In this document: one piece after another, positions 1-59,222 of the stretch
Position numbering within the stretch: position 1 is the first letter of the stretch
Layout: the number at the start of each line of letters is the position of its first letter
Source: a virus
Virus record (IMG/VR): IMGVR_UViG_3300042448_001136
Coordinates: 1 to 59,222 of that record
Direction: 5' to 3' (one strand)
DNA length: 59,222 nucleotides
The notes under the pieces: generated by a model
What the model was told of the DNA's origin: nothing
Database searches by the model: none
The model's input: only the letters and a program-made list of their open reading frames with translations
Position numbers and translations under genes: made by a program

Positions 1-2
1 AG

Positions 3-902
3 ATGCGTGGGTATATCTACCGGCGCGGAAATGGTCTTTTTTACCTTTGCCACAACTGTGGTGAGAGTATGTCTCTTGGTAATTTTATCAAGCGACTTGA
101 TGGTACCATCCACAAAGAATATGTCCTGGAAAAATACAAGTCCGGTGAATATAATGGCGTAGCAACTCGCCGAACGCTGTTTGATGTTCCTGTGACGCGA
201 TTTGGTAAGGTAGAGAAAAAGATTTTTGATAATGCTGAACGATGTGATAAACTATCCGCCCAGCATTTCTGTGTTTCCTATCTGAAGAATCGCAAGATTC
301 CACTTGAGCATTACAAGAACCTATACTTCACTGCAAACTACAAAAAGTTCTGTGATGAGGTGTATCCTGAGCATGGCAAAGATAAGATCACGGCTGATGC
401 AAGGCTAATCATACCATTCTATGATTCGTATAATGCACTAATCGGTGTCTCAGGTCGTGCGTTAGTGACTGCTGACTACAAGTTGCGCTATGTCACCATC
501 AAGACAAATACCAGCGAAAACAAACTAATCTATGGCCTGGATCGCATAGATATATCTCAACTCATAAAGATTGTTGAAGGACCGATTGACTCGTTGTTCT
601 TGAACAATTGTGTTGGCTCTGGAGATTCCAGTTTGTCCATCACCGCAAAGCAATTGAATGCTGAAAAGACTGTCCTGATATATGACAATGAGCCGAGAAA
701 TAAGGAAATTGTCAATCTGATGGGCGATGCAATCAAGCAGGGTCATAACATCGTTGTATGGCCCGACACCGTAGAGGGCAAAGATATCAATGAAATGGTC
801 ATGAACGGGATATCACCTGATGAAATAGAAGATATCATAAGTAATAACACCTTCAAGGGTATTGAAGCACAAATCAATTATAATTATTGGAAGAAAATAT
901 AA
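3..902 (+). CDS. DNA primase, TOPRIM domain (5' partial)
   Basis: Replicative primase that makes RNA primers at the fork; the window cuts off its start. Near the visible N-terminus is one zinc-ribbon pair (LCHNCGESMS); its partner pair would lie upstream, so the true start is outside the window. The TOPRIM core shows as KIVEGPIDSLFLNN (about residue 192) and VLIYDNEPRN (about 224), carrying the acidic metal-binding residues. There is no helicase domain, so it resembles T4 gp61-type primases rather than the T7 fusion. ThyX follows after one base. Family is secure, exact subtype less so. Confidence 0.85.
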   Translation: MRGYIYRRGNGLFYLCHNCGESMSLGNFIKRLDGTIHKEYVLEKYKSGEYNGVATRRTLFDVPVTRFGKVEKKIFDNAERCDKLSAQHFCVSYLKNRKIPLEHYKNLYFTANYKKFCDEVYPEHGKDKITADARLIIPFYDSYNALIGVSGRALVTADYKLRYVTIKTNTSENKLIYGLDRIDISQLIKIVEGPIDSLFLNNCVGSGDSSLSITAKQLNAEKTVLIYDNEPRNKEIVNLMGDAIKQGHNIVVWPDTVEGKDINEMVMNGISPDEIEDIISNNTFKGIEAQINYNYWKKI

Positions 903-903
903 A

Positions 904-1572
904 ATGAAAGCGCGACTGATTAGCTACAGTAAACCATCCCGAGACATTGCCAGTGAAGGCTTGTATGACATGCAAGAACTAATTGCATTTTGTGCAAGAG
1001 TATCAAATCCTGCAAACCAACTGAACACAGAAACCTCCGCAAAGCTGATCAATTACTTGGTCAAGAATAAGCACTGGAGTCCTCTTGAAATGGTGTCTGC
1101 ATGTGTTGAAGTTGAAACTACCCGCGATATCGCCCGACAGATTTTGCGCCATCGTTCATTCTCGTTTCAGGAGTTTAGCCAACGATATGCTGATCCAACC
1201 AAGGATCTAGATTTTGTATTCCGTGAAGCAAGACTGCAAGACTTGAAGAATCGTCAAAACTCAATTGAAACTGATGATCTTGCACTGAATGCTAAGTGGA
1301 TCGCAATGCAGAATGATGTGATTGAAGCTGCAAAGAAAGCCTATACATGGGCTGTTGAGAATGGTATCGCAAAAGAGCAAGCACGGGCTGTATTGCCTGA
1401 AGGCAACACTGTGTCACGCATGTACATCAATGGCACACTGCGTTCCTTCATTCACTACATAGAAGTCCGCTCTGAAAAAGCAACACAAAAAGAGCATAGA
1501 GAAATCGCAATTGAAATTGCAAAAGTGATCGCTGAGGTATTTCCCTTAGCACATGAGTTCGTATCAAAATAA
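904..1572 (+). CDS. thyX: Flavin-dependent thymidylate synthase ThyX
   Basis: Makes dTMP from dUMP using FAD, NADPH and methylene-THF. The ThyX signature RHRSFSFQEFSQRY (RHR-x7-S-x-R type) lies about residues 80-93, and the C-terminal RSEKATQKEHREIA segment is also typical. Length is 222 aa, normal for the family. A longer reading starts at 862 but overlaps the primase; the ATG at 904 fits family N-termini. It sits between primase and nrdA in a nucleotide-supply block. Confidence 0.95.
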   Translation: MKARLISYSKPSRDIASEGLYDMQELIAFCARVSNPANQLNTETSAKLINYLVKNKHWSPLEMVSACVEVETTRDIARQILRHRSFSFQEFSQRYADPTKDLDFVFREARLQDLKNRQNSIETDDLALNAKWIAMQNDVIEAAKKAYTWAVENGIAKEQARAVLPEGNTVSRMYINGTLRSFIHYIEVRSEKATQKEHREIAIEIAKVIAEVFPLAHEFVSK

Positions 1573-1586
1573 TAACAGGAGACAAG

Positions 1587-3380
1587 ATGGAAAGTATCGT
1601 TCACGATATTAGGGTGGATTATTCTCGGGATAATCTATTTGATGATCTAGGTAGGAAGCGCCTCAAAGAAAGCTACATGAAAGATGAAGAACAGTCACCA
1701 CAGGAGAGATTCGCATTTGTCAGCAAAACTTTTGGATCTAATCAAGAACATGCTCAGAGGTTGTATGAATATTCTTCTAAGCATTGGCTCAGTTATTCTA
1801 CACCTATCCTTTCTTTTGGTCGTAGCCGTAGGGGCTTACCTATTTCTTGCTTTCTACCATATCTCCACGATAGCGCAGAAGGTTTGGTGGATTGCCTCTC
1901 GGAGGTAAATTGGCTGAGTATGCTAGGCGGAGGTATTGGAATTGGACTGGGTATTCGTTCTGCTGATGACAAGTCTACTGGCATTATGCCTCATCTTCGG
2001 ACTTATGATGCATCAAGCCTCGCATATAGGCAGGGCCGTACTCGCCGTGGTTCTTATGCCGCTTATCTTGATATTAGCCATCCAGATATTCCTCTATTTT
2101 TGGATATGAGAAAGCCCACTGGTGATCCTAATATGAGAGCATTGAACTTGCATCATGGTATCAATATCACCGATGACTTCATGCAATTGGTTGAGAAAGC
2201 TATGTTGGATCCAAATGCTGATGACAGTTGGCACTTTCGTGATCCACATGATAATACAATTCGCGACACAGTATCAGCTAAAGAATTGTGGCAACAGGTC
2301 CTTGAAATGCGTATGTTAACTGGTGAGCCATACATTCACTTCATTGACACCAGCAATCGTGAAATGCCTCAGTTCCAAAAAGACTTGGGCTTGAAGATTA
2401 ATCAGTCCAATCTATGCTCAGAAATCATTCTTGCTACGAACAAAGAGCGCACAGCAGTGTGTTGCCTGTCTTCTGTGAATCTGGAATACTATGATGAATG
2501 GAAAGACGATGCGCAATTCATTCGTGATATCGCAGAGATGTTAGACAACGTTTTGCAATACTTCATTGACAATGCACCAGACACCATTGCTAGAGCTAAA
2601 TTCTCAGCTATGCGTGAACGAAGCATTGGCATCGGCGCACTGGGCTTTCATGCATTCTTGCAGAAAAAAGGAATTGCATTTGAAGGTGTAATGGCTAAAT
2701 CTTACAACATTCAGATTTTTAAGAACATCCATGCAAAGGGCGATATTGCTAATCTTGAGTTGGGTAAAGAGCGTGGTGAAGCGCCAGATGCCACAGGTAC
2801 AGGTCGCAGATTTAGTCACATGTGGGCTATTGCACCAAATGCATCATCGTCCATCATCATGGGTAATACGTCACCATCTATTGAGCCATATCGCGCAAAT
2901 GCATATCGTCAAGATACATTAAGTGGTTCTTCACTGAACAAGAATCGTTGGTTGGACAAGATCATTCAGAAAGAAGCTGAGAGTCATACAAATGGTTGGG
3001 CTGATGAAGTTTGGTCTTCAATTATCGCTAACGATGGCTCAGTACAACACCTAACATGGATGAGTGAGAATGATCGTGAAGTGTTCAAGACTTCTATGGA
3101 GATTGATCAGCGTTGGGTCATTGAACACGCCTCAGATAGACAGCAATATATTGATCAAGCACAGAGTTTGAATCTTTTCTTCCGACCAGATGCACACATC
3201 AAGTATATCCATGCTTGCCACTTCTTAGCATGGAAACGTGGACTGAAGACCCTGTACTATTGCCGCAGTGAGAAACTGGCTAAAGCAGATAAAGTATCAA
3301 AGCGCATTGAGCGTGAAATCATCAAAGAATTGGACTTGAGTGCAATCATTGGTGGTGATGAATGCCTAGCTTGCCAATAA
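1587..3380 (+). CDS. nrdA: Ribonucleoside-diphosphate reductase large subunit
   Basis: Catalytic alpha subunit of class I ribonucleotide reductase, reducing NDPs to dNDPs. Visible features: PISCFLP (first redox cysteine), NLCSEI (Asn-Cys-Glu radical site), AVCCLSSVNLE (second redox cysteine), and a C-terminal DECLACQ tail for thioredoxin exchange. At 597 aa it is shorter than the usual 750 or so and has no N-terminal ATP cone, so dATP feedback inhibition is probably absent. AGGAG sits before the ATG. The thioredoxin-like gene (4456) and nrdB (4698) follow in the same cassette. Confidence 0.95.
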   Translation: MESIVHDIRVDYSRDNLFDDLGRKRLKESYMKDEEQSPQERFAFVSKTFGSNQEHAQRLYEYSSKHWLSYSTPILSFGRSRRGLPISCFLPYLHDSAEGLVDCLSEVNWLSMLGGGIGIGLGIRSADDKSTGIMPHLRTYDASSLAYRQGRTRRGSYAAYLDISHPDIPLFLDMRKPTGDPNMRALNLHHGINITDDFMQLVEKAMLDPNADDSWHFRDPHDNTIRDTVSAKELWQQVLEMRMLTGEPYIHFIDTSNREMPQFQKDLGLKINQSNLCSEIILATNKERTAVCCLSSVNLEYYDEWKDDAQFIRDIAEMLDNVLQYFIDNAPDTIARAKFSAMRERSIGIGALGFHAFLQKKGIAFEGVMAKSYNIQIFKNIHAKGDIANLELGKERGEAPDATGTGRRFSHMWAIAPNASSSIIMGNTSPSIEPYRANAYRQDTLSGSSLNKNRWLDKIIQKEAESHTNGWADEVWSSIIANDGSVQHLTWMSENDREVFKTSMEIDQRWVIEHASDRQQYIDQAQSLNLFFRPDAHIKYIHACHFLAWKRGLKTLYYCRSEKLAKADKVSKRIEREIIKELDLSAIIGGDECLACQ

Positions 3381-3381
3381 T

Positions 3382-4020
3382 ATGTCACACATAATCGCAA
3401 ATTTACCCACAGTCAAGTGTTTCATTCGCAGAGAATACCTTTATGATTTTCAAAAAGGATTCGGTGAGCTTGTTCCTTGCTGGTGGGTTAGTGTAAAATC
3501 ACTGAGAGGTCAAGCATTTCGTATAGAATCGTATTTGAATGAATATGGCGCACTATACGACAAGTTACCTATCAGTGCGTACTGCTGGAAACCAATTGAA
3601 GGTGAGCCATTACCATTGGACCACTTGCAATTGTGGGACTGTTTGAGTTATGATATCACTATATTGAAGAAAGCACAGCTTCAATCAATGAAATGTAAAT
3701 TCAAAACAAAGTCTGGTGGTTGGATGTATGGTGAATATATGTTTACTGTAGATTCAGCACATCCAGATTTCAATATTATAGACACTGGTATGTCTGAAGA
3801 CGTTGAAGACCATAAGTCCTACAATTTCATCAAGTGCGATAATGGTCAATTTGCATGTCAGCCCAACAATAGAATGATTGTGTTTGAACCATCGAGTAAT
3901 CCTCGTGAATTAAAATATCCAGACTTTAAAGTAGCAACAAGAAAATGGTCTGTTGAAACTGAGGCTAAATGGGCTTTAGGTGATACTGATACCTTCATGT
4001 ATGAAAGAACAGAAAAATGA
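3382..4020 (+). CDS. Conserved phage protein of unknown function, in nrd cassette
   Basis: 212 aa, Trp- and Tyr-rich and probably globular, with no signal peptide or membrane segment. It starts one base after the nrdA stop and overlaps the thermonuclease start by four bases, so it is translationally coupled. I do not recognise the family. Its position between nrdA and nrdB suggests a role in nucleotide supply, but nothing in the sequence proves this. Confidence 0.7.
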   Translation: MSHIIANLPTVKCFIRREYLYDFQKGFGELVPCWWVSVKSLRGQAFRIESYLNEYGALYDKLPISAYCWKPIEGEPLPLDHLQLWDCLSYDITILKKAQLQSMKCKFKTKSGGWMYGEYMFTVDSAHPDFNIIDTGMSEDVEDHKSYNFIKCDNGQFACQPNNRMIVFEPSSNPRELKYPDFKVATRKWSVETEAKWALGDTDTFMYERTEK

Positions 4021-4454
4021 AAAAAGTAATAATCGGTGCTATTCTAGCACTAACAGCAATCGCAAGTTTTGCACAAAAAGAAAAGGCTGGTGTTGCATAT
4101 GATGCAGTATTAACCAGAGTAATTGATGGCGACACCGTAGCATTTCAAGCTAATTGGTTGCCAGATCCACTGAAAAAGGAACTGAGCATCCGTGTGTTTG
4201 GTGTTGATACACCCGAGAAAGGCCATCGTGCGGCCTGCCCAAGTGAAGATGCACGTGGACAAGCGGCAACAGCATTCACGAAAGTGCAAATCAATGGGGC
4301 ACAGAAACGCCAAGTTGTGTTGATGGCTTGGGACAAATATGGTGGTCGTGTCTTGGGTGACATTTTACTTGACGGTAAGAGCCTGCGTCAAATGTTGATC
4401 ATAAATGGCTTTGCCCGTGAGTACTACGGTGAAGCCAAAACATCATGGTGCTGA
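4017..4454 (+). CDS. Secreted thermonuclease-like nuclease (SNase fold)
   Basis: Staphylococcal-nuclease-fold phosphodiesterase. The first 19 residues (MKKVIIGAILALTAIASFA) are a signal peptide with AxA-type cleavage, so the enzyme should be exported to the periplasm. Motifs: TRVIDGDTV (Ca-binding Asp), RVFGVDTPE (catalytic Arg and Asp) and DKYGGRVLGDI (second catalytic Arg). 145 aa, compact for the family. It could degrade host or competing DNA in the periplasm; that role is inferred. It overlaps the upstream gene by four bases. Confidence 0.85.
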   Translation: MKKVIIGAILALTAIASFAQKEKAGVAYDAVLTRVIDGDTVAFQANWLPDPLKKELSIRVFGVDTPEKGHRAACPSEDARGQAATAFTKVQINGAQKRQVVLMAWDKYGGRVLGDILLDGKSLRQMLIINGFAREYYGEAKTSWC

Positions 4455-4455
4455 T

Positions 4456-4701
4456 ATGAGAAAAGTATTGAGATTTACAGCATCATGGTGCCAACCATGC
4501 AAAGCCATGGCCAAGTTGATGGAAGATATTGACACCAATCTGCCAATTGAAGTGATTGACATTGATGAGCGGTCAGAATTGGCAGTTGATTATGGTATCA
4601 GATCAGTTCCTACGCTGGTGATGATTGATGAAAATATTGAAGTTCGTAGGATGGTCGGCCTGGTGACAAAAGATAAATTAGAAAATTGGATAAAAGAATG
4701 A
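4456..4701 (+). CDS. Thioredoxin-like protein
   Basis: 81 aa thioredoxin fold with active site FTASWCQPCKAM near residue 10 and the cis-proline loop RSVPTLV. It is probably the electron donor that re-reduces the phage NrdA C-terminal cysteines. Start chosen at ATG 4456, right after the nuclease stop; a start at 4405 would be buried in the upstream gene. Its stop overlaps the nrdB ATG (ATGA). Confidence 0.9.
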   Translation: MRKVLRFTASWCQPCKAMAKLMEDIDTNLPIEVIDIDERSELAVDYGIRSVPTLVMIDENIEVRRMVGLVTKDKLENWIKE

Positions 4702-5684
4702 CAAAGAAAAATGTAGAATCAAAACTGACTGATGAACGTAGTTCGTTCAAACCATTTTCTTATCCTTGGGCATATGATGCATGGCTGAAACATGAGCAGA
4801 GCCACTGGCTGCACACCGAGGTGCCGATGATGGAGGACGTCAAGGACTGGAAGAAACGCCTTACTGTAGATGAAAAGAAGTTTCTCACAAATATCTTTCG
4901 ATTCTTTACACAGGGTGACATTGATGTTGCTGGCGGTTATGTGAAGAATTATCTTCCATACTTTCCACAGCCAGAAGTTCGTATGATGTTGCTGGGCTTC
5001 GCAGCCCGCGAAGCATTGCATGTGGCTGCATACAGTCACTTGATTGAAACTCTTGGATTGCCAGAAACAACCTATAACGAATTCTTAGCATATCAAGAAA
5101 TGAAAGACAAGCATGACTATTTGCTAGACATTTCAAACAAGAATGGTACAAAGGAGAACACAGCAAGACACATTGCGGTGTTCAGTGCATTCACTGAAGG
5201 TATGCAGTTGTTCAGTTCATTCATTATGTTGTTGAACTTCCCTCGCCATGGTAAGATGAAAGGCATGGGTCAAATTGTTACTTGGTCTATCGTTGATGAA
5301 ACGATGCATGCCGAGAACATGATGAAGCTCTTCAAGACATACATCGGCGAGAATCCAGAGATATGGAACGATGAACTTAAAAGCTCCATTTATACCATCG
5401 CTGAGAAAATGGTAGAATTGGAAGACAGATTCATTGATCTAGCTTTCGGTATCGCAGAGATGGAAGGCCTGACCAAAGATGAGTTGAAGAAATACATCCG
5501 ATACATCGCTGATCGCAGATTGATTGGCTTGGGTATGAAAGGTATATTCAAGGTCAAGAAGAATCCATTGCCATGGGTTGAAGAGATGATCAATGCTCCT
5601 ACGCATACCAACTTCTTTGAGAATCGGAGCACAGACTACGCTAAGGGTGCATTGTCCGGCACCTGGGATGATGTTTGGGCATAA
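4698..5684 (+). CDS. nrdB: Ribonucleoside-diphosphate reductase small subunit
   Basis: Beta subunit carrying the di-iron tyrosyl radical. Metal ligands are visible in REALHVAAYSHL (Glu-x2-His, then the radical Tyr at the E. coli Y122 position) and VDETMHAENMM (second Glu-x2-His); the first Asp is in GDIDVAGG. The radical Tyr is present, so this is not the Phe-bearing class Ic. 328 aa from ATG 4698; a TTG at 4686 is in frame but lies inside the thioredoxin gene. An intrinsic terminator follows at 5698. Confidence 0.95.
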   Translation: MTKKNVESKLTDERSSFKPFSYPWAYDAWLKHEQSHWLHTEVPMMEDVKDWKKRLTVDEKKFLTNIFRFFTQGDIDVAGGYVKNYLPYFPQPEVRMMLLGFAAREALHVAAYSHLIETLGLPETTYNEFLAYQEMKDKHDYLLDISNKNGTKENTARHIAVFSAFTEGMQLFSSFIMLLNFPRHGKMKGMGQIVTWSIVDETMHAENMMKLFKTYIGENPEIWNDELKSSIYTIAEKMVELEDRFIDLAFGIAEMEGLTKDELKKYIRYIADRRLIGLGMKGIFKVKKNPLPWVEEMINAPTHTNFFENRSTDYAKGALSGTWDDVWA

Positions 5685-5697
5685 GGTAAAAATGACC

Positions 5698-5723
5698 AGG
5701 GCAGCTTTACAATTGCCCTATTT
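5698..5723 (+). terminator. Intrinsic terminator after nrdB, containing a -35 box
   Basis: AGGGCA (5698-5703) pairs with TGCCCT (5714-5719), followed by ATTTTG. The ten-base loop holds TTTACA, the -35 element of the next promoter. Confidence 0.7.
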
Positions 5724-5734
5724 TGTATTATAAT
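5706..5734 (+). promoter_or_regulatory. Sigma70-type promoter inside terminator
   Basis: TTTACA (5706-5711), 17 bp spacer, TATAAT (5729-5734). The expected start point is about 5741, only three bases before the ATG at 5744, so the mRNA would be almost leaderless. Confidence 0.7.
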
Positions 5735-5743
5735 GGAGTCACT

Positions 5744-6016
5744 ATGACACTAAACAAAAAACTTCAAGAACTAGCGAAAGACGCTGGATTTCTATTCTGG
5801 GCTGATGAACCATATGGTCCTGGTCCAGATAACATTGACTGGTCTTCAATGTATGATGAACAACTTCAAGGTCTCTATGACAGGATGCTTGAGGAAGTTA
5901 TTCAGACAGTTGAGGAATCATGCAAAAAGAAAACATTTACCACATATGATCATGGCATGATTGGTGGCGTCAAAAAACAAATCATTGACGATCTAATAAA
6001 AGAGTTTGGTAAATGA
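5744..6016 (+). CDS. Small early protein, unknown
   Basis: 90 aa, acidic, starting MTLNKKLQELAKDAG. Start chosen at ATG 5744 behind GGAG. The promoter's -10 box ends ten bases upstream, so the SD may lie outside the transcript. The N-terminus loosely resembles the MNERI family found in the leftward region (MNxRIxxLAxxAG). Function unknown. Confidence 0.7.
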   Translation: MTLNKKLQELAKDAGFLFWADEPYGPGPDNIDWSSMYDEQLQGLYDRMLEEVIQTVEESCKKKTFTTYDHGMIGGVKKQIIDDLIKEFGK

Positions 6017-6091
6017 TATCGCTCATCATAGCATTTTTTAGAAAAATGATGTATACTGACTGTACTGGTGATTGTAATCAAGGAAGAAAGT

Positions 6092-6337
6092 GTGACTGCA
6101 AAAATGAAGCTAATCGATCTAATCCGCGAACTTGAAGACCTCTATTACTCTTATGATGAAGAGTACCACTCAGTGATGGGTGAACCAGAAATTATGATTG
6201 ACACCTTTGATTTGGTTGGTGATCACAAATTTGAGTATGCTGGCTTTGGGCCAGAGATTTATATTGACAAAACCGCCGATGGCGTGTATGACGTAATTCG
6301 TGCATTCAAAACAAAGGAAGAAGAAAATGGTAACTGA
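6092..6337 (+). CDS. Small acidic phage protein, unknown
   Basis: About 81 aa, rich in Asp, Glu and Tyr, with segment MKLIDLIRELEDLYY; a conserved small phage protein type of unknown role. AAGGAAG at 6080-6086 best fits a GTG start at 6092; an ATG at 6104 is the alternative. The end overlaps the next gene. Confidence 0.6.
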   Translation: MTAKMKLIDLIRELEDLYYSYDEEYHSVMGEPEIMIDTFDLVGDHKFEYAGFGPEIYIDKTADGVYDVIRAFKTKEEENGN

Positions 6338-6503
6338 AGTTAAACAAGAAAAAGTAAAAGAATTGGATCGCAAAGCTATCCAGATCGCAGCATCAAGCAC
6401 CAACACAGGGCAGGTGATTCTGTTTGCATTATGTAGTGATGGCACGATTCATATGACACGCCCAACAAGTGATATTGGCTGGGCCCAAGTTAAAAAGCTA
6501 TGA
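6327..6503 (+). CDS. Small phage protein, unknown
   Basis: 58 aa. The C-terminal half reads as a short beta sheet (VILFALCSDGTIHMTRP). ATG 6327 has AAGGAAGAAG just upstream. The stop shares bases with the start of the membrane gene at 6500. Unknown function. Confidence 0.65.
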   Translation: MVTEVKQEKVKELDRKAIQIAASSTNTGQVILFALCSDGTIHMTRPTSDIGWAQVKKL

Positions 6504-6652
6504 ATAAAACTACAATTAGTATTGCTATACTGATATACAATTTTATGATTGTCGCGGGCACTGCTTGGCTTGTTGCTGTACATGACTGGTCCGGTTGGTG
6601 GTTCTTACTGACCGTTGCAATCATGATGCATCTCAGAGGTAAAGATGAATGA
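6500..6652 (+). CDS. Small membrane protein (two TM)
   Basis: 50 aa: TM1 about residues 6-27, TM2 about 31-45, tail HLRGKDE. It overlaps the previous stop and the next start, so it is tightly coupled. Too hydrophobic and regular to be chance, but no family recognised. Confidence 0.6.
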   Translation: MNKTTISIAILIYNFMIVAGTAWLVAVHDWSGWWFLLTVAIMMHLRGKDE

Positions 6653-6938
6653 TGTGACGTTCACTTCATATGACTATCCCATCGGTGGCAAAATGGTTGT
6701 TGGAACACACACCATGTCTGAGATGGAAGCAATTGATATGATGGACACTATTGGTGGCAAAGAAAGAATAAAAGAGTCTTTGATTACTCAATTAGCCAGT
6801 TATATGCTAGAAAACAAACTAGCTGAGTTTACTATGACTGAAGACCATGCCCGCGCTACTCGCACCTTTCGTGTTCGTGCATACCTAGCACCAAATGATC
6901 AGGTGAAAATTCTACGTACCGCTTATAAGATTGATTGA
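6645..6938 (+). CDS. Conserved phage protein, unknown
   Basis: 97 aa, mixed alpha/beta, beginning MNDVTFTSYDYPIGG. It overlaps the membrane gene by eight bases and ends one base before ATG 6940. No recognisable motif. Confidence 0.65.
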   Translation: MNDVTFTSYDYPIGGKMVVGTHTMSEMEAIDMMDTIGGKERIKESLITQLASYMLENKLAEFTMTEDHARATRTFRVRAYLAPNDQVKILRTAYKID

Positions 6939-6939
6939 T

Positions 6940-7140
6940 ATGAATAAATCTGCACTGACACAAGTACAAGACCTAGGATGGTATGTACGTGATATGCACA
7001 ATGATGGCTTCACACAATTTGAAGCCAAGAAAAAATTATACCAGATTTTGTGGGAAGCACAACACCAGCTTGAAAAATCACCACAATTTGTGGGTGAAAC
7101 TGAGTGGCTGCAAGAGCAACGATTAGACTCGGTAGTCTAG
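6940..7140 (+). CDS. Small helical protein, unknown
   Basis: 66 aa, Gln- and Lys-rich, predicted helical. Start ATG 6940 lies just past the upstream TGA. Ends before a promoter at 7151. Unknown function. Confidence 0.6.
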   Translation: MNKSALTQVQDLGWYVRDMHNDGFTQFEAKKKLYQILWEAQHQLEKSPQFVGETEWLQEQRLDSVV

Positions 7141-7150
7141 TAAAACCATG

Positions 7151-7179
7151 TTGCAATACAGCATTTTCTGATATATAAT
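7151..7179 (+). promoter_or_regulatory. Sigma70-type promoter
   Basis: TTGCAA (7151-7156), 17 bp, TATAAT (7174-7179); upstream of the small genes at 7217 and 7301. Confidence 0.55.
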
Positions 7180-7216
7180 TGTATGGTGTTGCTCACTAAT
7201 GAGGTCACCATATAAC

Positions 7217-7291
7217 ATGCTAAAAACAATTCTATCAACAATCGCTGAGATACGAGCACTATTCAGCAAAGCGCCAATCGCTTCACAATAA
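7217..7291 (+). CDS. 24-residue peptide, possible leader gene
   Basis: Reads MLKTILSTIAEIRALFSKAP then IASQ, amphipathic. It lies between the 7151 promoter and the gene at 7301, ten bases before that gene's SD region. No clear SD of its own. Could be a real micro-protein or chance. Confidence 0.35.
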   Translation: MLKTILSTIAEIRALFSKAPIASQ

Positions 7292-7300
7292 GGATACAAA

Positions 7301-7513
7301 ATGGACAATACTAAATTCAAAGAACTAGCACTTGCTGCTATTGAAATCAATTCAACTGCTACACACGCAGGCATTGATGCACTGAAGAAATTTGCAGGTA
7401 CTGAATATGCTACATACTTACATGGACTAACCAATGTAGCAGACGAAATTACCAAGAATGCAAGAAAAATCATCGAAGGCTCGCAGCTTGCTTTTGCAGG
7501 AAATAAGAAGTAA
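7301..7513 (+). CDS. Small helical protein, weakly phasin-like
   Basis: 70 aa, all-helical, Ala-rich, with segment LHGLTNVADEITKNARKI that loosely recalls phasin-type granule-surface helices. AAGGA precedes the ATG. The phasin resemblance is only pattern-level; phasins would fit a PHA-storing betaproteobacterial host. Treat the name as a hypothesis. Confidence 0.55.
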   Translation: MDNTKFKELALAAIEINSTATHAGIDALKKFAGTEYATYLHGLTNVADEITKNARKIIEGSQLAFAGNKK

Positions 7514-7709
7514 CACATCATACTTCCAGCCTGCGCTAAAGAACGGATGGATTATAAAATTCTCCGTTCACAAAAATTCCGATATTCTATTGATCATTGT
7601 GTCTAAGTACACGGGACAGACATTCTTACGGTACTTCACTGAAGAGGATGATGCCGTGAAATTCATCAACATGATAACGATGTTGGATCCAACTGTTTTA
7701 TCTGTATAA
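7488..7709 (+). CDS. Small protein, unknown; start uncertain
   Basis: About 73 aa. The body (WIIKFSVHKNSDILLIIVSK, then YTGQTFLRYF) looks like a beta sheet plus helix. No ATG exists after the previous gene: possible starts are TTG 7488, TTG 7494 or ATG 7458. The C-terminus runs to within two bases of the late promoter at 7705, which overlaps its stop. Confidence 0.5.
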   Translation: MLLQEIRSNTSYFQPALKNGWIIKFSVHKNSDILLIIVSKYTGQTFLRYFTEEDDAVKFINMITMLDPTVLSV

Positions 7710-7712
7710 ATA
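7705..7712 (+). promoter_or_regulatory. T4-type late promoter TATAAATA
   Basis: Exact T4 late consensus, 39 bp upstream of the tail-fibre ATG at 7751, with AGGAG in the leader. It marks the switch from early to structural genes. Confidence 0.75.
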
Positions 7713-7750
7713 AGAGATAATAAACATAGTATTGCACAGGAGATTATGTA

Positions 7751-9325
7751 ATGGCATTACAAGGATCAGGTCAAATTTCACTGTCGGATATAAGGAATGA
7801 ACTTGTTGATACAGGAGAAATTTCCCTGGGTTCAGTTAAATCCCGCTCTTTAGCTGGAGTTCAGACGGGCACTATTTCGCTGGAAAGTTTTTATGGTGAT
7901 AGCTCATCTTGGATAAGAACTTATGTTGATTTAGATGGTGGCGATTATAACGGCACTAAACAGCAACTGTTAGGAAATTCTATACATTATAGAAATCATG
8001 AAATCATTGTCCCATTTTATGACTACCGGGGACAAAATTTTGGTAATGGTTCAATTTACACTAAAATTTATAGAATTGGTTTAAATGGTACAACAATTGG
8101 TTCCACCAAAACTTGGAGTGGTGCGATTCGTCTTAATAGTGCAACGAATGGAACAACAGATCAAAATGTAACTTATGCATGGCAGCCCGACAGTTCAGCA
8201 TATCCATATTATCATGGACAATTAGACCCCACCACATTTGCAGTGGTGTGGGGTAAATCTATTTCTCCACCTGCAACTGAGCCCCAAGACAACATTTGGC
8301 TTCCTACCCTCAACAGCACAAACACGGTATCTGGTGGTGTTTATTTGGCCACTGTTGGAGGTACAAATGCTGGAGCGGCAGGAATCATCAAATATAATTC
8401 TAGTGGCGTCAGACAGTGGTTTAAAGGTTTTACCCGAGACGGTACAATAAACGGTTGGCCCAACAGTTGGGAAAGTTGGAGTCCAACAGGTATAAAGACA
8501 GATTTATCAGATAACCCTTATCTAATGACTCGATCATCGAAATCTCAGGAAAACAACTATGGAAGAGGTGTAGAGTTACATAAATTTGGCGCAGATGGAT
8601 CATTTCTTTGGTCTAAATATTGGTTTGTTCAAAGCGTCAGTTCTGGTTACACAACAAGTAGTTTTGCTATTAATCCAAATGGTAATGTCTTAGTTTCGTT
8701 TAATTTATTACAGGGTGGCTACACCTCAACCACTAATTATTTTAGATTACTTAATAGTTCAGGCGCAGAAATTTTGAGTCGCAGTCTAACAGCTAATTTT
8801 TATACCTCACCTACGGTTATTAGTGATCCAACAACTAACTTCTTTTATGTTTACTATGAATTAGACGAAAACCCGCGATATTTAACTATTTTAAAAATTG
8901 ATGAAAGTGGAACCATCCAATGGGCTAGAAAAATTAAAAATCTGGGCGCTGATGCTGGCGCTACCTTTTACGAACCGATTGTATCGCACGGTAATATTAT
9001 TATTAAAGGCTATGCATCCGTTACTATCGACGAATACACCTCAGCGCAATCCGTCTTTCTTGTTACTGTTCCAGATGATGGTAGTAGAACGATTGTTACA
9101 ACAAGTTTTGAAGATTATCAAAGTGCTTATGTATCAACTTTTGATTATAGTTCAACTACTGTAACACTTGGAACTTCTACAATTACTACATATACAGGCT
9201 TCATAATAGCCACTTTTAACCGTACAGATATTTCAGAAACAAGCAGTTCACTTTACACTGAAACCGCAGGCGTGGCTCCACACAGTACCGCGCCGGATTT
9301 TACTACAAGCATACTAAATTTATGA
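7751..9325 (+). CDS. Tail fibre / virion-associated adhesin
   Basis: 524 aa. The N-terminus (GQISLSDIRNELVDTGEISL, then RSLAGV, ISLESFYG) is the repeat seen at the start of many myophage and cyanophage structural proteins that attach to the baseplate or fibre network. The rest is Ser/Thr/Gly/Tyr-rich beta structure, perhaps a propeller or fibre. A late promoter and strong AGGAG precede it. Its stop overlaps the next ATG (ATGA), coupling it to a probable chaperone or partner. Confidence 0.75.
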   Translation: MALQGSGQISLSDIRNELVDTGEISLGSVKSRSLAGVQTGTISLESFYGDSSSWIRTYVDLDGGDYNGTKQQLLGNSIHYRNHEIIVPFYDYRGQNFGNGSIYTKIYRIGLNGTTIGSTKTWSGAIRLNSATNGTTDQNVTYAWQPDSSAYPYYHGQLDPTTFAVVWGKSISPPATEPQDNIWLPTLNSTNTVSGGVYLATVGGTNAGAAGIIKYNSSGVRQWFKGFTRDGTINGWPNSWESWSPTGIKTDLSDNPYLMTRSSKSQENNYGRGVELHKFGADGSFLWSKYWFVQSVSSGYTTSSFAINPNGNVLVSFNLLQGGYTSTTNYFRLLNSSGAEILSRSLTANFYTSPTVISDPTTNFFYVYYELDENPRYLTILKIDESGTIQWARKIKNLGADAGATFYEPIVSHGNIIIKGYASVTIDEYTSAQSVFLVTVPDDGSRTIVTTSFEDYQSAYVSTFDYSSTTVTLGTSTITTYTGFIIATFNRTDISETSSSLYTETAGVAPHSTAPDFTTSILNL

Positions 9326-9750
9326 TTAATAAAATTTACATTAACACAGAAACCATGGAATTTCCAATATATGTTGGAGATATAAAATTACTTTATCCAA
9401 ACATTGATGTGAGCACAGAATTTGTGTTACCGCCAGAGTTTCAGTTAGTTTACGTGCCTGAGCCAAGTGAGTTGAGCACTAATCAATATTTTGTTGAAAC
9501 ACAACCTAAATTAATTGATGGTAAGTGGACATACATACAGGAAATTCGTGAGTATACAGAATCTGAGTTGGAGAATAAACGAAAAGCATCTGAGAGATAC
9601 AAACCTCAATCAGGAATAAGTGTTCCGAATATAACACCTGAGAGAATCGCAGAGTATCATAAACAACACAGTAGACCCGTTTTGCCAGCAGGTAAACGAA
9701 AAATATTTCCAACAGAAGCCACCGGAAAAATTGAAGTGACTGTGATATAA
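9322..9750 (+). CDS. Tail-fibre associated protein, possible assembly factor
   Basis: 142 aa, coupled by a four-base overlap to the fibre gene. Segment WTYIQEIREYTESELENKRK resembles the coiled tails of fibre-assembly or XkdW-like proteins. It is probably a fibre partner or chaperone, by position and weak similarity. Confidence 0.55.
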   Translation: MINKIYINTETMEFPIYVGDIKLLYPNIDVSTEFVLPPEFQLVYVPEPSELSTNQYFVETQPKLIDGKWTYIQEIREYTESELENKRKASERYKPQSGISVPNITPERIAEYHKQHSRPVLPAGKRKIFPTEATGKIEVTVI

Positions 9751-9770
9751 CAAATAATTAAAGGAATTTT

Positions 9771-10130
9771 ATGACCCAACCACAAGTAAATATTGGAACA
9801 GTGCAGAATGTTTTCGTTCGTCAGATGCACTTTGCATCATCCGGTGACCAAGAGATCGGACACAAACATCCATATAATCACTTAACACTACTGGCAAAAG
9901 GTAGCTTAACTGTCGGAGTGAACGGAGAGGAAACATCCTTTGTTGCTCCACATATGATTTATATCAAAGCAAACACAGTACACATGCTTACAGCACAGTC
10001 CGATAACACCGTAGCCTACTGTATACATGCATTGCGTGAGGAATCCGGTGACATTATTGATCCAAATATGGTACCCGCTGGTGTTGAAGTATTTGATGTT
10101 TTATCTAGACTAACTACTCAAGATGCGTAA
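9771..10130 (+). CDS. Cupin-fold protein
   Basis: 119 aa single-domain cupin. Motif 1 is GHKHPYNHLTLLAKGSLTVG (His-x-His with later Glu/Lys positions); motif 2 is ANTVHMLTA with the third His. Probably a metal-bound beta barrel. Substrate unknown; phages place such genes near tail genes, perhaps for hydroxylation or sugar chemistry. Overlaps the next gene by eight bases. Confidence 0.7.
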   Translation: MTQPQVNIGTVQNVFVRQMHFASSGDQEIGHKHPYNHLTLLAKGSLTVGVNGEETSFVAPHMIYIKANTVHMLTAQSDNTVAYCIHALREESGDIIDPNMVPAGVEVFDVLSRLTTQDA

Positions 10131-10659
10131 TATCACTCATGAGGATGTTCCTAAATTTGAAAATCTGGTGGAATTCACTTACTGGTATCTGAATTCGGGT
10201 ATGCCTATACTCATGCCGCCTAGACCAGAAGTATTTTTATCTGATGATGCCACAGCAACGTGTCTTTTTAGAAGTGGTCGCTATCAGTTTGAAATGTATT
10301 TCATTCACCCAAATCCTCTCATTCCTCTACATGAACATCCTGGAGTGGAGAATATTGAAGTTCCACAATCTGCATGGAATAAACTCACGAAAGAAGATTT
10401 GGAAAAAAGAATACAGAAGCCTGGTCAACAACATGGCAAAGGAATAGTTGAGAGAGCATGGTGTGCAGGATTCGCATTATTCTCCGCTCAAAAATGGGAT
10501 GAAGGAATTGAAATGTCAACTATAGGCGCAAGATGGAAAGGTTACACTGCTGGACCCAAACATGATGCGCTAATTTCCAGATTCAATCCCGGTTGTATAT
10601 TATCAGATGGATATGCAGATGTCACTCGATTATGGCAAAAACCGGCTTCTATTTTGTGA
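10123..10659 (+). CDS. Cupin-like phage protein
   Basis: 178 aa; HPNPLIPLHEHPGVENIEV carries a His-rich cupin-like turn. The gene is coupled to the upstream cupin. Followed by a terminator at 10741. The fold call is tentative. Confidence 0.5.
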   Translation: MRNITHEDVPKFENLVEFTYWYLNSGMPILMPPRPEVFLSDDATATCLFRSGRYQFEMYFIHPNPLIPLHEHPGVENIEVPQSAWNKLTKEDLEKRIQKPGQQHGKGIVERAWCAGFALFSAQKWDEGIEMSTIGARWKGYTAGPKHDALISRFNPGCILSDGYADVTRLWQKPASIL

Positions 10660-10740
10660 CGCACCAGTTACTTTGGTATTCGTTCAAATGAATGCCCATT
10701 CAGTGTGTTAAACATATCTGATGCTACGGTAAACAATCAA

Positions 10741-10767
10741 TCCCGAGCTTGACTCGGGATTTTCTTT
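10741..10767 (+). terminator. Intrinsic terminator overlapping a promoter
   Basis: TCCCGAG (10741-10747) pairs with CTCGGGA (10753-10759) around a five-base loop, then TTTTCTTT. The loop plus two stem bases form the -35 TTGACT of the next promoter. Confidence 0.8.
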
Positions 10768-10777
10768 GGAGTATAAT
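10749..10777 (+). promoter_or_regulatory. Sigma70-type promoter within terminator
   Basis: TTGACT (10749-10754), 17 bp, TATAAT (10772-10777). The predicted start is the ATG at 10784 itself, so the transcript would be leaderless. Confidence 0.7.
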
Positions 10778-10783
10778 AGGCTC

Positions 10784-11044
10784 ATGAAATACACACCTCG
10801 TTTTGAGTTACTCAACAAAATATTGTACTGGAACTATAGGATCAAGTGGTACGCTGCGCCTAATCCATATGATGGTGGTAAATATTGGGAGCATGAAGAA
10901 AACTGGTATGTTCTGTTTGGTATTGATGCTAGATTGTTTGACTATGAGCAATTTTATTATGATGGTCACGAACTGACAACAATTACCGTTCTCGGTATTG
11001 TATTTGGTAAAGGTTATTCATATCAAGATGAAAGAATATTGTGA
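10784..11044 (+). CDS. Aromatic-rich small protein, unknown
   Basis: 86 aa, very rich in Tyr and Trp (KILYWNYRIKWYAAPNPYDG). An in-frame TTG at 10766 lies inside the promoter, so ATG 10784 is preferred; it has no SD. Overlaps the next GTG by four bases. Unknown function. Confidence 0.6.
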   Translation: MKYTPRFELLNKILYWNYRIKWYAAPNPYDGGKYWEHEENWYVLFGIDARLFDYEQFYYDGHELTTITVLGIVFGKGYSYQDERIL

Positions 11045-11235
11045 AAATTGATGATGAGGTTGAGAGAATGAATCGGTTACTGATGCCATTACTCGGTAAT
11101 CAACGGCTGGTCAATCTGTGGTGGAACACACCAAATCATTCGTTTGATATGAAGACACCCGCGGATGTGTGGGACTATGATCACAAACAAGTGTTTGAAT
11201 ATATTCGCAGACAATATAGTGGTGACTACCTATGA
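11041..11235 (+). CDS. MbcA/ParS/Xre antitoxin-like C-terminal domain protein
   Basis: 64 aa, GTG start. The pattern LVNLWWNTPNHSFDMKTPAD, then V..YI, matches the toxin-binding domain of the MbcA/ParS/Xre antitoxin family (W..xPN....G..P.......V...I). There is no DNA-binding domain and no adjacent RES toxin, so it may act as a decoy antitoxin against host systems; that role is inferred. Confidence 0.55.
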   Translation: MKIDDEVERMNRLLMPLLGNQRLVNLWWNTPNHSFDMKTPADVWDYDHKQVFEYIRRQYSGDYL

Positions 11236-11600
11236 AGACATTGTTATGGGTTGATCCACAATTCAATGACTGGAAGTATTTCAATGCATACATGAATACG
11301 ATCCCGCCTTGGATTGAAATCACTGAGGTGATAACCAATCACGAATTCGGTCACCGTTGGTGCGCAACACACAATGGTAAATTAACCAATGATGAACCAC
11401 ACCAATGTATAGCATTCAAATGCGATGAGCAGCATGTTGGTCCTGTTGATGCCGTGATACGTGGTGGACTGTGGGCATACGTGATCCGGACTGACATACC
11501 ATGGTGCAAACAATTCAGAACATTCGTGCATCTAAGTAAGACAATCAAAGAACCAATTTTGAACAACGTGGAAATATACAATGAAAACAAGAACCTGTGA
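11232..11600 (+). CDS. Phage protein, unknown
   Basis: 122 aa, rich in Trp, His and Cys. HEFGHRWCATHNG and HQCIAFKC could bind metal. Coupled to the antitoxin-like gene by four bases. Not a recognisable RES or other toxin. Confidence 0.6.
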   Translation: MKTLLWVDPQFNDWKYFNAYMNTIPPWIEITEVITNHEFGHRWCATHNGKLTNDEPHQCIAFKCDEQHVGPVDAVIRGGLWAYVIRTDIPWCKQFRTFVHLSKTIKEPILNNVEIYNENKNL

Positions 11601-11883
11601 TGTTTGTGGCGAGGGCCAAGCGGAGATAAAACTCAGCGACAACCTATTTTATTATCAGTGTGATACATGCCACTCGGAATATGTGGATGGTCCACTATCA
11701 CAATGCAATATCCTGACGCGGTACGAATATGAAGAGTTTGACGACTGGTTCAATGAACTGCAAGGATTCAGTATGCGATCAGAGTGGCTCCTATCATGGT
11801 TTGATGCTGAGGACACAAAGACCAAGCAGATTGTGATTGACTATTTGAAAGCCGCATTTGAATGCGGAAGGGCCCGTAAATAA
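11581..11883 (+). CDS. Zinc-ribbon protein
   Basis: 100 aa with CDVCGEG and CDTCHSE in the first 35 residues, a four-Cys zinc ribbon like the MqsA N-terminus; the rest is helical and lacks an obvious HTH. Overlaps both neighbours. Function unknown. Confidence 0.6.
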   Translation: MKTRTCDVCGEGQAEIKLSDNLFYYQCDTCHSEYVDGPLSQCNILTRYEYEEFDDWFNELQGFSMRSEWLLSWFDAEDTKTKQIVIDYLKAAFECGRARK

Positions 11884-12470
11884 TGTTTATGTTTGATGTG
11901 GAGACGCTAGGTAAGCGATCCAATTCTGTTATTCTATCAATGGCCTGTACCTGGTTTGATCCTGAGTCTAAGCCAAGACCCGAGACACTGAGAGGCAATA
12001 CCTTCTTTGCTAAATTCAGTGTATCGGACCAAATCCAACGCCTGAAACGTGAGAGTGACAAGAGCACCATTGAATGGTGGTCAAAGCAATGCGAGAACGT
12101 GAGAATCAAGTCCTTCAAGCCATCCGCAATTGATGTGCCATTTGAACAGGGCTATGAAAGAATGTGTAAGTGGGCTAGGTCATACGATGAACCGGACAGT
12201 TGGGTATGGGCCCGAGGTAATCTGGATCAGTTAGTGCTGGATGATATCGTTGAGCAATGCGAGTTGGAGCATGTGTTCCCACACTACAGATGGCGGGATG
12301 TCCGAACAGCGGTAGATTTTCTGTATGGTACCAAGAATGGGTATGTAAAAGTGGACTATCCAAAATGGGACTCATTCCTTGAAATTACAAAGCACAATCC
12401 AGTGGACGATTGTATCCTTGATGTGATGCAAATTTTATATGGAGCCAAAGGTGATGGACCTCAAGAGTAA
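11883..12470 (+). CDS. dexA: 3'-5' exonuclease, DexA-like (DnaQ fold)
   Basis: 195 aa DEDD exonuclease resembling T4 DexA. ExoI is MFDVETLGKRSNSVI; the middle motif is ARGNLDQLVLDD; ExoIII is HNPVDDCILDVMQIL with the HxxxD pair. Likely degrades host DNA 3' ends or proofreads recombination intermediates. ATG 11883 overlaps the upstream stop. Confidence 0.85.
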   Translation: MFMFDVETLGKRSNSVILSMACTWFDPESKPRPETLRGNTFFAKFSVSDQIQRLKRESDKSTIEWWSKQCENVRIKSFKPSAIDVPFEQGYERMCKWARSYDEPDSWVWARGNLDQLVLDDIVEQCELEHVFPHYRWRDVRTAVDFLYGTKNGYVKVDYPKWDSFLEITKHNPVDDCILDVMQILYGAKGDGPQE

Positions 12471-12786
12471 ACCATTCTATTGGATCATAGCAGGCACTTG
12501 GAATGAATATGAGGACTATGTTCGTGATATCAGAAGCAATCATCCTGAAAGACTGGAGCAATATACCTATCGGTATGCCAGTGATCCGAATATGCTCAGA
12601 GGTCACCAAGAAATCCATGGCTCATTCATCGGCACCTGGTATCTCAAACCTGAAGCAACACAAATCTATGAAATCATATGGTTGAGCCATAAATTTGATT
12701 CAAAGTTGCCAGCCAAAGCAATGCACAAAGCACGAATGGTCCTAGAGCACCACGGTAAGCCAAGCGGTGCAAGAGGAGCGGACTGA
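12454..12786 (+). CDS. Conserved phage protein, unknown
   Basis: 110 aa. ATG 12454 follows GGAG at proper spacing; an ATG at 12439 is also in frame. Contains GTWYLKPEATQIYEIIWLSH. Overlaps the exonuclease end by 17 bases. Unknown function. Confidence 0.6.
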   Translation: MDLKSKPFYWIIAGTWNEYEDYVRDIRSNHPERLEQYTYRYASDPNMLRGHQEIHGSFIGTWYLKPEATQIYEIIWLSHKFDSKLPAKAMHKARMVLEHHGKPSGARGAD

Positions 12787-12788
12787 AA

Positions 12789-13592
12789 TTGGCTAAGATA
12801 CTCATCACCGGAAACTCCGGCTACATTGGCAGTTACCTGTCGGAGTATTTGCTGAAGCACACAGAGCACCAATTGCATGGGCTTGACATAGCACCAGCAC
12901 AGGTGAAACTAGCGACACAATACATCCATGACATTAGAGAACCAATGCCCATGTACCTTCCACGCTATGATGTGGTGATACATTTAGCAGCACAAGTCAA
13001 AGTCGGTGAAAGCACCACGCAACCATGGTCCTACTATGAAACTAATTTGATCGGCACAAAGAATGCATTAGCAATCCCTGGTCATTTTATCTTTGCAAGC
13101 ACCGGAGCCGCAGCCAATCCAACAAGCCCATATGCAGTGAGTAAACTAGCATCGGAAGCACTGGTAGCACAAAGAGCCAAATATACCACCTTCCGGTTCT
13201 ACAACGTGCTAGGCGGTAAGCCAACGAATGCAGACGGCTTGATGTATAATCTCATGGAAGCTAATCGCAAGCACCAACCATTCACAATTCATGGTAGTGA
13301 CTATAACACACGCGACGGAACAGCAATCCGTGACTATATCCACATCCACCAATTATGTGAAGCAATCAGTAAAGCAATCACAGCGCCAGCCAATAGGATA
13401 GAACACCTAAGCAGCGGTAATGGATATACAGTAAAAGAGGTAGTGGAAGCATATCAACGAGTAAACAATTGTAAGTTTGAGGTAATATACAGTAACAGAC
13501 GCAACGGCGATGCAGAACAAATCCTACCACCAGAACAGAGCAAATATTTACCCAACCCATGGAGCATAGAACAATGCCTAAAATCATCCTAA
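12789..13592 (+). CDS. NAD-dependent sugar epimerase/dehydratase (GalE-like extended SDR)
   Basis: 267 aa. Rossmann motif GNSGYIGSYL at the N-terminus, VVIHLAAQVKVGES (NAD ribose region), Ser-Thr in FIFASTGAA and the catalytic pair YAVSK; RDYIHIHQLCEAI is the GalE-type C-terminal motif. Shorter than GalE (about 340). TTG start at 12789, three bases after the previous stop. Likely modifies a UDP-sugar for host glycan or phage DNA/capsid decoration. This stretch is poorer in T and richer in A/C than its neighbours, hinting at recent transfer. Confidence 0.85.
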   Translation: MAKILITGNSGYIGSYLSEYLLKHTEHQLHGLDIAPAQVKLATQYIHDIREPMPMYLPRYDVVIHLAAQVKVGESTTQPWSYYETNLIGTKNALAIPGHFIFASTGAAANPTSPYAVSKLASEALVAQRAKYTTFRFYNVLGGKPTNADGLMYNLMEANRKHQPFTIHGSDYNTRDGTAIRDYIHIHQLCEAISKAITAPANRIEHLSSGNGYTVKEVVEAYQRVNNCKFEVIYSNRRNGDAEQILPPEQSKYLPNPWSIEQCLKSS

Positions 13593-13774
13593 GCAGACAA
13601 GAACTAATAGACATTCAAAAATTCATAGACGCATTCCCAGATACACCAAGAGTAACAATAGAATGCGATAGCACATCCGGTATAGGATCAATCCTCACCG
13701 CAAGTGTAGACGCACCAATAAACAACTATGCCACAACAGTAACAGTATCCATTACAGACGAATCAGACTGGTAA
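13574..13774 (+). CDS. Small protein, unknown
   Basis: 66 aa, beta-rich (ATTVTVSITDESDW). ATG 13574 lies within the epimerase 3' end (19-base overlap); ATG 13559 is an alternative. Shares the A/C-rich codon use of the epimerase. Confidence 0.55.
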   Translation: MPKIILSRQELIDIQKFIDAFPDTPRVTIECDSTSGIGSILTASVDAPINNYATTVTVSITDESDW

Positions 13775-13792
13775 ACAAAAAGGAAAAACCAA

Positions 13793-13981
13793 ATGACAAA
13801 TGAAGCAATCAACAAAAAAGTCCAAGAGCTTATTCAATACTATATCAATGGTAAACAAGCAGAGTTTGAATCAGCCACATATAGCAGTATATCATTCAAG
13901 ACAAATAGGTACCAAGAGATGGTGAATGAGTATAACCAACTGATGGAAATGGCACAGAAGATAGCTCAATCACTGAAATAA
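13793..13981 (+). CDS. Small helical protein, unknown
   Basis: 62 aa, Gln/Asn-rich helices (MTNEAINKKVQELIQYY). AAGGA lies ten bases upstream of the ATG. Ends the local gene string before a late-promoter-like site. Confidence 0.6.
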   Translation: MTNEAINKKVQELIQYYINGKQAEFESATYSSISFKTNRYQEMVNEYNQLMEMAQKIAQSLK

Positions 13982-14053
13982 TAGCAATATCCTTTCAATA
14001 TTGGTGTAATTCAAGCAATATTATTTCATTGCAACTCCACTACTGACGTTTCC

Positions 14054-14061
14054 TATAAATA
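14054..14061 (+). promoter_or_regulatory. TATAAATA late-promoter-like site
   Basis: Exact TATAAATA; the ATG at 14069 would coincide with the predicted transcript start. Confidence 0.5.
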
Positions 14062-14068
14062 TTGCATT

Positions 14069-14386
14069 ATGAAAACATGTCCGGTATGTGGAGTAAACCA
14101 CACCAAAAGAGGACGTTTTTGCGGTCAATCCTGTGGCAATAAACGCCCACAGTCCGATGACTTGAAGGCGCAGAAGTCCGCGAAACTATTGGCCTATCAC
14201 GCGAGTCCTGAAGGTGCCGCCACCAGGTCCATCGCATCGGATTTTGCCAGTCGCCTCAATAAGAATAGAGCACTTGAGCGGTCCGGTGAATACGTCCTAG
14301 AGGATCCGGATTGGATGCTGGACATTCCTTTGACCACAGATAACATGCATACATATCACGATGAGGACGATACCTCATGGTTATAA
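14069..14386 (+). CDS. Treble-clef zinc-finger protein
   Basis: 105 aa. CPVCGVNH...RFCGQSCGNKR is a Cys4 treble clef as found in homing-endonuclease DNA-binding parts; the rest is polar and helical. Two genes upstream of a GIY-YIG gene, possibly its cooperating DNA binder. Confidence 0.6.
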   Translation: MKTCPVCGVNHTKRGRFCGQSCGNKRPQSDDLKAQKSAKLLAYHASPEGAATRSIASDFASRLNKNRALERSGEYVLEDPDWMLDIPLTTDNMHTYHDEDDTSWL

Positions 14387-14398
14387 TAGAGGAAATGC

Positions 14399-14557
14399 AT
14401 GAATACAATAAAGCACGAATGCGAGAATTGCGATAACACCTTCAAGATAGTATATGATGAGGAGGTTTGCAACGCTGATCCGATCCATTGCCCTTTTTGC
14501 GCTGAATACATCATAGACAATCCTTCAGAGGAGTCCGATGACAGCATGGACGATTGA
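14399..14557 (+). CDS. Small zinc-ribbon protein
   Basis: 52 aa: CENCDNTF...CPFCAEYII form a four-Cys ribbon, with an acidic tail EESDDSMDD. AGAGGAA precedes the ATG. Overlaps the GIY-YIG start by 20 bases. Typical small T4-like phage zinc protein. Confidence 0.65.
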   Translation: MNTIKHECENCDNTFKIVYDEEVCNADPIHCPFCAEYIIDNPSEESDDSMDD

Positions 14558-14948
14558 TGGTGATAAGCCAGTCACCGATGAAATGCTAGATGGGCACTGG
14601 GGTTTCATCTACGTTATACGAAACAAGGTGACAGGGCGCCGGTATGTTGGTAAGAAGTTTTTCACCAAAGCTGGCTATAGAACAGTAAAGGGTAAGAGGA
14701 AGAAGCTCCGCCTTGCAAGTGATTGGCAAGACTACTATGGATCAAATAAAGTATTACTAGAGGATGTTGCTACACTTGGGGTAGAGAATTTTGAGAGGTA
14801 CATAATCCGCCTGTGTAAGAGTAAGAGCGAATGCACCTATTATGAGACTCATTACATATTTCAGTTTGAGGCGTTACTGAGTGACAGATGGTACAATGAG
14901 TGGTGTTCCTGTAAAGTGATGAAGCGGAACCTGATACTCAAAGTTTGA
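14538..14948 (+). CDS. GIY-YIG-like nuclease-fold phage protein
   Basis: 136 aa. GFIYVIRNKVTGRRYVGKKF is the GIY...YIG-like N-motif with the catalytic Arg/Tyr region, followed by WQDYYGSNKVL and YYETHYIFQFEAL (catalytic Glu). This stand-alone version is common in T4-like phages. Could act on branched DNA or be a homing nuclease relic. Confidence 0.75.
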   Translation: MTAWTIDGDKPVTDEMLDGHWGFIYVIRNKVTGRRYVGKKFFTKAGYRTVKGKRKKLRLASDWQDYYGSNKVLLEDVATLGVENFERYIIRLCKSKSECTYYETHYIFQFEALLSDRWYNEWCSCKVMKRNLILKV

Positions 14949-14961
14949 ACTATCCACTGAC

Positions 14962-14990
14962 TTGACAATTACCTGGAACCATGGTATAAT
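14962..14990 (+). promoter_or_regulatory. Sigma70-type early promoter
   Basis: TTGACA, 17 bp, TATAAT in a GGTATAAT context; drives the gene at 15014. Confidence 0.8.
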
Positions 14991-15013
14991 TGTATGGAAG
15001 AAGGAGATAGATT

Positions 15014-15202
15014 ATGAGTTACGGTAGATTTGTTTGGTACAGCGTTCGGTTGGCTGATGGTAGAATGGATGACCATCGTTGGGATGCTACTGTAAGCCCA
15101 GATGAAAATCGATTGACACTGGAACAATATCATGCCCAAGAAGGTATGACACTGGTCGCTGGTCCATTCAAAACACGAAAGGAAGCAATGGCCTTAAATT
15201 GA
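15014..15202 (+). CDS. Small early protein, unknown
   Basis: 62 aa. AAGGAG precedes the ATG and a strong promoter lies at 14962. Last rightward gene before the leftward block. Unknown. Confidence 0.65.
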   Translation: MSYGRFVWYSVRLADGRMDDHRWDATVSPDENRLTLEQYHAQEGMTLVAGPFKTRKEAMALN

Positions 15203-15204
15203 AT

Positions 15205-15437
15205 TTTGATAAATTCTCGGTTTGGGCGGTTGTAAGTTGTTGATTCTAAAGAGGAATCAGGACAAGGATTTCGGATATACGATCCATTGATGGTTATTGC
15301 ACTGGTTAGTATGGTAGCACCTATCCGTAGGTTACCTGGTGCTTTCTTAGGATGAAGCAAGTATAAGCATTTTGCTTCCATACAAGAAGCAGACTATATG
15401 GACGCCCACTCCCACCGTCCATCCCCCTCTGTTCGAC
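15205..15437 (-). ncRNA. Candidate structured RNA, end of leftward block
   Basis: A consensus promoter at 15444-15471 reads leftward into a stretch with no convincing gene. Read on the minus strand it holds successive perfect hairpins: ATGGACG/CGTCCAT, GCTTC/GAAGC, AGCACC/GGTGCT, TGATTC/GAATCA and GAATT/AATTC followed by T-rich sequence. An 83-codon open frame (15130-15381) crosses it but lacks an SD. Could be a small regulatory RNA antisense to the 3' end of the 15014 gene. Confidence 0.4.
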
Positions 15438-15443
15438 AATTCT

Positions 15444-15471
15444 ATTATACCAGGACTGGTGGAATTGTCAA
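15444..15471 (-). promoter_or_regulatory. Leftward early promoter
   Basis: TTGACA, 16 bp, TATAAT on the minus strand in the shared CCTGGTATAAT context. Confidence 0.8.
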
Positions 15472-15486
15472 GTCAGAAGAAAGTTC

Positions 15487-15732
15487 TCATTCTTCAATCT
15501 CCACTGATGCAATTTCATATTTCTCATGATAACGTTCGGCGTCTTGGACAACCTTTTCGTATACAGGAAATAGGTTATAAAGGGATGGTGTCATGGCTGA
15601 ATTGATGTACCGCTCTTTAGCCAGGGTGACCAGTTCAACCATCTTAGCTTCAGCTTTTTCAATTGAGGTGTAACCATACTCGGCATGATAACCAAGATCA
15701 ACTGTGCTACAGACCAGGTATACTGTTTTCAT
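15487..15732 (-). CDS. Small early protein, unknown
   Basis: 81 aa, acidic. MKTVYLVCSTVDLGYHAEYG suggests one beta-alpha unit. Start overlaps the upstream gene's stop (ATGA). Unknown. Confidence 0.65.
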   Translation of the reverse strand: MKTVYLVCSTVDLGYHAEYGYTSIEKAEAKMVELVTLAKERYINSAMTPSLYNLFPVYEKVVQDAERYHEKYEIASVEIEE

Positions 15733-16013
15733 TCTTCAACTGGATTATAATCCACTCCGAAATGTTCTTTGGTTGTGCGAAGGGCATGAAATAACCCTGC
15801 GTTAAATCCTATTTCATAATCGCCATAATCTTCACTAGAGGCGTTGATACCCTGTGTCTTGATTTGTTCAGTACATTCTTTCACAATCTTCTCGGCGAAC
15901 TTTTCAAACTGCTCAGTGCTGCCGAGAATCTGAAAGGGCTTGGGTGGATTGGCCATAAAGTATTCAACTTTCAATCCAGCCTGTTCTGCAAGTTCTTTAA
16001 TTCGTTCGTTCAT
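15729..16013 (-). CDS. MNERI-family early protein, copy 1
   Basis: 94 aa member of a repeated local family: N-terminus MNERIKELAEQAG, middle EKFAEKIVKEC, C-terminus TKEHFGV..VEE. ATG 16013 chosen because it begins the family's MNERI block; the open frame runs far upstream without support. Function unknown. The family is common in tailed phages as small early proteins. Confidence 0.7.
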   Translation of the reverse strand: MNERIKELAEQAGLKVEYFMANPPKPFQILGSTEQFEKFAEKIVKECTEQIKTQGINASSEDYGDYEIGFNAGLFHALRTTKEHFGVDYNPVEE

Positions 16014-16027
16014 TCTTGGACTCCGTG

Positions 16028-16231
16028 TTAGGTAAGATTTACTGAGATTGTGAATGGTGAAAGATGCCATGCTAGAGTCCACATGCCACCTGCGATGGCT
16101 CCCGTGACTAAGAGTCTGGTCAAACCTGCACCGAAGAGTGAAGCGCCGTAAAGCCACACGATGCTGGTAAAGGTAAAGTACATGGCGACAATACAAATGG
16201 CGATGAAGCCGATTATTGCTAAGAGGGTCAT
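16028..16231 (-). CDS. Membrane protein (two TM)
   Basis: 67 aa: hydrophobic 3-25 and 30-57, with a short polar tail. ATGA overlap with the upstream gene stop. May be an early inner-membrane protein; no family recognised. Confidence 0.6.
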   Translation of the reverse strand: MTLLAIIGFIAICIVAMYFTFTSIVWLYGASLFGAGLTRLLVTGAIAGGMWTLAWHLSPFTISVNLT

Positions 16232-16506
16232 TCTTCAACTCCGAAATGTTTCTTAATCTCGTATCGTACCTCGTCACAAGCCGATTCACCTTCGGCATAG
16301 ATATTCTTATCTCGAAAATCATCTGCGGCTTTGCGATGCTTAAAATAATCAGCAGATACATTGTCGCACATTGTCATGCATTCCTGAACAATCAACTCGG
16401 CGAATTCTTTATCATAATCGTATCGGCGACCAAAGGAGGAATGTGGATTCCTGGCTAGATGGTTTTTGTATGCGATATCCGACAATTCTCTAATTCGTTC
16501 GTTCAT
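16228..16506 (-). CDS. MNERI-family early protein, copy 2
   Basis: 92 aa: MNERIRELSDIAY, KEFAELIVQEC, EIKKHFGVEE. ATG 16506 has GGAG six bases upstream; a TTG at 16518 is in frame. It couples to the membrane protein by ATGA overlap. Confidence 0.7.
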   Translation of the reverse strand: MNERIRELSDIAYKNHLARNPHSSFGRRYDYDKEFAELIVQECMTMCDNVSADYFKHRKAADDFRDKNIYAEGESACDEVRYEIKKHFGVEE

Positions 16507-16631
16507 TGAATGCTCCAAATATATCCAGGAGGATAACCAGCTAGGGTTGTGCGGACTTGTTCATAGGTTCCGTATCGCTGGAATTCTTGAGTAGAAAACC
16601 CATCGTAAACTCTAACAGTCCATTGTCTCAT
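16503..16631 (-). CDS. 42-residue protein, unknown
   Basis: Begins MRQWTVRVYDGF and ends PGYIWSIQ. Its ATG overlaps the upstream stop (ATGA) and its stop overlaps the next ATG. Coupled tiny gene; a single beta-hairpin-helix unit at most. Confidence 0.55.
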   Translation of the reverse strand: MRQWTVRVYDGFSTQEFQRYGTYEQVRTTLAGYPPGYIWSIQ

Positions 16632-16774
16632 AGGATGATCTTGATAATGTAATCGTGCTTGATGTTGGCTTCCAGGAACAGTCTCCGGGCTTCGGCTTTA
16701 TTAGCAGCATCAACCTCAAAGTGCTCTAGCCCAGGTCTTTGGTAGGACTTATAGACCACAAAGTAATGCTTCAC
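16628..16774 (-). CDS. 48-residue protein, unknown
   Basis: GTG start: MKHYFVVYKSYQRPGLEHF then EVDAANKAEARRLFLEA. This is a small beta-strand plus DA..K.EAR..F helix, as in many phage phi-type micro-domains. GTGA overlap with the upstream stop. Confidence 0.55.
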   Translation of the reverse strand: MKHYFVVYKSYQRPGLEHFEVDAANKAEARRLFLEANIKHDYIIKIIL

Positions 16775-16977
16775 CCAATCACCTCAATAACTTCGTTCTT
16801 ATCCACCAGAAGAAAACTGGTAGATTCTGTGCGCCATGGCAGTTGGACAGGTTCGTCCAGTACTAGGGAGTACTGGACACTGCCACCATACTTCACGCGA
16901 CTGGAGATAACTCGACCAGTGACGGCTATGCCAAGGTAGCAAGCCGAGATTTTCTGTCCATCTAATATCCACGACAT
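16771..16977 (-). CDS. Small beta-rich protein, unknown
   Basis: 68 aa, strand-rich (ISACYLGIAVTGRVISSRVK), perhaps SH3-like. AGGAGAATAAG precedes the ATG. Coupled downstream to the 48-residue gene. Confidence 0.6.
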   Translation of the reverse strand: MSWILDGQKISACYLGIAVTGRVISSRVKYGGSVQYSLVLDEPVQLPWRTESTSFLLVDKNEVIEVIG

Positions 16978-16980
16978 ATC

Positions 16981-17142
16981 TTATTCTCCTATGATAACCA
17001 GTTCATCGCTCCAGACATGTACGTCCGAGGCATACACAGCGTCCTGATACTCTTGGTTCATCGCCATCTCAACCAAAGCGTCCTGGTTAGGCAATGCTTG
17101 CAACACGCGGATCAATTCCGCAACAGTCAATTGGGGTTCCAT
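16981..17142 (-). CDS. 53-residue acidic protein, unknown
   Basis: Begins MEPQLTVAELIRVLQALPNQ and ends WSDELVIIGE. The AELI..L..LP pattern followed by an acidic strand recurs in other small genes here (21134). AAGGAATTAAC lies before the ATG. Confidence 0.55.
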   Translation of the reverse strand: MEPQLTVAELIRVLQALPNQDALVEMAMNQEYQDAVYASDVHVWSDELVIIGE

Positions 17143-17155
17143 GTTAATTCCTTAT

Positions 17156-17338
17156 TCAAGCCAGAAGTTCAGCCGCGCGTTCGCAGGCATAGGCCAAAGC
17201 GTTTTGTGCAGCATACATTTCATCTCGCGCACGTTGGATTTGGCGTCTTTTATCGTCCCAGTCGCTTTGCATAGCCTCGTAATATGCGGTCAGCTTTTCG
17301 GCGTATTGGAGGGCGAGTTCTTGGACAGTGTAGTTCAT
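17156..17338 (-). CDS. Small coiled-coil protein
   Basis: 60 aa: MNYTVQELALQYAEKLTAYY then long charged helix with RRQIQRARDEM. Start ATG 17338 lies behind AGAGAAAGAT leader; an upstream extension would run through the promoter, so it is rejected. Confidence 0.6.
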   Translation of the reverse strand: MNYTVQELALQYAEKLTAYYEAMQSDWDDKRRQIQRARDEMYAAQNALAYACERAAELLA

Positions 17339-17369
17339 CTTGGTATCTCTTTCTCTCTGGTATGACTCT

Positions 17370-17397
17370 ATTATACCAGGAATCCGGTAAGAGTCAA
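17370..17397 (-). promoter_or_regulatory. Leftward early promoter
   Basis: TTGACT, 16 bp, TATAAT (minus strand), preceded by the conserved upstream element containing TTACACCAAGTTTAGTCAGG. Confidence 0.8.
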
Positions 17398-17434
17398 CCA
17401 ATACCTGACTAAACTTGGTGTAAGACTAAAGTAC

Positions 17435-17623
17435 TCACATTTTGGTAATGCTGGCTCTCCAGTAGCATTCGCGGTTACCACCAGTCTCCCAGTGTGCCTT
17501 ATACTTCTCCGCTTCCTCTAGTGTGGTGAAATACTTGGTGTCGTTGTCATCAACCCTTTGGACACCACAGTCATATTCGGTCACTGTGACTTTATACAGT
17601 GTTCCCAACTTCACTTCGGCCAT
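17435..17623 (-). CDS. Small protein, unknown
   Basis: 62 aa: MAEVKLGTLYKVTVTEYDCG then TTLEEAEKYKAHWE. ATG 17623 has GGAAAGAAG upstream; family-like strand-helix layout. Coupled to the gene at 17807. Confidence 0.6.
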   Translation of the reverse strand: MAEVKLGTLYKVTVTEYDCGVQRVDDNDTKYFTTLEEAEKYKAHWETGGNRECYWRASITKM

Positions 17624-17624
17624 A

Positions 17625-17807
17625 TTACTTCTTTCCAATGCGTTCTGCAATTTTCAACTTAACCCATTCAAGGTGTTCATTGAATGTACCATTCGGACGT
17701 TTCACCACGGCCAATTCAAATTGGGTACGAATGGCGATCAATTCAGTCATAGACTTTTTAGCATATTCTGCTTCCTTGTCATATCCGCTTCCATTATTGT
17801 AAGCCAT
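17625..17807 (-). CDS. Small helical protein, unknown
   Basis: 60 aa, Lys/Glu-rich: SMTELIAIRTQFELAVVKRP. AAGGAG precedes the ATG. First gene behind the promoter at 17867. Confidence 0.6.
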   Translation of the reverse strand: MAYNNGSGYDKEAEYAKKSMTELIAIRTQFELAVVKRPNGTFNEHLEWVKLKIAERIGKK

Positions 17808-17866
17808 ATCATTACTCCTTAACGATCCTTCAAACGATTTGGTATCTTTCTCTCTGGTATGACTCT

Positions 17867-17894
17867 ATTATACCAGGAATCAGGTAAGAGTCAA
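17867..17894 (-). promoter_or_regulatory. Leftward early promoter
   Basis: TTGACT, 16 bp, TATAAT on the minus strand. Confidence 0.8.
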
Positions 17895-17914
17895 GTCAGT
17901 AGAAAGTATTCATT

Positions 17915-18386
17915 TCTGGCGATTGTCTTTGAGTCGCCAGAACAGGCGCCACCTACGGCTCTGAGGTGTCCTGTGTAGACTCTTGGTGCCTGTCTCAAAG
18001 CGGTGTCCTACCAGCCGACCCCATAGCTTTGGCTTAGGTTGTCCTATCAGCAGGCGCTCGGCTATGCGTTCATATGTGCCTAGCCTTGTCCATGAAGAGT
18101 ACTTTTGTGTCATATTGAAGCACACTAAAAGGGATAGTACCCGTTGGTCCGTGGAGCCCGAATACTAAAGGATCTAATGTGCTTCAATATGATGCCAGGA
18201 TTACACGGCGTTAGTTTCCTAACTTCTGTCCTGGCCAGCAGCTTTTCCGCCAGCAACTTCTTTCCTTACCCTACTGGACCGACTTACTCTCGCATCGTTG
18301 CTTTCGCAAAGCCCACGCATTCTCGCGTGGGTCGGTTTCCATCTACTCTAGTACTTGTTGTTGCCTTAGTATTTCTCTCTGGTATG
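17915..18386 (-). ncRNA. Large structured RNA candidate, about 470 nt
   Basis: Transcribed leftward from the promoter at 18392-18419 and GC-richer than its surroundings. Minus-strand pairings found by eye: ACCGAC/GTCGGT closing a junction that holds CCCACGC/GCGTGGG and GCTTT/AAAGC hairpins; GCCAGGA/TCCTGGC enclosing GTTAG-GAAA-CTAAC; a 14 bp perfect arm CATATTGAAGCACA/TGTGCTTCAATATG enclosing TAGTA/TACTA; GGCTA/TAGCC; CAGGC/GCCTG enclosing CACCT/AGGTG; and a 3' hairpin TTCTGGCGA/TCGCCAGAA. Loop GGACC could pair with upstream GGTCC. A 66-codon Arg-rich frame (17910-18113) runs through it without an SD. It matches no RNA family I can name; phage GOLLD-like giant RNAs are one comparison. Confidence 0.6.
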
Positions 18387-18391
18387 ACTCT

Positions 18392-18419
18392 ATTATACCA
18401 GGAATCCGGTAATTGTCAA
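18392..18419 (-). promoter_or_regulatory. Leftward early promoter for the structured RNA
   Basis: TTGACA, 16 bp, TATAAT on the minus strand. Confidence 0.8.
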
Positions 18420-18434
18420 GTACAGTAAAAGTAC

Positions 18435-18617
18435 TCACTTAGACATATACTCAATCCACTCCAATAGGATAGTCTTGGCATCCACGTATGGTACACCAAA
18501 CTCCCGTTCAATATATGGTGTAGCTCCCCACATATTGGTCTCACCAGAATCCCTCAGGCAAATCAGGTAGTCGTGGTGCTCCTGTGTGAGGACTTTACCT
18601 AGTTGGGTGTTTTTCAT
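18435..18617 (-). CDS. Small protein, unknown
   Basis: 60 aa: MKNTQLGKVLTQEHHDYLIC, ending ILLEWIEYMSK. Coupled by ATGA overlap to the upstream gene. Unknown. Confidence 0.6.
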   Translation of the reverse strand: MKNTQLGKVLTQEHHDYLICLRDSGETNMWGATPYIEREFGVPYVDAKTILLEWIEYMSK

Positions 18618-18763
18618 TCCTGCTCCATAATTTTCTTAATTGCTTCAGGTAGGTACTTACGCATTTCTTCCATACGAATGTATTCACCATCAGTACCGGG
18701 TTCACCAATGTATGTTTGATGATCCAACCATTCAAACAGGGCTTCGATTTGCTTTTCGTTCAT
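18614..18763 (-). CDS. 49-residue protein, unknown
   Basis: Begins MNEKQIEALFEWLDHQTYIG, ends IKKIMEQE. It sits where the MNERI family genes sit, with the same junction sequence at its start, but has no FAELIV or FGVEE block. Too short for standard ORF calling. Confidence 0.55.
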   Translation of the reverse strand: MNEKQIEALFEWLDHQTYIGEPGTDGEYIRMEEMRKYLPEAIKKIMEQE

Positions 18764-18981
18764 TCTTCAACTCCGAAATGTTTCTTGGCATTTTCACAGC
18801 AAAGCCGAATCAAAGTCTGGTCTCGTTCGAGCCCAAAGCGACCTTCAATTTGAACCTGCTTTGAAAATTCTTTCACAATCAACTCGGCGAACTTTTCAGC
18901 AAATACAGGATTGTAATATAGAAGGTCATCACCATCTATTTCGGAAGCCTGTTCAGCAAGTTTTTGAATTCGTTCGTTCAT
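18760..18981 (-). CDS. MNERI-family early protein, copy 3
   Basis: 73 aa: MNERIQKLAEQAS, EKFAELIVKEFSKQ, NAKKHFGVEE. Here the usual Cys after the VKE block is replaced by Phe. ATG 18981 chosen; a GTG at 18993 is in frame. Confidence 0.7.
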   Translation of the reverse strand: MNERIQKLAEQASEIDGDDLLYYNPVFAEKFAELIVKEFSKQVQIEGRFGLERDQTLIRLCCENAKKHFGVEE

Positions 18982-18985
18982 TATA

Positions 18986-19216
18986 TTATCCACTTGTTTT
19001 AATTACTTCTAGTATTGTGATTTCAACAACTCGGTGATTCCGTAAACTCATGAATGCCACAAACTTTGCTTCCACATCACTTTGAATGTATTGTGTATGA
19101 TATGGCATTGTTGCAATATCCTCATAGGGTTCTCCATTCTCGTCCAGGGCAATGAAACTCAACTTCACTATGCCATGCTCGGGCTCTTTGAATATGTCAA
19201 TTAGCTTCTTAAACAT
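18986..19216 (-). CDS. Small protein, unknown
   Basis: 76 aa: MFKKLIDIFKEPEHGIVKLS, then beta-rich, ending RVVEITILEVIKTSG. Overlaps the upstream gene by 16 bases. Confidence 0.6.
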   Translation of the reverse strand: MFKKLIDIFKEPEHGIVKLSFIALDENGEPYEDIATMPYHTQYIQSDVEAKFVAFMSLRNHRVVEITILEVIKTSG

Positions 19217-19431
19217 TCCTCAACTCCGATAAGTTGTTCTGCTACTATACGGCCCATAGCAGTAAGTTTCATTTCTGCACCGACCACTTCTACAAGATTG
19301 GATCGAAACATACGAGAAGTCACAGAATTTTTCAAGGAAGGATTGCCAGTCTTTTTCTCAGCCCATTGCCAAGAGTGCTCACCCAATCTTACTGCTCGAT
19401 TAGACAGCAGGTTTACTAAAACTTGGTTCAT
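19201..19431 (-). CDS. Small basic protein, possibly DNA-binding
   Basis: 76 aa; EVVGAEMKLTAMGRIVAEQL resembles a winged-helix-type end often seen in phage regulators. Basic N-terminal half. Coupled to MNERI copy 4 by ATGA. Function unproven. Confidence 0.55.
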   Translation of the reverse strand: MNQVLVNLLSNRAVRLGEHSWQWAEKKTGNPSLKNSVTSRMFRSNLVEVVGAEMKLTAMGRIVAEQLIGVEECLRS

Positions 19432-19694
19432 TCTTCAACTCCGAAATGTTTTTCAATCAATGCTATGTCATCAATACATTGATTTGAACGAATTTCATAT
19501 TCCTCAGCCGAGTCCCAATTGTCTTCGTCCGAATACAATCCAGACAATCTTTCCGATTCATCAAATAATGCCGCGGTACATTCCTGAACAATCAACTCGG
19601 CGAACTTTTCCTGAAATTTGGGTTCTGAATAAGTCCCAGTTTCGTTCATTTCTCTTGCAGCCTCTTTGGCAAGTTCTTTAATTCGTTCATTCAT
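19428..19694 (-). CDS. MNERI-family early protein, copy 4
   Basis: 88 aa: MNERIKELAKEAAREMNETG, EKFAELIVQECTAAL, LIEKHFGVEE. ATG 19694 begins the family block and overlaps the 31-residue membrane gene's stop. Confidence 0.7.
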   Translation of the reverse strand: MNERIKELAKEAAREMNETGTYSEPKFQEKFAELIVQECTAALFDESERLSGLYSDEDNWDSAEEYEIRSNQCIDDIALIEKHFGVEE

Positions 19695-19786
19695 TTCAGT
19701 AATCCCAAATAAGCCAATGAGAATGCCGCAACATGAAACGCAAGGGCTGTAACGGCCCATATGATCAAGCCAGTTCGTTTGCTCAT
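19691..19786 (-). CDS. 31-residue membrane peptide
   Basis: Begins MSKRTGLIIWAVTALAFHVA with one TM helix (about 6-28). Stop overlaps the next ATG. Coupled micro-gene. Confidence 0.5.
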   Translation of the reverse strand: MSKRTGLIIWAVTALAFHVAAFSLAYLGLLK

Positions 19787-19787
19787 A

Positions 19788-20024
19788 TCAAGCCTTATAG
19801 TGATTAGCGTAACGGTTGAACAGACTGGCCAGATACTCACCTTTTGTGAACCAAAATGCTAAGTCATAGCATTCATCCACCATTTTCAAGGCTTTCTTTG
19901 GCAACCAAAAGGTAGCTTTTTCATTATCCGCTACTACGAATTTGATAGCTGCTGGTGACTCTTGGAGCACCTTTACTGTCAATGCAGCACGGACATTGCG
20001 ACCTGACCAAATTGTTGTGTACAT
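19788..20024 (-). CDS. Small protein, unknown
   Basis: 78 aa, strand-rich first half (AALTVKVLQESPAAIKFVVA) then helical. AAGGAAAGAAC precedes the ATG; first gene behind the promoter at 20053. Confidence 0.6.
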   Translation of the reverse strand: MYTTIWSGRNVRAALTVKVLQESPAAIKFVVADNEKATFWLPKKALKMVDECYDLAFWFTKGEYLASLFNRYANHYKA

Positions 20025-20052
20025 GTTCTTTCCTTCTCTGGTGTATGGTTCT

Positions 20053-20080
20053 ATTATACCAGATTCTAGGTAATTGTCAA
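20053..20080 (-). promoter_or_regulatory. Leftward early promoter
   Basis: TTGACA, 16 bp, TATAAT on the minus strand. Confidence 0.8.
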
Positions 20081-20086
20081 GTCAGT

Positions 20087-20203
20087 CTAAAGTACTAATT
20101 TCACAAGATGGTAGACTATAGGTATGATCGCAAACATCACCCATAAAGATACGATCAGGAAAATCAAAACGGCCTGTATCAAGGCCAGTATAAAGTCAAA
20201 CAT
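20087..20203 (-). CDS. 38-residue membrane peptide
   Basis: One long hydrophobic helix (MFDFILALIQAVLIFLIVSL onward). Its end abuts the next promoter. The upstream gene stops three bases before it. No family. Confidence 0.5.
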   Translation of the reverse strand: MFDFILALIQAVLIFLIVSLWVMFAIIPIVYHLVKLVL

Positions 20204-20205
20204 GA

Positions 20206-20364
20206 TCAGTCTACCATAACCACAGGTGTATCAGCCAACACGATAGCAACATCATAGGACTTACGTGCTTTGAACACGGCTGCGGCTTTCAACTGCGCCT
20301 CATAAGAGGTGGATGCAGTCACGGTGATAACGCGGTTTTTGTAGAAGGCTTGGTAGGTTCTCAT
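20206..20364 (-). CDS. 52-residue conserved phage protein
   Basis: Begins MRTYQAFYKNRVITVTASTS, then YEAQLKAAAVFKARKSYDVA. This strand plus KAA..FKARK helix layout is frequent in unrelated tailed phages. Unknown function; first gene behind promoter 20392. Confidence 0.65.
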   Translation of the reverse strand: MRTYQAFYKNRVITVTASTSYEAQLKAAAVFKARKSYDVAIVLADTPVVMVD

Positions 20365-20391
20365 TGGTGTCTTTCTGTCTGGTATGGTTCT

Positions 20392-20419
20392 ATTATACCA
20401 GGTTTCAGGTAATTGTCAA
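20392..20419 (-). promoter_or_regulatory. Leftward early promoter
   Basis: TTGACA, 16 bp, TATAAT on the minus strand. Confidence 0.8.
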
Positions 20420-20434
20420 GTATAGTAAAAGTAC

Positions 20435-20641
20435 TCAATTATCAAATTCACACTCACACTGGTGGTACAGGTCCCACTCTTCACCCGCGTTCATCCAGTC
20501 GGCCGCGTCCATAGCTTCGTCTTCGGAGTCAAACCGTTCTATATCTTCACCCGAGCGAATACCTGGGCTAATGGTAGTCCATCGCACCAGACGGTAGTCC
20601 ATAGTCTTGTCATGGAACTCAACAGTGTATACTTTTGTCAT
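20435..20641 (-). CDS. Small acidic protein, unknown
   Basis: 68 aa: MTKVYTVEFHDKTMDYRLVR, then SEDEAMDAADWMNAGEEWDL. Strand-helix micro-domain with an acidic face. Coupled by ATGA to the gene at 20862. Confidence 0.6.
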   Translation of the reverse strand: MTKVYTVEFHDKTMDYRLVRWTTISPGIRSGEDIERFDSEDEAMDAADWMNAGEEWDLYHQCECEFDN

Positions 20642-20862
20642 ACAAACAACTCTCCATACATTTCTTCGTAAGCGGCATCAAAATCCTCACGGATCCACTC
20701 AATGGTATAACCGTTCTCGGCATAGTTATCAGCCATGGCTTGCAAACGGCGCAGGGCCTGTTCAGCGGTCAGACCCATGCTTGCCATGATACTCAGGTTG
20801 CTCCAGTGGGCAAAGTTATTGCTGTCTTTGTGGGCACTGACTTGGATGAATTGTTTGGTCAT
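20638..20862 (-). CDS. Small protein, unknown
   Basis: 74 aa with GLTAEQALRRLQAMADNYAE, a clear helix, and an acidic C-terminus. Behind promoter 20888. Confidence 0.6.
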   Translation of the reverse strand: MTKQFIQVSAHKDSNNFAHWSNLSIMASMGLTAEQALRRLQAMADNYAENGYTIEWIREDFDAAYEEMYGELFV

Positions 20863-20887
20863 TTGGAATCTTTCTGTCTAAGTCTCT

Positions 20888-20915
20888 ATTATACCAGGTT
20901 CTAGGTAATTGTCAA
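20888..20915 (-). promoter_or_regulatory. Leftward early promoter
   Basis: TTGACA, 16 bp, TATAAT on the minus strand. Confidence 0.8.
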
Positions 20916-20930
20916 GTCAGTGGAAAGTAC

Positions 20931-21134
20931 TCAATTTCCTGCGTAGATGGAAACATACTCTTCACCTTCGTCCAGGTCAAATGGTCCACAATCACCATCT
21001 ACTTCATCGGTAATGAATGCTGAGGACAGTTTACCACAATCACCAGAGGCACCATGACGATAGAAAACTTCCTTATCGCCATGACCCTCAGATTGGAGTT
21101 TTTGCAATTGTTCAATAAATTTATTCAGTTTCAT
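20931..21134 (-). CDS. Small acidic protein, unknown
   Basis: 67 aa: MKLNKFIEQLQKLQSEGHGD then KEVFYRHGASGDC and a very acidic DLDEGEEYVSIYAGN end. The layout (I..LQKL...G..D..V.......G....) matches a common phage helix-plus-sheet micro-protein and echoes the 17142 gene. Confidence 0.6.
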   Translation of the reverse strand: MKLNKFIEQLQKLQSEGHGDKEVFYRHGASGDCGKLSSAFITDEVDGDCGPFDLDEGEEYVSIYAGN

Positions 21135-21138
21135 AATA

Positions 21139-21435
21139 TCATCCTACGAATTCATCAATCGTGCGGATCAAGTCCTCAGCATACACGTCCACCACTATCT
21201 TGCGGACTTTCACTGTAGGAACGCCTTTTACGTTACGGACTTGGATAAACTTCACGTTATACAGGTCAGGGCATGGCTTGTATTGGATATACACAAAGCC
21301 CTTGAATGGTGTCATACCTGTGGTCTTGAATTGTAAGCCATCACCCATATCGGTGAGGTCTACTGCACCCCATGCACCCAAGGCCCATGGGTCCAACTGT
21401 CCGATTTGATCAAGAATGGTTCGTGCGATTTTCAT
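21139..21435 (-). CDS. Conserved small phage protein, unknown
   Basis: 98 aa: MKIARTILDQIGQLDPWALG, AWGAVDLTDMGDGLQFKT, ending VRKIVVDVYAEDLIRTIDEF. A compact alpha/beta domain common in phage early regions. TGGAG upstream of the ATG. Confidence 0.65.
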   Translation of the reverse strand: MKIARTILDQIGQLDPWALGAWGAVDLTDMGDGLQFKTTGMTPFKGFVYIQYKPCPDLYNVKFIQVRNVKGVPTVKVRKIVVDVYAEDLIRTIDEFVG

Positions 21436-21454
21436 GGTAACTCCAAAGAAAAGA

Positions 21455-21538
21455 TTAACCTAAGGTCTCAACGGAGCCACTAACAGCACCGCCAACCAAG
21501 ACCAACACAACAAAAACAACGATTAAAAATTCAAACAT
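21455..21538 (-). CDS. 27-residue membrane peptide
   Basis: MFEFLIVVFVVLVLVGGAVS plus a short polar end; one TM helix. GGAG before the ATG supports translation. Confidence 0.5.
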   Translation of the reverse strand: MFEFLIVVFVVLVLVGGAVSGSVETLG

Positions 21539-21549
21539 AAAAACTCCTA

Positions 21550-21738
21550 TCAAACAAAGTCAAAAGCAAATTGATCACCAACTGGAGAGACAATCACACC
21601 GTAAGCGGGATTTTCCAAGATTGTTTGGATTCGTGCGGCTTCGCGTGGAGTGCAAGTCACAAACAAAGTACCACAGGTGAATTCTGCATCAGTGGTGACT
21701 TTAGCAACGAGGGAGAGGATTTTTGATTCAAAGGCCAT
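21550..21738 (-). CDS. Small protein, unknown
   Basis: 62 aa: CGTLFVTCTPREAARIQTIL is a strand-turn-helix; ending QFAFDFV. Behind promoter 21768. Confidence 0.6.
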   Translation of the reverse strand: MAFESKILSLVAKVTTDAEFTCGTLFVTCTPREAARIQTILENPAYGVIVSPVGDQFAFDFV

Positions 21739-21767
21739 GATTTGTCTTTCTTACTGTCTATGGCTCT

Positions 21768-21795
21768 ATTATACCAGGTTTTCGGTAATTGTCAA
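21768..21795 (-). promoter_or_regulatory. Leftward early promoter
   Basis: TTGACA, 16 bp, TATAAT (minus); carries the same upstream element as the 17370 promoter (39 bp nearly identical). Confidence 0.8.
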
Positions 21796-21831
21796 CCAAT
21801 ACCTGACTAAACTTGGTGTAAGACTAAAGTA

Positions 21832-22026
21832 TTACTTTTCTGGAAAGTCAATCGGTTTACCAGAGTTGGTATAATGGCGTTCTTTGATACCTTCTTTCTT
21901 GGCTAGTGCTATGGCTTCGTTTCGCAGTTTGACAAACTCCTCATATGCTTCCTGAGTGCCTACACTGTAACCACCATCGCCCGCGTTTATGTCTGCACCG
22001 GCTTTGATATTTTCTTTATCGTTCAT
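21832..22026 (-). CDS. Small hydrophilic protein, unknown
   Basis: 64 aa: MNDKENIKAGADINAGDGGY then helix EEFVKLRNEAIALAKKEGIK. AAAGAAATC leader. Unknown. Confidence 0.6.
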   Translation of the reverse strand: MNDKENIKAGADINAGDGGYSVGTQEAYEEFVKLRNEAIALAKKEGIKERHYTNSGKPIDFPEK

Positions 22027-22038
22027 TGTTGATTTCTT

Positions 22039-22257
22039 TCACTCTGGTACCTCGATAAGTTGGAATATCTTATACTCGCGTTTATCTTCACCCAAGCGTT
22101 GGTGGCGCTGACAGTATGCTTGGAAGTTCTTAGCTTCTTCCATTGTACCATAGAACACTTCACTGCCAGAAGCATACAGTCCTACGTGACCACTATCGCC
22201 TTCCCAATAGAAGCCTACGCCGTACATAAACTTCTTAGCTTCTTTTCTTTTAGCCAT
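22039..22257 (-). CDS. Small basic/aromatic protein, unknown
   Basis: 72 aa: MAKRKEAKKFMYGVGFYWEG with a middle sheet and helix TMEEAKNFQAYCQRHQRLG. Starts within the upstream stop. Confidence 0.6.
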   Translation of the reverse strand: MAKRKEAKKFMYGVGFYWEGDSGHVGLYASGSEVFYGTMEEAKNFQAYCQRHQRLGEDKREYKIFQLIEVPE

Positions 22258-22421
22258 TACTTACCCTCAGTCAAATAATAGAAGATGCGAAAAATAGCCG
22301 CAATTGTTCCAAGGACAATTCCTGCTGGAGGAAATGCTATAATAGCAATGGTCACCAAACACAATATGAATCCGATTGATATCTGCACAGACAACGGCAA
22401 TGATTTGAATTTATTCCACAT
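22257..22421 (-). CDS. 54-residue membrane protein
   Basis: MWNKFKSLPLSVQISIGFIL then VTIAIIAFPPAGIVLGTIAA; about two TM helices. ATG overlaps the MNERI copy 5 stop and its own stop overlaps the next start. Confidence 0.55.
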   Translation of the reverse strand: MWNKFKSLPLSVQISIGFILCLVTIAIIAFPPAGIVLGTIAAIFRIFYYLTEGK

Positions 22422-22696
22422 TACTTTACTCCAAAATGATTTCTAAATCTAACAACCGCATCAACGATGCCTTGATTATTGCCATTGAGATATTCTCTAA
22501 TTAGAGGATCGTTTTCTTGAGCAATGTCTTCATCAGCAACAATCTCATCCATCGATTCTTTCATGCATTCCCTAACAATCAACTCGGCAAACTTTTCTCG
22601 ATCAAAGTTAGCATAGCTGCTGGTATAGCCTTGTGGACCAACCATATCTACAATAGTAGTAGCCTGTTCAGCAAGTTGTTTAATTCGTTCGTTCAT
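22421..22696 (-). CDS. MNERI-family early protein, copy 5
   Basis: 91 aa: MNERIKQLAEQATTIVDMVG, REKFAELIVRECMKESM, RFRNHFGVK. Family ends differ slightly (GVK, not GVEE). Coupled to copy 6 by ATGA. Confidence 0.7.
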   Translation of the reverse strand: MNERIKQLAEQATTIVDMVGPQGYTSSYANFDREKFAELIVRECMKESMDEIVADEDIAQENDPLIREYLNGNNQGIVDAVVRFRNHFGVK

Positions 22697-22908
22697 TCTT
22701 CAACTCCGAAATATGTGTAAACTGCTTTTTCCATACTGGGACCAAACTCAACGCCAGCTTTGGCAACTTGTAAAGTCTCTTTGATAATCAACTCGGCAAA
22801 CTTTTCGTGGTCAAAGAATTCACGGTAATGTGTGATACCCGTATCAGGATTATACACATCAGTTGTCTCTGTTGCTTGCAGGATGAATTCTTGGATTCGT
22901 TCGTTCAT
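22693..22908 (-). CDS. MNERI-family early protein, copy 6
   Basis: 71 aa: MNERIQEFILQATETTDVYN, HEKFAELIIKETLQVAK, YTYFGVEE. Adjacent copies 5 and 6 suggest tandem duplication. ATG 22908 has GGAAGAAA upstream; ATG 22920 is in frame. Confidence 0.7.
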   Translation of the reverse strand: MNERIQEFILQATETTDVYNPDTGITHYREFFDHEKFAELIIKETLQVAKAGVEFGPSMEKAVYTYFGVEE

Positions 22909-23228
22909 TTTTTCTTCCATGCAGTAAATCGTGGCTCATACTCCAGCAGAACGTCAAATTTACCAATAAAGGTTTTATCGGAATCCCATACTGCAAATTC
23001 ACGCTCTTGGCCTTGCCAATGTTCTGCGACTTCCCAACCATCACGATTGGAGATATAGTCCTGAGCCATGTCTTCAACTAACCAATCCAACTCAAGGTCA
23101 TCATATTTGTGACCAAAGTTAACTGCAACAATATCACGACTTGATTGAAATGCTAATGCATGTTCAACATCCAATTCATCACGTTCCCAGATGTTTGGAA
23201 TATAATAGTATGTTTTGAGTTCACTCAT
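22905..23228 (-). CDS. Phage protein, unknown
   Basis: 107 aa, acidic, Trp-rich: MSELKTYYYIPNIWERDELD. C-terminal LLEYEPRFTAWKKK is basic. Start MSEL at 23228 follows the micro-gene stop. Confidence 0.6.
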   Translation of the reverse strand: MSELKTYYYIPNIWERDELDVEHALAFQSSRDIVAVNFGHKYDDLELDWLVEDMAQDYISNRDGWEVAEHWQGQEREFAVWDSDKTFIGKFDVLLEYEPRFTAWKKK

Positions 23229-23319
23229 TTTTCTTACACTTATGAAAAGGCATAATACGACCAAGCCATCCGATCATTTCACCACATCGTTGGCAACAAT
23301 AGGATGGCTTGTCACTCAT
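23221..23319 (-). CDS. 32-residue zinc-knuckle peptide
   Basis: Reads MSDKPSYCCQRCGEMIGWLG then HKCKK: a CxxC...HxC-like cluster that may bind zinc. The ATG is just behind the SPFH gene (read leftward: SPFH is downstream). Confidence 0.5.
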   Translation of the reverse strand: MSDKPSYCCQRCGEMIGWLGRIMPFHKCKKNE

Positions 23320-24117
23320 TTACTTACCCATCATCAAGGCATTGAAGTTGGATGGCACCACAATCGTTTGCACTTGACCATTCTTGATACCTTCGGAGAT
23401 ATTCAACATGGCTTGGGCTTGCATGAATGCAATGGAACTACCTGAGTTGTTAGCCAATGCAGCCATACGACGGCTTTCAGCCTCAGCAGTTTTTACTTCC
23501 ACTTCCTTTTGCTTCAATTCGTTTTTGCTACGAACCAATGCATTCGCAGATTCTACTACAGTATCGCTAGGCAATACGTTACGAATCATGACTTGAGAGA
23601 TGGTGATACTACCGTCAAGTTTTTCCTCAGCAAGGTTTCGCTGAATTTCATCCTTGATATAGTTTTCCATTTCCGTACGGTTATCAGCCATGTCCAATGC
23701 TTCATACATTCGTGCGGATTTGTAGATGGCATTCCGTGCGTTTTGCACAATGTAATTATACATCACATAGGTGTCGCCTTTGAATTCAGCATGGAACGAT
23801 TTGTTCTTTGTACTATACAACTCTGCAACCTGTGCAGAATTGATGTTGTAAACAACCACAGCGTCCAAGTCTTTCATTGTGCTGTTGTCTTTTGCAACGG
23901 GCGTCATATTCTCCAGGACCACGTTTACGTCCTTGACTGGGAATGTCAGGATAGTACCAACGATGGACTGATTGAACGAGCCGGGCAGCAACTCACCAGA
24001 CTGCACCTGCTTATCAAAGCCGACACGAACACCGACCTCACCAGTCTCAATCCGAGTACATGCGGAAGTCAAAGCAACAGCCCCGGCGATAACGCCAAGT
24101 TTTAGATAACGATTCAT
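23320..24117 (-). CDS. SPFH/Band-7 (prohibitin-like) lipoprotein
   Basis: 265 aa membrane-scaffold protein of the stomatin/prohibitin/HflK superfamily. The N-terminus MNRYLKLGVIAGAVALTSAC is a lipoprotein signal with lipobox LTSAC, so it is anchored outside the inner membrane. Band-7 motifs: ETGEVGVRVGF at the start, VVVYNINSAQVAELYSTK in the middle, and NLAEEKLDGSITISQVMIRN. The C-terminal third (KQKEVEVKTAEAESRRMAAL) is the usual coiled coil. Phage prohibitins may block FtsH-type proteolysis or shape membrane microdomains; here that is inference. Confidence 0.85.
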   Translation of the reverse strand: MNRYLKLGVIAGAVALTSACTRIETGEVGVRVGFDKQVQSGELLPGSFNQSIVGTILTFPVKDVNVVLENMTPVAKDNSTMKDLDAVVVYNINSAQVAELYSTKNKSFHAEFKGDTYVMYNYIVQNARNAIYKSARMYEALDMADNRTEMENYIKDEIQRNLAEEKLDGSITISQVMIRNVLPSDTVVESANALVRSKNELKQKEVEVKTAEAESRRMAALANNSGSSIAFMQAQAMLNISEGIKNGQVQTIVVPSNFNALMMGK

Positions 24118-24204
24118 TTAGATAACTCCATAAAGAAAAAGATTAGCGCACACAAGAAAACCCAAGATGAAATACAAGGGTCGCAAAAGAAAATCAGGAA
24201 ACAT
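24118..24204 (-). CDS. 28-residue membrane peptide
   Basis: MFPDFLLRPLYFILGFLVCA then NLFLYGVI, hydrophobic throughout; stop overlaps the SPFH start region. May form a small accessory peptide. Confidence 0.45.
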   Translation of the reverse strand: MFPDFLLRPLYFILGFLVCANLFLYGVI

Positions 24205-24212
24205 ATGTCACC

Positions 24213-24389
24213 TCAGAAGAGTACAACAATACCAACAAGGATTGCTACTGCGATAAGAGAACACATTGTAGCATAGCCAACAACTTTTGTCAACTGCCAT
24301 TTTTGTTTACCAGACAAACTTCTGAACATGGTAATCAAGAATGCAATGAGGGCGCTTAGGATCGCCCAGGCCAAAATAACTCGGATCAT
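24213..24389 (-). CDS. 58-residue membrane protein (two TM)
   Basis: TM1 about 2-22, basic loop FRSLSGKQKWQLTK, TM2 about 37-57. An internal TTGACA-17-TACAAT also lies in it (minus strand), which could serve the SPFH gene. Coupled to the next gene upstream. Confidence 0.55.
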   Translation of the reverse strand: MIRVILAWAILSALIAFLITMFRSLSGKQKWQLTKVVGYATMCSLIAVAILVGIVVLF

Positions 24390-24481
24390 GGTTTCATCAT
24401 AAAAAGGAAGTAATAAAAGAAAGGACCAAACATCAAAGTGGCGATGATGGCGGCTTGGAAGATTTCAGTGATCAGTTTCAT
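24386..24481 (-). CDS. 31-residue membrane peptide
   Basis: MKLITEIFQAAIIATLMFGP then FFYYFLFMMKP. First gene behind promoter 24489, which leaves a leader of only a few bases. Confidence 0.45.
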   Translation of the reverse strand: MKLITEIFQAAIIATLMFGPFFYYFLFMMKP

Positions 24482-24488
24482 AGGTTCT

Positions 24489-24516
24489 ATTATACAGATT
24501 GGTGGAGACTTGTCAA
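24489..24516 (-). promoter_or_regulatory. Leftward early promoter
   Basis: TTGACA, 16 bp, TATAAT on the minus strand; the ATG at 24481 is about eight bases downstream of the -10 box. Confidence 0.75.
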
Positions 24517-24523
24517 GTGGTTT

Positions 24524-24805
24524 TTACATTGACCAGAAAGATTCTGACGCAGGATTACAACACCATGGTGTGTCGCGGTCGATTTGGACATCCTCGCCAG
24601 TCATGTAGCTTTTGACGGTAATTGTGGTTGGGTGACACTCAAAGCGCCAGCCTTTTGTTGCGGGGTACAGGTCATACAAGTCGTTGCACTCGCGGCGCAT
24701 GGTTTCATCATCACGGTCAGTCCACACGGTAGTGGAGAACAGACGCTCGCCAGTCTTGCAACGGCGGTCGGTTTTGTAGATGTACATTGTGTAATTTTGC
24801 TTCAT
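24524..24805 (-). CDS. Small Cys-containing protein, unknown
   Basis: 93 aa: MKQNYTMYIYKTDRRCKTGE, YDLYPATKGWRFECHPTTIT. A mostly beta protein. AAGGAG precedes the ATG. Confidence 0.6.
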   Translation of the reverse strand: MKQNYTMYIYKTDRRCKTGERLFSTTVWTDRDDETMRRECNDLYDLYPATKGWRFECHPTTITVKSYMTGEDVQIDRDTPWCCNPASESFWSM

Positions 24806-24814
24806 AACTACTCC

Positions 24815-24982
24815 TTAGAAAAATTTAGCGCCTTGAGCCATGAACACGCGATAGGCGCGCATAGTCTTGTCACTGTAGACCATCTCGCCACGCTCTTGGA
24901 TATCTTGCAATGTTTCCAGAAGACCCAAGCCCAAGTGTTCAGCTTCTTGGTTGATTTGTTTGATTGCTGTCGCGATATCCAT
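24815..24982 (-). CDS. 55-residue helical protein
   Basis: MDIATAIKQINQEAEHLGLG then TLQDIQERGEMVYSD; an all-helical micro-protein. Coupled to the gene downstream by close spacing. Confidence 0.55.
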   Translation of the reverse strand: MDIATAIKQINQEAEHLGLGLLETLQDIQERGEMVYSDKTMRAYRVFMAQGAKFF

Positions 24983-25012
24983 TTTGATTCCTTTGTTTCG
25001 TTCTAAGTCTCT

Positions 25013-25040
25013 ATTATACCAGGTTCTCGGTAATTGTCAA
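25013..25040 (-). promoter_or_regulatory. Leftward early promoter
   Basis: TTGACA, 16 bp, TATAAT on the minus strand. Confidence 0.8.
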
Positions 25041-25059
25041 GTACAGTAAAAGTACTCAA

Positions 25060-25311
25060 TTACAACAAGTCGACCTGGACGATCACGCTGGTGCGGTTCA
25101 ATTTGTGATCATACATGGTGACCGCGTGAGAGATTCCACCACACTTTTCCTCGACCATCATGTGAAGAGTATGTTGGACAGCCGAACGATGATTTGTAGT
25201 ACTAAAGATTGAATCTGTATCACCGACGGTCATATAGATACCCACGCCGTCCACGATAACACGGATTTTTTGGCTGTTTTTCAAGCCACGGATCAACTGT
25301 TTGGTTCGCAT
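25060..25311 (-). CDS. Small protein, unknown
   Basis: 83 aa: MRTKQLIRGLKNSQKIRVIV, ending NRTSVIVQVDLL. First (most upstream) gene of the leftward block. Strand-rich; unknown. Confidence 0.6.
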   Translation of the reverse strand: MRTKQLIRGLKNSQKIRVIVDGVGIYMTVGDTDSIFSTTNHRSAVQHTLHMMVEEKCGGISHAVTMYDHKLNRTSVIVQVDLL

Positions 25312-25343
25312 TAGAGTCTCGCTTTCTGTCTGTCTAAGGCTCT

Positions 25344-25371
25344 ATTATACCACACTCACGGTAATTGTCAA
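25344..25371 (-). promoter_or_regulatory. Leftward early promoter, head of leftward block
   Basis: TTGACA, 16 bp, TATAAT on the minus strand, back to back with the rightward promoter at 25405. Confidence 0.8.
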
Positions 25372-25404
25372 TAGGTAAAAAAGATGATGTTGCAAAAAAA
25401 CAAC

Positions 25405-25433
25405 TTGACAACTGGTGGAAATGTGCGTAGAAT
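25405..25433 (+). promoter_or_regulatory. Rightward early promoter
   Basis: TTGACA (25405-25410), 17 bp, TAGAAT (25428-25433); divergent from 25344. Confidence 0.65.
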
Positions 25434-25461
25434 CGTCGGTGTCGGTACTTGAGAATAATTT

Positions 25462-26034
25462 ATGAATACTAATATATCTTGGAATGAATCTGCTACTAGC
25501 TTGAAAGGTGATGTAGTACAAAAGCTCTATAAACAGAAGGACCTCTTGCCAAAAGATTTGTGGTGGATGATTCACGATAACTGCATTCTATCGGGTTCTT
25601 GTGCCTCTTCAATATATCATAAAGAAGAGCCAAAAGACTATGATTTTTGGATACATGATCCTGCGAAAATACAGTGGGTGCGCGACATTATAATTCGTGA
25701 TTACTCAGACTATATCATGGATGTGGCTGCAAAGTATGGTAATCTATCTAGTTCGCAGCCGTTAATTACCGAGAATGCCATCACACTGGTCAACGACTTT
25801 CAAATAATTACCTTAGGCAATTATTACACTGAAAGAAAAAAGTTTGATTATATACATTGCTTGCCATATTTGGATTTAGTTACGAATGTATTTTATATTT
25901 CGGAAAATCAACTTGATGTTATTGATAGAAAAATATTGGTAAAGAATCCTGGCGGTAGAGAGCCTGTTGCGCGAAGACAACAGAAGTTCCTGGAACGTGG
26001 ATGGACACTTGACAATGATGACGTTTTGTTGTAA
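25462..26034 (+). CDS. Nucleotidyltransferase-like protein (Pol beta fold)
   Basis: 190 aa. CILSGSCASSIYHKE has the GS motif and PKDYDFWIHD the paired acidic residues (DxD) of Pol-beta-type nucleotidyltransferases; a later Asp occurs in KKFDYIHCLPY. Substrate unknown: tRNA 3' end repair, aminoglycoside-type or a MNT-like toxin/antitoxin enzyme are possible. Its position ahead of RNA ligase and kinase genes fits RNA repair. Confidence 0.65.
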   Translation: MNTNISWNESATSLKGDVVQKLYKQKDLLPKDLWWMIHDNCILSGSCASSIYHKEEPKDYDFWIHDPAKIQWVRDIIIRDYSDYIMDVAAKYGNLSSSQPLITENAITLVNDFQIITLGNYYTERKKFDYIHCLPYLDLVTNVFYISENQLDVIDRKILVKNPGGREPVARRQQKFLERGWTLDNDDVLL

Positions 26035-26060
26035 GATAGAGAAACTAACTGGAGAAATTT

Positions 26061-26207
26061 ATGTCTGTTATGTCAGAGCTTTGGATGGATGTTCAAGATA
26101 TGCTGGAACGCGGCGAGTCGTGGCAAAATGTGGCTGACACGCTGAACGTGCCTGTGTCATGGGTCGAGGAAGTCGCTAACGATATGGCCGAGTTTGATAA
26201 TGAATGA
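26061..26207 (+). CDS. 48-residue HTH-like protein
   Basis: MSVMSELWMDVQDMLERGES then WQNVADTLNVPVSWVEEVA, a plausible helix-turn-helix of Sigma70 region-4 type. TGGAG before the ATG. Overlaps the next gene by eight bases. Confidence 0.55.
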   Translation: MSVMSELWMDVQDMLERGESWQNVADTLNVPVSWVEEVANDMAEFDNE

Positions 26208-26397
26208 CCTGATTCAGGAATACATGTTGCTTGCTGGTACAGACACTAGCGGCAAGTGGATGAGTGTTGACAATGCAGAAAAGTTTGCCGAGTTGATTGT
26301 TCGGCGATGTGCATTGACTGCTGGTCTTATGGAGCACGATGGTCGTAAAAACATCGGTGCACAAATCTTAGATAATTTTGGAATTGAAAATGAATAA
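26200..26397 (+). CDS. MNERI-family-like early protein, copy 7 (plus strand)
   Basis: 65 aa: MNDLIQEYMLLAGTDTSGKW, AEKFAELIVRRCALTAG, ending ILDNFGIENE. Same block order as the six leftward copies but diverged and on the other strand. ATG 26200; a TTG at 26194 is in frame. Confidence 0.65.
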   Translation: MNDLIQEYMLLAGTDTSGKWMSVDNAEKFAELIVRRCALTAGLMEHDGRKNIGAQILDNFGIENE

Positions 26398-26707
26398 AGA
26401 ATTGATTGATGTGGTCCGACAATTACGTGCTAGTGATATAAAGCAGGACAAATATATCTGTTCTGTTCCTCGTGATATCAATGGTATCTTTTTTGAGAAT
26501 GAATATTTTGAACAGTGTCATATTCAACGTACTCTTTTGATTCGTGCATTGTTTGGTGATTATACCGAAAGTGTTGAATGGTTTCTATATGAATTTGAAC
26601 CAGGCAAAACTCCTGGTCCACACTGCATTCATGTTGATGGTACAGAATTTGTGTATGAAACGGATGAAGATTTTTACAAATATTTGGAACGTGAGGATGC
26701 TGTATGA
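26390..26707 (+). CDS. Phage protein, unknown
   Basis: 105 aa: MNKELIDVVRQLRASDIKQD, acidic C-terminus. ATG 26390 overlaps the upstream stop region. Coupled at both ends. Confidence 0.6.
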   Translation: MNKELIDVVRQLRASDIKQDKYICSVPRDINGIFFENEYFEQCHIQRTLLIRALFGDYTESVEWFLYEFEPGKTPGPHCIHVDGTEFVYETDEDFYKYLEREDAV

Positions 26708-27102
26708 AAGATGAATTGGATAAATTGCTGTGCGAACGATATCCTAAAATGTTCGTCAACCGAAATTCCAGTATGCAAGAATCTTGTATGTACTGGGGTT
26801 TTGAATGTGGCGATGGTTGGTTTGATTTGATTGATCAATTGTGTGACAGTATTCAAAGATACATTGATCAAAATCCTAGGCTCAATGTTCCGCAAGTTGA
26901 GGTTGAACAAGTCAAGGAAAAGTTTGGCACACTGAGATTTTATGTTCGTGGCGGTGATGACCTCACGCGCGGAATGATTTGGTTTGCTGAGAGTATGTCT
27001 GGAAGAATCTGTGAGACTTGCGGCAAGCCCGGCAAACGCCGTGGCCACGGATGGATTTACACTGCATGTAATGAACACACAAGAGAGGAAGATAATGATT
27101 GA
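26704..27102 (+). CDS. Conserved phage zinc-ribbon protein
   Basis: 132 aa. VKEKFGTLRFYVRGGDDLTR then CETCGKPGKRRGHGWIYTAC form a knuckle pair, with His at the end. The KEKFGxLRFY...ICexCG layout is a frequent family in tailed phages with no known function. Confidence 0.7.
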   Translation: MKDELDKLLCERYPKMFVNRNSSMQESCMYWGFECGDGWFDLIDQLCDSIQRYIDQNPRLNVPQVEVEQVKEKFGTLRFYVRGGDDLTRGMIWFAESMSGRICETCGKPGKRRGHGWIYTACNEHTREEDND

Positions 27103-27289
27103 ATTGGAAGGTGAAGTTGCAGACCGAATTGCACTAGCGTCCTTGAAAGATATGTATCAATATACAAAGGCGGAATTGAAATCGCATATTGAGGAAGGCA
27201 CATATCTTCATCCAGAAGATGTTGCAAAGAATCACCAATTGATTTATGCACTGGAACTTTTGATTCCGTTTTATGGAGGTGAATTATGA
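27095..27289 (+). CDS. Small helical protein, unknown
   Basis: 64 aa: MIELEGEVADRIALASLKDM, ending ALELLIPFYGGEL. Start 27095 behind GAGGAAG; overlaps the upstream stop by eight bases. Confidence 0.6.
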   Translation: MIELEGEVADRIALASLKDMYQYTKAELKSHIEEGTYLHPEDVAKNHQLIYALELLIPFYGGEL

Positions 27290-27513
27290 CAGTACCTGTT
27301 GAAAGAACAAACGCAGTTATTCATACTGAAAAATTTCTTTATGACTTACTTGATCCGAAGAAAACTCCGCGAGTACCAAAAGATGTTCGTGCGCAAGCGC
27401 GAAGATTGCTTCGGCACTATCCATGTGAGTATCTTATGAACGTAATTGCGGAACGTGAGGATGCTAACTCTAATGTGCTTGCTCCCAAAGTTTTCGGCAA
27501 ACGCTTCATATGA
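27286..27513 (+). CDS. BPSL0761 family protein
   Basis: 75 aa. MTVPVERTNAVIHTEKFLYD then LDPKKTPRVPKDVRAQARRL and LLRHYP match the BPSL0761 family, found in betaproteobacteria and their phages; function unknown. Useful as a host clue. ATGA overlap with the P-loop kinase. Confidence 0.75.
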   Translation: MTVPVERTNAVIHTEKFLYDLLDPKKTPRVPKDVRAQARRLLRHYPCEYLMNVIAEREDANSNVLAPKVFGKRFI

Positions 27514-27977
27514 TCATGAATAGATTATACATGTTAGTTGGCGTTCCAGCTTCAGGTAAGACAACTTGGGCCAACAATCAATCATTCACAAAAGATTGTG
27601 TGATTATATCAACCGATCAATACGTTGAAGAGTATGCCGCACAAACTGGCAAAACATACACCGAAGCATTTCAGGAGTATATGCCGATTGCAGTTGACAG
27701 AATGACGGATGCTGTGATCGAGGCTAGGGAAGCTGGTCGCAATATTATTTGGGATCAAACTTCAACCTCAATTGGAACTCGCGCCAAGAAGTTTAGGATG
27801 CTTCCAAATTACTATGCCATTGCTGTTGTGTTTTCTATTCCTGAAAGACAAGAATTGGAAAAACGCCTTGCATCAAGACCCGGCAAGATTGTTCCGATTG
27901 ATGTTGTTGATAGGATGATCGGTAACTGGGAAGAGCCGACACTGGAAGAAGGTTTCATGGAAATCTGGAAAGTATAA
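27510..27977 (+). CDS. P-loop kinase, polynucleotide-kinase-like
   Basis: 155 aa AAA_33-type kinase: Walker A GVPASGKTTW, IISTDQYVEE (acceptor Asp), WDQTSTSIGTRAKKF (Walker-B-like/Thr-Arg), lid region RLASRPGKIVP. Similar in size to the kinase half of T4 Pnk and lacking the phosphatase half. With the RNA ligase at 30367 it could form a break-and-seal RNA repair pair; inferred. Confidence 0.75.
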   Translation: MIMNRLYMLVGVPASGKTTWANNQSFTKDCVIISTDQYVEEYAAQTGKTYTEAFQEYMPIAVDRMTDAVIEAREAGRNIIWDQTSTSIGTRAKKFRMLPNYYAIAVVFSIPERQELEKRLASRPGKIVPIDVVDRMIGNWEEPTLEEGFMEIWKV

Positions 27978-27995
27978 TGAATACTTTTTTGTATA

Positions 27996-28023
27996 TTGAC
28001 AAGTTCGTAATTCCTGATACAAT
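27996..28023 (+). promoter_or_regulatory. Early promoter
   Basis: TTGACA, 16 bp, TACAAT; preceded by TTGTATA as in the other plus-strand members. Confidence 0.7.
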
Positions 28024-28053
28024 AGGTACTGTTATGAGTTGTTAAGGAATTAA

Positions 28054-28194
28054 ATGCAGTATACCCTGATTACACCAACTGGTCGTGTTATGACTTTTTA
28101 TATCTTGGCTGTTGCTGAGTTGTATCAAGTTATCAATGGCGGCACTATTGTAACGGCAAATGTTTTTGAACCTGTTGAAATGGAAATTGTATGA
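28054..28194 (+). CDS. 46-residue protein, unknown
   Basis: MQYTLITPTGRVMTFYILAV then INGGTIVTANVFEPVEME; beta-hairpin-rich. AAGGAATTAA precedes the ATG. Stop overlaps the next ATG. Confidence 0.55.
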   Translation: MQYTLITPTGRVMTFYILAVAELYQVINGGTIVTANVFEPVEMEIV

Positions 28195-28367
28195 AAGTCT
28201 TGCAATCCTACGTGACCTCTGATGGCGTCAAACTGACTGTTTACGCTATGGCCAAACCTCGCACGAATGAGCGCACCTGGCATGGTGCTTCAAAATATTC
28301 GGTTTATCAATTGGGTGCTCAAGCTGCAAAAAATGGTCGCCGTTCTGTTTACTCTACACCAGGCTAA
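28191..28367 (+). CDS. 58-residue protein, unknown
   Basis: MKVLQSYVTSDGVKLTVYAM then basic (AQAAKNGRRSVYSTPG). Directly upstream of DNA ligase (one-base gap) and coupled upstream. Confidence 0.55.
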   Translation: MKVLQSYVTSDGVKLTVYAMAKPRTNERTWHGASKYSVYQLGAQAAKNGRRSVYSTPG

Positions 28368-28368
28368 T

Positions 28369-29259
28369 ATGATTCCACAAGATTTTAAACCTTTACTTGC
28401 CGTTGAGCATTCTAAAGTAAAAACACAACCAGATGTGTTATTCATGTCTGAAAAATTGGATGGCATTCGCTGTATTATTTTCGGCGGTGTTCCATATTCT
28501 AGGTCTTTGAAACCTATTCCGAATAAATTTATTCAAGCATATGTGCGTGAAAATGCCAAACTGTTAGAAGGTGTTGATTGTGAGATTATTGTCGGAGATA
28601 AGAACGCGCCTGATGTGTTCAACCAGTCCACTTCTGGTTGTATGCGCTTTGATGGTGAACCAGATTTTACGCTCTGGGCTTTTGATAAGTATCATCCTTT
28701 TGATACTTGGTGGAACCGCTACAATGCTTTATTAGATTCTAAATTGCCTGATCGCTGTAGAATCCTAATTCATCATTCTGCACCATATCAATCCGCAATT
28801 GATGCATTTGAAAAAGAATGTCTGGATGCAGGCGCTGAAGGTATTATGTTGCGTGATGCTAATGGCAAATACAAACACGGTCGTTCTGGAACAAAAACGC
28901 CAGAGATTCAAAAAGTAAAACGATTCGTTGATAGTGAATTTATTATCGTTGGTTGGGAACCGAAGTATCATAATACCAATGAAGCAAAAACAAATGAGCT
29001 TGGTCGCACGGAACGTTCCTCCGCTAAAGATGGTTTAGTTGCACTTGATACAATGGGTGCGCTATTATTGAAAATGGAAGATGGAACTGAATTTAGTTGC
29101 GGCTCTGGCTTCACAGATAATATTCGCGTTGATCTTTGGAATATGCGTGATGAATTAGCTGGCAAGTGGGCCAAGGTAAAATATTTTGATGTTGGTTCTG
29201 GTTATACTGTGCCACGATTTCCAACATTCTTGGGTTTGCGTGATGAACGGGATATGTGA
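28369..29259 (+). CDS. lig: ATP-dependent DNA ligase
   Basis: 296 aa nick-sealing ligase, compact like T7-type enzymes. Motif I SEKLDGIR (AMP-accepting Lys), motif III FTLWAFDKY, motif IV AEGIMLRD, motif V QKVKRF; the C-terminal 90 residues are the OB domain. ATG 28369 chosen because upstream residues overlap the preceding gene. No separate DNA-binding domain is seen. Confidence 0.9.
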   Translation: MIPQDFKPLLAVEHSKVKTQPDVLFMSEKLDGIRCIIFGGVPYSRSLKPIPNKFIQAYVRENAKLLEGVDCEIIVGDKNAPDVFNQSTSGCMRFDGEPDFTLWAFDKYHPFDTWWNRYNALLDSKLPDRCRILIHHSAPYQSAIDAFEKECLDAGAEGIMLRDANGKYKHGRSGTKTPEIQKVKRFVDSEFIIVGWEPKYHNTNEAKTNELGRTERSSAKDGLVALDTMGALLLKMEDGTEFSCGSGFTDNIRVDLWNMRDELAGKWAKVKYFDVGSGYTVPRFPTFLGLRDERDM

Positions 29260-29297
29260 TTACTTGACTAAAACACTTGTAAGACTAATTTCGTATA

Positions 29298-29325
29298 TTG
29301 ACTTTTTCGGTGATCGTGGTATAAT
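29298..29325 (+). promoter_or_regulatory. Early promoter with upstream element
   Basis: TTGACT, 16 bp, TATAAT, in GGTATAATAGAG context; upstream carries ACTAAAACACTTGTAAGACT. Confidence 0.8.
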
Positions 29326-29360
29326 AGAGCCTGAATTGATGAAAAGGGTGCGGTAATCGT

Positions 29361-29438
29361 ATGACTGTGTTATTTTGTGTTGTCGCATTCGTTGTTGGCT
29401 ACTGGCTCGGCTTCCGAGTCGGCAAAGAGGCACTGTAA
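29361..29438 (+). CDS. 25-residue membrane peptide
   Basis: MTVLFCVVAFVVGYWLGFRV then GKEAL: one TM helix with a GxxxG-like YWLGF. Stop overlaps the next ATG (TAATG). Confidence 0.5.
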   Translation: MTVLFCVVAFVVGYWLGFRVGKEAL

Positions 29439-30016
29439 TGTTTGAAATTCAGAAAATTGATGTTGATTGTGACCCAAAAACTTTTGTGAAAGAGATTTTG
29501 AGTGTGCTCCACGCCCGAGAAATCGGCGGAGGTGCGTTTGCAACTGCGTATTCCGTCGGAAAAGATGAAATTATCAAGGTTTTTGAGCGGGATCGCGGAT
29601 ATTTGTACTTTTTGAAGGCTATCAGTAAGTCAAAAAAGCAAAATTCCTTCCTTCCGCAGATAAATTCGGTCTTGCGAGTCAAAAATGGACGAAAAATCGT
29701 CTACATGGTCTCAATGGAACGACTAAAAACAGTTTGGCAACTGCGTGAAGGTTCAAAACGCAAAACTGAGTTCTATGATTTCATGAATTTTCTTGAAAAA
29801 TCGGTTGATCCTGATTGTAAATTCATTCCTGATGAAATTGTGCAAAATGTTTTGCCTGAAGAGTTGAATGATGTGCTGAAAATTGTTGTGCGCGGCACAA
29901 AATTGAATACAATTGACCTGGGTTACGATTTACACTCAGGAAATGTAATGATTCGTGCGAACGGTGAATTTGTTATCACTGATCCGCTGTGTGATACTGA
30001 ATATTTGAATTTCTAA
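29438..30016 (+). CDS. Protein-kinase-like protein
   Basis: 192 aa, small for a kinase. REIGGGAFATAYSVG is a glycine-rich loop, DEIIKVFER holds the ATP-lysine, and near the C-terminus DLGYDLHSGNVMIRANGEF carries a catalytic-loop (D-L-H-S-G-N) and VITDPL the DFG-like Asp. The helical C-lobe is short. Could be a minimal kinase or aminoglycoside-phosphotransferase fold modifying host proteins. Start ATG 29438. Confidence 0.65.
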   Translation: MFEIQKIDVDCDPKTFVKEILSVLHAREIGGGAFATAYSVGKDEIIKVFERDRGYLYFLKAISKSKKQNSFLPQINSVLRVKNGRKIVYMVSMERLKTVWQLREGSKRKTEFYDFMNFLEKSVDPDCKFIPDEIVQNVLPEELNDVLKIVVRGTKLNTIDLGYDLHSGNVMIRANGEFVITDPLCDTEYLNF

Positions 30017-30018
30017 TT

Positions 30019-30357
30019 ATGATTCTATCTAGTTTGGTCTCCCGTCAAAGTAACAAATGCTATTACTGTAATTGTGAAATGAATAATATCAATAAGTCTC
30101 CTCAACTGGCAACGGTTGAGCACTTGATTGATAAGTGGTCTAGCCCAAAGCATATTAGAATTGAGGATTCATCTAACTTAGTTGCCGCATGTTTTCAATG
30201 TAACAATAGCCGCGGCAATGCGCGGAATAGAATCGCCCGAGACTATTACAAAATGCAAGCGGCCAAGAAAAGCATGAAACTCGCCGTTGCATCCACATCA
30301 AGTAGAACCCTGTATAAATTGTTTGGTCCAGTACCACAAAATCTTTTTGTTATGTAA
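30019..30357 (+). CDS. HNH endonuclease
   Basis: 112 aa. CYYCNCEM, VEHLIDKWSSP (His catalytic) and NLVAACFQCNNSRGN (Asn, second CxxC) form a complete HNH with zinc knuckle. Stand-alone; likely homing endonuclease or packaging accessory. Confidence 0.85.
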   Translation: MILSSLVSRQSNKCYYCNCEMNNINKSPQLATVEHLIDKWSSPKHIRIEDSSNLVAACFQCNNSRGNARNRIARDYYKMQAAKKSMKLAVASTSSRTLYKLFGPVPQNLFVM

Positions 30358-30366
30358 GGAATTGAA

Positions 30367-31374
30367 ATGCGTAAAATGGCTACAATCCGTGTTGTTGACG
30401 GAATTGCACCTATTGATGGTGCTGATGCAATTGAAACCGCTGTGATCGGTGGTTGGAAAGTTGTTGTGAAGAAAGGTGAGTTCACTGTTGGTGATCGCGC
30501 TGTGTATTTGGAAATTGACTCTTGGGTTCCAACTGAGTTGGCTCCTTTCTTGAGCAAAGGCAAAGAGCCTCGTGAATTCAATGATGTAAAAGGTGAACGC
30601 CTGCGCACTGTAAAACTACGTGGTCAACTATCTCAAGGTTTGCTGTTGAATTTGGATACTGCACTGCCATTCACTAATTCCTTTCAGGATGGTGATGATG
30701 TTTCGGAAGTGTTGAACATTCAGAAGTGGGAACGTCCCATGAATGCTCAACTAGCTGGAATGGCACGTGGTAACTTCCCATCTGTTATTCCGAAGACTGA
30801 TCAGGAACGTGTGCAAAACCTTGTGAAGGAAATTGCCGCATCCGTCAGCCTGAAATTTGAAGTTACTGAAAAGCTGGAAGGCTCTTCAATGACTTGCTAC
30901 CTGATTGATGGTGTTTTCGGTGTATGCTCTCGCAACCTTGACTTGAAGGAGACGACTGATAACACTTTCTGGCAAGTTGCACGTAAAGAACAGATTGAAG
31001 AAAAGATGAGGTCAACTGGTGATGGTGATTGGGCTATCCAAGGTGAATTGATTGGACCTGGAATTCAAGGTAACATATACAAACTGGCTGAGCCGAAGTT
31101 TTGTGTCTTTGATGTGTACAACATTCAAGCAGGTGATTACCTGTTGCCTGTTTTCCGCCGTGCTTTGATTGATCGTATGGGCTTGAAGCATGTGCCTGTT
31201 TTGCTTGTTGATAAAGACCTCGGTGTCGGCTCTGTTGATGAAATTCTGCAATGGGCTGAAGGTAGGAGCAAATTTAACCTGACACAAGAACGTGAAGGTA
31301 TCGTGTTCAAACAAGTTGATGGTGGCATGACTTTCAAGGCTATCAGCAATGCATATTTGCTTGGAGAAAAATGA
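30367..31374 (+). CDS. RNA ligase (Rnl2/DraRnl-like)
   Basis: 335 aa. N-terminal OB-like domain (about 1-140) followed by a nucleotidyltransferase core: KLEGSSMTCYL (motif I Lys), CSRNLDLKE (motif Ia/III), WAIQGELIGPGIQGN (motif III/IIIa), REGIVFK (motif IV) and MTFKAISN (motif V). N-OB plus core is the Deinococcus Rnl arrangement, which seals RNA nicks with 3'-OH. Likely repairs tRNAs or RNA cut by host anticodon nucleases; neighbours include a kinase and the large tRNA cluster. Confidence 0.85.
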   Translation: MRKMATIRVVDGIAPIDGADAIETAVIGGWKVVVKKGEFTVGDRAVYLEIDSWVPTELAPFLSKGKEPREFNDVKGERLRTVKLRGQLSQGLLLNLDTALPFTNSFQDGDDVSEVLNIQKWERPMNAQLAGMARGNFPSVIPKTDQERVQNLVKEIAASVSLKFEVTEKLEGSSMTCYLIDGVFGVCSRNLDLKETTDNTFWQVARKEQIEEKMRSTGDGDWAIQGELIGPGIQGNIYKLAEPKFCVFDVYNIQAGDYLLPVFRRALIDRMGLKHVPVLLVDKDLGVGSVDEILQWAEGRSKFNLTQEREGIVFKQVDGGMTFKAISNAYLLGEK

Positions 31375-31589
31375 TGCGTGATATGTTGACCATTTTTGAT
31401 GCCAATGTTTATCGCGCACAATTTTTGTTTGATATGTGGGACTGTGTTGAACGTGGCGATTTTGAGGATGCAATGAATTGCCATTTTCAATACATCTATT
31501 GGAAAGATACGTATGAGAGGCTTGTCAGTGAATCGGCTGATTCCAATTTTCTGGAGTCACTTGTAAGGATCGCAGACACTGGCAAATAA
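31371..31589 (+). CDS. Small protein, unknown
   Basis: 72 aa, helical, Cys/Trp-containing: FDMWDCVERGDFEDAMNCHF. ATGATG start overlaps the ligase stop. Confidence 0.55.
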   Translation: MMRDMLTIFDANVYRAQFLFDMWDCVERGDFEDAMNCHFQYIYWKDTYERLVSESADSNFLESLVRIADTGK

Positions 31590-31626
31590 TAGTTGACCAA
31601 AACACTTGTAATATTAAAGTTGTATA

Positions 31627-31654
31627 TTGACAAATGTGTGGTTCCTGTTATACT
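31627..31654 (+). promoter_or_regulatory. Early promoter with upstream element
   Basis: TTGACA, 16 bp, TATACT; upstream ACCAAAACACTTGTAATATT resembles the 29298 element. Confidence 0.75.
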
Positions 31655-31690
31655 CTATACATAGATTGATAAATGACTGGAGAAACTGAT

Positions 31691-32071
31691 ATGGGTACTC
31701 GTTCCTTGACTTTTGTTTATGATGACACTCGCCGTGTTGTTTGTATGTACCGCCAATTTGATGGCTATCCTTCCGGTCACGGTCGTGAGTTGGCTACATT
31801 CTTAGCTGGCTTTGATGCTGTTGTGAATGGCTTGCGTGTTGGTGAAACCCGTAAAGTTGCTAACGGTATGGGCTGCTTGGCTGCACAATTGGTGTCCAAC
31901 TTCAAAGTTGCCGCCGGTGGTTTCTATTTGTATCCTACAAATACATCTGATGTTGGTGAGGAATATGAGTATCACGTTTACGCCGATAAAGTTGTGGTGA
32001 AAGATGGAGTTGGTGCAAAATTGTTCGCTGGCTCATGGTCAGATTTTACAGAATACTGTAAGGACGAATGA
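31691..32071 (+). CDS. Conserved phage protein, unknown
   Basis: 126 aa: MGTRSLTFVYDDTRRVVCMY then RQFDGYPSGHGRELATFLAG and EYEYHVYADKVVVK. This RSLT...MYRQfDGYPSGHG pattern is widespread in tailed phages; function unknown. ATG 31691 has GGAGA upstream. Confidence 0.7.
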   Translation: MGTRSLTFVYDDTRRVVCMYRQFDGYPSGHGRELATFLAGFDAVVNGLRVGETRKVANGMGCLAAQLVSNFKVAAGGFYLYPTNTSDVGEEYEYHVYADKVVVKDGVGAKLFAGSWSDFTEYCKDE

Positions 32072-32214
32072 TGAATAAACCACGCAATCCGATAGCTAAG
32101 GACCTACGTACTCCTAAATATCGGATGCGCGTGGTGTCTTTGGAAAAAGCATACGATAGAAAAAAAGAGCAACAAAAATTTATAAAGGAAATCAAGTATG
32201 CCGTTCAAGAATGA
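32071..32214 (+). CDS. 47-residue basic conserved phage protein
   Basis: MNKPRNPIAKDLRTPKYRMR then VVSLEKAYDRKKEQQ. Highly basic; typical of T4-like and jumbo phages, perhaps nucleic-acid binding. ATG overlaps the upstream TGA. Confidence 0.65.
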   Translation: MNKPRNPIAKDLRTPKYRMRVVSLEKAYDRKKEQQKFIKEIKYAVQE

Positions 32215-32563
32215 GATGGAAGAGTTTGATGGATTTTTATTTCTTCCGGCGGATGATGTTGCGGAAGATGAAGATGGAATTGAATTCCGTTTTATCAAGT
32301 ATAAAGATTATCTTGGCGCACCTGTTGAATTCACTGAGATTGGGGAAAAATATCATGTCGCGCTATTCAAACAGGATGAAAATGGAGACTTCCAATTTCT
32401 TGAAACATTTGAAGCCATCTTTTCCGACCCACTGACTTATGTTAGAAATCTTGTTGGCTGCAACTTGTTTGGTACAATTGCAAAAAAGAAGGAAAATAGT
32501 ACTCCGTGGTTTAATGAGTACTTGACGGATGTAAAATCCAGTGTTATAATGACGAATGATTAA
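32198..32563 (+). CDS. Phage protein, unknown
   Basis: 121 aa, very acidic N-terminal half (PADDVAEDEDGIEF). Overlaps the upstream gene by 17 bases. Unknown. Confidence 0.6.
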   Translation: MPFKNEMEEFDGFLFLPADDVAEDEDGIEFRFIKYKDYLGAPVEFTEIGEKYHVALFKQDENGDFQFLETFEAIFSDPLTYVRNLVGCNLFGTIAKKKENSTPWFNEYLTDVKSSVIMTND

Positions 32564-32579
32564 ATTTATGGAGAATGGT

Positions 32580-32852
32580 ATGAATGTTTTTACTGATGAA
32601 ACCGCTAAAGAGTGGTTGACCGAAGTTTTGCGTAGTGGTGTTATTGGTGTTGAGTTTGTAAAACTTGATGGCACCAAACGATCAATGTCCTGTACATTGG
32701 ACGAGGATGTGATTCCCGCTGAGTCCTTGCCGAAGACCACATCCGAAACACCTCGCGCCAAATCAAAGGATGCACTTGCTGTGTTTGATGTTGAAAAGGG
32801 TGAGTGGCGATCATTCCGCTGGGATTCTATTACCGCAGTAACTTTTGGATAA
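32580..32852 (+). CDS. SH3-fold phage protein (DUF2693-like)
   Basis: 90 aa: VEFVKLDGTKRSMSCTLDED then KDALAVFDVEKGEWRSFRWD. The F.K.DGT.R.M.CTL...lp and WRSFR pattern matches DUF2693 proteins of phages. ATG 32580 has GGAG five bases upstream. Confidence 0.65.
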   Translation: MNVFTDETAKEWLTEVLRSGVIGVEFVKLDGTKRSMSCTLDEDVIPAESLPKTTSETPRAKSKDALAVFDVEKGEWRSFRWDSITAVTFG

Positions 32853-32855
32853 ATT

Positions 32856-33149
32856 ATGAAATACATTGTTGAAACACTTTCCACTTTCCGTATGTGTCAT
32901 GTGGTAGAAGCAGAATCAGAGACTGATGCCAAATTGATTGCGGAAGATGCCGATGACAACTTTCAGGAGCACATTGGTATCTTGCATTATGATATTCAAC
33001 CGTTCACTGAGGAAGCCATTGCAAAGTACAAAGCAAAAGAAAAAGGATATTTCTGGAATGGTGTTGCTTACATTGATGAGGATGGTTACATTGGATACAA
33101 ACATCCTGATGGTACCGTGCGTGAGCGAACAGGTCCAAAAGTGAAATAA
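32856..33149 (+). CDS. Phage protein, unknown
   Basis: 97 aa, strand-helix start (VVEAESETDAKLIAEDADDN) of the small early type seen elsewhere, ending with a basic PDGTVRERTGPKVK tail. Last gene before the tRNA region leader. Confidence 0.6.
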   Translation: MKYIVETLSTFRMCHVVEAESETDAKLIAEDADDNFQEHIGILHYDIQPFTEEAIAKYKAKEKGYFWNGVAYIDEDGYIGYKHPDGTVRERTGPKVK

Positions 33150-33178
33150 ATATTTTCACTAAATTACCGAAAAAGCTC

Positions 33179-33207
33179 TTGCCAAAACAAAAGAAAGCAT
33201 ATATAAT
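33179..33207 (+). promoter_or_regulatory. Sigma70-type promoter, leaderless layout
   Basis: TTGCCA, 17 bp, TATAAT (33202-33207). The ATG at 33214 would be position +1. Confidence 0.6.
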
Positions 33208-33213
33208 AACACT

Positions 33214-33345
33214 ATGATGCAAAACATACATTCAACGAAACAACCGACACGAATTAGTTCGTGGCTAGCCGGCTATTGCCTGGAGAATTCAGGATTTGAT
33301 GCGGTTAGAGGTAAGAGGGTTATTGAAGGTGGCGGTTACACATAA
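33214..33345 (+). CDS. 43-residue protein, unknown
   Basis: Begins MMQNIHSTKQPTRISSWLAG then YCLENSGFDAVRGKRVIEGG. No SD, consistent with a leaderless mRNA from the 33179 promoter. Followed by a strong terminator. Confidence 0.45.
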   Translation: MMQNIHSTKQPTRISSWLAGYCLENSGFDAVRGKRVIEGGGYT

Positions 33346-33364
33346 TAGTAACTAGCAAGTATTC

Positions 33365-33400
33365 AAAACCCTTAGAACCTAAAAAGTCTAAGGGTTTTTT
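33365..33400 (+). terminator. Strong intrinsic terminator
   Basis: AAAACCCTTAGA (33365-33376) pairs with TCTAAGGGTTTT (33387-33398), then a T-run. It separates the early genes from the tRNA operon. Confidence 0.9.
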
Positions 33401-33438
33401 CTTATGTGTTGTTTGTTTACAACATATCAGAAAAAGAT

Positions 33439-33467
33439 TTGACAAAGGGATCGTCCTTTGATAGAAT
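33439..33467 (+). promoter_or_regulatory. Promoter of the tRNA cluster
   Basis: TTGACA, 17 bp, TAGAAT; transcript begins about 33474 at a GNRA-loop hairpin. Confidence 0.75.
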
Positions 33468-33474
33468 ACAAGTA

Positions 33475-33515
33475 TTGATTGAGAAATCAACAACGTTCCT
33501 TAAAAATTTGTAGAG
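33475..33515 (+). promoter_or_regulatory. nut-like site: boxB-like hairpin and boxA-like sequence
   Basis: TTGATT-GAGA-AATCAA hairpin (33475-33490), then GTTCCTTAAAAATTTG (33495-33510), a close cousin of rRNA boxA (TGCTCTTTAACAATTT). A 21-base stretch is identical at 35015-35035. Suggests antitermination of the long tRNA transcripts. Confidence 0.55.
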
Positions 33516-33525
33516 CAATATTTAT

Positions 33526-33599
33526 TCCCGAGTAGTGTAGTGGCAACACACCAGACTTTGACTCTGTTATTGTAGGTTCGATTCCTACCTCGGGTGCCA
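33526..33599 (+). tRNA. tRNA-Gln (TTG)
   Basis: Anticodon loop CTTTGAC in stem CCAGA/TCTGT; T-loop TTCGATT; weak first pair, normal for Gln; CCA encoded. Confidence 0.9.
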
Positions 33600-33723
33600 T
33601 ATTGAAATATTCTTATCATTGACTGTTAGCCTTGAGAGGTTGGTAGCCTGGACTACACAGTGAAGCAGCCTAACCAGCGCGATGAAAAGCCTCGGTATCA
33701 GGCGAGAGAATATTTCAATATGG
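33597..33723 (+). repeat. Family-2 long-stem inter-tRNA element, copy H
   Basis: A 17 bp perfect inverted repeat (33597-33613 with 33707-33723) that starts on the tRNA-Gln CCA. Inside: ACTGT/ACAGT, GTAG/CTAC and GCCT/AGGC helices. tRNA-Ser starts eight bases after it. Confidence 0.7.
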
Positions 33724-33730
33724 TTTATTT

Positions 33731-33832
33731 GGAGAGTAATGCAGCGGGGTTGGTCCTGCGACCAGCCTTGAAAACTGGGTTCTCAGAAATGGGATGGGGT
33801 TCGACTCCTCTGCTCTCCGCCAATTTAGGAGT
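33731..33832 (+). tRNA. tRNA-Ser (TGA)
   Basis: Acceptor GGAGAGT/GCTCTCC, anticodon loop CTTGAAA, long variable arm, T-loop TTCGACT, CCA encoded. D-arm region is longer than usual. Confidence 0.85.
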
Positions 33833-33837
33833 TACAA

Positions 33838-34383
33838 ATGGCTGATGTTTTTCTTGTGAGTGATACTCACTTCGGTCACGCAGGCATTTGTGAGTTCCTG
33901 TGTGGTGATGGCACAAAGCTGAGACCCTGGACTGATCCTACTGAAATGGATGAGGAAATGGTCAAGCGATGGAATGAAACTGTTCGTCCAACTGATAAGG
34001 TATATCACCTCGGTGATGTTGTTATCAACCGCAAAGCAATGGGAATTCTTTCCCGACTGAACGGTGATAAAGTTCTTATCAAAGGTAACCATGATATCTT
34101 CAAACTTGGAGATTACACTGCACACTTTAGAGATATTCGCGGTTATCATGTGATGGACAATTTTATTTTCAGCCACATTCCTGTTCATTCAGACTCAAAG
34201 GGTCGGTTTGCAGGAAACATCCACGGTCATCTCCACTCTAATAAAGTGATGAAGATGCATGGCGATAAAAAGACAACTCAGGTTGATCCTTGGTATGAAT
34301 GTGTTTGTGTTGAGCAAACTGATTTCCGACCTATCGCATATGAAGATGTGAAGAAAAGATTCGGAGAACGGGCAGGACGGTAA
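33838..34383 (+). CDS. Metallophosphoesterase
   Basis: 181 aa calcineurin-like phosphoesterase: SDTHFGHAG (D-x-H), HLGDVV (GD), LIKGNHDIF (GNHD), FSHIPVH and NIHGHLHSN (GHLH). All metal ligands are present. Possibly nucleotide- or RNA-directed. The last seven codons lie inside the following tRNA-Ser gene, an overlap that constrains both. Confidence 0.85.
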   Translation: MADVFLVSDTHFGHAGICEFLCGDGTKLRPWTDPTEMDEEMVKRWNETVRPTDKVYHLGDVVINRKAMGILSRLNGDKVLIKGNHDIFKLGDYTAHFRDIRGYHVMDNFIFSHIPVHSDSKGRFAGNIHGHLHSNKVMKMHGDKKTTQVDPWYECVCVEQTDFRPIAYEDVKKRFGERAGR

Positions 34384-34452
34384 TGCAGTTGATTGCTAAT
34401 CAATAGACTTGTGAAAGCAGGTCATAGGGTTCGACTCCCTAGTTCTCCGCCA
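34363..34452 (+). tRNA. tRNA-Ser (GCT)
   Basis: Acceptor GGAGAAC/GTTCTCC, anticodon loop TTGCTAA, long variable arm, CCA encoded. Its first 21 bases are also the 3' end of the phosphoesterase gene. Confidence 0.9.
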
Positions 34453-34458
34453 AACAAT

Positions 34459-34550
34459 GCCAGCGAGACTTGGTAGTCAGAGAGGCCTTATAGACCTTTT
34501 AGCGCCAGATTAGCGTTCTTGAGAGGGTTCGATCCCCTCCGCTGGTACCA
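34459..34550 (+). tRNA. Class II tRNA, anticodon unclear (TAT reading)
   Basis: Acceptor GCCAGCG/CGCTGGT, long variable arm, T-loop TTCGATC, CCA encoded. The anticodon arm is AGAGG-CCTTATAGA-CCTTT, with a nine-base loop or a closing C-A mismatch; the centred anticodon is TAT. Long variable arms belong to Leu/Ser/Tyr, so the identity is uncertain. Confidence 0.65.
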
Positions 34551-34559
34551 AAGGTTATT

Positions 34560-34736
34560 ATGTACAATGTAAAAGAAAAAAGTTTTGAGACACTTGACAA
34601 AGCGATGGCCTATGCTATAATGCTTGGAGAGTTTGTGACAATCAAAGGTCCTGAATTTGAGATTGTTGGCAAGTTCGGTGTTGATGAAGTGAAGGATCCA
34701 AACTATGATGGTTGGATTTCACGAAAGAAAAGTTAG
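34560..34736 (+). CDS. 58-residue protein inside tRNA cluster
   Basis: MYNVKEKSFETLDKAMAYAI then GEFVTIKGPEFEIVGKFGVD. A known small phage type of unknown role. The gene contains a complete TTGACA-16-TATAAT promoter and ends two bases before tRNA-Cys. Confidence 0.6.
   Translation: MYNVKEKSFETLDKAMAYAIMLGEFVTIKGPEFEIVGKFGVDEVKDPNYDGWISRKKS
34594..34621 (+). promoter_or_regulatory. Promoter inside the 34560 gene
   Basis: TTGACA, 16 bp, TATAAT; same spacing as the early promoter family. Could give extra tRNA-Cys transcription. Confidence 0.6.
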
Positions 34737-34737
34737 T

Positions 34738-34815
34738 GTAGCGGTGGCAGAGCGGCCCAATGCAACGGATTGCAAATCCGTAAAACCGTGAGTTCAAATC
34801 TCACCCGCTATTCCA
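34738..34815 (+). tRNA. tRNA-Cys (GCA)
   Basis: Acceptor GTAGCGG/CCGCTAT with T73, anticodon loop TTGCAAA, T-loop TTCAAAT, CCA encoded. Confidence 0.9.
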
Positions 34816-34850
34816 GATGTTGTTTTTTGACAACGAGTTGAAAATAATTG

Positions 34851-34878
34851 TTGACAAGTGCGGTGGTTGTGTTACAAT
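34851..34878 (+). promoter_or_regulatory. tRNA-cluster promoter, tandem 1
   Basis: TTGACA, 16 bp, TACAAT; followed by a GTTGA-GAAA-TCAAC hairpin at 34889-34902. Confidence 0.75.
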
Positions 34879-34952
34879 ACATGCATGAGTTGAGAAATCA
34901 ACAAGTTGTGAAAAGTGTCAGAGTTGTTTTTTGACAACAAACAAAAAAGTTG

Positions 34953-34980
34953 TTGACAAGTTCTCTGATCCTGATATAAT
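34953..34980 (+). promoter_or_regulatory. tRNA-cluster promoter, tandem 2
   Basis: TTGACA, 16 bp, TATAAT; a duplicated copy of the tandem-1 unit (both carry GTTGTTTTTTGACAAC-like sequence upstream). Confidence 0.8.
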
Positions 34981-34988
34981 TGATGTTG

Positions 34989-35035
34989 TTGAGTTGATAG
35001 TGACTCAATAAAATGTTCCTTAAAAATTTGTAGAG
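34989..35035 (+). promoter_or_regulatory. nut-like site 2
   Basis: TTGAGT/ACTCAA hairpin (34989-35008), then the same 21 bases as 33495-33515, starting GTTCCTTAAAAATTTG. Confidence 0.55.
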
Positions 35036-35043
35036 TCTAATAT

Positions 35044-35118
35044 ACTGGGTTCGTCTATCGGTTAGGACAGTAGGTTTTCAACCTACTAAGACGGGTTCGA
35101 TTCCCGTACCCAGTACCA
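35044..35118 (+). tRNA. tRNA-Glu (TTC)
   Basis: Acceptor ACTGGGT/ACCCAGT, anticodon loop TTTTCAA in GTAGG/CCTAC, T-loop TTCGATT, CCA encoded. Confidence 0.92.
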
Positions 35119-35232
35119 TATAAAAACATACTCCAGGTTGGGATAGATTCGCGGTCTATCTATTTGGGGAGAAAGACGGTGGAGATATCCACTGAACACT
35201 TCTAAGATACGTAGTATGTTTTTATATGGTAC
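35113..35232 (+). repeat. Family-2 long-stem element, copy I
   Basis: 20 bp perfect inverted repeat (35113-35132 with 35213-35232) starting within the tRNA-Glu 3' end. Internal hairpins GATAGA/TCTATC and GTGGA-GATA-TCCAC. The next tRNA starts three bases later. Confidence 0.75.
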
Positions 35233-35234
35233 CT

Positions 35235-35311
<77 letters not shown>

Positions 35312-35321
35312 TTTAGATTTT

Positions 35322-35399
35322 GGGGGTATAGTGTTAACGGTTCAGCACAGCAGACTTTTAATCTGCCAGGTCAGGGTTCAAATCCCTGTGCCCCTACCA
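35322..35399 (+). tRNA. tRNA-Lys (TTT)
   Basis: Anticodon loop CTTTTAA in GCAGA/TCTGC, T-loop TTCAAAT, CCA encoded. Confidence 0.92.
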
Positions 35400-35508
35400 T
35401 AAGCAAACACATTACTGACGCCTCAGCGAAGGGTTCCGGTTACCCTGTAGCAATCAATAACTTAGGTAGCAGATGGGTTCGCTACATGTAGTGTGTTTAC
35501 TTATGGTA
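35395..35508 (+). repeat. Family-2 long-stem element, copy J
   Basis: 21 bp stem with two G-U pairs (35395-35415 with 35488-35508) starting on the tRNA-Lys CCA; internal GGGT/ACCC and GTAGC/GCTAC hairpins. tRNA-Tyr starts nine bases later. Confidence 0.75.
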
Positions 35509-35516
35509 AAGTTTTT

Positions 35517-35598
35517 GGAGTGGATGCTCTAACGGTAGGGCAGCGGGCTGTAACCCCGTGGCTTCGGCAAGTAGGTTCGATCCCTACCCACTCCACCA
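35517..35598 (+). tRNA. tRNA-Tyr (GTA)
   Basis: Acceptor GGAGTGG/CCACTCC, anticodon loop CTGTAAC, short class II variable arm, T-loop TTCGATC, CCA encoded. Confidence 0.92.
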
Positions 35599-35729
35599 AG
35601 TTCGCTACGCAGGTAGTGATACAATCTTGACAAGAGGGTCAAGCGTTTCTTTCGGATCAACTCCAGTTGGTCTAATCGGTACTCCACGTAAGAGGTACGG
35701 CTAAAGTTCGTAATGCCAAAAGTTTTTAT
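35599..35729 (+). other. Spacer with hairpins, no gene
   Basis: Holds CTTGAC/GTCAAG and GATCAACT/AGTTGGTC hairpins and a GTAC/GTAC pair, but no long terminal stem and no open frame. It may be a diverged family-2 element. Confidence 0.35.
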
Positions 35730-35804
35730 GGTGCGTTCATATAATGGTCATTATCTCGGATTGTCTATCCGAAGACGGGGGTTCGATTCCCCCACGCATC
35801 GCCA
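35730..35804 (+). tRNA. tRNA-Asp (GTC)
   Basis: Acceptor GGTGCGT/ACGCATC with G73, anticodon loop TTGTCTA, T-loop TTCGATT, CCA encoded. Confidence 0.9.
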
Positions 35805-35805
35805 A

Positions 35806-35877
35806 GTTTTAGGATGAGTACAGCAAATAAATTAGCTAAACTTTTTGGTTGTCTAGCGACAAAAATCATCCTGTTGT
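35806..35877 (+). ncRNA. Family-1 Y-RNA-like element, copy A
   Basis: Frame GTTTT-AGGATGA ... ACAGCAAATAAA ... TCATCCT-GTTGT. The closing stem is AGGATGA (35811-35817) with TCATCCT (35866-35872). The insert is a small GCTA/TAGC hairpin. Lies between tRNA-Asp CCA and tRNA-Asn. Confidence 0.65.
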
Positions 35878-35882
35878 TTTAT

Positions 35883-35958
35883 TCCTCAATAGCTCAGTTG
35901 GTAGAGCGTTCCGCTGTTAACGGAAATGTCGGTGGGTCGGAGCCATCTTGGGGAGCCA
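35883..35958 (+). tRNA. tRNA-Asn (GTT)
   Basis: Acceptor TCCTCAA/TTGGGGA, anticodon loop CTGTTAA in TTCCG/CGGAA. The T-loop is GTCGGAG, not the usual TTCGAAT type; otherwise standard, CCA encoded. Confidence 0.85.
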
Positions 35959-35959
35959 A

Positions 35960-36028
35960 TTTTAGAATCGGTTCAGCAAACCAAAAGCATTCAACTTGTA
36001 ATTGAAACCGCAAAAACGATTCTGTTGT
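35960..36028 (+). ncRNA. Family-1 Y-RNA-like element, copy B
   Basis: TTTT-AGAATCG (35964-35970) ... TTCAGCAAACCAAAA ... CGATTCT (36017-36023)-GTTGT. The insert is an anticodon-arm-like hairpin TTCAA-CTTGTAA-TTGAA (35990-36006), reading TGT. Confidence 0.7.
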
Positions 36029-36033
36029 ATATT

Positions 36034-36111
36034 GCCCTCCTACTCCAATCTGGTAGAGAGAGCGGTCTTAGAAGCCGTAAAGTCTCGGTTCGAATCCGAG
36101 GGAGGGCACCA
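36034..36111 (+). tRNA. tRNA-Leu (TAG), short variable arm
   Basis: Acceptor GCCCTCC/GGAGGGC, anticodon loop CTTAGAA, T-loop TTCGAAT, A73, CCA encoded. The variable region is only five bases, whereas bacterial tRNA-Leu normally has a long arm. Confidence 0.85.
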
Positions 36112-36166
36112 AATATCGCCGTGACTGGTGGCGTACAATGAGATAAGTAATCAGTCAACCAAATTT

Positions 36167-36241
36167 GGGCTGTTAGTGATAATGGTAGCACAGTGGCTTT
36201 GCAAGCCTCGGGCAGGAGTTCGATTCTCCTACGGTCCACCA
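36167..36241 (+). tRNA. tRNA-Ala (TGC)
   Basis: Acceptor GGGCTGT/ACGGTCC, anticodon loop TTTGCAA, T-loop TTCGATT, CCA encoded. One T-T mismatch in the anticodon stem. Confidence 0.85.
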
Positions 36242-36343
36242 AATAAGCAAGTTTCTTGCAAGAAGAAAACTGTCAACTCGCCTGCGTTACCGGGCGGCTT
36301 TGATAAAGGCAGGGGTACAAGTCCCAAGGTGATACCAAATTTA

Positions 36344-36418
36344 GCTCTTAAAGCATTGCTGGCGATGCACGGGTCTTGTAAGCCTGAGAATACAGTTCGA
36401 TTCTGTATGAGAGCACCA
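36344..36418 (+). tRNA. tRNA-Thr (TGT)
   Basis: Acceptor GCTCTTA/TGAGAGC, anticodon loop CTTGTAA, T-loop TTCGATT, CCA encoded. Confidence 0.9.
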
Positions 36419-36425
36419 AGTTTTT

Positions 36426-36499
36426 CTCCGATTAGTGAAATGGCATCACCCGTGGTTTGGGACCATGAAGCGCAAGTTCGATTCTTGCATCGGAGACCA
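36426..36499 (+). tRNA. tRNA-Pro (TGG)
   Basis: Acceptor CTCCGAT/ATCGGAG, anticodon loop TTTGGGA, T-loop TTCGATT, CCA encoded. Confidence 0.9.
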
Positions 36500-36507
36500 G
36501 TTTTTAT

Positions 36508-36578
36508 TGCGGGTATTCAGGGTATCGGTAAGTCTCATAAGCTCTACCTAGTAGGTTCGAATCCTACACCCGCAACCA
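36508..36578 (+). tRNA. tRNA (CAT), short D arm
   Basis: Acceptor TGCGGGT/ACCCGCA, anticodon loop CTCATAA but only three good pairs in its stem, T-loop TTCGAAT, CCA. 71 nt with a reduced D arm; Met or Ile2 and possibly weak. Confidence 0.7.
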
Positions 36579-36583
36579 TTTTC

Positions 36584-36658
36584 GGTGATATGGCGTAGAC
36601 GGATGCGCACCGCCCTCATAAGGCGAGGAGGTTGGATCGATACCAACTATCACCACCA
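36584..36658 (+). tRNA. tRNA-Met (CAT)
   Basis: Acceptor GGTGATA/TATCACC, anticodon loop CTCATAA in CCGCC/GGCGA, T-loop ATCGATA, CCA encoded. Third CAT tRNA in the cluster. Confidence 0.85.
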
Positions 36659-36768
36659 AAATGCACAGCATCGCTTTATGCTGTGGCGGGACAGCCTCTG
36701 TATCATATGCACCATGCTTCTCAAACCGCAACTAGAGTTCTCGCAAAAGAACATAGCACAAATTTTAT

Positions 36769-36846
36769 GCGTCCTTAGTTCAACTGGATAGAGCACCGGG
36801 CTACGAACCCGTGAGGTTGGGAGTTCGAATCTCTCAGGACGCGCCA
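36769..36846 (+). tRNA. tRNA-Arg (ACG)
   Basis: Acceptor GCGTCCT/AGGACGC, anticodon loop CTACGAA in CCGGG/CCCGT, T-loop TTCGAAT, CCA encoded. Preceded by a CACAGCAT/ATGCTGTG hairpin at about 36663-36685. Confidence 0.92.
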
Positions 36847-36853
36847 GATTATT

Positions 36854-36928
36854 GCCCTTATAGCTCAGAGGCAGAGCAAACGCTTGATAAGCGTTAGGTC
36901 GACATTTCGAAATTGTCTAAGGGTACCA
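36854..36928 (+). tRNA. tRNA-Ile (GAT)
   Basis: Acceptor GCCCTTA/TAAGGGT, anticodon loop TTGATAA in AACGC/GCGTT, T-loop TTCGAAA, CCA encoded. Confidence 0.92.
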
Positions 36929-36929
36929 A

Positions 36930-36995
36930 GTTTTAGAATCCATTCAGCAAATAAAAACTTTCACTGTAAATGAAACTAAAAGCGGATTCTGTTGT
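36930..36995 (+). ncRNA. Family-1 Y-RNA-like element, copy C
   Basis: GTTTT-AGAATCC (36935-36941) ... TTCAGCAAATAAAAA ... GGATTCT (36984-36990)-GTTGT. The insert is an anticodon-arm-like hairpin TTTCA-CTGTAAA-TGAAA (36959-36975), reading GTA (Tyr). Confidence 0.7.
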
Positions 36996-36999
36996 TTAT

Positions 37000-37076
37000 G
37001 GCTCGGTAGTTCCAATTGGCAGAACGGCGGATTCCAAATCCGCGTGTTGAGGGTTCGAATCCTTCCCGGGTCGCCA
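37000..37076 (+). tRNA. tRNA-Trp (CCA)
   Basis: Acceptor GGCTCGG/CCGGGTC, anticodon loop TTCCAAA in GCGGA/TCCGC, T-loop TTCGAAT, CCA encoded. Confidence 0.92.
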
Positions 37077-37097
37077 GTTATTTAAAAGGGGTACGTT

Positions 37098-37568
37098 ATG
37101 TACAATGATAAAATTGACTTGAATATAGTTAAAGCATACATAGAAAGTTGTGGTCCAGAGACCAAAATTTATCTGGGCTGTGACTCTGAAAAGGTTAAGG
37201 TAAATGGTGTTTGGCATGCCGATTACATCATTGCTATTGTTGTACACATCGATGGCAAACATGGCTGTAAAATCTTCGGTCAAGTCACCCGTGAACGCGA
37301 CTATGAAGTTAAGCGTGACAAACCACGTATGCGTTTGATGAATGAAGTTTACAAGGTTGCGGAAATGTATCTACAATTAGCGGAAATAATTCCTAACGAC
37401 ATTGAAGTGCATCTTGACATAAATCCAAATTTGATGCATAATTCAAGCATCGTAGTAAATGAAGCTGTCGGTTACATAAAGGGTATGTGTAACGTTGTAC
37501 CATTGGTCAAGCCAAACGCATTCGCCGCATCATACGCGGCCGACAGACTGAAAAGTTTAGCGGCTTAG
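37098..37568 (+). CDS. DUF458/YkuK-like RNase H-fold protein
   Basis: 156 aa. IYLGCDSEKVKV holds an acidic RNase H-like start; VEVHLDINPNLMHNSSIVVN then EAVGYIKGM matches the YkuK/DUF458 family, believed to be RNase H-like nucleases. Located between tRNA-Trp and tRNA-Gly, so RNA processing is a fair guess. Confidence 0.7.
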   Translation: MYNDKIDLNIVKAYIESCGPETKIYLGCDSEKVKVNGVWHADYIIAIVVHIDGKHGCKIFGQVTRERDYEVKRDKPRMRLMNEVYKVAEMYLQLAEIIPNDIEVHLDINPNLMHNSSIVVNEAVGYIKGMCNVVPLVKPNAFAASYAADRLKSLAA

Positions 37569-37607
37569 ACGCCGAACCCCGATGCCCATATCGTCAAATG
37601 GGATTTT

Positions 37608-37681
37608 GCGGGGTTAGTTTAGTGGTAAAACACTTTCCTTCCAAGTAAGAGTTGCGAGTTCGATTCTCGCACCCCGCTCCA
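37608..37681 (+). tRNA. tRNA-Gly (TCC)
   Basis: Acceptor GCGGGGT/ACCCCGC, anticodon loop CTTCCAA, T-loop TTCGATT, T73, CCA encoded. Confidence 0.9.
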
Positions 37682-37831
37682 TATTTTATCACATTCCTGT
37701 CTTATACGGGGTTTCAGGTTCCACGATATGTATGCCAGATCGAGAATAGACTTGCAAGGTAATGCTCGGAGTAACATACTAATACCTACAGACGAAAATT
37801 GACAATCGTTTGGGAGTGTGATAAAATATGG
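37679..37831 (+). repeat. Family-2 long-stem element, copy K
   Basis: 19 bp stem with one G-U pair (37679-37697 with 37813-37831) starting on the tRNA-Gly CCA; nested GTCT/AGAC, GTATG/CATAC and CGAG/CTCG helices. A TTGACA-17-TAAAAT promoter-like pair (37799-37827) overlaps its 3' arm. Confidence 0.75.
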
Positions 37832-37836
37832 AAAAT

Positions 37837-37910
37837 GCGTGGTTCGTTTAATGGTAGGACCTAACGTTGCCAACGTTAAGACAAGAGTTCGATTCTCTTA
37901 CCCCGCACCA
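37837..37910 (+). tRNA. tRNA-Gly (GCC)
   Basis: Anticodon loop TTGCCAA in TAACG/CGTTA, T-loop TTCGATT, CCA encoded. One T-C mismatch in the acceptor. Confidence 0.88.
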
Positions 37911-37915
37911 ATTAT

Positions 37916-37990
37916 GGAGATGTTAGTTTAGTGGTAAAACCGCGGGTTGTGATTCCGCTATCACGGGTTCAATTCCCGTACATCTCCCCA
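37916..37990 (+). tRNA. tRNA-His (GTG)
   Basis: Acceptor GAGATGT/ACATCTC with the extra G-1 opposite C73 that marks tRNA-His; anticodon loop TTGTGAT; CCA encoded. Confidence 0.92.
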
Positions 37991-37999
37991 AGGACAATT

Positions 38000-38536
38000 A
38001 TGCAACTAACAAAATTTATTCGTGTGTTTGACAACGTGTTGAGTTCGGATACATGCAATCGGATAATTGCTGAGTTTGAAAATAACAAAGAACATGCGAT
38101 TCATCATGATACTACTGCATATAAATTTGATCAGTTGAATTTGAACAGTTCTGGATTGATGCACATATCACAAGGATTTATACGTCATGTTGTTCCTTTG
38201 ATAAAAGTTTACACACAAGAATTGAATCTTGAATCTTATGTTCCGATAAAAGCATTTGAAGAAGTTCGCATAAAAAAATATAAGAAGAATTCAACCGATG
38301 ACTTCAAAACTCATGTTGATGTTGATGATAAAAATTCTGCGGTTCGCTATTTGATTTTCATTTTGTATTTGAATGACAACAATGGCACAACAACTTTTCC
38401 GCACTTGAATTATTCATACACACCAAGACAAGGAAGCATGATCATGTTTCCACCATTCTGGATGTTTCCTCACTCAGGTGAAACACCAACAGACAATGAT
38501 AAGTATATCATCATGAGTTCATTACATTACTCATAA
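38000..38536 (+). CDS. 2-oxoglutarate/Fe(II) oxygenase (P4H-like)
   Basis: 178 aa. KTHVDVDDKN carries the HxD iron ligands, FPHSGETP the distal His, and YIIMSSLHYS follows the co-substrate-binding region; LYLNDNNGTTTFP is the typical strand. Like the prolyl-4-hydroxylase genes common in large phages. Start ATG 38000 behind AAGGAC. Confidence 0.8.
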   Translation: MQLTKFIRVFDNVLSSDTCNRIIAEFENNKEHAIHHDTTAYKFDQLNLNSSGLMHISQGFIRHVVPLIKVYTQELNLESYVPIKAFEEVRIKKYKKNSTDDFKTHVDVDDKNSAVRYLIFILYLNDNNGTTTFPHLNYSYTPRQGSMIMFPPFWMFPHSGETPTDNDKYIIMSSLHYS

Positions 38537-38538
38537 AA

Positions 38539-38646
38539 GTTTTAGGATAGTTACAGCAAAAAATAACGCACGGTCATGGTGACCAATTTGACTTCTAATC
38601 AAAACTTGAGGGTTCAATTCCCTCTGCAAAACAACTATCCTGTTAT
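38539..38646 (+). ncRNA. Family-1 Y-RNA-like element, copy D
   Basis: GTTTT-AGGATAG (38544-38550) ... TACAGCAAAAAAT ... CTATCCT (38635-38641)-GTTAT. The insert is tRNA-like: GGTCA/TGACC hairpin, anticodon arm TTTGA-CTTCTAA-TCAAA (TCT) and T-arm GAGGG-TTCAATT-CCCTC, but no acceptor stem can be formed. Confidence 0.65.
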
Positions 38647-38699
38647 ATAATGCCCACTAACTCAGCGGTAGAAAATGCTAAATATGTGTAGGAGGAACT

Positions 38700-39146
38700 A
38701 TGACAATATATCACACCCATCACATTTTACCAAGACATGCCGGCGGCACAGATGACCCAAATAATCTTGTGCGGTTAACTATCGAAGAACATGCTGAAGC
38801 GCATAAAATTCTCTATGAGACTTATGGCAGAGAAGAAGACAGAATAGCATGGTTGGGGTTATCCGGTTCTATAGGAAAAGAAGAACTGATTTTGAAGTTG
38901 CAATCTATTGGCGCCTCCATTGGCGGCAAAGGTAATAAAGGAATTTGTAAATCGGATGAACACCGTGAAAAAATTTCAAACGCAATAAAGATTAAATATG
39001 AGTCGCAGGAAATGCGAGATAAAACATCAGCCGCCATGAGAGGTAATGTAAATTCAAAAAATCATTCAAGTGAGGAATACAGAAAAGCGCAGAGTGAAAG
39101 GCTAAAAGCTGCGTGGAAGAAACGAAAAAATGCCTCGGTAGTTTAA
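38700..39146 (+). CDS. HNH homing endonuclease
   Basis: 148 aa. YHTHHILPRHAGGTDDPNNL then VRLTIEEHAEAHKILYE is the HNH core; the basic C-terminal repeats (KSDEHREKISNAIKIKYE, SSEEYRKAQSERLKAAWK) are NUMOD-type DNA-binding helices. AGGAGG precedes the ATG. Its last five codons lie in tRNA-Val. Confidence 0.85.
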   Translation: MTIYHTHHILPRHAGGTDDPNNLVRLTIEEHAEAHKILYETYGREEDRIAWLGLSGSIGKEELILKLQSIGASIGGKGNKGICKSDEHREKISNAIKIKYESQEMRDKTSAAMRGNVNSKNHSSEEYRKAQSERLKAAWKKRKNASVV

Positions 39147-39205
39147 TGGTAGAACGCCATCTTTACACGGTGGATATGGGAGTTCGATTCTCCAACGAGG
39201 TACCA
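39132..39205 (+). tRNA. tRNA-Val (TAC)
   Basis: Anticodon loop TTTACAC in CCATC/GGTGG, T-loop TTCGATT, CCA encoded. The 5' end is shared with the HNH gene's stop. Confidence 0.88.
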
Positions 39206-39209
39206 ATTC

Positions 39210-39283
39210 GCTCCCATAGTACAGTGATAGTACACGCCCTTGGTACGGGCGAGACCTGAGTTTGATTCTCGGTGAGAGCACCA
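39210..39283 (+). tRNA. tRNA-Thr (GGT)
   Basis: Anticodon loop TTGGTAC in CGCCC/GGGCG, T-loop TTTGATT, CCA encoded. One C-A mismatch in the acceptor. Confidence 0.88.
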
Positions 39284-39288
39284 TATAT

Positions 39289-39364
39289 GCCGATATAGCT
39301 CAGGTGGTAGAGCAGTAGACTGAAAATCTATGTGTCCCAAGTTCAACTCTTGGTATCGGTACCA
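39289..39364 (+). tRNA. tRNA-Phe (GAA)
   Basis: Acceptor GCCGATA/TATCGGT, anticodon loop CTGAAAA in GTAGA/TCTAT, CCA encoded. Confidence 0.92.
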
Positions 39365-39453
39365 TTGATAAACACATTCACATATCCGCCCGAGTAGTAA
39401 GGGAGACAGCGACTAACCGTTGAAGGAATGTTCAAGAGTGTGTTTTTCAATGG
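39362..39453 (+). repeat. Family-2 long-stem element, copy L
   Basis: 18-base arms (39362-39379 with 39436-39453; one mismatch, one G-U) from the tRNA-Phe CCA to the first bases of tRNA-Lys. Short interior, about 55 nt. Confidence 0.7.
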
Positions 39454-39526
39454 GTTGTAAACTTAGTTGGTGAAGTAACCGGCTCTTAACCGGAAGAACA
39501 GAGTTCGATTCTCTGACGACCCACCA
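39452..39526 (+). tRNA. tRNA-Lys (CTT)
   Basis: Acceptor GGGTTGT/ACGACCC, anticodon loop CTCTTAA in ACCGG/CCGGA, T-loop TTCGATT, CCA encoded. Confidence 0.9.
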
Positions 39527-39533
39527 CGATTCT

Positions 39534-39610
39534 GCGGATATAGCGCAACAGGTAGAGGCAAAAGACTTAAAATCTTTCAAGTCTGGGTTCGAATCCCAGT
39601 ATCCGCACCA
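39534..39610 (+). tRNA. tRNA-Leu (TAA), short variable arm
   Basis: Acceptor GCGGATA/TATCCGC, anticodon loop CTTAAAA in AAAGA/TCTTT, T-loop TTCGAAT, CCA. Variable region five bases. Confidence 0.88.
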
Positions 39611-39613
39611 TAT

Positions 39614-39690
39614 GCCCTCGTAGCCCAATTGGTAGAGGCGATGGATTCAAAATCCATTCAGTGTCAGTTCAAATCTGACCGAGGGTACCA
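39614..39690 (+). tRNA. tRNA-Leu (CAA), short variable arm
   Basis: Acceptor GCCCTCG/CGAGGGT, anticodon loop TTCAAAA in ATGGA/TCCAT, T-loop TTCAAAT, CCA. Variable region five bases. Confidence 0.88.
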
Positions 39691-39697
39691 CACCAAT

Positions 39698-39772
39698 GTC
39701 TCTATAGTTCAATGGACAGAATAGGGACCTCCTAAGTCCCGGATACAGGTTCGATTCCTGTTGGAGACACCA
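39698..39772 (+). tRNA. tRNA-Arg (CCT)
   Basis: Acceptor GTCTCTA/TGGAGAC, anticodon loop CTCCTAA in GGGAC/GTCCC, T-loop TTCGATT, CCA encoded. Confidence 0.92.
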
Positions 39773-39789
39773 TAACAGAAAGATCAAAT

Positions 39790-40329
39790 ATGTCACATAC
39801 AAGTCAAGTAAATTTTGTTCGGAGTTTGAAAGAACAATATCCTGAAAAATTCAAAAACATAAAAATGTTAGAGGTGGGCAGTTTAAACATAAACGGCACC
39901 ATACGCGATTTCTTTGAAGACTGTAGATACCTCGGATACGATGTTGGCGCAGGAAGATGTGTTGACGTTGTTTATGATGGTTTGAATTTCAATGAAGGTG
40001 ACAATACACTTGATACCGCAGGTAGTTGCAATTGCTTTGAGCATAATCCAAATTGGGTAAGCAATTTCCGTGACATGCATAGAATGCTCAAACCAGGTGG
40101 TCTGTTGTTCATTAGTGTTCCGACAACAGGCAATCCAGTACACGGAACAAGTGGTGACAAACCAGAAGATAGTCCTTTGACGATATCTAAAGGCTGGGAA
40201 TACTACAAAAATTTGACAGTTGAGGATTTCACAGAAAACTTTGACTTGGAAAGTATGTTCAGTTCACATAATTTCCGAATCATCCATGAACCACATCACG
40301 ACTTGTTCTTTTACGGATTCAAGAAGTAA
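39790..40329 (+). CDS. SAM-dependent methyltransferase (class I)
   Basis: 179 aa. Motif I is replaced by MLEVGSLNINGTIRDFF; acidic loop GYDVGAGRCVDVVYDG; motif post-III RMLKPGGLLFISVPT typical of class I methyltransferases. Substrate unknown; location next to tRNAs and the Ro gene allows an RNA target but sugar or protein targets are equally possible. Confidence 0.75.
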   Translation: MSHTSQVNFVRSLKEQYPEKFKNIKMLEVGSLNINGTIRDFFEDCRYLGYDVGAGRCVDVVYDGLNFNEGDNTLDTAGSCNCFEHNPNWVSNFRDMHRMLKPGGLLFISVPTTGNPVHGTSGDKPEDSPLTISKGWEYYKNLTVEDFTENFDLESMFSSHNFRIIHEPHHDLFFYGFKK

Positions 40330-40354
40330 TTTTGGTAAACATGCAAACAAGATA

Positions 40355-40383
40355 TTGACTCTACAGATTTTTAGTGATATAAT
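40355..40383 (+). promoter_or_regulatory. Promoter of the Y-RNA/Ro unit
   Basis: TTGACT, 17 bp, TATAAT; the transcript should start about 40390, some 15 bases before element E. An AATTCAT/ATGAATT palindrome overlaps the start. Confidence 0.75.
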
Positions 40384-40403
40384 TCATCTATGAATTGAGA
40401 AAA

Positions 40404-40578
40404 GTTTTAGGATAGGTTCTGCAACCAAACTAACGGCGTCAAAAACCGTAACTGTGGTCTGGACGTGGATAATAGCTGGAGCCTGTATGGGCTTTGAAGG
40501 TTGTTATCATCAACACAATCGGACGAGGTGAGTTTCGTGTTCTCACTGTAAACAAAAAGAAGAAAACTATCCTGTTGT
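40404..40578 (+). ncRNA. Family-1 Y-RNA-like element, copy E
   Basis: GTTTT-AGGATAG (40409-40415) ... TCTGCAACCAAAC ... CTATCCT (40567-40573)-GTTGT. The longest copy (175 nt): internal hairpins ACGG/CCGT, AGCC/GGCT and GTGAG/CTCAC. First in the unit with copies F, G and the Ro-like gene. Confidence 0.65.
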
Positions 40579-40586
40579 ATTTGAAA

Positions 40587-40698
40587 GTTTTAGAGTAGGT
40601 TCAGCAAAACAAAAACTAGCTGGTTCGATTCCAGCATTACCAACCAGCCGAAAGGCAATCTGGTGATGTGCCTTGGGGCAATCAAACTACTCTGTTAT
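40587..40698 (+). ncRNA. Family-1 Y-RNA-like element, copy F, with tRNA-like module
   Basis: GTTTT-AGAGTAG (40592-40598) ... TTCAGCAAAACAAAA ... CTACTCT (40687-40693)-GTTAT. Insert order: T-arm GCTGG-TTCGATT-CCAGC, acceptor-like ATTACCA paired with TGGTGAT across a GCC-GAAA-GGC cap, then D-arm TGCC-TTGG-GGCA. A tRNA whose acceptor is closed by a loop and whose ends sit at the anticodon stem, as in bacterial YrlA RNA. Confidence 0.7.
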
Positions 40699-40823
40699 TT
40701 TTAGGTTAAGTTCCGCAACAAAAATGCAAATGAAAACCTCGAGACCGGTTCGATTCCGGATCACCCGAATGGGTGTCTGATGTAATGGTAGCATAGAGGA
40801 CGCAAAAAAGTTTAACCTGTTGA
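40698..40823 (+). ncRNA. Family-1 Y-RNA-like element, copy G, with tRNA-like module
   Basis: TTTT-AGGTTAA (40703-40709) ... TTCCGCAACAAAAA ... TTAACCT (40812-40818)-GTTGA. Insert: CCTC, T-arm CCGG-TTCGATT-CCGG, acceptor CACCC-GAAT-GGGTG tetraloop hairpin, D-arm ATGT-AATGGTA-GCAT with the conserved GG, then GAGG pairing back with CCTC. Ends 19 bases before the Ro-like ATG. Confidence 0.75.
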
Positions 40824-40841
40824 CTTTGAAAGGAAATTATT

Positions 40842-42281
40842 ATGTCAACTTTCGTAGAAGCCGTGATGAATCAAGAAGCCCGTACCACAAATGGTATGAA
40901 GGCACGTAAGTCAACCGCAAACGCTGTGGTTGATATGTTTTACAACATCGGTGCAAGCCGTGGCAAGGATGTTATCCCAACATTCGTTGCTGCATTCGCC
41001 GAGAACAAAGAATTAGCACTTCGCGTGGCCGCATGGTCGCGTGACGCACGTGGTGGTGCAGGCGAACGTCAATTGTTCCGTGATATTCTAAAGTATCTGG
41101 AAAAGACTGACACTGTAGCTGCTAAGGCTTTGTTACACAAAGTCCCTGAATTGGGGCGTTGGGACGATATCTTTATCTTTGATACTAAAGAGATGAAGGA
41201 AGCTGCTTACACTATGCTGGGCGATGCATTGCGCGCCAAGAATGGTTTGGCTGCAAAGTGGACACCTCGTCAAGGTCCAATCGCTGTTGAAGTTCGTAAG
41301 TTCTTCGGCATGTCGCCTAAGTTTTACCGTAAGTCTTTGGTTGAAATGACCAAAGTTGTTGAAACTCAAATGTGTGCTAAGGAATGGGACACCATCAACT
41401 TCTCACACGTACCGTCAGTTGCATCAGCACGATACAAGAAAGCATTCAACCGTAACACACCAGAATATGGTAAGTATGTTGCTGAGTTGATGAAGGATCC
41501 AAAAGATCGCACCGTTGAAGTAAAAGTCAACGCTGGCGCTGTGTATCCATATGATGTGTTGAAGGGTCGTATCAACTCCTACGGAGTGAAGTTTGACAAG
41601 ACTGAATTGGACTTGATCCAAAAGCAATGGGAAGCACTGCCAAACTACGTTGGCGATGGAAACATCCTACCTCTGGTAGACGTTTCTGGTTCTATGTCAT
41701 GCCCAGCTGGTGGACACGGTTCAAACAGCAAGTTGTCATGTATGGAAGTTGCAGTCTCTTTGGGATTGTATCTTGCAGACAAGAACACTGGTAAGTTCAA
41801 GGATACATTCTTGACCTTCTCAACTAACCCAGAGTTGTTGCACCTGAAAGGTAACATCAACCAAAAGATTGATCAAATGGTCAAGTCTAACTGGGCTATG
41901 AGCACTGACTTGAGCAAGGCGTTTGCAAAAATTCTTGCTACCGCAGTAGGTGCCGGTGTTCCACAGAATGAAATGCCAGAAATGGTATTGATTCTGTCAG
42001 ATATGCAGTTCAATCAATGTGTTAATCACGATGATTCTGCTATCCAAATGATCGCACGAAAGTACGAAGCCGCAGGATACACCTTGCCAAAGGTTGTGTT
42101 CTGGAACTTGAATGCTTCATATGGCAACTCGCCAGTGAAGTTTGACAAGTCTGGTACCGCACTTGTGTCTGGTTTCTCTCCAGCAGTTGTCAAGCCATTG
42201 CTTGCAGGTGATCTGGAAGACTTTACACCAGAGTCCGTGATGTTGAAAACCATCCTGAGCGACCGATACGCAGTATTGTAA
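40842..42281 (+). CDS. TROVE/Ro60-like RNA-binding protein with vWA domain (DUF2828-type)
   Basis: 479 aa, homologous in layout to Ro60/Rsr, the ring protein that binds Y RNAs and misfolded RNAs. The N-terminal helical-repeat part includes TTNGMKARKSTANAVVDMFY, RDARGGAGERQLFRDILKYL and VPELGRWDDIF. The C-terminal von Willebrand A domain has the MIDAS motif PLVDVSGSMS (about residue 276-285), a Thr in FLTFSTNPE and Asp in ILSDMQFN. In bacteria Rsr with Y RNA tethers PNPase for RNA decay or assists rRNA maturation. Three Y-RNA-like elements lie directly upstream on the same transcript. AAAGGAA precedes the ATG. Confidence 0.85.
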   Translation: MSTFVEAVMNQEARTTNGMKARKSTANAVVDMFYNIGASRGKDVIPTFVAAFAENKELALRVAAWSRDARGGAGERQLFRDILKYLEKTDTVAAKALLHKVPELGRWDDIFIFDTKEMKEAAYTMLGDALRAKNGLAAKWTPRQGPIAVEVRKFFGMSPKFYRKSLVEMTKVVETQMCAKEWDTINFSHVPSVASARYKKAFNRNTPEYGKYVAELMKDPKDRTVEVKVNAGAVYPYDVLKGRINSYGVKFDKTELDLIQKQWEALPNYVGDGNILPLVDVSGSMSCPAGGHGSNSKLSCMEVAVSLGLYLADKNTGKFKDTFLTFSTNPELLHLKGNINQKIDQMVKSNWAMSTDLSKAFAKILATAVGAGVPQNEMPEMVLILSDMQFNQCVNHDDSAIQMIARKYEAAGYTLPKVVFWNLNASYGNSPVKFDKSGTALVSGFSPAVVKPLLAGDLEDFTPESVMLKTILSDRYAVL

Positions 42282-42291
42282 TAAATATTGC

Positions 42292-42316
42292 GGGAGACTC
42301 AAACGAGTCTCCATTT
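42292..42316 (+). terminator. Hairpin terminator after Ro-like gene
   Basis: GGAGACTC-AAAC-GAGTCTCC followed by ATTTTG; the short T stretch makes it moderate. Confidence 0.6.
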
Positions 42317-42394
42317 TGAAGTACATTGCTGAAGTTGGTTCAGTCAGGCAAGCCGCATCCAATAGGCTATGTCCGTTAGTGTATTTCAAAATGG
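42311..42394 (+). repeat. Family-2 long-stem element, copy M
   Basis: 15 bp arms with one G-U (42311-42325 with 42380-42394), abutting tRNA-Arg. Unlike the other copies it follows a terminator hairpin rather than a tRNA CCA. Confidence 0.65.
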
Positions 42395-42469
42395 CTGGGG
42401 TTCGTATAGTGGAAAATACAGGGAGCTTCTACCTCCTAAACAGCGGTTCGATTCCGTTACCCCGGACCA
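42395..42469 (+). tRNA. tRNA-Arg (TCT)
   Basis: Acceptor CTGGGGT/ACCCCGG, anticodon loop CTTCTAC in GGGAG/CTCCT, T-loop TTCGATT, CCA encoded. Last tRNA of the cluster. Confidence 0.9.
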
Positions 42470-42471
42470 AA

Positions 42472-42723
42472 TCAAACTACAAACTTGACGTACAAATAGT
42501 CAGTTTCGTCACCAATGATGGTTACTCTACCATCAATCACTTCTGCACCAGCCTCAGACACTTCGGTCACAACTTCAGCCGCGGTGAATTGGCCTTGCTT
42601 GTCCTGGGTCAGTTTATACACACCCGAACCAGTTGACTGGATTTGTTGCACCAAACCTTGCTCAAATTCATTGAAGAATCCTTCGGTTGTTGTTTCTGAA
42701 AATGCGAAATCGTTTATAGACAT
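42472..42723 (-). CDS. Small acidic protein, unknown (late, leftward)
   Basis: 83 aa: MSINDFAFSETTTEGFFNEF, acidic, ending DYLYVKFVV. AACAGGAGAAACT before the ATG is a strong SD. Expressed from the left half of the palindromic late promoter; perhaps a virion or assembly protein. Confidence 0.65.
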   Translation of the reverse strand: MSINDFAFSETTTEGFFNEFEQGLVQQIQSTGSGVYKLTQDKQGQFTAAEVVTEVSEAGAEVIDGRVTIIGDETDYLYVKFVV

Positions 42724-42753
42724 AGTTTCTCCTGTTATTATTACCAGTTTTGT

Positions 42754-42778
42754 TGTATTTATGATTTACATAAATACA
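42754..42778. promoter_or_regulatory. Palindromic bidirectional late promoter
   Basis: TGTATTTATG and CATAAATACA are perfect inverted copies five bases apart, giving CATAAATA (T4-late-like) on each strand: leftward to the 42723 gene, rightward to csgF. The csgF ATG is only six bases after the right copy. Confidence 0.65.
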
Positions 42779-42781
42779 AAC

Positions 42782-43219
42782 ATGAAGAGTGTAATATTTT
42801 TTCTATTTATGTGTATGGTCATTCCGACACATGCACAATTAGCTTTCCAGTTCAAGTCTCCAGCTTTTACTGGTATCGGCTATTCCTCTCACGTTCAGAC
42901 TATAGAAAATACTGAGCGAACGCGCCGAGATGCAGTTGAATCTGCAAAATTGCAAGCTGCAAGGGATGCAGCGGCCGAAGCCAAGAATACGAATCTCCAG
43001 AAATTTCTGAATAACTTTGAAAGCCGAGTATATGCTCAACTTTCTTCTCAGCTAGTAAATAATCTTTTCGGCGAAAATCCACAGGATTCTGGACAAGTCA
43101 CCGTGGGTGACAACACAATAAAATATTTCAAAACTGATAGTGACATAAATTTGATGGTAACCTCTTCGGACGGTTCTGTGACTGAGATTATAATTCCAGT
43201 TGGCCAATTCAAATTCTAA
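42782..43219 (+). CDS. csgF: CsgF-like curli assembly protein
   Basis: 145 aa, periplasmic partner that caps the CsgG pore. Signal peptide MKSVIFFLFMCMVIPTHAQ, then the CsgF signature LAFQFKSPAFTGIGYSS. Middle is a charged helix (KLQAARDAAAEAKNTNLQKF); the end (VTSSDGSVTEIIIPVGQF) matches the CsgF beta tail. Coupled to csgG by TAATG overlap. Confidence 0.85.
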   Translation: MKSVIFFLFMCMVIPTHAQLAFQFKSPAFTGIGYSSHVQTIENTERTRRDAVESAKLQAARDAAAEAKNTNLQKFLNNFESRVYAQLSSQLVNNLFGENPQDSGQVTVGDNTIKYFKTDSDINLMVTSSDGSVTEIIIPVGQFKF

Positions 43220-44016
43220 TGACACTTATAAAAATTATATTAGCAGCTTTTATAGTGCTTGCATTGACTGGCTGCGCATCATGGCCAATTCAGTTTGAGG
43301 CCAAAGAAGCCGAGCAAGTGGCACCAACTAAATTCAAGGTTCCGTTTCCTGAGCCTGAGTCAGGACAGCCAATCGTTGTTGCTGTGTATGCATTCACTGA
43401 TAAGACGGGACAGAGGAAGGACAGTGCAACGATTGCTAAACTTTCTTCCGCAGTAACACAGGGTGCTGAGTCTTTATTATTGAAAGCATTATCTGATGTT
43501 GGTGATGGCAAATGGTTTAGAATTGTTGAGCGTGTTGGTTTGGACAACTTATTAAAAGAACGTCAACTGATTCGTAGTGCAAGAGATGAAGCTAAAGAGC
43601 CAAATATACTTCGTCCTATATTGTATGCAGGCATGATTATTGAAGGATCAATTGTTTCGTATGATACGAACAAACGAACAGGTGGCTTCGGCGTAAGATA
43701 TTTGGGCGTGGGCCCAATGACGCAGTATCAGGAAGATATGGTTACAGTTTCACTTAGAGCAGTGAACGTACAAACAGGTGAAGTCATATTGACAGTCAAC
43801 ACACAGAAAACAATTTTGAGTGTTGCAACGTCATTATCGACATTCAAATTTTATGACCAAGGAAGAACCTCTTTTGAGGGTGAGATAGGTAGCACATCCA
43901 CTGAACCTGGAATATATGCAGTAAAAGCAGCAATAGATTTGGCTGTTGAAGAACTGGTATATCAGGGACAGCGAAAAGGACTTTGGCAATTCAAACAACT
44001 ACAATTAGGAGAATAA
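43219..44016 (+). CDS. csgG: CsgG-like outer-membrane secretion pore lipoprotein
   Basis: 265 aa. Lipoprotein signal with lipobox LALTGC. CsgG features: VVAVYAFTDKTGQRKDSATI, WFRIVERVGLDNLLKERQLI, AGMIIEGSIVSYDTN and the transmembrane hairpin region YQEDMVTVSLRAVNVQTGEV. In bacteria nine subunits form the curli export pore. In a phage it may export the curlin-like protein or open the outer membrane. Confidence 0.92.
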   Translation: MTLIKIILAAFIVLALTGCASWPIQFEAKEAEQVAPTKFKVPFPEPESGQPIVVAVYAFTDKTGQRKDSATIAKLSSAVTQGAESLLLKALSDVGDGKWFRIVERVGLDNLLKERQLIRSARDEAKEPNILRPILYAGMIIEGSIVSYDTNKRTGGFGVRYLGVGPMTQYQEDMVTVSLRAVNVQTGEVILTVNTQKTILSVATSLSTFKFYDQGRTSFEGEIGSTSTEPGIYAVKAAIDLAVEELVYQGQRKGLWQFKQLQLGE

Positions 44017-44021
44017 ATCCA

Positions 44022-44729
44022 ATGAAAAAGACAATACTTTTAGGTATCATGTCTTTATTATTCGTCACCAACATTTTTGCACAATCAAGTGGTGACAACT
44101 CAGTGTATATTGATCAGACGAATGCGGACAATTCTACAGTCAGCATTACACAAACAGGCTCAGGAAACAAAGTTGGTGATCGGAGCGATCTTGTTACGCC
44201 AGCATTCATCATAGACGGAAACGCTATGGACTTAACTATTGTTCAGGACGGAATGAACAACAGTATAGTCGGCAATTTTATTGGCGGTGACTCAATTGCA
44301 AACATCACACAAACTGGAAGCACAAACAGCACGACAATGACAATGGGCAACTTTGGCACAAACGCAGGAACAATGAATCTCACATTGACTGGTGATAACA
44401 ACACCACAAATTGGACATTCGGTCCAACTGCAAATGCTGGAAACTATCAATACAATTTGCTTGCTGTTGGTAACAGTAACGCAATCACCAGCACGATCAA
44501 CAGTAAGTATGTTGAAAACAACATAACAATTACTGGCGATTCAAACACATATACGACAACGCAATCTGGTGCAAACGGCACATCTCTGATCGCAGGTCAT
44601 AAGATAACCAGTACAATCATTGGCTCACAAAATGTGGTTTCAATCACTCAGAATGGAACAACAACTCCTAACATAGTGACGCTAAATGTTACAGGTTCTG
44701 GTACTACTCATACTATTATTCAGCACTAA
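44022..44729 (+). CDS. Curlin-like repeat protein
   Basis: 235 aa with signal peptide MKKTILLGIMSLLFVTNIFA. The mature part is built of Asn/Gln/Thr/Ser-rich repeats such as VYIDQTNADNSTVSITQTGS and ANITQTGSTNSTTM, the x-Q-x-G-x-x-N logic of CsgA/CsgB. A probable substrate of the CsgG pore. Its 3' end overlaps the FecR gene by 44 bases. Confidence 0.75.
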   Translation: MKKTILLGIMSLLFVTNIFAQSSGDNSVYIDQTNADNSTVSITQTGSGNKVGDRSDLVTPAFIIDGNAMDLTIVQDGMNNSIVGNFIGGDSIANITQTGSTNSTTMTMGNFGTNAGTMNLTLTGDNNTTNWTFGPTANAGNYQYNLLAVGNSNAITSTINSKYVENNITITGDSNTYTTTQSGANGTSLIAGHKITSTIIGSQNVVSITQNGTTTPNIVTLNVTGSGTTHTIIQH

Positions 44730-45714
44730 TTCTTACGCATCAATCGGCAAAGTTACTGAGGAGAAAGGTAGCGCAGAAATTGTCCGTAGCAAATCAAAAG
44801 TAGACGCCAAAATGAATGTTGGCGTTGAGGCTATGGACAGTATTCAAACTGCTAGAGGTGTAATAGGAATTACGTTTGAAGACGACACTAAAGTCCGTGT
44901 GACTGAACACTCACGTTTGGTCATAGATGATTTTGTGTACGATCCCAAATCAAAAGGTGCAGGTAAACTTGCCATGCGTGTTGCTTTGGGCACTGTGCGA
45001 TATGCCTCTGGTGGCATAGCAAAAGATAATAATAAAAACGTCAATATAAAAACACCAACAGCGACAGTCGCGGTTCGTGGTACGGCGTTTACTATGACTG
45101 TGGATGAAATTGGTCAATCTATGGTAATTCTTTTACCCAATGCTGACGGTTCTATTGGAGAGATTGAAGTGAGCAGCGCGATGGGATCGGTTGTACTCAC
45201 CCAAGCATTTCAAGCAACACACGTTTCAATGTCTGAGGTGAAGCCTATGAAACCAGTGTTGTTGAAATTGTCTGAGTCTGCAATAGACAATATGTTGATC
45301 GTGAGTCCACCAAAAGAAATCATTCGTCAATTATTGGAAGATAATTTGACAGCAAATGATCCTCTGGCATTTGTTGAACTTGATCGTAACGCACTTGATG
45401 TTCCTGTTTGGAAAGATGATCTATCGTTCAATGAATTGAACATCAATGCTCTTGATTCTGATTACTTGACTAATGAATTAGACTTTTTATTGATGAACAC
45501 CTTCAAAGTTGGTTTCAATGCTTTTACACAAGTGTATGTTATTGACAAAGGTGATAAATGGCAGATTGATAGGCAGATAACTCAAGCTGCAACGATACTA
45601 ATAAATAAAGAACGTGGTTATGAAATCATCCTGATACAAGATCGTTCCACAGTTACGGTCAAAAATCAAGACGATGTGACCAACAGGATTTATATAAAAC
45701 AGGTTTCAAAATGA
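44686..45714 (+). CDS. FecR-domain exported protein
   Basis: 342 aa. Signal peptide MLQVLVLLILLFSTNSYAS, then a FecR domain (about 20-180): GKVTEEKGSAEIVRS, GVEAMDSIQTARG, VRYASGGIAK, NIKTPTATVAVRGTAFTM. No anti-sigma N-terminus, so it is a periplasmic sensor or scaffold. Coupled to the CHASE2-cyclase gene by ATGA; FecR/CHASE2-cyclase pairs occur in bacterial genomes. Confidence 0.8.
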   Translation: MLQVLVLLILLFSTNSYASIGKVTEEKGSAEIVRSKSKVDAKMNVGVEAMDSIQTARGVIGITFEDDTKVRVTEHSRLVIDDFVYDPKSKGAGKLAMRVALGTVRYASGGIAKDNNKNVNIKTPTATVAVRGTAFTMTVDEIGQSMVILLPNADGSIGEIEVSSAMGSVVLTQAFQATHVSMSEVKPMKPVLLKLSESAIDNMLIVSPPKEIIRQLLEDNLTANDPLAFVELDRNALDVPVWKDDLSFNELNINALDSDYLTNELDFLLMNTFKVGFNAFTQVYVIDKGDKWQIDRQITQAATILINKERGYEIILIQDRSTVTVKNQDDVTNRIYIKQVSK

Positions 45715-47711
45715 AGAGATTACTATCGCCATGGCTAGCCATCATAACACTCATATTGTTGATTGGTGTTAGAATTGCTGATCCTTCATTTGTTGAATCC
45801 ACAAGGTTGCGTTATTTTGACCAACTTATAACATCAAAAGAGAGCACAGAGTCCGAACAAGTCGCTGTGGTAAACATAGATGACGAAACTATTCGGAAAC
45901 AAGGACAGTTCCCGTTCCCTCGTGGACAATATGCATCCATTGTTGCTGATCTTTATGGGCGTGGCGCTGGGCTGGTTGTTCTTAATATCTTCATGCCTGA
46001 TCGTGATAGGTTTGGTGAAGACAGTAAACTACTTTCTGTTTTAAAAGAATATCCTGTTGTATTTCCACATACAGCAACCGATGATCCGACAATAAAGAAT
46101 AATGCATTCAGACCTGGCGTTTCAATCATCGGTGAAGGTGATCCAGGAATCAAGTATGATTCCATTTTATCTAACGTAAAGGTTATCAATGAAAACGCTG
46201 CTGGTATTGGTATTGTCAACACTATTCCTGAACTTGACGGCGTTGTCCGAAGAGTCCCAATGCTCATCAACATCGGTGGGCAACTATATCCAAGTATCTC
46301 ACTTGAAACCCTGCGAGTCGCCGCGGGTGACCCTTCCTTTCAAGTCAAGATCAACGATGGAGCAATTGAGGCAGTTAGAATTCCACAGTTTGGAAAAATC
46401 ACAACAGACAGTTACAGTAGAGTCTGGGTGGATTGGTCATCCCGAGCGCCCGAATATTCCTTGGCTAATTTGCCAAAAGACTTCGGTGGTAAAATTGTCA
46501 TTGTTGGACTATCCGCCAGAGGACTCAACAATCCAGTCGCAACAGCAAGAGGTGAAGTCTACCCACACCACTTGCAAGCCTCTGTCCTCGACACGGTAGC
46601 AAGCGGGACAAACATATCGCGACCAGACTGGGCAACTGGTGCAGAATTGATTTCAATCGTGTTGGTGTGTTTGATTACACTAGCACTCACTAGGTTTACA
46701 CATGGATACATATTCGCAATCTTATTCGCCGTTGCAGCATACTACACAAGCCATGAGTTATTTTTACGATCAGGCTATTTGGTTGATGCTGTGTGGCCGA
46801 TACTTACCGTTACCCTTGTCTCTTTCCACGGCTACGTTGTCAAATTCTTGGTTGAACTACGCCAAAAATTACAAATCAAAAAGCAATTCGGAACCTACCT
46901 TTCACCAGCTTTGGTTGAAAAGCTCCAACGAAATCCTGAACTACTACAACTTGGTGGCGAATCAAGAGAACTTTCAATAATGTTCACCGATGTGCGAGGA
47001 TTCACTGCGATATCTGAGCACTACGGTAAAGACGTTCAAGGATTGACAAAGATCATGAACCGTTACATGACGGCTATGACGAAACAAATTATAGAGAACA
47101 ATGGCACACTTGATAAGTATATTGGTGATGCTCAAATGGCGTTTTGGAACGCACCAGTTGATGAACCGAATCACGCTAAGATGGCGGTGAAGACTGCACT
47201 AGAAATGATGGATAGTTTAGATGCATTCAATAAAGAAGTTGTCGCTGAAGGTGTTCCGGCTTTTGGCATGGGTCTTGGTATTAATACTGGAGTTGTTGTT
47301 GTTGGTAATATGGGCAGTGACCAGCGTTTTGACTATACTTGTCTTGGTGATCATGTCAATCTCGCAGCTAGGCTTGAAGGCCAGTCAAAGCCTTATGGTG
47401 TGCGTATCGTTCTTGGTCCTCAAACTGCAAATCAAGTATCCGACTCTTACAGTATCTTTGAATTGGATTGTATTGCAGTTAAGGGCAAGAAGGAGGGTGT
47501 TAAAATCTACACCCTCGCAATAGAAACGGAACTCCACCGAGAATTCTTAGAGAGATACTATGCTGGAAATTGGGACGATGCGGTCAGGTCAATTTACTAT
47601 TGCAAGAATGCAAGCCCAGAAATGATTCCGTACTATGATGCAATGCTTGAGAGATTACAAGAAGGTAAGCCCGCAAACTGGGACGGAACATTTAGAGCAA
47701 CAAGCAAGTAA
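45711..47711 (+). CDS. CHASE2 sensor - class III adenylate/guanylate cyclase
   Basis: 666 aa. TM1 about 8-22; periplasmic CHASE2 domain about 30-300 (AVVNIDDETIRKQGQFPFPR, GKIVIVGLSARGLNNPVATA); three TM helices about 310-375; a coiled linker; catalytic domain about 415-600 with MFTDVRGFTAISE (metal Asp), DKYIGDAQMAFWNAP (second Asp), MGLGINTGVVVVGNMGS and YTCLGDHVNLAARLE (Asn/Arg). Catalytic residues look intact, so it should make cAMP or cGMP in response to a periplasmic signal. Very unusual cargo for a phage. Confidence 0.9.
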   Translation: MKRLLSPWLAIITLILLIGVRIADPSFVESTRLRYFDQLITSKESTESEQVAVVNIDDETIRKQGQFPFPRGQYASIVADLYGRGAGLVVLNIFMPDRDRFGEDSKLLSVLKEYPVVFPHTATDDPTIKNNAFRPGVSIIGEGDPGIKYDSILSNVKVINENAAGIGIVNTIPELDGVVRRVPMLINIGGQLYPSISLETLRVAAGDPSFQVKINDGAIEAVRIPQFGKITTDSYSRVWVDWSSRAPEYSLANLPKDFGGKIVIVGLSARGLNNPVATARGEVYPHHLQASVLDTVASGTNISRPDWATGAELISIVLVCLITLALTRFTHGYIFAILFAVAAYYTSHELFLRSGYLVDAVWPILTVTLVSFHGYVVKFLVELRQKLQIKKQFGTYLSPALVEKLQRNPELLQLGGESRELSIMFTDVRGFTAISEHYGKDVQGLTKIMNRYMTAMTKQIIENNGTLDKYIGDAQMAFWNAPVDEPNHAKMAVKTALEMMDSLDAFNKEVVAEGVPAFGMGLGINTGVVVVGNMGSDQRFDYTCLGDHVNLAARLEGQSKPYGVRIVLGPQTANQVSDSYSIFELDCIAVKGKKEGVKIYTLAIETELHREFLERYYAGNWDDAVRSIYYCKNASPEMIPYYDAMLERLQEGKPANWDGTFRATSK

Positions 47712-48056
47712 TTAGCCTTCACCTGCGGATGCCGTTTTAACGTCTTCTTGGTCAATGCCTTTCGCTGATGCTGTGATAATCTTTTTGTTGATTTCTTCTT
47801 CGGCAATCACACGTTCATGTTCAATTGTTTTGCCGCGTAAGTGGAGAACAACATCAACCTTTTGATTCAGGCGAATCAAATCATTGTCTAGCATACGAAT
47901 ACGATCAATCAATGCGATTAGAACAGTGTTTGCGTTACTCAACACAGGTTTGACTTCTTTTGTGGCCCAAGTCCATACAAAAAATATCATGTATCCCATG
48001 CCACCTGCAGCAACGATGGGAAATCCATACTTATTGATCAGTTCTACTGGATCCAT
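47712..48056 (-). CDS. Membrane protein, holin-like candidate
   Basis: 114 aa. One N-terminal TM (YGFPIVAAGGMGYMIFFVWT) and a long charged coiled tail. Paralogous in layout to the 48514 gene (N-terminal TM then NANTV...IDRIRMLDNDLIRLNQ versus DNRVKTMNHDVIRID). Two such proteins together resemble BhlA/holin-type pairs; lysis role inferred. Confidence 0.55.
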   Translation of the reverse strand: MDPVELINKYGFPIVAAGGMGYMIFFVWTWATKEVKPVLSNANTVLIALIDRIRMLDNDLIRLNQKVDVVLHLRGKTIEHERVIAEEEINKKIITASAKGIDQEDVKTASAGEG

Positions 48057-48216
48057 CTTTTACGACCTTTCGGAGAATGATTCTACCATCAAAGCTAACG
48101 TGTACAATAAACTGATCGCCGCTTGCAACTTGCAAACTTTTTGCAGCCAGCTCTTTGTCCATCAGGATTGAACCGTCAGGAAGGGTCTCAAAATAATAAT
48201 CTGCGAATAACATCAA
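48031..48216 (-). CDS. Small late protein, unknown
   Basis: 61 aa: MMLFADYYFETLPDGSILMD then HVSFDGRIILRKVVKDGS. Beta-rich. Overlaps the start of the holin-like gene by 26 bases. AAGGAG precedes the ATG. Confidence 0.55.
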   Translation of the reverse strand: MMLFADYYFETLPDGSILMDKELAAKSLQVASGDQFIVHVSFDGRIILRKVVKDGSSRTDQ

Positions 48217-48235
48217 TCACTCCTTTTATAAGTAC

Positions 48236-48514
48236 TTAATCACGGCGCGCATCATTTTTACCATCAGCCCTGGCGATTCTATTTACGTCAGGCTTCAAAC
48301 CAAGCGCATTTGACACAACGGTATCAATACGGATAACATCATGGTTCATAGTCTTCACACGGTTATCCAGTGCTGTAATTATACCAGCCAAACCCTGTAC
48401 AGAACCCATAACTCCTGCTAGAATAAACTTCAACGTTAGAAAAATAAAGTATCCGCCAGCAAGTGCTGCCGCGATAGGAAACCCTAGCTCCGCAACTAAT
48501 CTAAAAAAGTCCAT
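48236..48514 (-). CDS. Membrane protein, holin-like candidate 2
   Basis: 92 aa. N-terminal hydrophobic segments (LGFPIAAALAGGYFIFLTLK then FILAGVMGSVQGLAG), then a charged tail. Shares LGFPI..A.AGGY and the DNRV...D.IRID register with the 48056 gene, so probably a paralogue. Confidence 0.55.
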   Translation of the reverse strand: MDFFRLVAELGFPIAAALAGGYFIFLTLKFILAGVMGSVQGLAGIITALDNRVKTMNHDVIRIDTVVSNALGLKPDVNRIARADGKNDARRD

Positions 48515-48537
48515 GTCCGTTCCTTTGTCATTTTACC

Positions 48538-48545
48538 TATTTATC
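48538..48545 (-). promoter_or_regulatory. Late-promoter-like GATAAATA, leftward
   Basis: Minus-strand GATAAATA, 24 bp upstream of ATG 48514, with AAGGAAC between. Confidence 0.55.
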
Positions 48546-48589
48546 GGTAACAATACTTGACTAAAAATTGTGAGAACTAAAGTTGTATA

Positions 48590-48617
48590 TTGACATTCCA
48601 CCAACTCCTGGTATAAT
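48590..48617 (+). promoter_or_regulatory. Early promoter with upstream element
   Basis: TTGACA, 16 bp, TATAAT; upstream CTTGACTAAAAATTGTGAG resembles the elements at 29265 and 31595. Confidence 0.8.
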
Positions 48618-48649
48618 AGAGCCATAGATTGATAGAAAAGGACTGAAAA

Positions 48650-49060
48650 ATGGCTTACATGAACCAAGAACGCAAGGCTAAGATCAAAGCAAATCTGGAT
48701 TTGGCACTGAAAGGTACTGGCGTAAAGTACACCCTAAAGTGCTCCAACTTGTCCATTACTTGTACCATCAAGTCCGCTCCTGTTGATTTTATTGCAAACT
48801 CCAACGAGACTTGCGGTAAAGACTTTTATCAAGTTGCGAAGGGTTTCAAACCGAATACATATGGATATGATCAAGTTAATCCGTATTGGTTCAAAGAACA
48901 TTATTCTGGCAAGGCTCTGGAACTAATGTCTAAAATTGTAAAAGCTATGTATTCCGCTGACTATTACGATAATTCAGATTCTCAGTCAGATTATTTTGAT
49001 ACTGCATACTATGCTCATATCAATATCGGTACTTACGATAAGCCTTTTGTTGTCTCATAA
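48650..49060 (+). CDS. Conserved phage protein, unknown
   Basis: 136 aa: MAYMNQERKAKIKANLDLAL then VNPYWFKEHYSGKALELM and DYYDNSDSQSDYFDTAYYAH. A well spread family in tailed phages and plasmids, sometimes fused to larger accessory proteins; unknown function. Behind the strong promoter at 48590. Confidence 0.75.
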   Translation: MAYMNQERKAKIKANLDLALKGTGVKYTLKCSNLSITCTIKSAPVDFIANSNETCGKDFYQVAKGFKPNTYGYDQVNPYWFKEHYSGKALELMSKIVKAMYSADYYDNSDSQSDYFDTAYYAHINIGTYDKPFVVS

Positions 49061-49083
49061 TATAATAATGAATTGGACTGATT

Positions 49084-49377
49084 ATGCCTCAGGGCGTTTA
49101 TATTTTACTTACTAGCGATGGAGCACGAGTTGCTTCATCGGACGATTATGATTCGCTATTTGATGGTTTTATGCCTGACATGCGCAAATATATTCATCGC
49201 GATAATTTTGTTTCCTGTTTTGGCAACTCGGTTGTAATGGCTGAGCGTGAAGCTCTGGCTGTTGCCAGAAACGTTGCAAAAGCGTATAATGAAATGCCCG
49301 ATGGTATCCGTGTTCTTACTGATTATCGTTTTTATACATTTGAGGATTTGAAAAATGGCTCGGCTTCCAAAAATTGA
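49084..49377 (+). CDS. Phage protein, unknown
   Basis: 97 aa: MPQGVYILLTSDGARVASSD, one alpha/beta unit. Overlaps the next gene by 23 bases. Confidence 0.6.
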   Translation: MPQGVYILLTSDGARVASSDDYDSLFDGFMPDMRKYIHRDNFVSCFGNSVVMAEREALAVARNVAKAYNEMPDGIRVLTDYRFYTFEDLKNGSASKN

Positions 49378-50404
49378 AGAACCTAAATTTGTTGGTCCAA
49401 TGTCTAAGTTGGACATGGCGAATGCGCTAAATTGGTATCACCAAAATTTTGAAAATAAAGATGCTCAACGTTTTGTTGAGGAATATATCAAGCGCCACAA
49501 ACTGACTGGTCGCCTTGATACATCAAAAAGCTATCTGACTATGGGTTGGTTGTGCCGTCTTGCAACTAACGGCAATGATGTTGGTGAGTCGGGAAATAAA
49601 ACACTGCGAGTAAATCTTCCGCAGATTCTTACCATAGAAAAAGTGGTCGTCATTGATTCTGTTGCACCTGCGACACCCACATTTTCAATCCAGGATCGCC
49701 TGCGGGAGAAAGTTGCTGAGATTGCTGGCGAACTTGACGGTGCGGTGGATGAATATATTGTAAGCGGTTATAAGACACAAAAATCACCACTGGCTGTAAT
49801 GAGAGACACAGCTAAGGGTGTTCATGCACATCGTTTGGTTGAGATATTCCGAAAGCGCCGGATTGAATTTGATAGTGTATTGACCAGCACAGACAGTCAA
49901 GTCAAAGAAGGTTATTCCAACTTCACAAAACCACAACTTAAAAAAGTGATCGCATACTATGATCAAATTATCATGGATGCATTGAAGATTGCTGGTGAAG
50001 CAAAGGAAAGCCGTAAGCCTCGCGCACGTAAGAAGAAAAGCCCAGATCAGTTGGTTTCCAAAATGCAGTACCTTGATAAATTTGATGAACTCAAATTGGA
50101 ATCTATTCCTGCAAAACAAATTATTGGCTCAACACAGTTGTGGGTATATAATACAAAGAATAAAAAACTTGGTGTTTACCACGCCGAAGATGCCGGTGGT
50201 TTTGGTGTGAATGGCTCAACACTTACCAACTTCAATGAAGGTAAATCTGTGGCACGAACTCTAAGAAAACCAAAAGATGTATTGACAAATGTGATGAAAT
50301 CTGGTAAGATAGCATTGCGAAACATTCTTCCAGCACTCACTACTGCTGAGACTCCACTAACAGGTCGTATCAATAAAGATACGATCCTACTCAAGGTATT
50401 ATAA
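49355..50404 (+). CDS. Conserved large-phage protein, unknown
   Basis: 349 aa, largely helical, with a basic stretch SRKPRARKKKSPDQLVSKMQ near residue 220 and a C-terminal beta domain (TQLWVYNTKNKKLGVYHAED). It sits just before RNase H, as related hypothetical proteins do in cyanophage genomes; likely in replication or repair, unproven. Confidence 0.65.
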   Translation: MARLPKIEEPKFVGPMSKLDMANALNWYHQNFENKDAQRFVEEYIKRHKLTGRLDTSKSYLTMGWLCRLATNGNDVGESGNKTLRVNLPQILTIEKVVVIDSVAPATPTFSIQDRLREKVAEIAGELDGAVDEYIVSGYKTQKSPLAVMRDTAKGVHAHRLVEIFRKRRIEFDSVLTSTDSQVKEGYSNFTKPQLKKVIAYYDQIIMDALKIAGEAKESRKPRARKKKSPDQLVSKMQYLDKFDELKLESIPAKQIIGSTQLWVYNTKNKKLGVYHAEDAGGFGVNGSTLTNFNEGKSVARTLRKPKDVLTNVMKSGKIALRNILPALTTAETPLTGRINKDTILLKVL

Positions 50405-51243
50405 TGCTCATTTTTGATTTCAACCAGGTGATTATCGCCAACTTGATGGAACAGATTGGTTCCTCAAAGACTGCTGTAGAAGAGTCACTTGTGCGTCACA
50501 TGGTATTGAATACCATCCGTGCTAACGTCCGAAAGTTTCGTGAATATGGCGAAGTAGTTATTGCATGTGATAACAAGCGATACTGGCGCCGTGATTACTT
50601 CCCACTATACAAAGCTAACCGCAAGAAAAATCGTGATTCATCTGGTCATGATTGGCCTGCCATTTTTGAGTGCATGAAAAATGTACGTGAAGAATTGAAA
50701 CAACATGCGCCATACCGTGTGCTTGATGTTGATGGTGCCGAAGCTGATGACGTTATCGGTGTACTCACACAGAAAATGGCACAGACTGAAAAAGTCTTGA
50801 TTCTATCAAGTGACAAAGATTTTGTCCAGCTTCAAACTAATCCAAACGTCAAACAGTATTCACCCACAATGAAGAAATTCATTACTACAACTGATGCCGC
50901 CAGCCAGTTGACAGAATTGATCATTCGTGGCGATAGTGGCGACGGCATTCCCAATGTCATGTCGGCCGACAACTGCCTCGCTGATGGCATTCGCCAAAAA
51001 GCTATCACTGAGAAAGTCATGAATGATGTTATTGAAAAAGCACGTGGCACTATGCCGGAGTCTTTGGCACGAAACTGGCACCGAAATCAAACACTGATTG
51101 ACTTGTCTTTTATTCCAGAAAATATTCAAAATTCTATTTTGACTACATATAGTGATACAAAGCCTGCTACTCGGCAGCAATTTATGAATTACATGATCGC
51201 AAATAGACTCAAGAATTTACTTGAGATAATTGATGAATTTTAA
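50404..51243 (+). CDS. rnh: RNase H / 5'-3' flap exonuclease (T4 Rnh-like)
   Basis: 279 aa FEN-family nuclease. MLIFDFNQVI (first Asp), ACDNKRYWRRDYFPLYKANR (Asp and clamp Arg/Lys), DVDGAEADDVIGVL (acidic cluster), LILSSDKDFVQL (Asp pair) and IRGDSGDGIPN (last Asp pair). Removes RNA primers. ATG overlaps the previous stop (TAATG). Confidence 0.92.
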   Translation: MLIFDFNQVIIANLMEQIGSSKTAVEESLVRHMVLNTIRANVRKFREYGEVVIACDNKRYWRRDYFPLYKANRKKNRDSSGHDWPAIFECMKNVREELKQHAPYRVLDVDGAEADDVIGVLTQKMAQTEKVLILSSDKDFVQLQTNPNVKQYSPTMKKFITTTDAASQLTELIIRGDSGDGIPNVMSADNCLADGIRQKAITEKVMNDVIEKARGTMPESLARNWHRNQTLIDLSFIPENIQNSILTTYSDTKPATRQQFMNYMIANRLKNLLEIIDEF

Positions 51244-51250
51244 GGAAAAT

Positions 51251-51685
51251 ATGAAATCCAATTTAATGTACCATGAGGTAATTGAACTCTTTGAGAAACA
51301 AGAGAATAAGGCCTCGCGCATTGCAGTTTTACAGAAACATGCCGACAAGAATTTTGTTGGCTTTTTGTGCATTGCGCTTGATCCGAATGTGTCATTTGAT
51401 GTTGATATTCCTGAGTATCGCCCATCGGTTGATCCTGCAGGACTAAACATTCTGTATTTGCATAATGAGGTGTCAAGACTTTACCGTTTCATTAAGGATC
51501 ATCCTCGCCGGGCACTCGGCCTAAGCTCAGAAAAACAAAAAAGTTTGTTGATTTCTTTGTTGGAAGCCCTCCATAAAGATGAAGCTGATTTATTGGTTCG
51601 TTGTATCAAAAAAGATTTGCGTGTTCCATTTCTAACTGCAAAGTTGGTCAAGGAAGCGTTTCCTGGTGTTGAGATTGGAGATTAA
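51251..51685 (+). CDS. Conserved T4-like phage protein (possibly DUF6433)
   Basis: 144 aa, helical: YHEVIELFEKQENKASRIAV, PEYRPSVDPAGLNILYLHNE, LLEALHKDEADLLVRCI. Family typical of T4-like phages next to rnh; function unknown. ATG 51251 has AAGGAAAA upstream. Confidence 0.65.
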   Translation: MKSNLMYHEVIELFEKQENKASRIAVLQKHADKNFVGFLCIALDPNVSFDVDIPEYRPSVDPAGLNILYLHNEVSRLYRFIKDHPRRALGLSSEKQKSLLISLLEALHKDEADLLVRCIKKDLRVPFLTAKLVKEAFPGVEIGD

Positions 51686-51853
51686 ATGTCAGACGGTGGA
51701 AAAGGCAGTAAGCCAAGACCATATAGTGTTTCTCAGGCGGAATATGATAGTCGCTGGGATGCTATTTTTTGTAGAGATTTGAAAGATGATGAACTTCCAG
51801 ATTCAGAACAATCAGAAAAAGCTGATGCAGAGAAACACGAAACGAAAACTTGA
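51686..51853 (+). CDS. 55-residue conserved phage protein
   Basis: MSDGGKGSKPRPYSVSQAEY then DSRWDAIFCRD and an acidic tail. This SDGGKGS.pRp...EY..rWD pattern recurs in many phages; unknown function. ATG directly follows the upstream stop. Confidence 0.7.
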   Translation: MSDGGKGSKPRPYSVSQAEYDSRWDAIFCRDLKDDELPDSEQSEKADAEKHETKT

Positions 51854-52418
51854 ACCAATAGGTAGCGACTTGCTATTCGGTGTTCAAGACAGGATAGAAA
51901 ATGAATTTTTGGACAATCACATTCATTTTCTATCTGGTGATATTGAGGAAGACAATATCCTCAATGCAATCCAATGGATCATCTATCAGAATGGAACAAC
52001 ATCTCCAGAAACTGTTCTGAGATTGTACGTAAATTCTATCGGCGGTGATTTGTATCAAGCCCTGGCACTGATTGACGTTATGAGGCTGAGTCCAAATCCA
52101 ATTCAAACAATCGGAATCGGCGCTATCATGTCCGCTGGATTCCTTATCTTTGCATCCGGCACAAAGGGTCAAAGATACATCACTAAAAATTGTGGTATCA
52201 TGTGTCACCAATACTCAGACACATATGAGGGTAAACATCACGATTTGAAATCATTCACAAAAGAAGCTGAGTTGACCAACAAGCGAATGCTAAACATTTT
52301 GCAGGATGCGTCCGATCTTTCAGCCCGTGAAGTAAAAACCAAACTGTTATCGCCAAGTGACGTTTGGATGAGTGCAGATGAATTGGTAAAATTACAAATT
52401 GCGGATCACATTCTCTAA
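51825..52418 (+). CDS. ClpP-like serine protease
   Basis: 197 aa. ClpP fold: LRLYVNSIGGDLYQALALID, catalytic Ser in GIGAIMSAGFLIFASGTKGQ, catalytic His in IMCHQYSDTY, and Asp in LLSPSDVWMSADEL. All three residues are in place. Phage ClpPs act in prohead maturation or host protein turnover. ATG 51825 chosen; 51786 gives a 13-residue extension. Confidence 0.85.
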   Translation: MQRNTKRKLEPIGSDLLFGVQDRIENEFLDNHIHFLSGDIEEDNILNAIQWIIYQNGTTSPETVLRLYVNSIGGDLYQALALIDVMRLSPNPIQTIGIGAIMSAGFLIFASGTKGQRYITKNCGIMCHQYSDTYEGKHHDLKSFTKEAELTNKRMLNILQDASDLSAREVKTKLLSPSDVWMSADELVKLQIADHIL

Positions 52419-52440
52419 TGGAGGTTAACTAAAACAAGAT

Positions 52441-52620
52441 ATGATCGGTGCTATCAAAGTAGAACGTGTTGCAAAAACTAAATTTCGTAAACATAATGAG
52501 AGTAATCGGGAACAGCAACAGCCCAACAAACAAAAACACCATGATCGGTCATTCTACCGATTGATGAAAGAGGATGATGAAGATGTCTATTCGCCAAGAA
52601 ATACAAAGACAGATCGTTGA
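52441..52620 (+). CDS. 59-residue basic protein, unknown
   Basis: MIGAIKVERVAKTKFRKHNE then QQQPNKQKHHDRSFYRLMKE; hydrophilic and basic. Overlaps the next gene by 38 bases. Possibly nucleic-acid binding. Confidence 0.55.
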   Translation: MIGAIKVERVAKTKFRKHNESNREQQQPNKQKHHDRSFYRLMKEDDEDVYSPRNTKTDR

Positions 52621-52750
52621 AATCGAATCCAGAATATCACACGACAAAGGTGATGTTGTGGAACTCAAAAAACTGCTGGAACGCCTAAGGATGCAGGATT
52701 TTGAGGAAGATATCCGCGAGACTGACAACCGACAATTTTTGCGTGACTGA
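52583..52750 (+). CDS. 55-residue coiled-coil protein
   Basis: MSIRQEIQRQIVEIESRISH then VELKKLLERLRMQDFEED: one long amphipathic helix. GAGGATGATG upstream. Unknown. Confidence 0.55.
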   Translation: MSIRQEIQRQIVEIESRISHDKGDVVELKKLLERLRMQDFEEDIRETDNRQFLRD

Positions 52751-52773
52751 GTTGTAAAAATACAACAAGTCAC

Positions 52774-52801
52774 TTGACAGGAACGTTCATTGTGTTATAA
52801 T
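52774..52801 (+). promoter_or_regulatory. Early promoter, leaderless layout
   Basis: TTGACA, 16 bp, TATAAT ending eight bases before the ATG at 52810. Confidence 0.75.
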
Positions 52802-52809
52802 AAACACTT

Positions 52810-53187
52810 ATGAACATTCCTGCAATAAATTCTCAAGTCGTTGTCACCGTCCGTTATCGTGACATTTATTATTTTGCCGAAAAGCCATATAAGTTGGTAA
52901 CACTTACTGGCAAAGTGGTGAAGAGTCAAAAGTGGGTCAAAGCGGATTCATTCTCACTTGAAACTATAGACAAAGAATATCCCGTCAAGATTATTCCTGT
53001 GTCCTGGGTTACTGATATAAAGATTATCAGTGGTAAAGTGGATACCGTCAATGTTTATAATGTTGTTGGTAGTAAAGGCGACAAATACACCGTAACAAAA
53101 AGTGCGGATCAATATTCATGCACATGTGTCGGCTTCAAATTTGCCGCAAAGTGTAAGCACATTCAATCTATAAAGGATAAATTATGA
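52810..53187 (+). CDS. SWIM zinc-finger protein
   Basis: 125 aa. The C-terminal YSCTCVGFKFAAKCKHI is a CxC..CxH SWIM finger; the N-terminal part is an SH3/OB-like sheet. SWIM domains bind DNA or protein. ATGA overlap with the next gene; no SD, in line with its promoter spacing. Confidence 0.8.
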   Translation: MNIPAINSQVVVTVRYRDIYYFAEKPYKLVTLTGKVVKSQKWVKADSFSLETIDKEYPVKIIPVSWVTDIKIISGKVDTVNVYNVVGSKGDKYTVTKSADQYSCTCVGFKFAAKCKHIQSIKDKL

Positions 53188-53420
53188 ATGATTGGGACAA
53201 AGATAATTTGAATTTTCTGATGACTATTTCACCGGAATTACTCAAAGATTTTTTACAAGTTATGGATGGCGATGATGTTGCATATGCAATGGAATTGCTC
53301 CGAACGGCGAAAGCTGAGATTTTGGTAGAGTCTATGGAATATGAAGAATCATATAATCAACATGATGAAGAATTTCCAGAAGCTAGTGCGGTATTGAATA
53401 AGTTTACATTGAAAGGCTAA
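53184..53420 (+). CDS. Small acidic protein, unknown
   Basis: 78 aa, Asp/Glu-rich: MNDWDKDNLNFLMTISPELL. Follows SWIM gene with ATGA overlap. Unknown. Confidence 0.6.
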   Translation: MNDWDKDNLNFLMTISPELLKDFLQVMDGDDVAYAMELLRTAKAEILVESMEYEESYNQHDEEFPEASAVLNKFTLKG

Positions 53421-53422
53421 TT

Positions 53423-53620
53423 ATGAATCAGTTTTCTTTTATGGTGGATTATCTTGATGATTGTATGTCCAAAAAGTGGCGCAATGTCCTTACTGAAAAA
53501 GAGCAATTGGAAAATGAATCACTTGCATTCGTTGAGTCTATTATGTTGAATGGATACAATATCACGGATGTTCGTGAATATAAAACTGTCACTAAAAAAG
53601 TTACTGAATTGGTGCGATAA
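53423..53620 (+). CDS. Small protein, unknown
   Basis: 65 aa: MNQFSFMVDYLDDCMSKKWR, helical. Its stop TAA overlaps the next ATG. Unknown. Confidence 0.6.
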   Translation: MNQFSFMVDYLDDCMSKKWRNVLTEKEQLENESLAFVESIMLNGYNITDVREYKTVTKKVTELVR

Positions 53621-53742
53621 TGGCTGAATTTTTCTTTTATCTTGATGCGTGGAAGTTTTGTGTTGACAACTCACTTCCGATAGAATCTATAAGTCGTAAA
53701 GATTGGAAAGTCTGGCAAGTTGAATATGATAATGGAGATTGA
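53620..53742 (+). CDS. 40-residue protein, unknown
   Basis: MAEFFFYLDAWKFCVDNSLP then ISRKDWKVWQVEYDNGD. Coupled at both ends in the same string of tiny genes. Confidence 0.55.
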   Translation: MAEFFFYLDAWKFCVDNSLPIESISRKDWKVWQVEYDNGD

Positions 53743-53744
53743 TT

Positions 53745-53948
53745 ATGGCATATATTGAAATTGATGTTGAACTAAATGATTTCTCGGATGATGACATTCG
53801 TGAAGAAGCAATTGATCGTGGGTTATTCAATTCAGATTATGGTATCAATCAGTTGATCACCACATTATATGAAAAGCGCAGATTAGGTAAAGATTATCAA
53901 TCTGAATTGGACAAAATAATTTATGAAACTATTGGTAAAATCATATGA
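53745..53948 (+). CDS. Small acidic protein, unknown
   Basis: 67 aa: MAYIEIDVELNDFSDDDIRE; strand followed by helices, common small phage type. ATG 53745; ends overlapping the next ATG. Confidence 0.6.
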   Translation: MAYIEIDVELNDFSDDDIREEAIDRGLFNSDYGINQLITTLYEKRRLGKDYQSELDKIIYETIGKII

Positions 53949-54298
53949 TGATATTCACCCACCAAAAGAGTAAAAAGAAAAATCCAACTCAAAAACAAAA
54001 AGCAGAATATCAGGCTTGGCTCGATTCCGTAAATAATATGTCCGGATTATCTGGGCGTAAATATGGTGCAACAAAAGTAGTAAAAAGTACTACAGTTGAG
54101 CCTCTGACAACACCAGCCGGACGTGTAACACCAAAGTATCCATCTTTAGTTACTCCTGGTGGTGCCTGCACGAAACCCGTCCATGGCAAGGTCTACACTG
54201 GTACTGCTATGAAAGGCATCGGAACCTTACATAAAAGCAATGCTGTGCCTATATTTTCAGATCAAGATGCGAAGGACCAGGCGCTTATGCGCCGATAG
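53945..54298 (+). CDS. Conserved phage protein, unknown
   Basis: 117 aa, basic N-terminus (HQKSKKKNPTQKQKAEYQAW), Pro/Thr-rich middle, and a conserved C-terminal block GTAMKGIGTLHKSNAVPIF found in many phages. Unknown function. Confidence 0.7.
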   Translation: MMIFTHQKSKKKNPTQKQKAEYQAWLDSVNNMSGLSGRKYGATKVVKSTTVEPLTTPAGRVTPKYPSLVTPGGACTKPVHGKVYTGTAMKGIGTLHKSNAVPIFSDQDAKDQALMRR

Positions 54299-54384
54299 TT
54301 GAGTGGTTAGCATGCCCTAGCCGTAAAACCCTCTCCAAAGCCGTTCCATAGGGTGTTGTATTTTAGCAACTTGTCAAAAAATTG

Positions 54385-54412
54385 TTGACTTTTGCCAAAA
54401 ACCTGGTATAAT
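54385..54412 (+). promoter_or_regulatory. Early promoter
   Basis: TTGACT, 16 bp, TATAAT in CCTGGTATAATAGAGTC context. Confidence 0.8.
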
Positions 54413-54443
54413 AGAGTCTGTTCTGTTGATAAAGAGGTTGATT

Positions 54444-55193
54444 ATGAAATTGCTCTCCACTGGTAATCCTAAAGTACTCAAAGGTATGGCACAGGGTTTT
54501 AATACTTATATCTTACACTTGGCTCCAGCTAATGTGTCTGGCTATGAGACCTGCCCAAAGCGCACCGTCGGATGTACCGATGCATGTTTGAACCTCGCAG
54601 GACGCGGTGGTATGTTCAAACGCGGCGAGTCAACTAACGTTATTCAGGAAGCTCGGAAACGTAAAACCCGTATGTTCTTTGAGAACCGTACCGAGTTTAT
54701 GACACTTCTGGTCAAAGATATGGAATTGGCTATTAAGCAAAGTGCCCGCCTCGGTTTGACACCCGTGTTTCGCTTGAATGGTACTTCCGACTTGTCGTTT
54801 GAAAAGTATGAGGTTGTTCGTAACGGTCAATTGTTCCGTAACGTTTTTGCCGCCTTTCCTGAAGTCCAATTTTACGACTATACGAAAATCTTGGGTCGTA
54901 AAGTCAAAGATATTACCAACTACCAATTGACATTCTCCGCCGCTGACGGTAACGATATGGACGTTATTCGTGCAATGGCTGAAGGCTTGAATGTTGCTGT
55001 TGTTTTCGGTATAAAGAAAACCTTGCCAATGCCTGAACAATACTTGGGCCGCCCAGTGTTCAATGGCGATGAATCAGATTTGCGTTTCCTTGATCCACGT
55101 GGTGTTGTTGTTGGACTCTACGCTAAAGGTAAAGCAAAAAAGGATACCAGCGGTTTCGTTAAGTATCCTACCATCATGTTGCAAGCTGCATGA
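54444..55193 (+). CDS. GP88-family phage protein
   Basis: 249 aa. LAPANVSGYETCPKRTVGCT, DACLNLAGRGGM, then TRMFFENRTEFM and VFRLNGTSDLSFE match the gene-product-88 family of tailed phages; the conserved Cys cluster (CPKR..GCTDAC) suggests metal binding. Role unknown. ATG 54444 behind AAAGAGG. Confidence 0.75.
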   Translation: MKLLSTGNPKVLKGMAQGFNTYILHLAPANVSGYETCPKRTVGCTDACLNLAGRGGMFKRGESTNVIQEARKRKTRMFFENRTEFMTLLVKDMELAIKQSARLGLTPVFRLNGTSDLSFEKYEVVRNGQLFRNVFAAFPEVQFYDYTKILGRKVKDITNYQLTFSAADGNDMDVIRAMAEGLNVAVVFGIKKTLPMPEQYLGRPVFNGDESDLRFLDPRGVVVGLYAKGKAKKDTSGFVKYPTIMLQAA

Positions 55194-55198
55194 TTACC

Positions 55199-55227
55199 TT
55201 GACAAGTCTACCGACTTGTGTTATACT
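55199..55227 (+). promoter_or_regulatory. Sigma70-type promoter
   Basis: TTGACA, 17 bp, TATACT; upstream of the 55255 gene. Confidence 0.65.
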
Positions 55228-55254
55228 TGTTCCATCTTATTATGAAAGTGTTTT

Positions 55255-55590
55255 ATGACTAAACGTATCCGCCTGAGTGCATGGGAAAAGATTTTTGTTA
55301 CTCTAATGTCTGGTGAACCTATCACCAAAGACTATTTTAATTCAACGTTAGGAAATTTGTCCTATAAAATTTCATCTTATGTTCTTGAAATTAAAATTCA
55401 AAGCAAAGCTATCATCCGCGTCAAAAAAGATGGTCGCAAGGTTGTATCCTATCAGTTGGTGAATCCTGCTGAGGTCATGCAATACTGGACGGATCGTGGC
55501 ATTACACCGGATCAAATTACATCCCTGAAAGATTTGGATGCTGAACCCGCAACTGTAGAGGATTATTCTGTTGAATCTGAAACCGTGTAA
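55255..55590 (+). CDS. Winged-helix-like phage protein
   Basis: 111 aa. FNSTLGNLSYKISSYVLEIK then RVKKDGRKVVSYQLVNPAEV: helix-helix-wing order of a wHTH domain; a recurrent phage family, perhaps a transcription or DNA-binding factor. Confidence 0.65.
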   Translation: MTKRIRLSAWEKIFVTLMSGEPITKDYFNSTLGNLSYKISSYVLEIKIQSKAIIRVKKDGRKVVSYQLVNPAEVMQYWTDRGITPDQITSLKDLDAEPATVEDYSVESETV

Positions 55591-55592
55591 CA

Positions 55593-56129
55593 ATGAATAT
55601 TTTTTACCTTCACCACGATGTGGTCAAATGTGCTGAAATGCACAATGACAAACACACCGTAAAAATGATCCTTGAATATGCTCAACTACTTTCTACTGCC
55701 CACCGTGTCCTTGATGGTGATATTGTTATTGGTAAGTCTAAGGCGGGTAGAAAACAAACTCGATATGTTTTACCCAGCGATGATTCTATCCTATATTCTG
55801 CCACTCATATCAATCATCCCTCATCGGTATGGGTAAGACAATCTGACAAAAATTATGATTGGTTATTCGGTTTGTTTCAAGCATTGATGACTGAATACAC
55901 ACATCGGTATGGCAAAACACATGCAACTTCTCGCCTGGAAATGCATCTAGCTAAACTGCCCAAAAATATTCCACAGAAACCATTCACTGAGCCAACACCA
56001 GCAATGCCTGATGATGTAAAAGTGCCTGGTGATTCTATTGCGTCTTATCGCCGATACTACATACAGAATAAGCCACATTTGGCCAACTGGAAAAAACGTC
56101 CGGTCCCAGAATGGTATTTGACTATATAA
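55593..56129 (+). CDS. Conserved phage protein, unknown
   Basis: 178 aa: MNIFYLHHDVVKCAEMHNDK then HTVKMILEYAQLLSTAHRVL, HPSSVWVRQSDKNYDWLF, RYYIQNKPHLANWKKR. Common in large phages; the fold is thought helical. Sometimes compared with pyrimidine-dimer glycosylases, which I cannot confirm here. Confidence 0.65.
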   Translation: MNIFYLHHDVVKCAEMHNDKHTVKMILEYAQLLSTAHRVLDGDIVIGKSKAGRKQTRYVLPSDDSILYSATHINHPSSVWVRQSDKNYDWLFGLFQALMTEYTHRYGKTHATSRLEMHLAKLPKNIPQKPFTEPTPAMPDDVKVPGDSIASYRRYYIQNKPHLANWKKRPVPEWYLTI

Positions 56130-56138
56130 ACATATAAG

Positions 56139-56456
56139 ATGCCTACATATAATTTCTTAGACACTGACAGTGGTGAAGAATTTGAAAAGTTCATGAGAAT
56201 ATCTGAACGTGAAGAATTTCTGAAAGCCAATCCCAAGATTCAACCTGTGTTGACCGCACCCGCAATCGTGTCGGGCGTATCAACCTCCACCCAGAACCGT
56301 GTACCAGACGGTTTCAAAGAAGTCCTCTCTAAAGTTGCCGAAGCACATCCAGCAAGTTCGGTAGCGGACAGATACGGAAAAAAATCCATAAAACAAGCCA
56401 GAAGCGATCAGGTTGTAAAGAAGCATGTGGAGAAAGTGACTGGCGTAAAACAATAA
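56139..56456 (+). CDS. T4-like phage protein, unknown
   Basis: 105 aa: MPTYNFLDTDSGEEFEKFMR resembles an FmdB-type start without its zinc cysteines; the C-terminus is basic. Similar proteins occur beside phoH in cyanophage-type genomes. Unknown. Confidence 0.6.
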   Translation: MPTYNFLDTDSGEEFEKFMRISEREEFLKANPKIQPVLTAPAIVSGVSTSTQNRVPDGFKEVLSKVAEAHPASSVADRYGKKSIKQARSDQVVKKHVEKVTGVKQ

Positions 56457-56464
56457 GGGTATCA

Positions 56465-57214
56465 ATGGCAAGCAAGAAACCAGCAAACACCAAAATCAAC
56501 CTTGAAGAAACTGTGCCACGCACAACAAATTCACTCAAGGTGAGAATTGATGATCTAAAAACATTTGATCCATTAACAGATAATCAAAAATTATTTTTTG
56601 ATGCATATAAAAGAGGAGACTACTTTGTAGCCCTGCATGGTGTCGCAGGAACTGGAAAAACATTTTGCGCAGTATATAAAGCACTTGAAGAGGTCTTGGA
56701 TAAGAGTAATCCATTCAAGAAAATTATCATTGTGCGTTCGGCTGTTCAGAGTCGTGAAATCGGTCACTTGCCAGGTGACGTTACGGAAAAGATGGAAATC
56801 TATCAGCAACCGTATGTACAAATTTGTGATACACTGTTCGGAAGAAAAGACGCATATCAGCGCCTTGAAGAACAAGGATATATCGATTTCATTTCAACGT
56901 CATTTATTCGCGGTATGAGTTTTGATGATGCAATCATCATCGTGGACGAAATGCAAAACTTGACGTTTGAAGAAATTGACACAGTTATGACCCGTGTTGG
57001 TTATCGCTCAAAGATCATTTGGTGTGGTGACTATCGCCAAACTGATTTAAACAAAAAGAAAAATGACATGAGTGGTATCTTGAAATTTTTCGATATTGCT
57101 GTACGCATGTCAGCATTCACCAAGATAGAATTTACACCCGAAGACATTGTTAGAAGTTCTTTGGTGAAAGACTATATTCTCGCTAAACTTGATTATGAAG
57201 ATGGTATTGATTGA
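56465..57214 (+). CDS. phoH: PhoH-like ATPase
   Basis: 249 aa. Walker A HGVAGTGKTFCA, sensor VRSAVQSREIGHLPGD, Walker B AIIIVDEMQNLT, and GDYRQTDLN. A standard PhoH domain with a 45-residue N-terminal extension. Role in phages unclear: RNA metabolism or phosphate stress. Confidence 0.92.
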   Translation: MASKKPANTKINLEETVPRTTNSLKVRIDDLKTFDPLTDNQKLFFDAYKRGDYFVALHGVAGTGKTFCAVYKALEEVLDKSNPFKKIIIVRSAVQSREIGHLPGDVTEKMEIYQQPYVQICDTLFGRKDAYQRLEEQGYIDFISTSFIRGMSFDDAIIIVDEMQNLTFEEIDTVMTRVGYRSKIIWCGDYRQTDLNKKKNDMSGILKFFDIAVRMSAFTKIEFTPEDIVRSSLVKDYILAKLDYEDGID

Positions 57215-57885
57215 TGTTTGAATTCGTAAAACTACCTGAGTTGGATTTTGATATGACCGCTGTGACTACCGACTCAGGTAGGGTTTACGTCACACCATCA
57301 GGATTTAAGTATGCGTCCGTGACTACGGTTCTCTCCGACTACAATAAGAAAGCATTCTTTGAGTGGAGAGAACGTGTTGGTGCAGAGGAAGCTAATCGTG
57401 TCTCTCGCCTTGCATCAAGTCGCGGCACTAAACTGCATACCGTGTGTGAAAAGTATTTGTTGAATGAAATGACTAGCATGAAACTTGCTAGTATGCTTCC
57501 AACGACAAAAGAGTTGTTTTACAAGATAAAGCCACACATTGATACCAGAATCGGCAAAATCTATGCGCTGGAGCAAGCCCTTTATTCCCACAAGCTAAAA
57601 CTTGCTGGTCGTGTTGACTGTATCGCTGAGTGGGACGGAGTGTTATCGATTATTGATTTCAAGTCGTCAACCAAACAGAAAGATAAGAACAACATCGGCA
57701 ATTACTTCATGCAGTGTACCGCATACGCGAGGATGTTCACTGAATTGACTGGTAAGCCATTGGATCAGATTGTAGTTTTGATTGGCACCGAAGAAGGTCC
57801 TGGTCAAATCTTTATTGAAAGTGCAGATAAATACCATACTGAACTTCAAAAATATGTTGACAAGCATTACCGAAAAGCTGGTTGA
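57214..57885 (+). CDS. PD-(D/E)XK exonuclease (Cas4/RecB-like)
   Basis: 223 aa. SSRGTKLHTVCEKY (helix with His), GRVDCIAEWDGVLSIIDFKSS is the core D...DxK motif, and YFMQCTAYARMFTELTG is the QxxxY helix. Similar to MGME1-type single-strand exonucleases. Start ATG 57214 overlaps the PhoH stop. Confidence 0.85.
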   Translation: MFEFVKLPELDFDMTAVTTDSGRVYVTPSGFKYASVTTVLSDYNKKAFFEWRERVGAEEANRVSRLASSRGTKLHTVCEKYLLNEMTSMKLASMLPTTKELFYKIKPHIDTRIGKIYALEQALYSHKLKLAGRVDCIAEWDGVLSIIDFKSSTKQKDKNNIGNYFMQCTAYARMFTELTGKPLDQIVVLIGTEEGPGQIFIESADKYHTELQKYVDKHYRKAG

Positions 57886-57910
57886 CATTTCGTAATTGTA
57901 GTGTTATACT
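57882..57910 (+). promoter_or_regulatory. Promoter of the tmRNA
   Basis: TTGACA, 17 bp, TATACT; -35 overlaps the end of the exonuclease gene. Confidence 0.7.
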
Positions 57911-57916
57911 ACATGC

Positions 57917-58225
57917 TATGGTTGTATGAAGCAACTAGAAACGGATTCAAGACGCGGGGGCAGTGCCCGCCAGGTCCACCATAAGTATATTGGAGTTTGT
58001 CTGGGAACCAGTAGAGTAATCTATCCAGAACGGAGTAACGTGGGCAAGTTGGTTCTTGCTACGCCGACAGTATGCTTTTGATGGGCCTGACACAGGATCG
58101 ATTGGGTCAAGAGTACAGAAGTGGACAACTCACCAGAGTAGGTGTAAAAACTAAATCAAAGTAAATGCAGCTAATGATAGCCGCTTCGCTCTAGCCGCTT
58201 AAACGGTTAAGACGAATGGGGATTT
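57917..58225 (+). ncRNA. ssrA: Circularly permuted (two-piece) tmRNA
   Basis: Rescues stalled ribosomes and tags nascent chains. The acceptor half comes first: GACGCGGG...CCCGC arm then CAGGTCC-A-CCA (57971-57981). After about 100 nt of spacer the coding half starts with GGGCCTG (58083-58089), which pairs with CAGGTCC (one G-U), followed by GACACAGGATCGATTGGGT, matching the tmRNA 5' consensus. The tag frame at 58167-58199 reads AANDSRFALAA, stop 58200-58202. The T-loop GGCAGTG is unusual. A terminator follows at 58226. Permuted tmRNAs are known in alpha- and some beta-proteobacteria and cyanobacteria. Confidence 0.88.
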
Positions 58226-58263
58226 GTAGATTGTTCCTTATCAACCAAACAATCTACTTTTTT
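58226..58263. terminator. Intrinsic terminator after tmRNA, shared with the leftward gene
   Basis: GTAGATTGTT (58226-58235) pairs with AACAATCTAC (58248-58257), then TTTTTT. It also covers the stop of the GIY-YIG gene on the other strand. Confidence 0.85.
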
Positions 58264-58705
58264 GGTGTCTTGTGTAATTGCCAATATTAAATTGTCGCTT
58301 ACAGCACAGACATGTCATGTAGATTTTGTGTTTGTTTAACTCGGGCTTAGTTCCTGGACGTTTATGTCCTTTGGCTCTGCTGTTACCTATCATAGACTTA
58401 CTTATTTTTTGTCTGTGTTGCGGTGTTCTGATAGCTCCGGAGTTTCCTTCTCCACCATCAGTTTGATTGAGAAGTATTCCTGTGTTATTATCTTTTCTGC
58501 CGTACCATCTGATCAACCTACGTTCTATGGCGAATGCACCTAGTTCTGATAGATTAGATTCCACAAGAATTATTAAATTCTTGTCATTGGGCAATTTGAA
58601 GGAGTGTTTATTATACATCCGTAAGCCGCAACCCTTTCCTATGTAATAGGGAGTTCCATCTTCTCGGAGATAAGCATACACGTAAAAAGACTTTGAATTA
58701 TTCAT
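58241..58705 (-). CDS. GIY-YIG homing endonuclease
   Basis: 154 aa. FYVYAYLREDGTPYYIGKGC is the GIY-YIG motif; AFAIERRLIRWYGR supplies the catalytic Glu; the C-terminal part has HRQKISKSMIGNSRAKG (NUMOD-like) and a zinc finger MTCLCCKRQFNIGNYTRH. Start MNNSK at 58705. Convergent with the tmRNA, as mobile endonucleases often sit beside RNA genes. Confidence 0.85.
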   Translation of the reverse strand: MNNSKSFYVYAYLREDGTPYYIGKGCGLRMYNKHSFKLPNDKNLIILVESNLSELGAFAIERRLIRWYGRKDNNTGILLNQTDGGEGNSGAIRTPQHRQKISKSMIGNSRAKGHKRPGTKPELNKHKIYMTCLCCKRQFNIGNYTRHQKSRLFG

Positions 58706-58801
58706 GCTGACATAGACCTTTATGTTAGAGTGGGTGGAGACGGCAATCTCGCGACCTACACCTTTATTTAGTAAATTTTGCAACAATTAAGAGGAGAAAC
58801 A

Positions 58802-59222
58802 ATGCGAAGTAAACCAATACTTTTCAGCATTACACTTTCCGCAATGATCGTATTTTTCAGTCTGATCAATATTGATCTTCATGGCATCCTGCCATTCAAA
58901 CCAAGTTATGATTCTCTGACAAAAGATGTTCAGAGACAAGTCACTTGTTTAGCGGAAAACATTTATTTTGAGGCAGCACATGAGCCAAGAGTTGGCAAAA
59001 AAGCTGTAGCATTCGTAACAATCAACAGAGTACAATCTGGTAATTATGCAAATGATATTTGTGGTGTTGTATTTCAAAAGACTGGTGGCACATGTCAATT
59101 CTCATGGTATTGTGACTCCAAGTTTACCGACAGACGGTTGACAATCAAGTCTACTCCGTTGTATAATGAGATTAGAGAGTTGGCGATGCATATGATCATC
59201 AACTTTGAGCGTATGGAAGATG
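58802..59222 (+). CDS. SleB-type cell wall hydrolase (3' partial)
   Basis: 140 residues seen, cut by the window end. N-terminal signal-anchor (LFSITLSAMIVFFSLINIDL), then the Hydrolase_2 motif QVTCLAENIYFEAAHEPRVG with catalytic Glu, VTINRVQSGNYANDICGVV and CQFSWYC. Probably the endolysin, exported by its signal-anchor. GAGGAG precedes the ATG. Confidence 0.85.
   Translation, partial: MRSKPILFSITLSAMIVFFSLINIDLHGILPFKPSYDSLTKDVQRQVTCLAENIYFEAAHEPRVGKKAVAFVTINRVQSGNYANDICGVVFQKTGGTCQFSWYCDSKFTDRRLTIKSTPLYNEIRELAMHMIINFERMED

Follow-up and report, generated by a model that had tools for sequence, protein, structure and literature searches.

A predicted curli-type export module in a phage genome, with a FecR-domain protein and a CHASE2 adenylyl cyclase

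Curli-type gene sets are already known in ocean phages. A pelagiphage module described in 2022 (PMC9599517; HTVC008M gp014-gp019 and Melnitz gp99-gp104) has the order csgF-csgG-curlin-FecR-(curlin)-cyclase, including a second curlin gene, with histidine kinase gene(s) given before csgF, and phage curli modules were present at all 65 GOV2.0 ocean stations (PMC9599517). The literature cited here on such modules reports no tested function, and none for fibre export, virion binding or lysis, the roles suggested by the initial annotation of the locus. In bacteria, CsgG, CsgF and a curlin-repeat substrate belong to the curli operon (csgDEFG/csgBAC in E. coli), and exported FecR-domain proteins are encoded beside CHASE2 signalling enzymes in Alphaproteobacteria, in Campylobacterota, where the cluster comprises FecR, PDE and TPR genes (PMC9239204), and in Burkholderia, where FecR adjoins a CHASE2 histidine kinase (PMC5192318). 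The CHASE2 cyclases CyaD1/D2/K respond to the outer-membrane protein NsrA (PMC13001267).

The window analyzed here is an entire IMG/VR record of 59 kb. Its + strand carries five genes at 42782-47711, which encode CsgF, CsgG, a protein with curlin repeats, one with a FecR domain and a CHASE2 adenylyl cyclase. They had been annotated as adjoining and overlapping over 42754-47711, and all five were confirmed at that place with the same end, but csgF begins at 42782 and not at 42754. Overlaps of 1 base (csgF/csgG), 44 bases (curlin/fecR) and 4 bases (fecR/cyclase) were observed, and the gap between csgG and the curlin gene is 5 bases. The same genes stand in a related 168 kb contig, which also encodes a tail sheath protein and 27 tRNAs; the carrier is a tRNA-rich T4-like myovirus whose host is probably alphaproteobacterial.

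The csgF homologue (42782..43219, +, 145 aa) has a signal peptide followed by an FQFKSPAF segment and matched PF10614 with E 2.6e-15 and 57 bits against a cut-off of 25.8; its family adjoins csgG repeatedly in viral loci. The csgG homologue (43219..44016, +, 265 aa), an outer-membrane pore lipoprotein with the lipobox LTGC, matched PF03783 (5.5e-54) and the E. coli CsgG structures (E 6e-47). The secreted curlin-repeat, CsgA/B-like protein (44022..44729, +, 235 aa) gave weak matches, all below curated cut-offs, to PF07012 (0.013) and to NCBIfam CsgA (1.9e-4) and CsgB (1.3e-3). The orthologous protein of locus L026, with four repeats, passed the Pfam cut-off. The curlin structure model has 16 beta strands (pLDDT 83), and a fold search with it returned no significant match in the PDB. 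Neither CsgE nor CsgC was seen adjoining csgFG, nor was the CsgD of the bacterial operon, and FecR and the CHASE2 cyclase are additions relative to that operon. The pelagiphage order is shared by the window, which differs in having no second curlin, a CsgG in a separate clade and a tRNA-rich genome. The second curlin of HTVC008M bears a PA14 domain, consistent with adhesion.

The synteny search proposed with the annotation was run, and the order csgF-csgG-fecR-CHASE2 recurred in HTVC008M, Melnitz and other viral loci. The csgG, curlin and fecR genes with an adjoining cyclase were kept in 43/43 viral loci with enough downstream sequence, a count that includes many near-duplicates, and in 4 of the 43 the cyclase was inverted yet still near the module; because of this recurrence, the gene order is not due to chance. 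Judged by the domain matches and the recurrence across viral loci, the window carries a phage module for curli-type (type VIII) export, and the earlier view of curli-type export and sensor-cyclase as one phage module holds. The joint presence of FecR and cyclase genes with csgFG had been taken as novel, which it is not, since HTVC008M and Melnitz have it and it was reported in 2022 (PMC9599517). The find is thus real and mostly not new; what is new here are the curlin-like tail of FecR, the p1/p2 partners, the split between bacterial loci and the conservation of cyclase residues.

Two small membrane proteins are encoded after the cyclase on the opposite strand. The protein p1 (47712..48056, -, 114 aa) has an N-terminal hydrophobic helix and a conserved LIALIDRIRMLDNDLIRL helix, and its paralogue p2 (48236..48514, -, 92 aa) has a conserved DARRD end. 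Homologues of p1/p2 were found in 80/83 viral module loci, and in an independent search at least the module cyclase lay next to p2 in 29/29 loci with a full 20 kb, with csgG in range in 22. Among phage records, p1 was limited to the curli-bearing HTVC008M and Melnitz. There was no significant Pfam match for p1, neither protein matched a holin family in Pfam or NCBIfam, and one homologue gave a very weak YvrJ match. On this co-occurrence in sequence, p1 and p2 are near-obligate partners and part of the module. In HTVC008M and Melnitz, by contrast with the window, the homologues of p1/p2 are encoded directly upstream of csgF; they are membrane proteins of 92-115 aa without a HisKA or HATPase match, and we infer that p1/p2 are probably the "histidine kinases" of PMC9599517, without a kinase domain.

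The FecR-domain periplasmic protein (44686..45714, +, 342 aa) has a signal peptide and matched PF04773 (2.9e-8), and its structure model matched the PupR cell-surface signalling domain 6ovk (E 1.2e-4). The signalling fold is thus shared with FecR/PupR anti-sigma regulators, but in Pfam and in the model a signal helix alone precedes the FecR domain of the window protein and its partner is a cyclase; a role as anti-sigma factor was rejected, as the N-terminal anti-sigma domain is missing. The C-terminal tail (approximately residues 276-342; 45513..45711, +) is predicted to form beta strands and ends in a curlin-like I-x-I-x-Q motif, present in 51/54 distinct FecR tails compared to 45/1647 (2.7%) other ORF tails, with Q339 invariant across 47 sequences. 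Just 2/59 FecR tails passed E 0.01 with a curlin C-terminal profile, and because this match is weak the likeness is claimed as a shared motif only. The curlin-like tail with its invariant Gln would tie the sensor to the fibre.

The last gene of the module (45711..47711, +, 666 aa) encodes an inner-membrane protein with a CHASE2 domain (PF05226, 8.5e-38) and a class III adenylyl cyclase domain (PF00211, 7.6e-22), with matches to adenylyl cyclases in the PDB including CyaB 3r5g (E 1.2e-28). The two metal-binding Asp, the Lys/Asp purine pair, the Asn and the Arg expected of a cyclase were all found in the alignment (D427, K469, D473, D541, N550 and R554). The metal-binding Asp pair was retained in 101/101 aligned cyclases, as were the Lys and the Arg; the second purine-site Asp was replaced by S/G in 29 of them, with Asn changed to Ser in 28 of these 29, and the activity of the 29 is doubtful because purine-site residues are altered. 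The predicted product of the window cyclase is cAMP and not cGMP. Of the proposed change in cAMP/cGMP signalling, the cAMP part therefore stands as a prediction from residues, and a cGMP output was rejected on the same catalytic-site residues. No cNMP_binding domain was found in 16 phage records, in a search whose positive control worked. A Pycsar defence was rejected, as PycC models match through the common cyclase domain only and the cNMP_binding effector was absent from the 16 records. Metallophosphoesterases near some modules were considered as a loop-closing cAMP phosphodiesterase and dropped, the phage ones being LpxH-like by eye; the sole CpdA-like one by eye lies upstream of csgF in L088.

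Among 385 sampled Alphaproteobacteria, curli genes and the FecR/CHASE2 pair occurred at separate loci, the csg loci having no FecR or CHASE2 cyclase, unlike the window. The full set was found only in two Caulobacteraceae MAGs (L088 and L089), both with a CsgG that groups within the phage clade; full modules on short contigs of bins (L085, L086, L091, L093 and L133) were left out as probable misbinned phage. In at least 24/385 genomes, by coordinates read by hand, a FecR gene and a CHASE2 cyclase gene lay no more than about 3 kb apart, and these neighbours provide a precedent for the pairing in the phage module. The bacterial FecR partners are often far longer than that of the window (at least 1000 residues in several alphaproteobacterial pairs), do not lie beside csg genes and had no curlin-like end in ten examined. 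In G003, four strong CsgG matches were each on separate contigs.

These data are best read, with a probability of about 0.5, as a module for fibre export that carries its own cAMP-based export sensor. Through CsgG/CsgF the curlin protein would reach the cell surface and there build adhesive fibres. In the periplasm, the FecR protein with its curlin-strand-like tail may bind the pore or curlin that has yet to be exported, and may contact the CHASE2 domain, so that cAMP output would report whether export or assembly runs. The cAMP would then act on host receptors, as the 16 phage records yielded no cNMP-binding receptor. The likeliest benefit would be that sibling cells or virions are held near the infected cell, or a shield against rival phages. 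The domains and structures, the 43/43 order, the FecR tail motif, the cyclase residues, the proximity of the cyclase even when inverted and the bacterial precedent argue for this reading. Against it count the absence of CsgE and CsgC beside csgFG, the curlin protein below the Pfam cut-off with a model unmatched in the PDB, the motif-level likeness of the FecR tail, the 29/101 cyclases with an altered purine site and the report that Melnitz-infected cultures showed no clumping (PMC9004378).

Each of the five genes has bacterial homologues, as expected if host DNA or an assembly artefact had entered a viral bin. This explanation, raised with the annotation, is practically negligible. The same module stands in dozens of other contigs, including the HTVC008M and Melnitz genomes and the 168 kb relative, which excludes an artefact, as does a G+C of 0.414 both within the module and in the rest of the window; the phage CsgG copies also form a separate clade in the CsgG tree. 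A reading that puts signalling first, with a rise in the cAMP of the host as the aim and the curli genes chiefly as the input that triggers the cyclase, draws on the cyclase being kept in all 43 loci and on catalytic-site subtypes that differ between close relatives (L008 compared to L013), suggesting selection for cyclase presence. It is nevertheless unlikely, given that the purine site is altered in more than a quarter of the cyclases, a phage-encoded cAMP receptor was missing from the 16 records, and the export genes are as conserved as the cyclase.

Two further explanations give the pore the leading part. CsgG and CsgF could open the outer membrane late in infection, aiding depolarisation or lysis, while p1/p2 would act as paired holins and the curlin would be secondary; this was put forward for Melnitz from AlphaFold models (PMC9004378), and the CsgE gate not seen beside csgFG and the p1/p2 paralogues always near the module, small and with a single hydrophobic helix, point the same way, as does the YvrJ match. 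We regard it as rather improbable, since it gives no reason for the curlin to be conserved or for the FecR tail and the sensor-cyclase, p1/p2 match no holin family, and the restriction of p1 to HTVC008M and Melnitz implies that other T4-like phages lyse without it. An ungated CsgG admitting nutrients or siderophores, with FecR as an iron-linked regulator, has been suggested (PMC7029224, PMC9599517) and agrees with the PupR-type fold of the FecR domain. It is very doubtful, as this FecR has no anti-sigma domain and is partnered by a CHASE2 cyclase, and csgF and the curlin are left unexplained.

The fibre-export reading may be extended, as a tentative proposal that we hold to be somewhat improbable as a whole, to a closed-loop fibre-export machine that as a unit is almost without a bacterial counterpart. 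The FecR tail would sample periplasmic fibre subunits and switch the CHASE2 cyclase, p1/p2, as a dedicated inner-membrane pair, would serve as gate, coupler or effector, and phages would have joined two separate bacterial systems into an assembly later passed to a bacterial chromosome, as in the Caulobacteraceae MAGs. The FecR tail and p1/p2 offer concrete handles on which protein senses what and on whether cAMP reports fibre export. If the proposal is true, phages would use an assembly from two bacterial systems to remodel abundant aquatic bacteria, both at the cell surface and in their second-messenger state.

The plus strand of the window carries five genes in tandem: csgF (42782-43219), csgG (43219-44016), the gene for a curlin-repeat protein (44022-44729), one for a FecR-domain protein (44686-45714), and one for a CHASE2 adenylyl cyclase (AC; 45711-47711). 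Overlaps occur at csgF/csgG, curlin/fecR, and fecR/AC, and there is a gap of 5 bases between csgG and the curlin gene. CsgG and CsgF were assigned unambiguously. The curlin match to PF07012 (0.013) is weak taken alone; the protein also matched the CsgA (1.9e-4) and CsgB (1.3e-3) models, both under the model cut-offs, and its orthologue in locus L026 passed the Pfam cut-off with four repeats. A PDB search with its AlphaFold model (16 strands, pLDDT 83, pTM 0.80) gave no significant match.

A viral-contig search with CsgG yielded 103 relatives, 80 of which were kept, and conservation was counted on the 43 loci with at least 5.5 kb downstream of csgG, a number that is not a tally of independent cases because many loci are near-duplicates. 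The csgG, curlin, FecR, and cyclase genes were found in 43/43 and csgF in 42/43, the remaining locus being cut at the csgF end. A second curlin gene preceded the cyclase in 13/43 loci, and in 4/43 (L034, L036, L037, and L051) the cyclase was inverted with its adjacency to other module genes kept. At some loci, FecR and cyclase were separated by passenger genes, for example those for a RimK-like ligase, a glycosyltransferase, URO-D, or a metallophosphoesterase, the core being kept.

The module is real, conserved, and interesting biology, and as a kind it is already published. The novelty that the initial annotation saw in csgFG combined with FecR and cyclase genes does not hold, because the module is present in HTVC008M (csgF, csgG, curlin, two more genes, and cyclase) and Melnitz (csgF, csgG, curlin, FecR, curlin, and cyclase), and the complete csgF-csgG-csgA/B-FecR-(csgA/B)-AC region was described in podoviruses and myoviruses and reported to be expressed and to occur at each of the 65 GOV2.0 stations (PMC9599517). 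In pelagimyophages, csgF/csgG genes and a curli cluster were also reported (PMC7029224), and for Melnitz the pore was modelled and lysis suggested, with clumping absent (PMC9004378). HTVC008M gp018 (L002:8594-9919), annotated as hypothetical, is a second curlin with five curlin repeats and a PA14 domain pointing to possible glycan binding or adhesion.

The window covers the whole of an IMG/VR record (59,222 bases) and is probably a fragment, since a search for end repeats found none. It encodes NrdA/NrdB, thymidylate synthase, primase, DNA and RNA ligases, exonuclease, PhoH, head protease, and a nearly full set of 28 tRNA genes (33526-42469, plus strand). The RNA ligase gene (30367-31374) is upstream of the tRNA genes, and a DUF2828/DUF7788 Ro60-like RNA-binding protein is encoded among them (40842-42281). 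G+C was 0.414 both within and outside the module, so host contamination as its source is not supported. A 168 kb relative (the record behind locus L014) shares many genes with the window, including module proteins with 64-85% identity, and carries 27 tRNAs and a tail sheath whose nearest sheaths are T4-like, from Pelagibacter, Melnitz, Stenotrophomonas, Ochrobactrum, and cyanophage. The window also encodes an alphaproteobacterial-type permuted tmRNA (57878-58258, plus strand; RF04321 101 bits, RF01849 53 bits), which hints at an alphaproteobacterial host; a tmRNA is likewise present in the 168 kb relative (tag ANDTVYALAA).

AlphaFold modelled the FecR protein (pLDDT 76) as a FecR domain joined by a low-confidence linker to a series of short strands at the C-terminus; the FecR domain matched the cell-surface signalling domain of PupR (6ovk, E 1.2e-4). 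At the very end of the protein is [IVLT]-x-[IVLT]-x-Q, with which curlins end as well. This motif was found in 51/54 distinct FecR tails, 53/65 curlin tails, and 45/1647 other open reading frame tails, a control that includes bacterial curlins, and the Fisher comparison of these counts takes no account of relatedness. Q339 was invariant in 47 aligned sequences. The likeness is a motif-level resemblance, because a curlin C-terminal profile reached E < 0.01 for only 2/59 FecR tails.

Downstream of the cyclase, the minus strand encodes a pair of small membrane proteins, p1 (47712-48056) and p2 (48236-48514), which are paralogues. In both, a hydrophobic helix at the N-terminus is followed by a second helix that is conserved (helices judged by eye). 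A small minus-strand reading frame (48031-48216) overlapping the p1 5' end had a sub-threshold MazE/AbrB-like match (E 3.4e-4). Of 83 viral loci with the module, 80 carried p1/p2 homologues, usually as a pair and often immediately upstream of csgF. Among 50,697 phage records, p1 matched only HTVC008M and Melnitz phages; CsgG matched only these and one unannotated 1.5 kb Salmonella-phage scaffold. When viral contigs were searched independently with p2, 29 loci with the full 20 kb were obtained; csgG was present in 22, and the cyclase was present in the other seven, where the edge truncates the module. No homologues were found in the bacterial csg loci examined or in the Caulobacteraceae metagenome-assembled genomes (MAGs) L088/L089. 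One or two "histidine kinases" were reported ahead of the phage csgF region (PMC9599517), and p1/p2 are probably these genes; if so, the name is wrong, because p1/p2 lack a kinase domain.

Active adenylyl cyclases, e.g., CyaB, share the window cyclase residues D427, D473, K469, D541, N550, and R554, and the entire canonical set was found in 72/101 aligned cyclases. In the other 29, the second purine site, normally Asp, is Ser/Gly, and 28 of these also have Ser replacing the transition-state Asn. This subtype recurs (L003, L074, L082, L008, L011, and others), and close relatives such as L008 and L013 are of different subtypes.

In the bacteria examined, the two halves of the module were mostly apart. 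Among 385 sampled genomes from the class of a Caulobacteraceae MAG, six had a strong CsgG match, and at least 24 had FecR and CHASE2 cyclase genes no more than about 3 kb from each other and away from csg genes (coordinates read by hand). Ten FecR frames beside such cyclases (358 to over 1400 amino acids), some cut by the fetched region, lacked the phage-like C-terminal end. At the examined csg loci of other Alphaproteobacteria and Bacteroidota, with csgF, csgG, or curlins present, no FecR or cyclase was found. Among the bacterial loci examined, only L088/L089 had the full module, csgF-csgG-curlin-curlin-fecR-cyclase (L088:7224-14533), apparently chromosomal from its flanking cytochrome c, TetR, and amidohydrolase genes (named by eye). 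A CpdA-like phosphoesterase gene is directly upstream of csgF in L088. The FecR of the Caulobacteraceae MAG whose class was sampled matched over its full length including the tail (432 bits; the next best bacterial FecR, 134 bits, FecR domain only), and the cyclase of that MAG scored 1021 bits (next best 588). In a midpoint-rooted tree, L088/L089 CsgG grouped within the phage clade (support 97). This placement fits either phages having joined two bacterial systems and later handed them on to a bacterium, or a Caulobacteraceae lineage near the donor.

What the sequences show is gene content, domains, residues, and conservation. In the proposed mechanism, CsgG/CsgF would export the curlin, and the FecR tail may sense unexported curlin. 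FecR could dock on CHASE2; the analogies for this are neighbouring FecR and CHASE2 genes in bacteria (PMC9239204, PMC5192318) and Sinorhizobium CHASE2 cyclases that respond to an outer-membrane protein (PMC13001267). The cAMP would act via host receptors, since a cNMP-binding domain was absent in 16 phage records and present in control genomes. Candidate benefits to the phage are sibling capture, virion tethering, superinfection shielding, lysis, or uptake. The new points are the FecR tail, the revised reading of the small proteins, the location of the two halves at separate loci in bacteria, and the bacterial copy, each open to a simple laboratory or sequence test.
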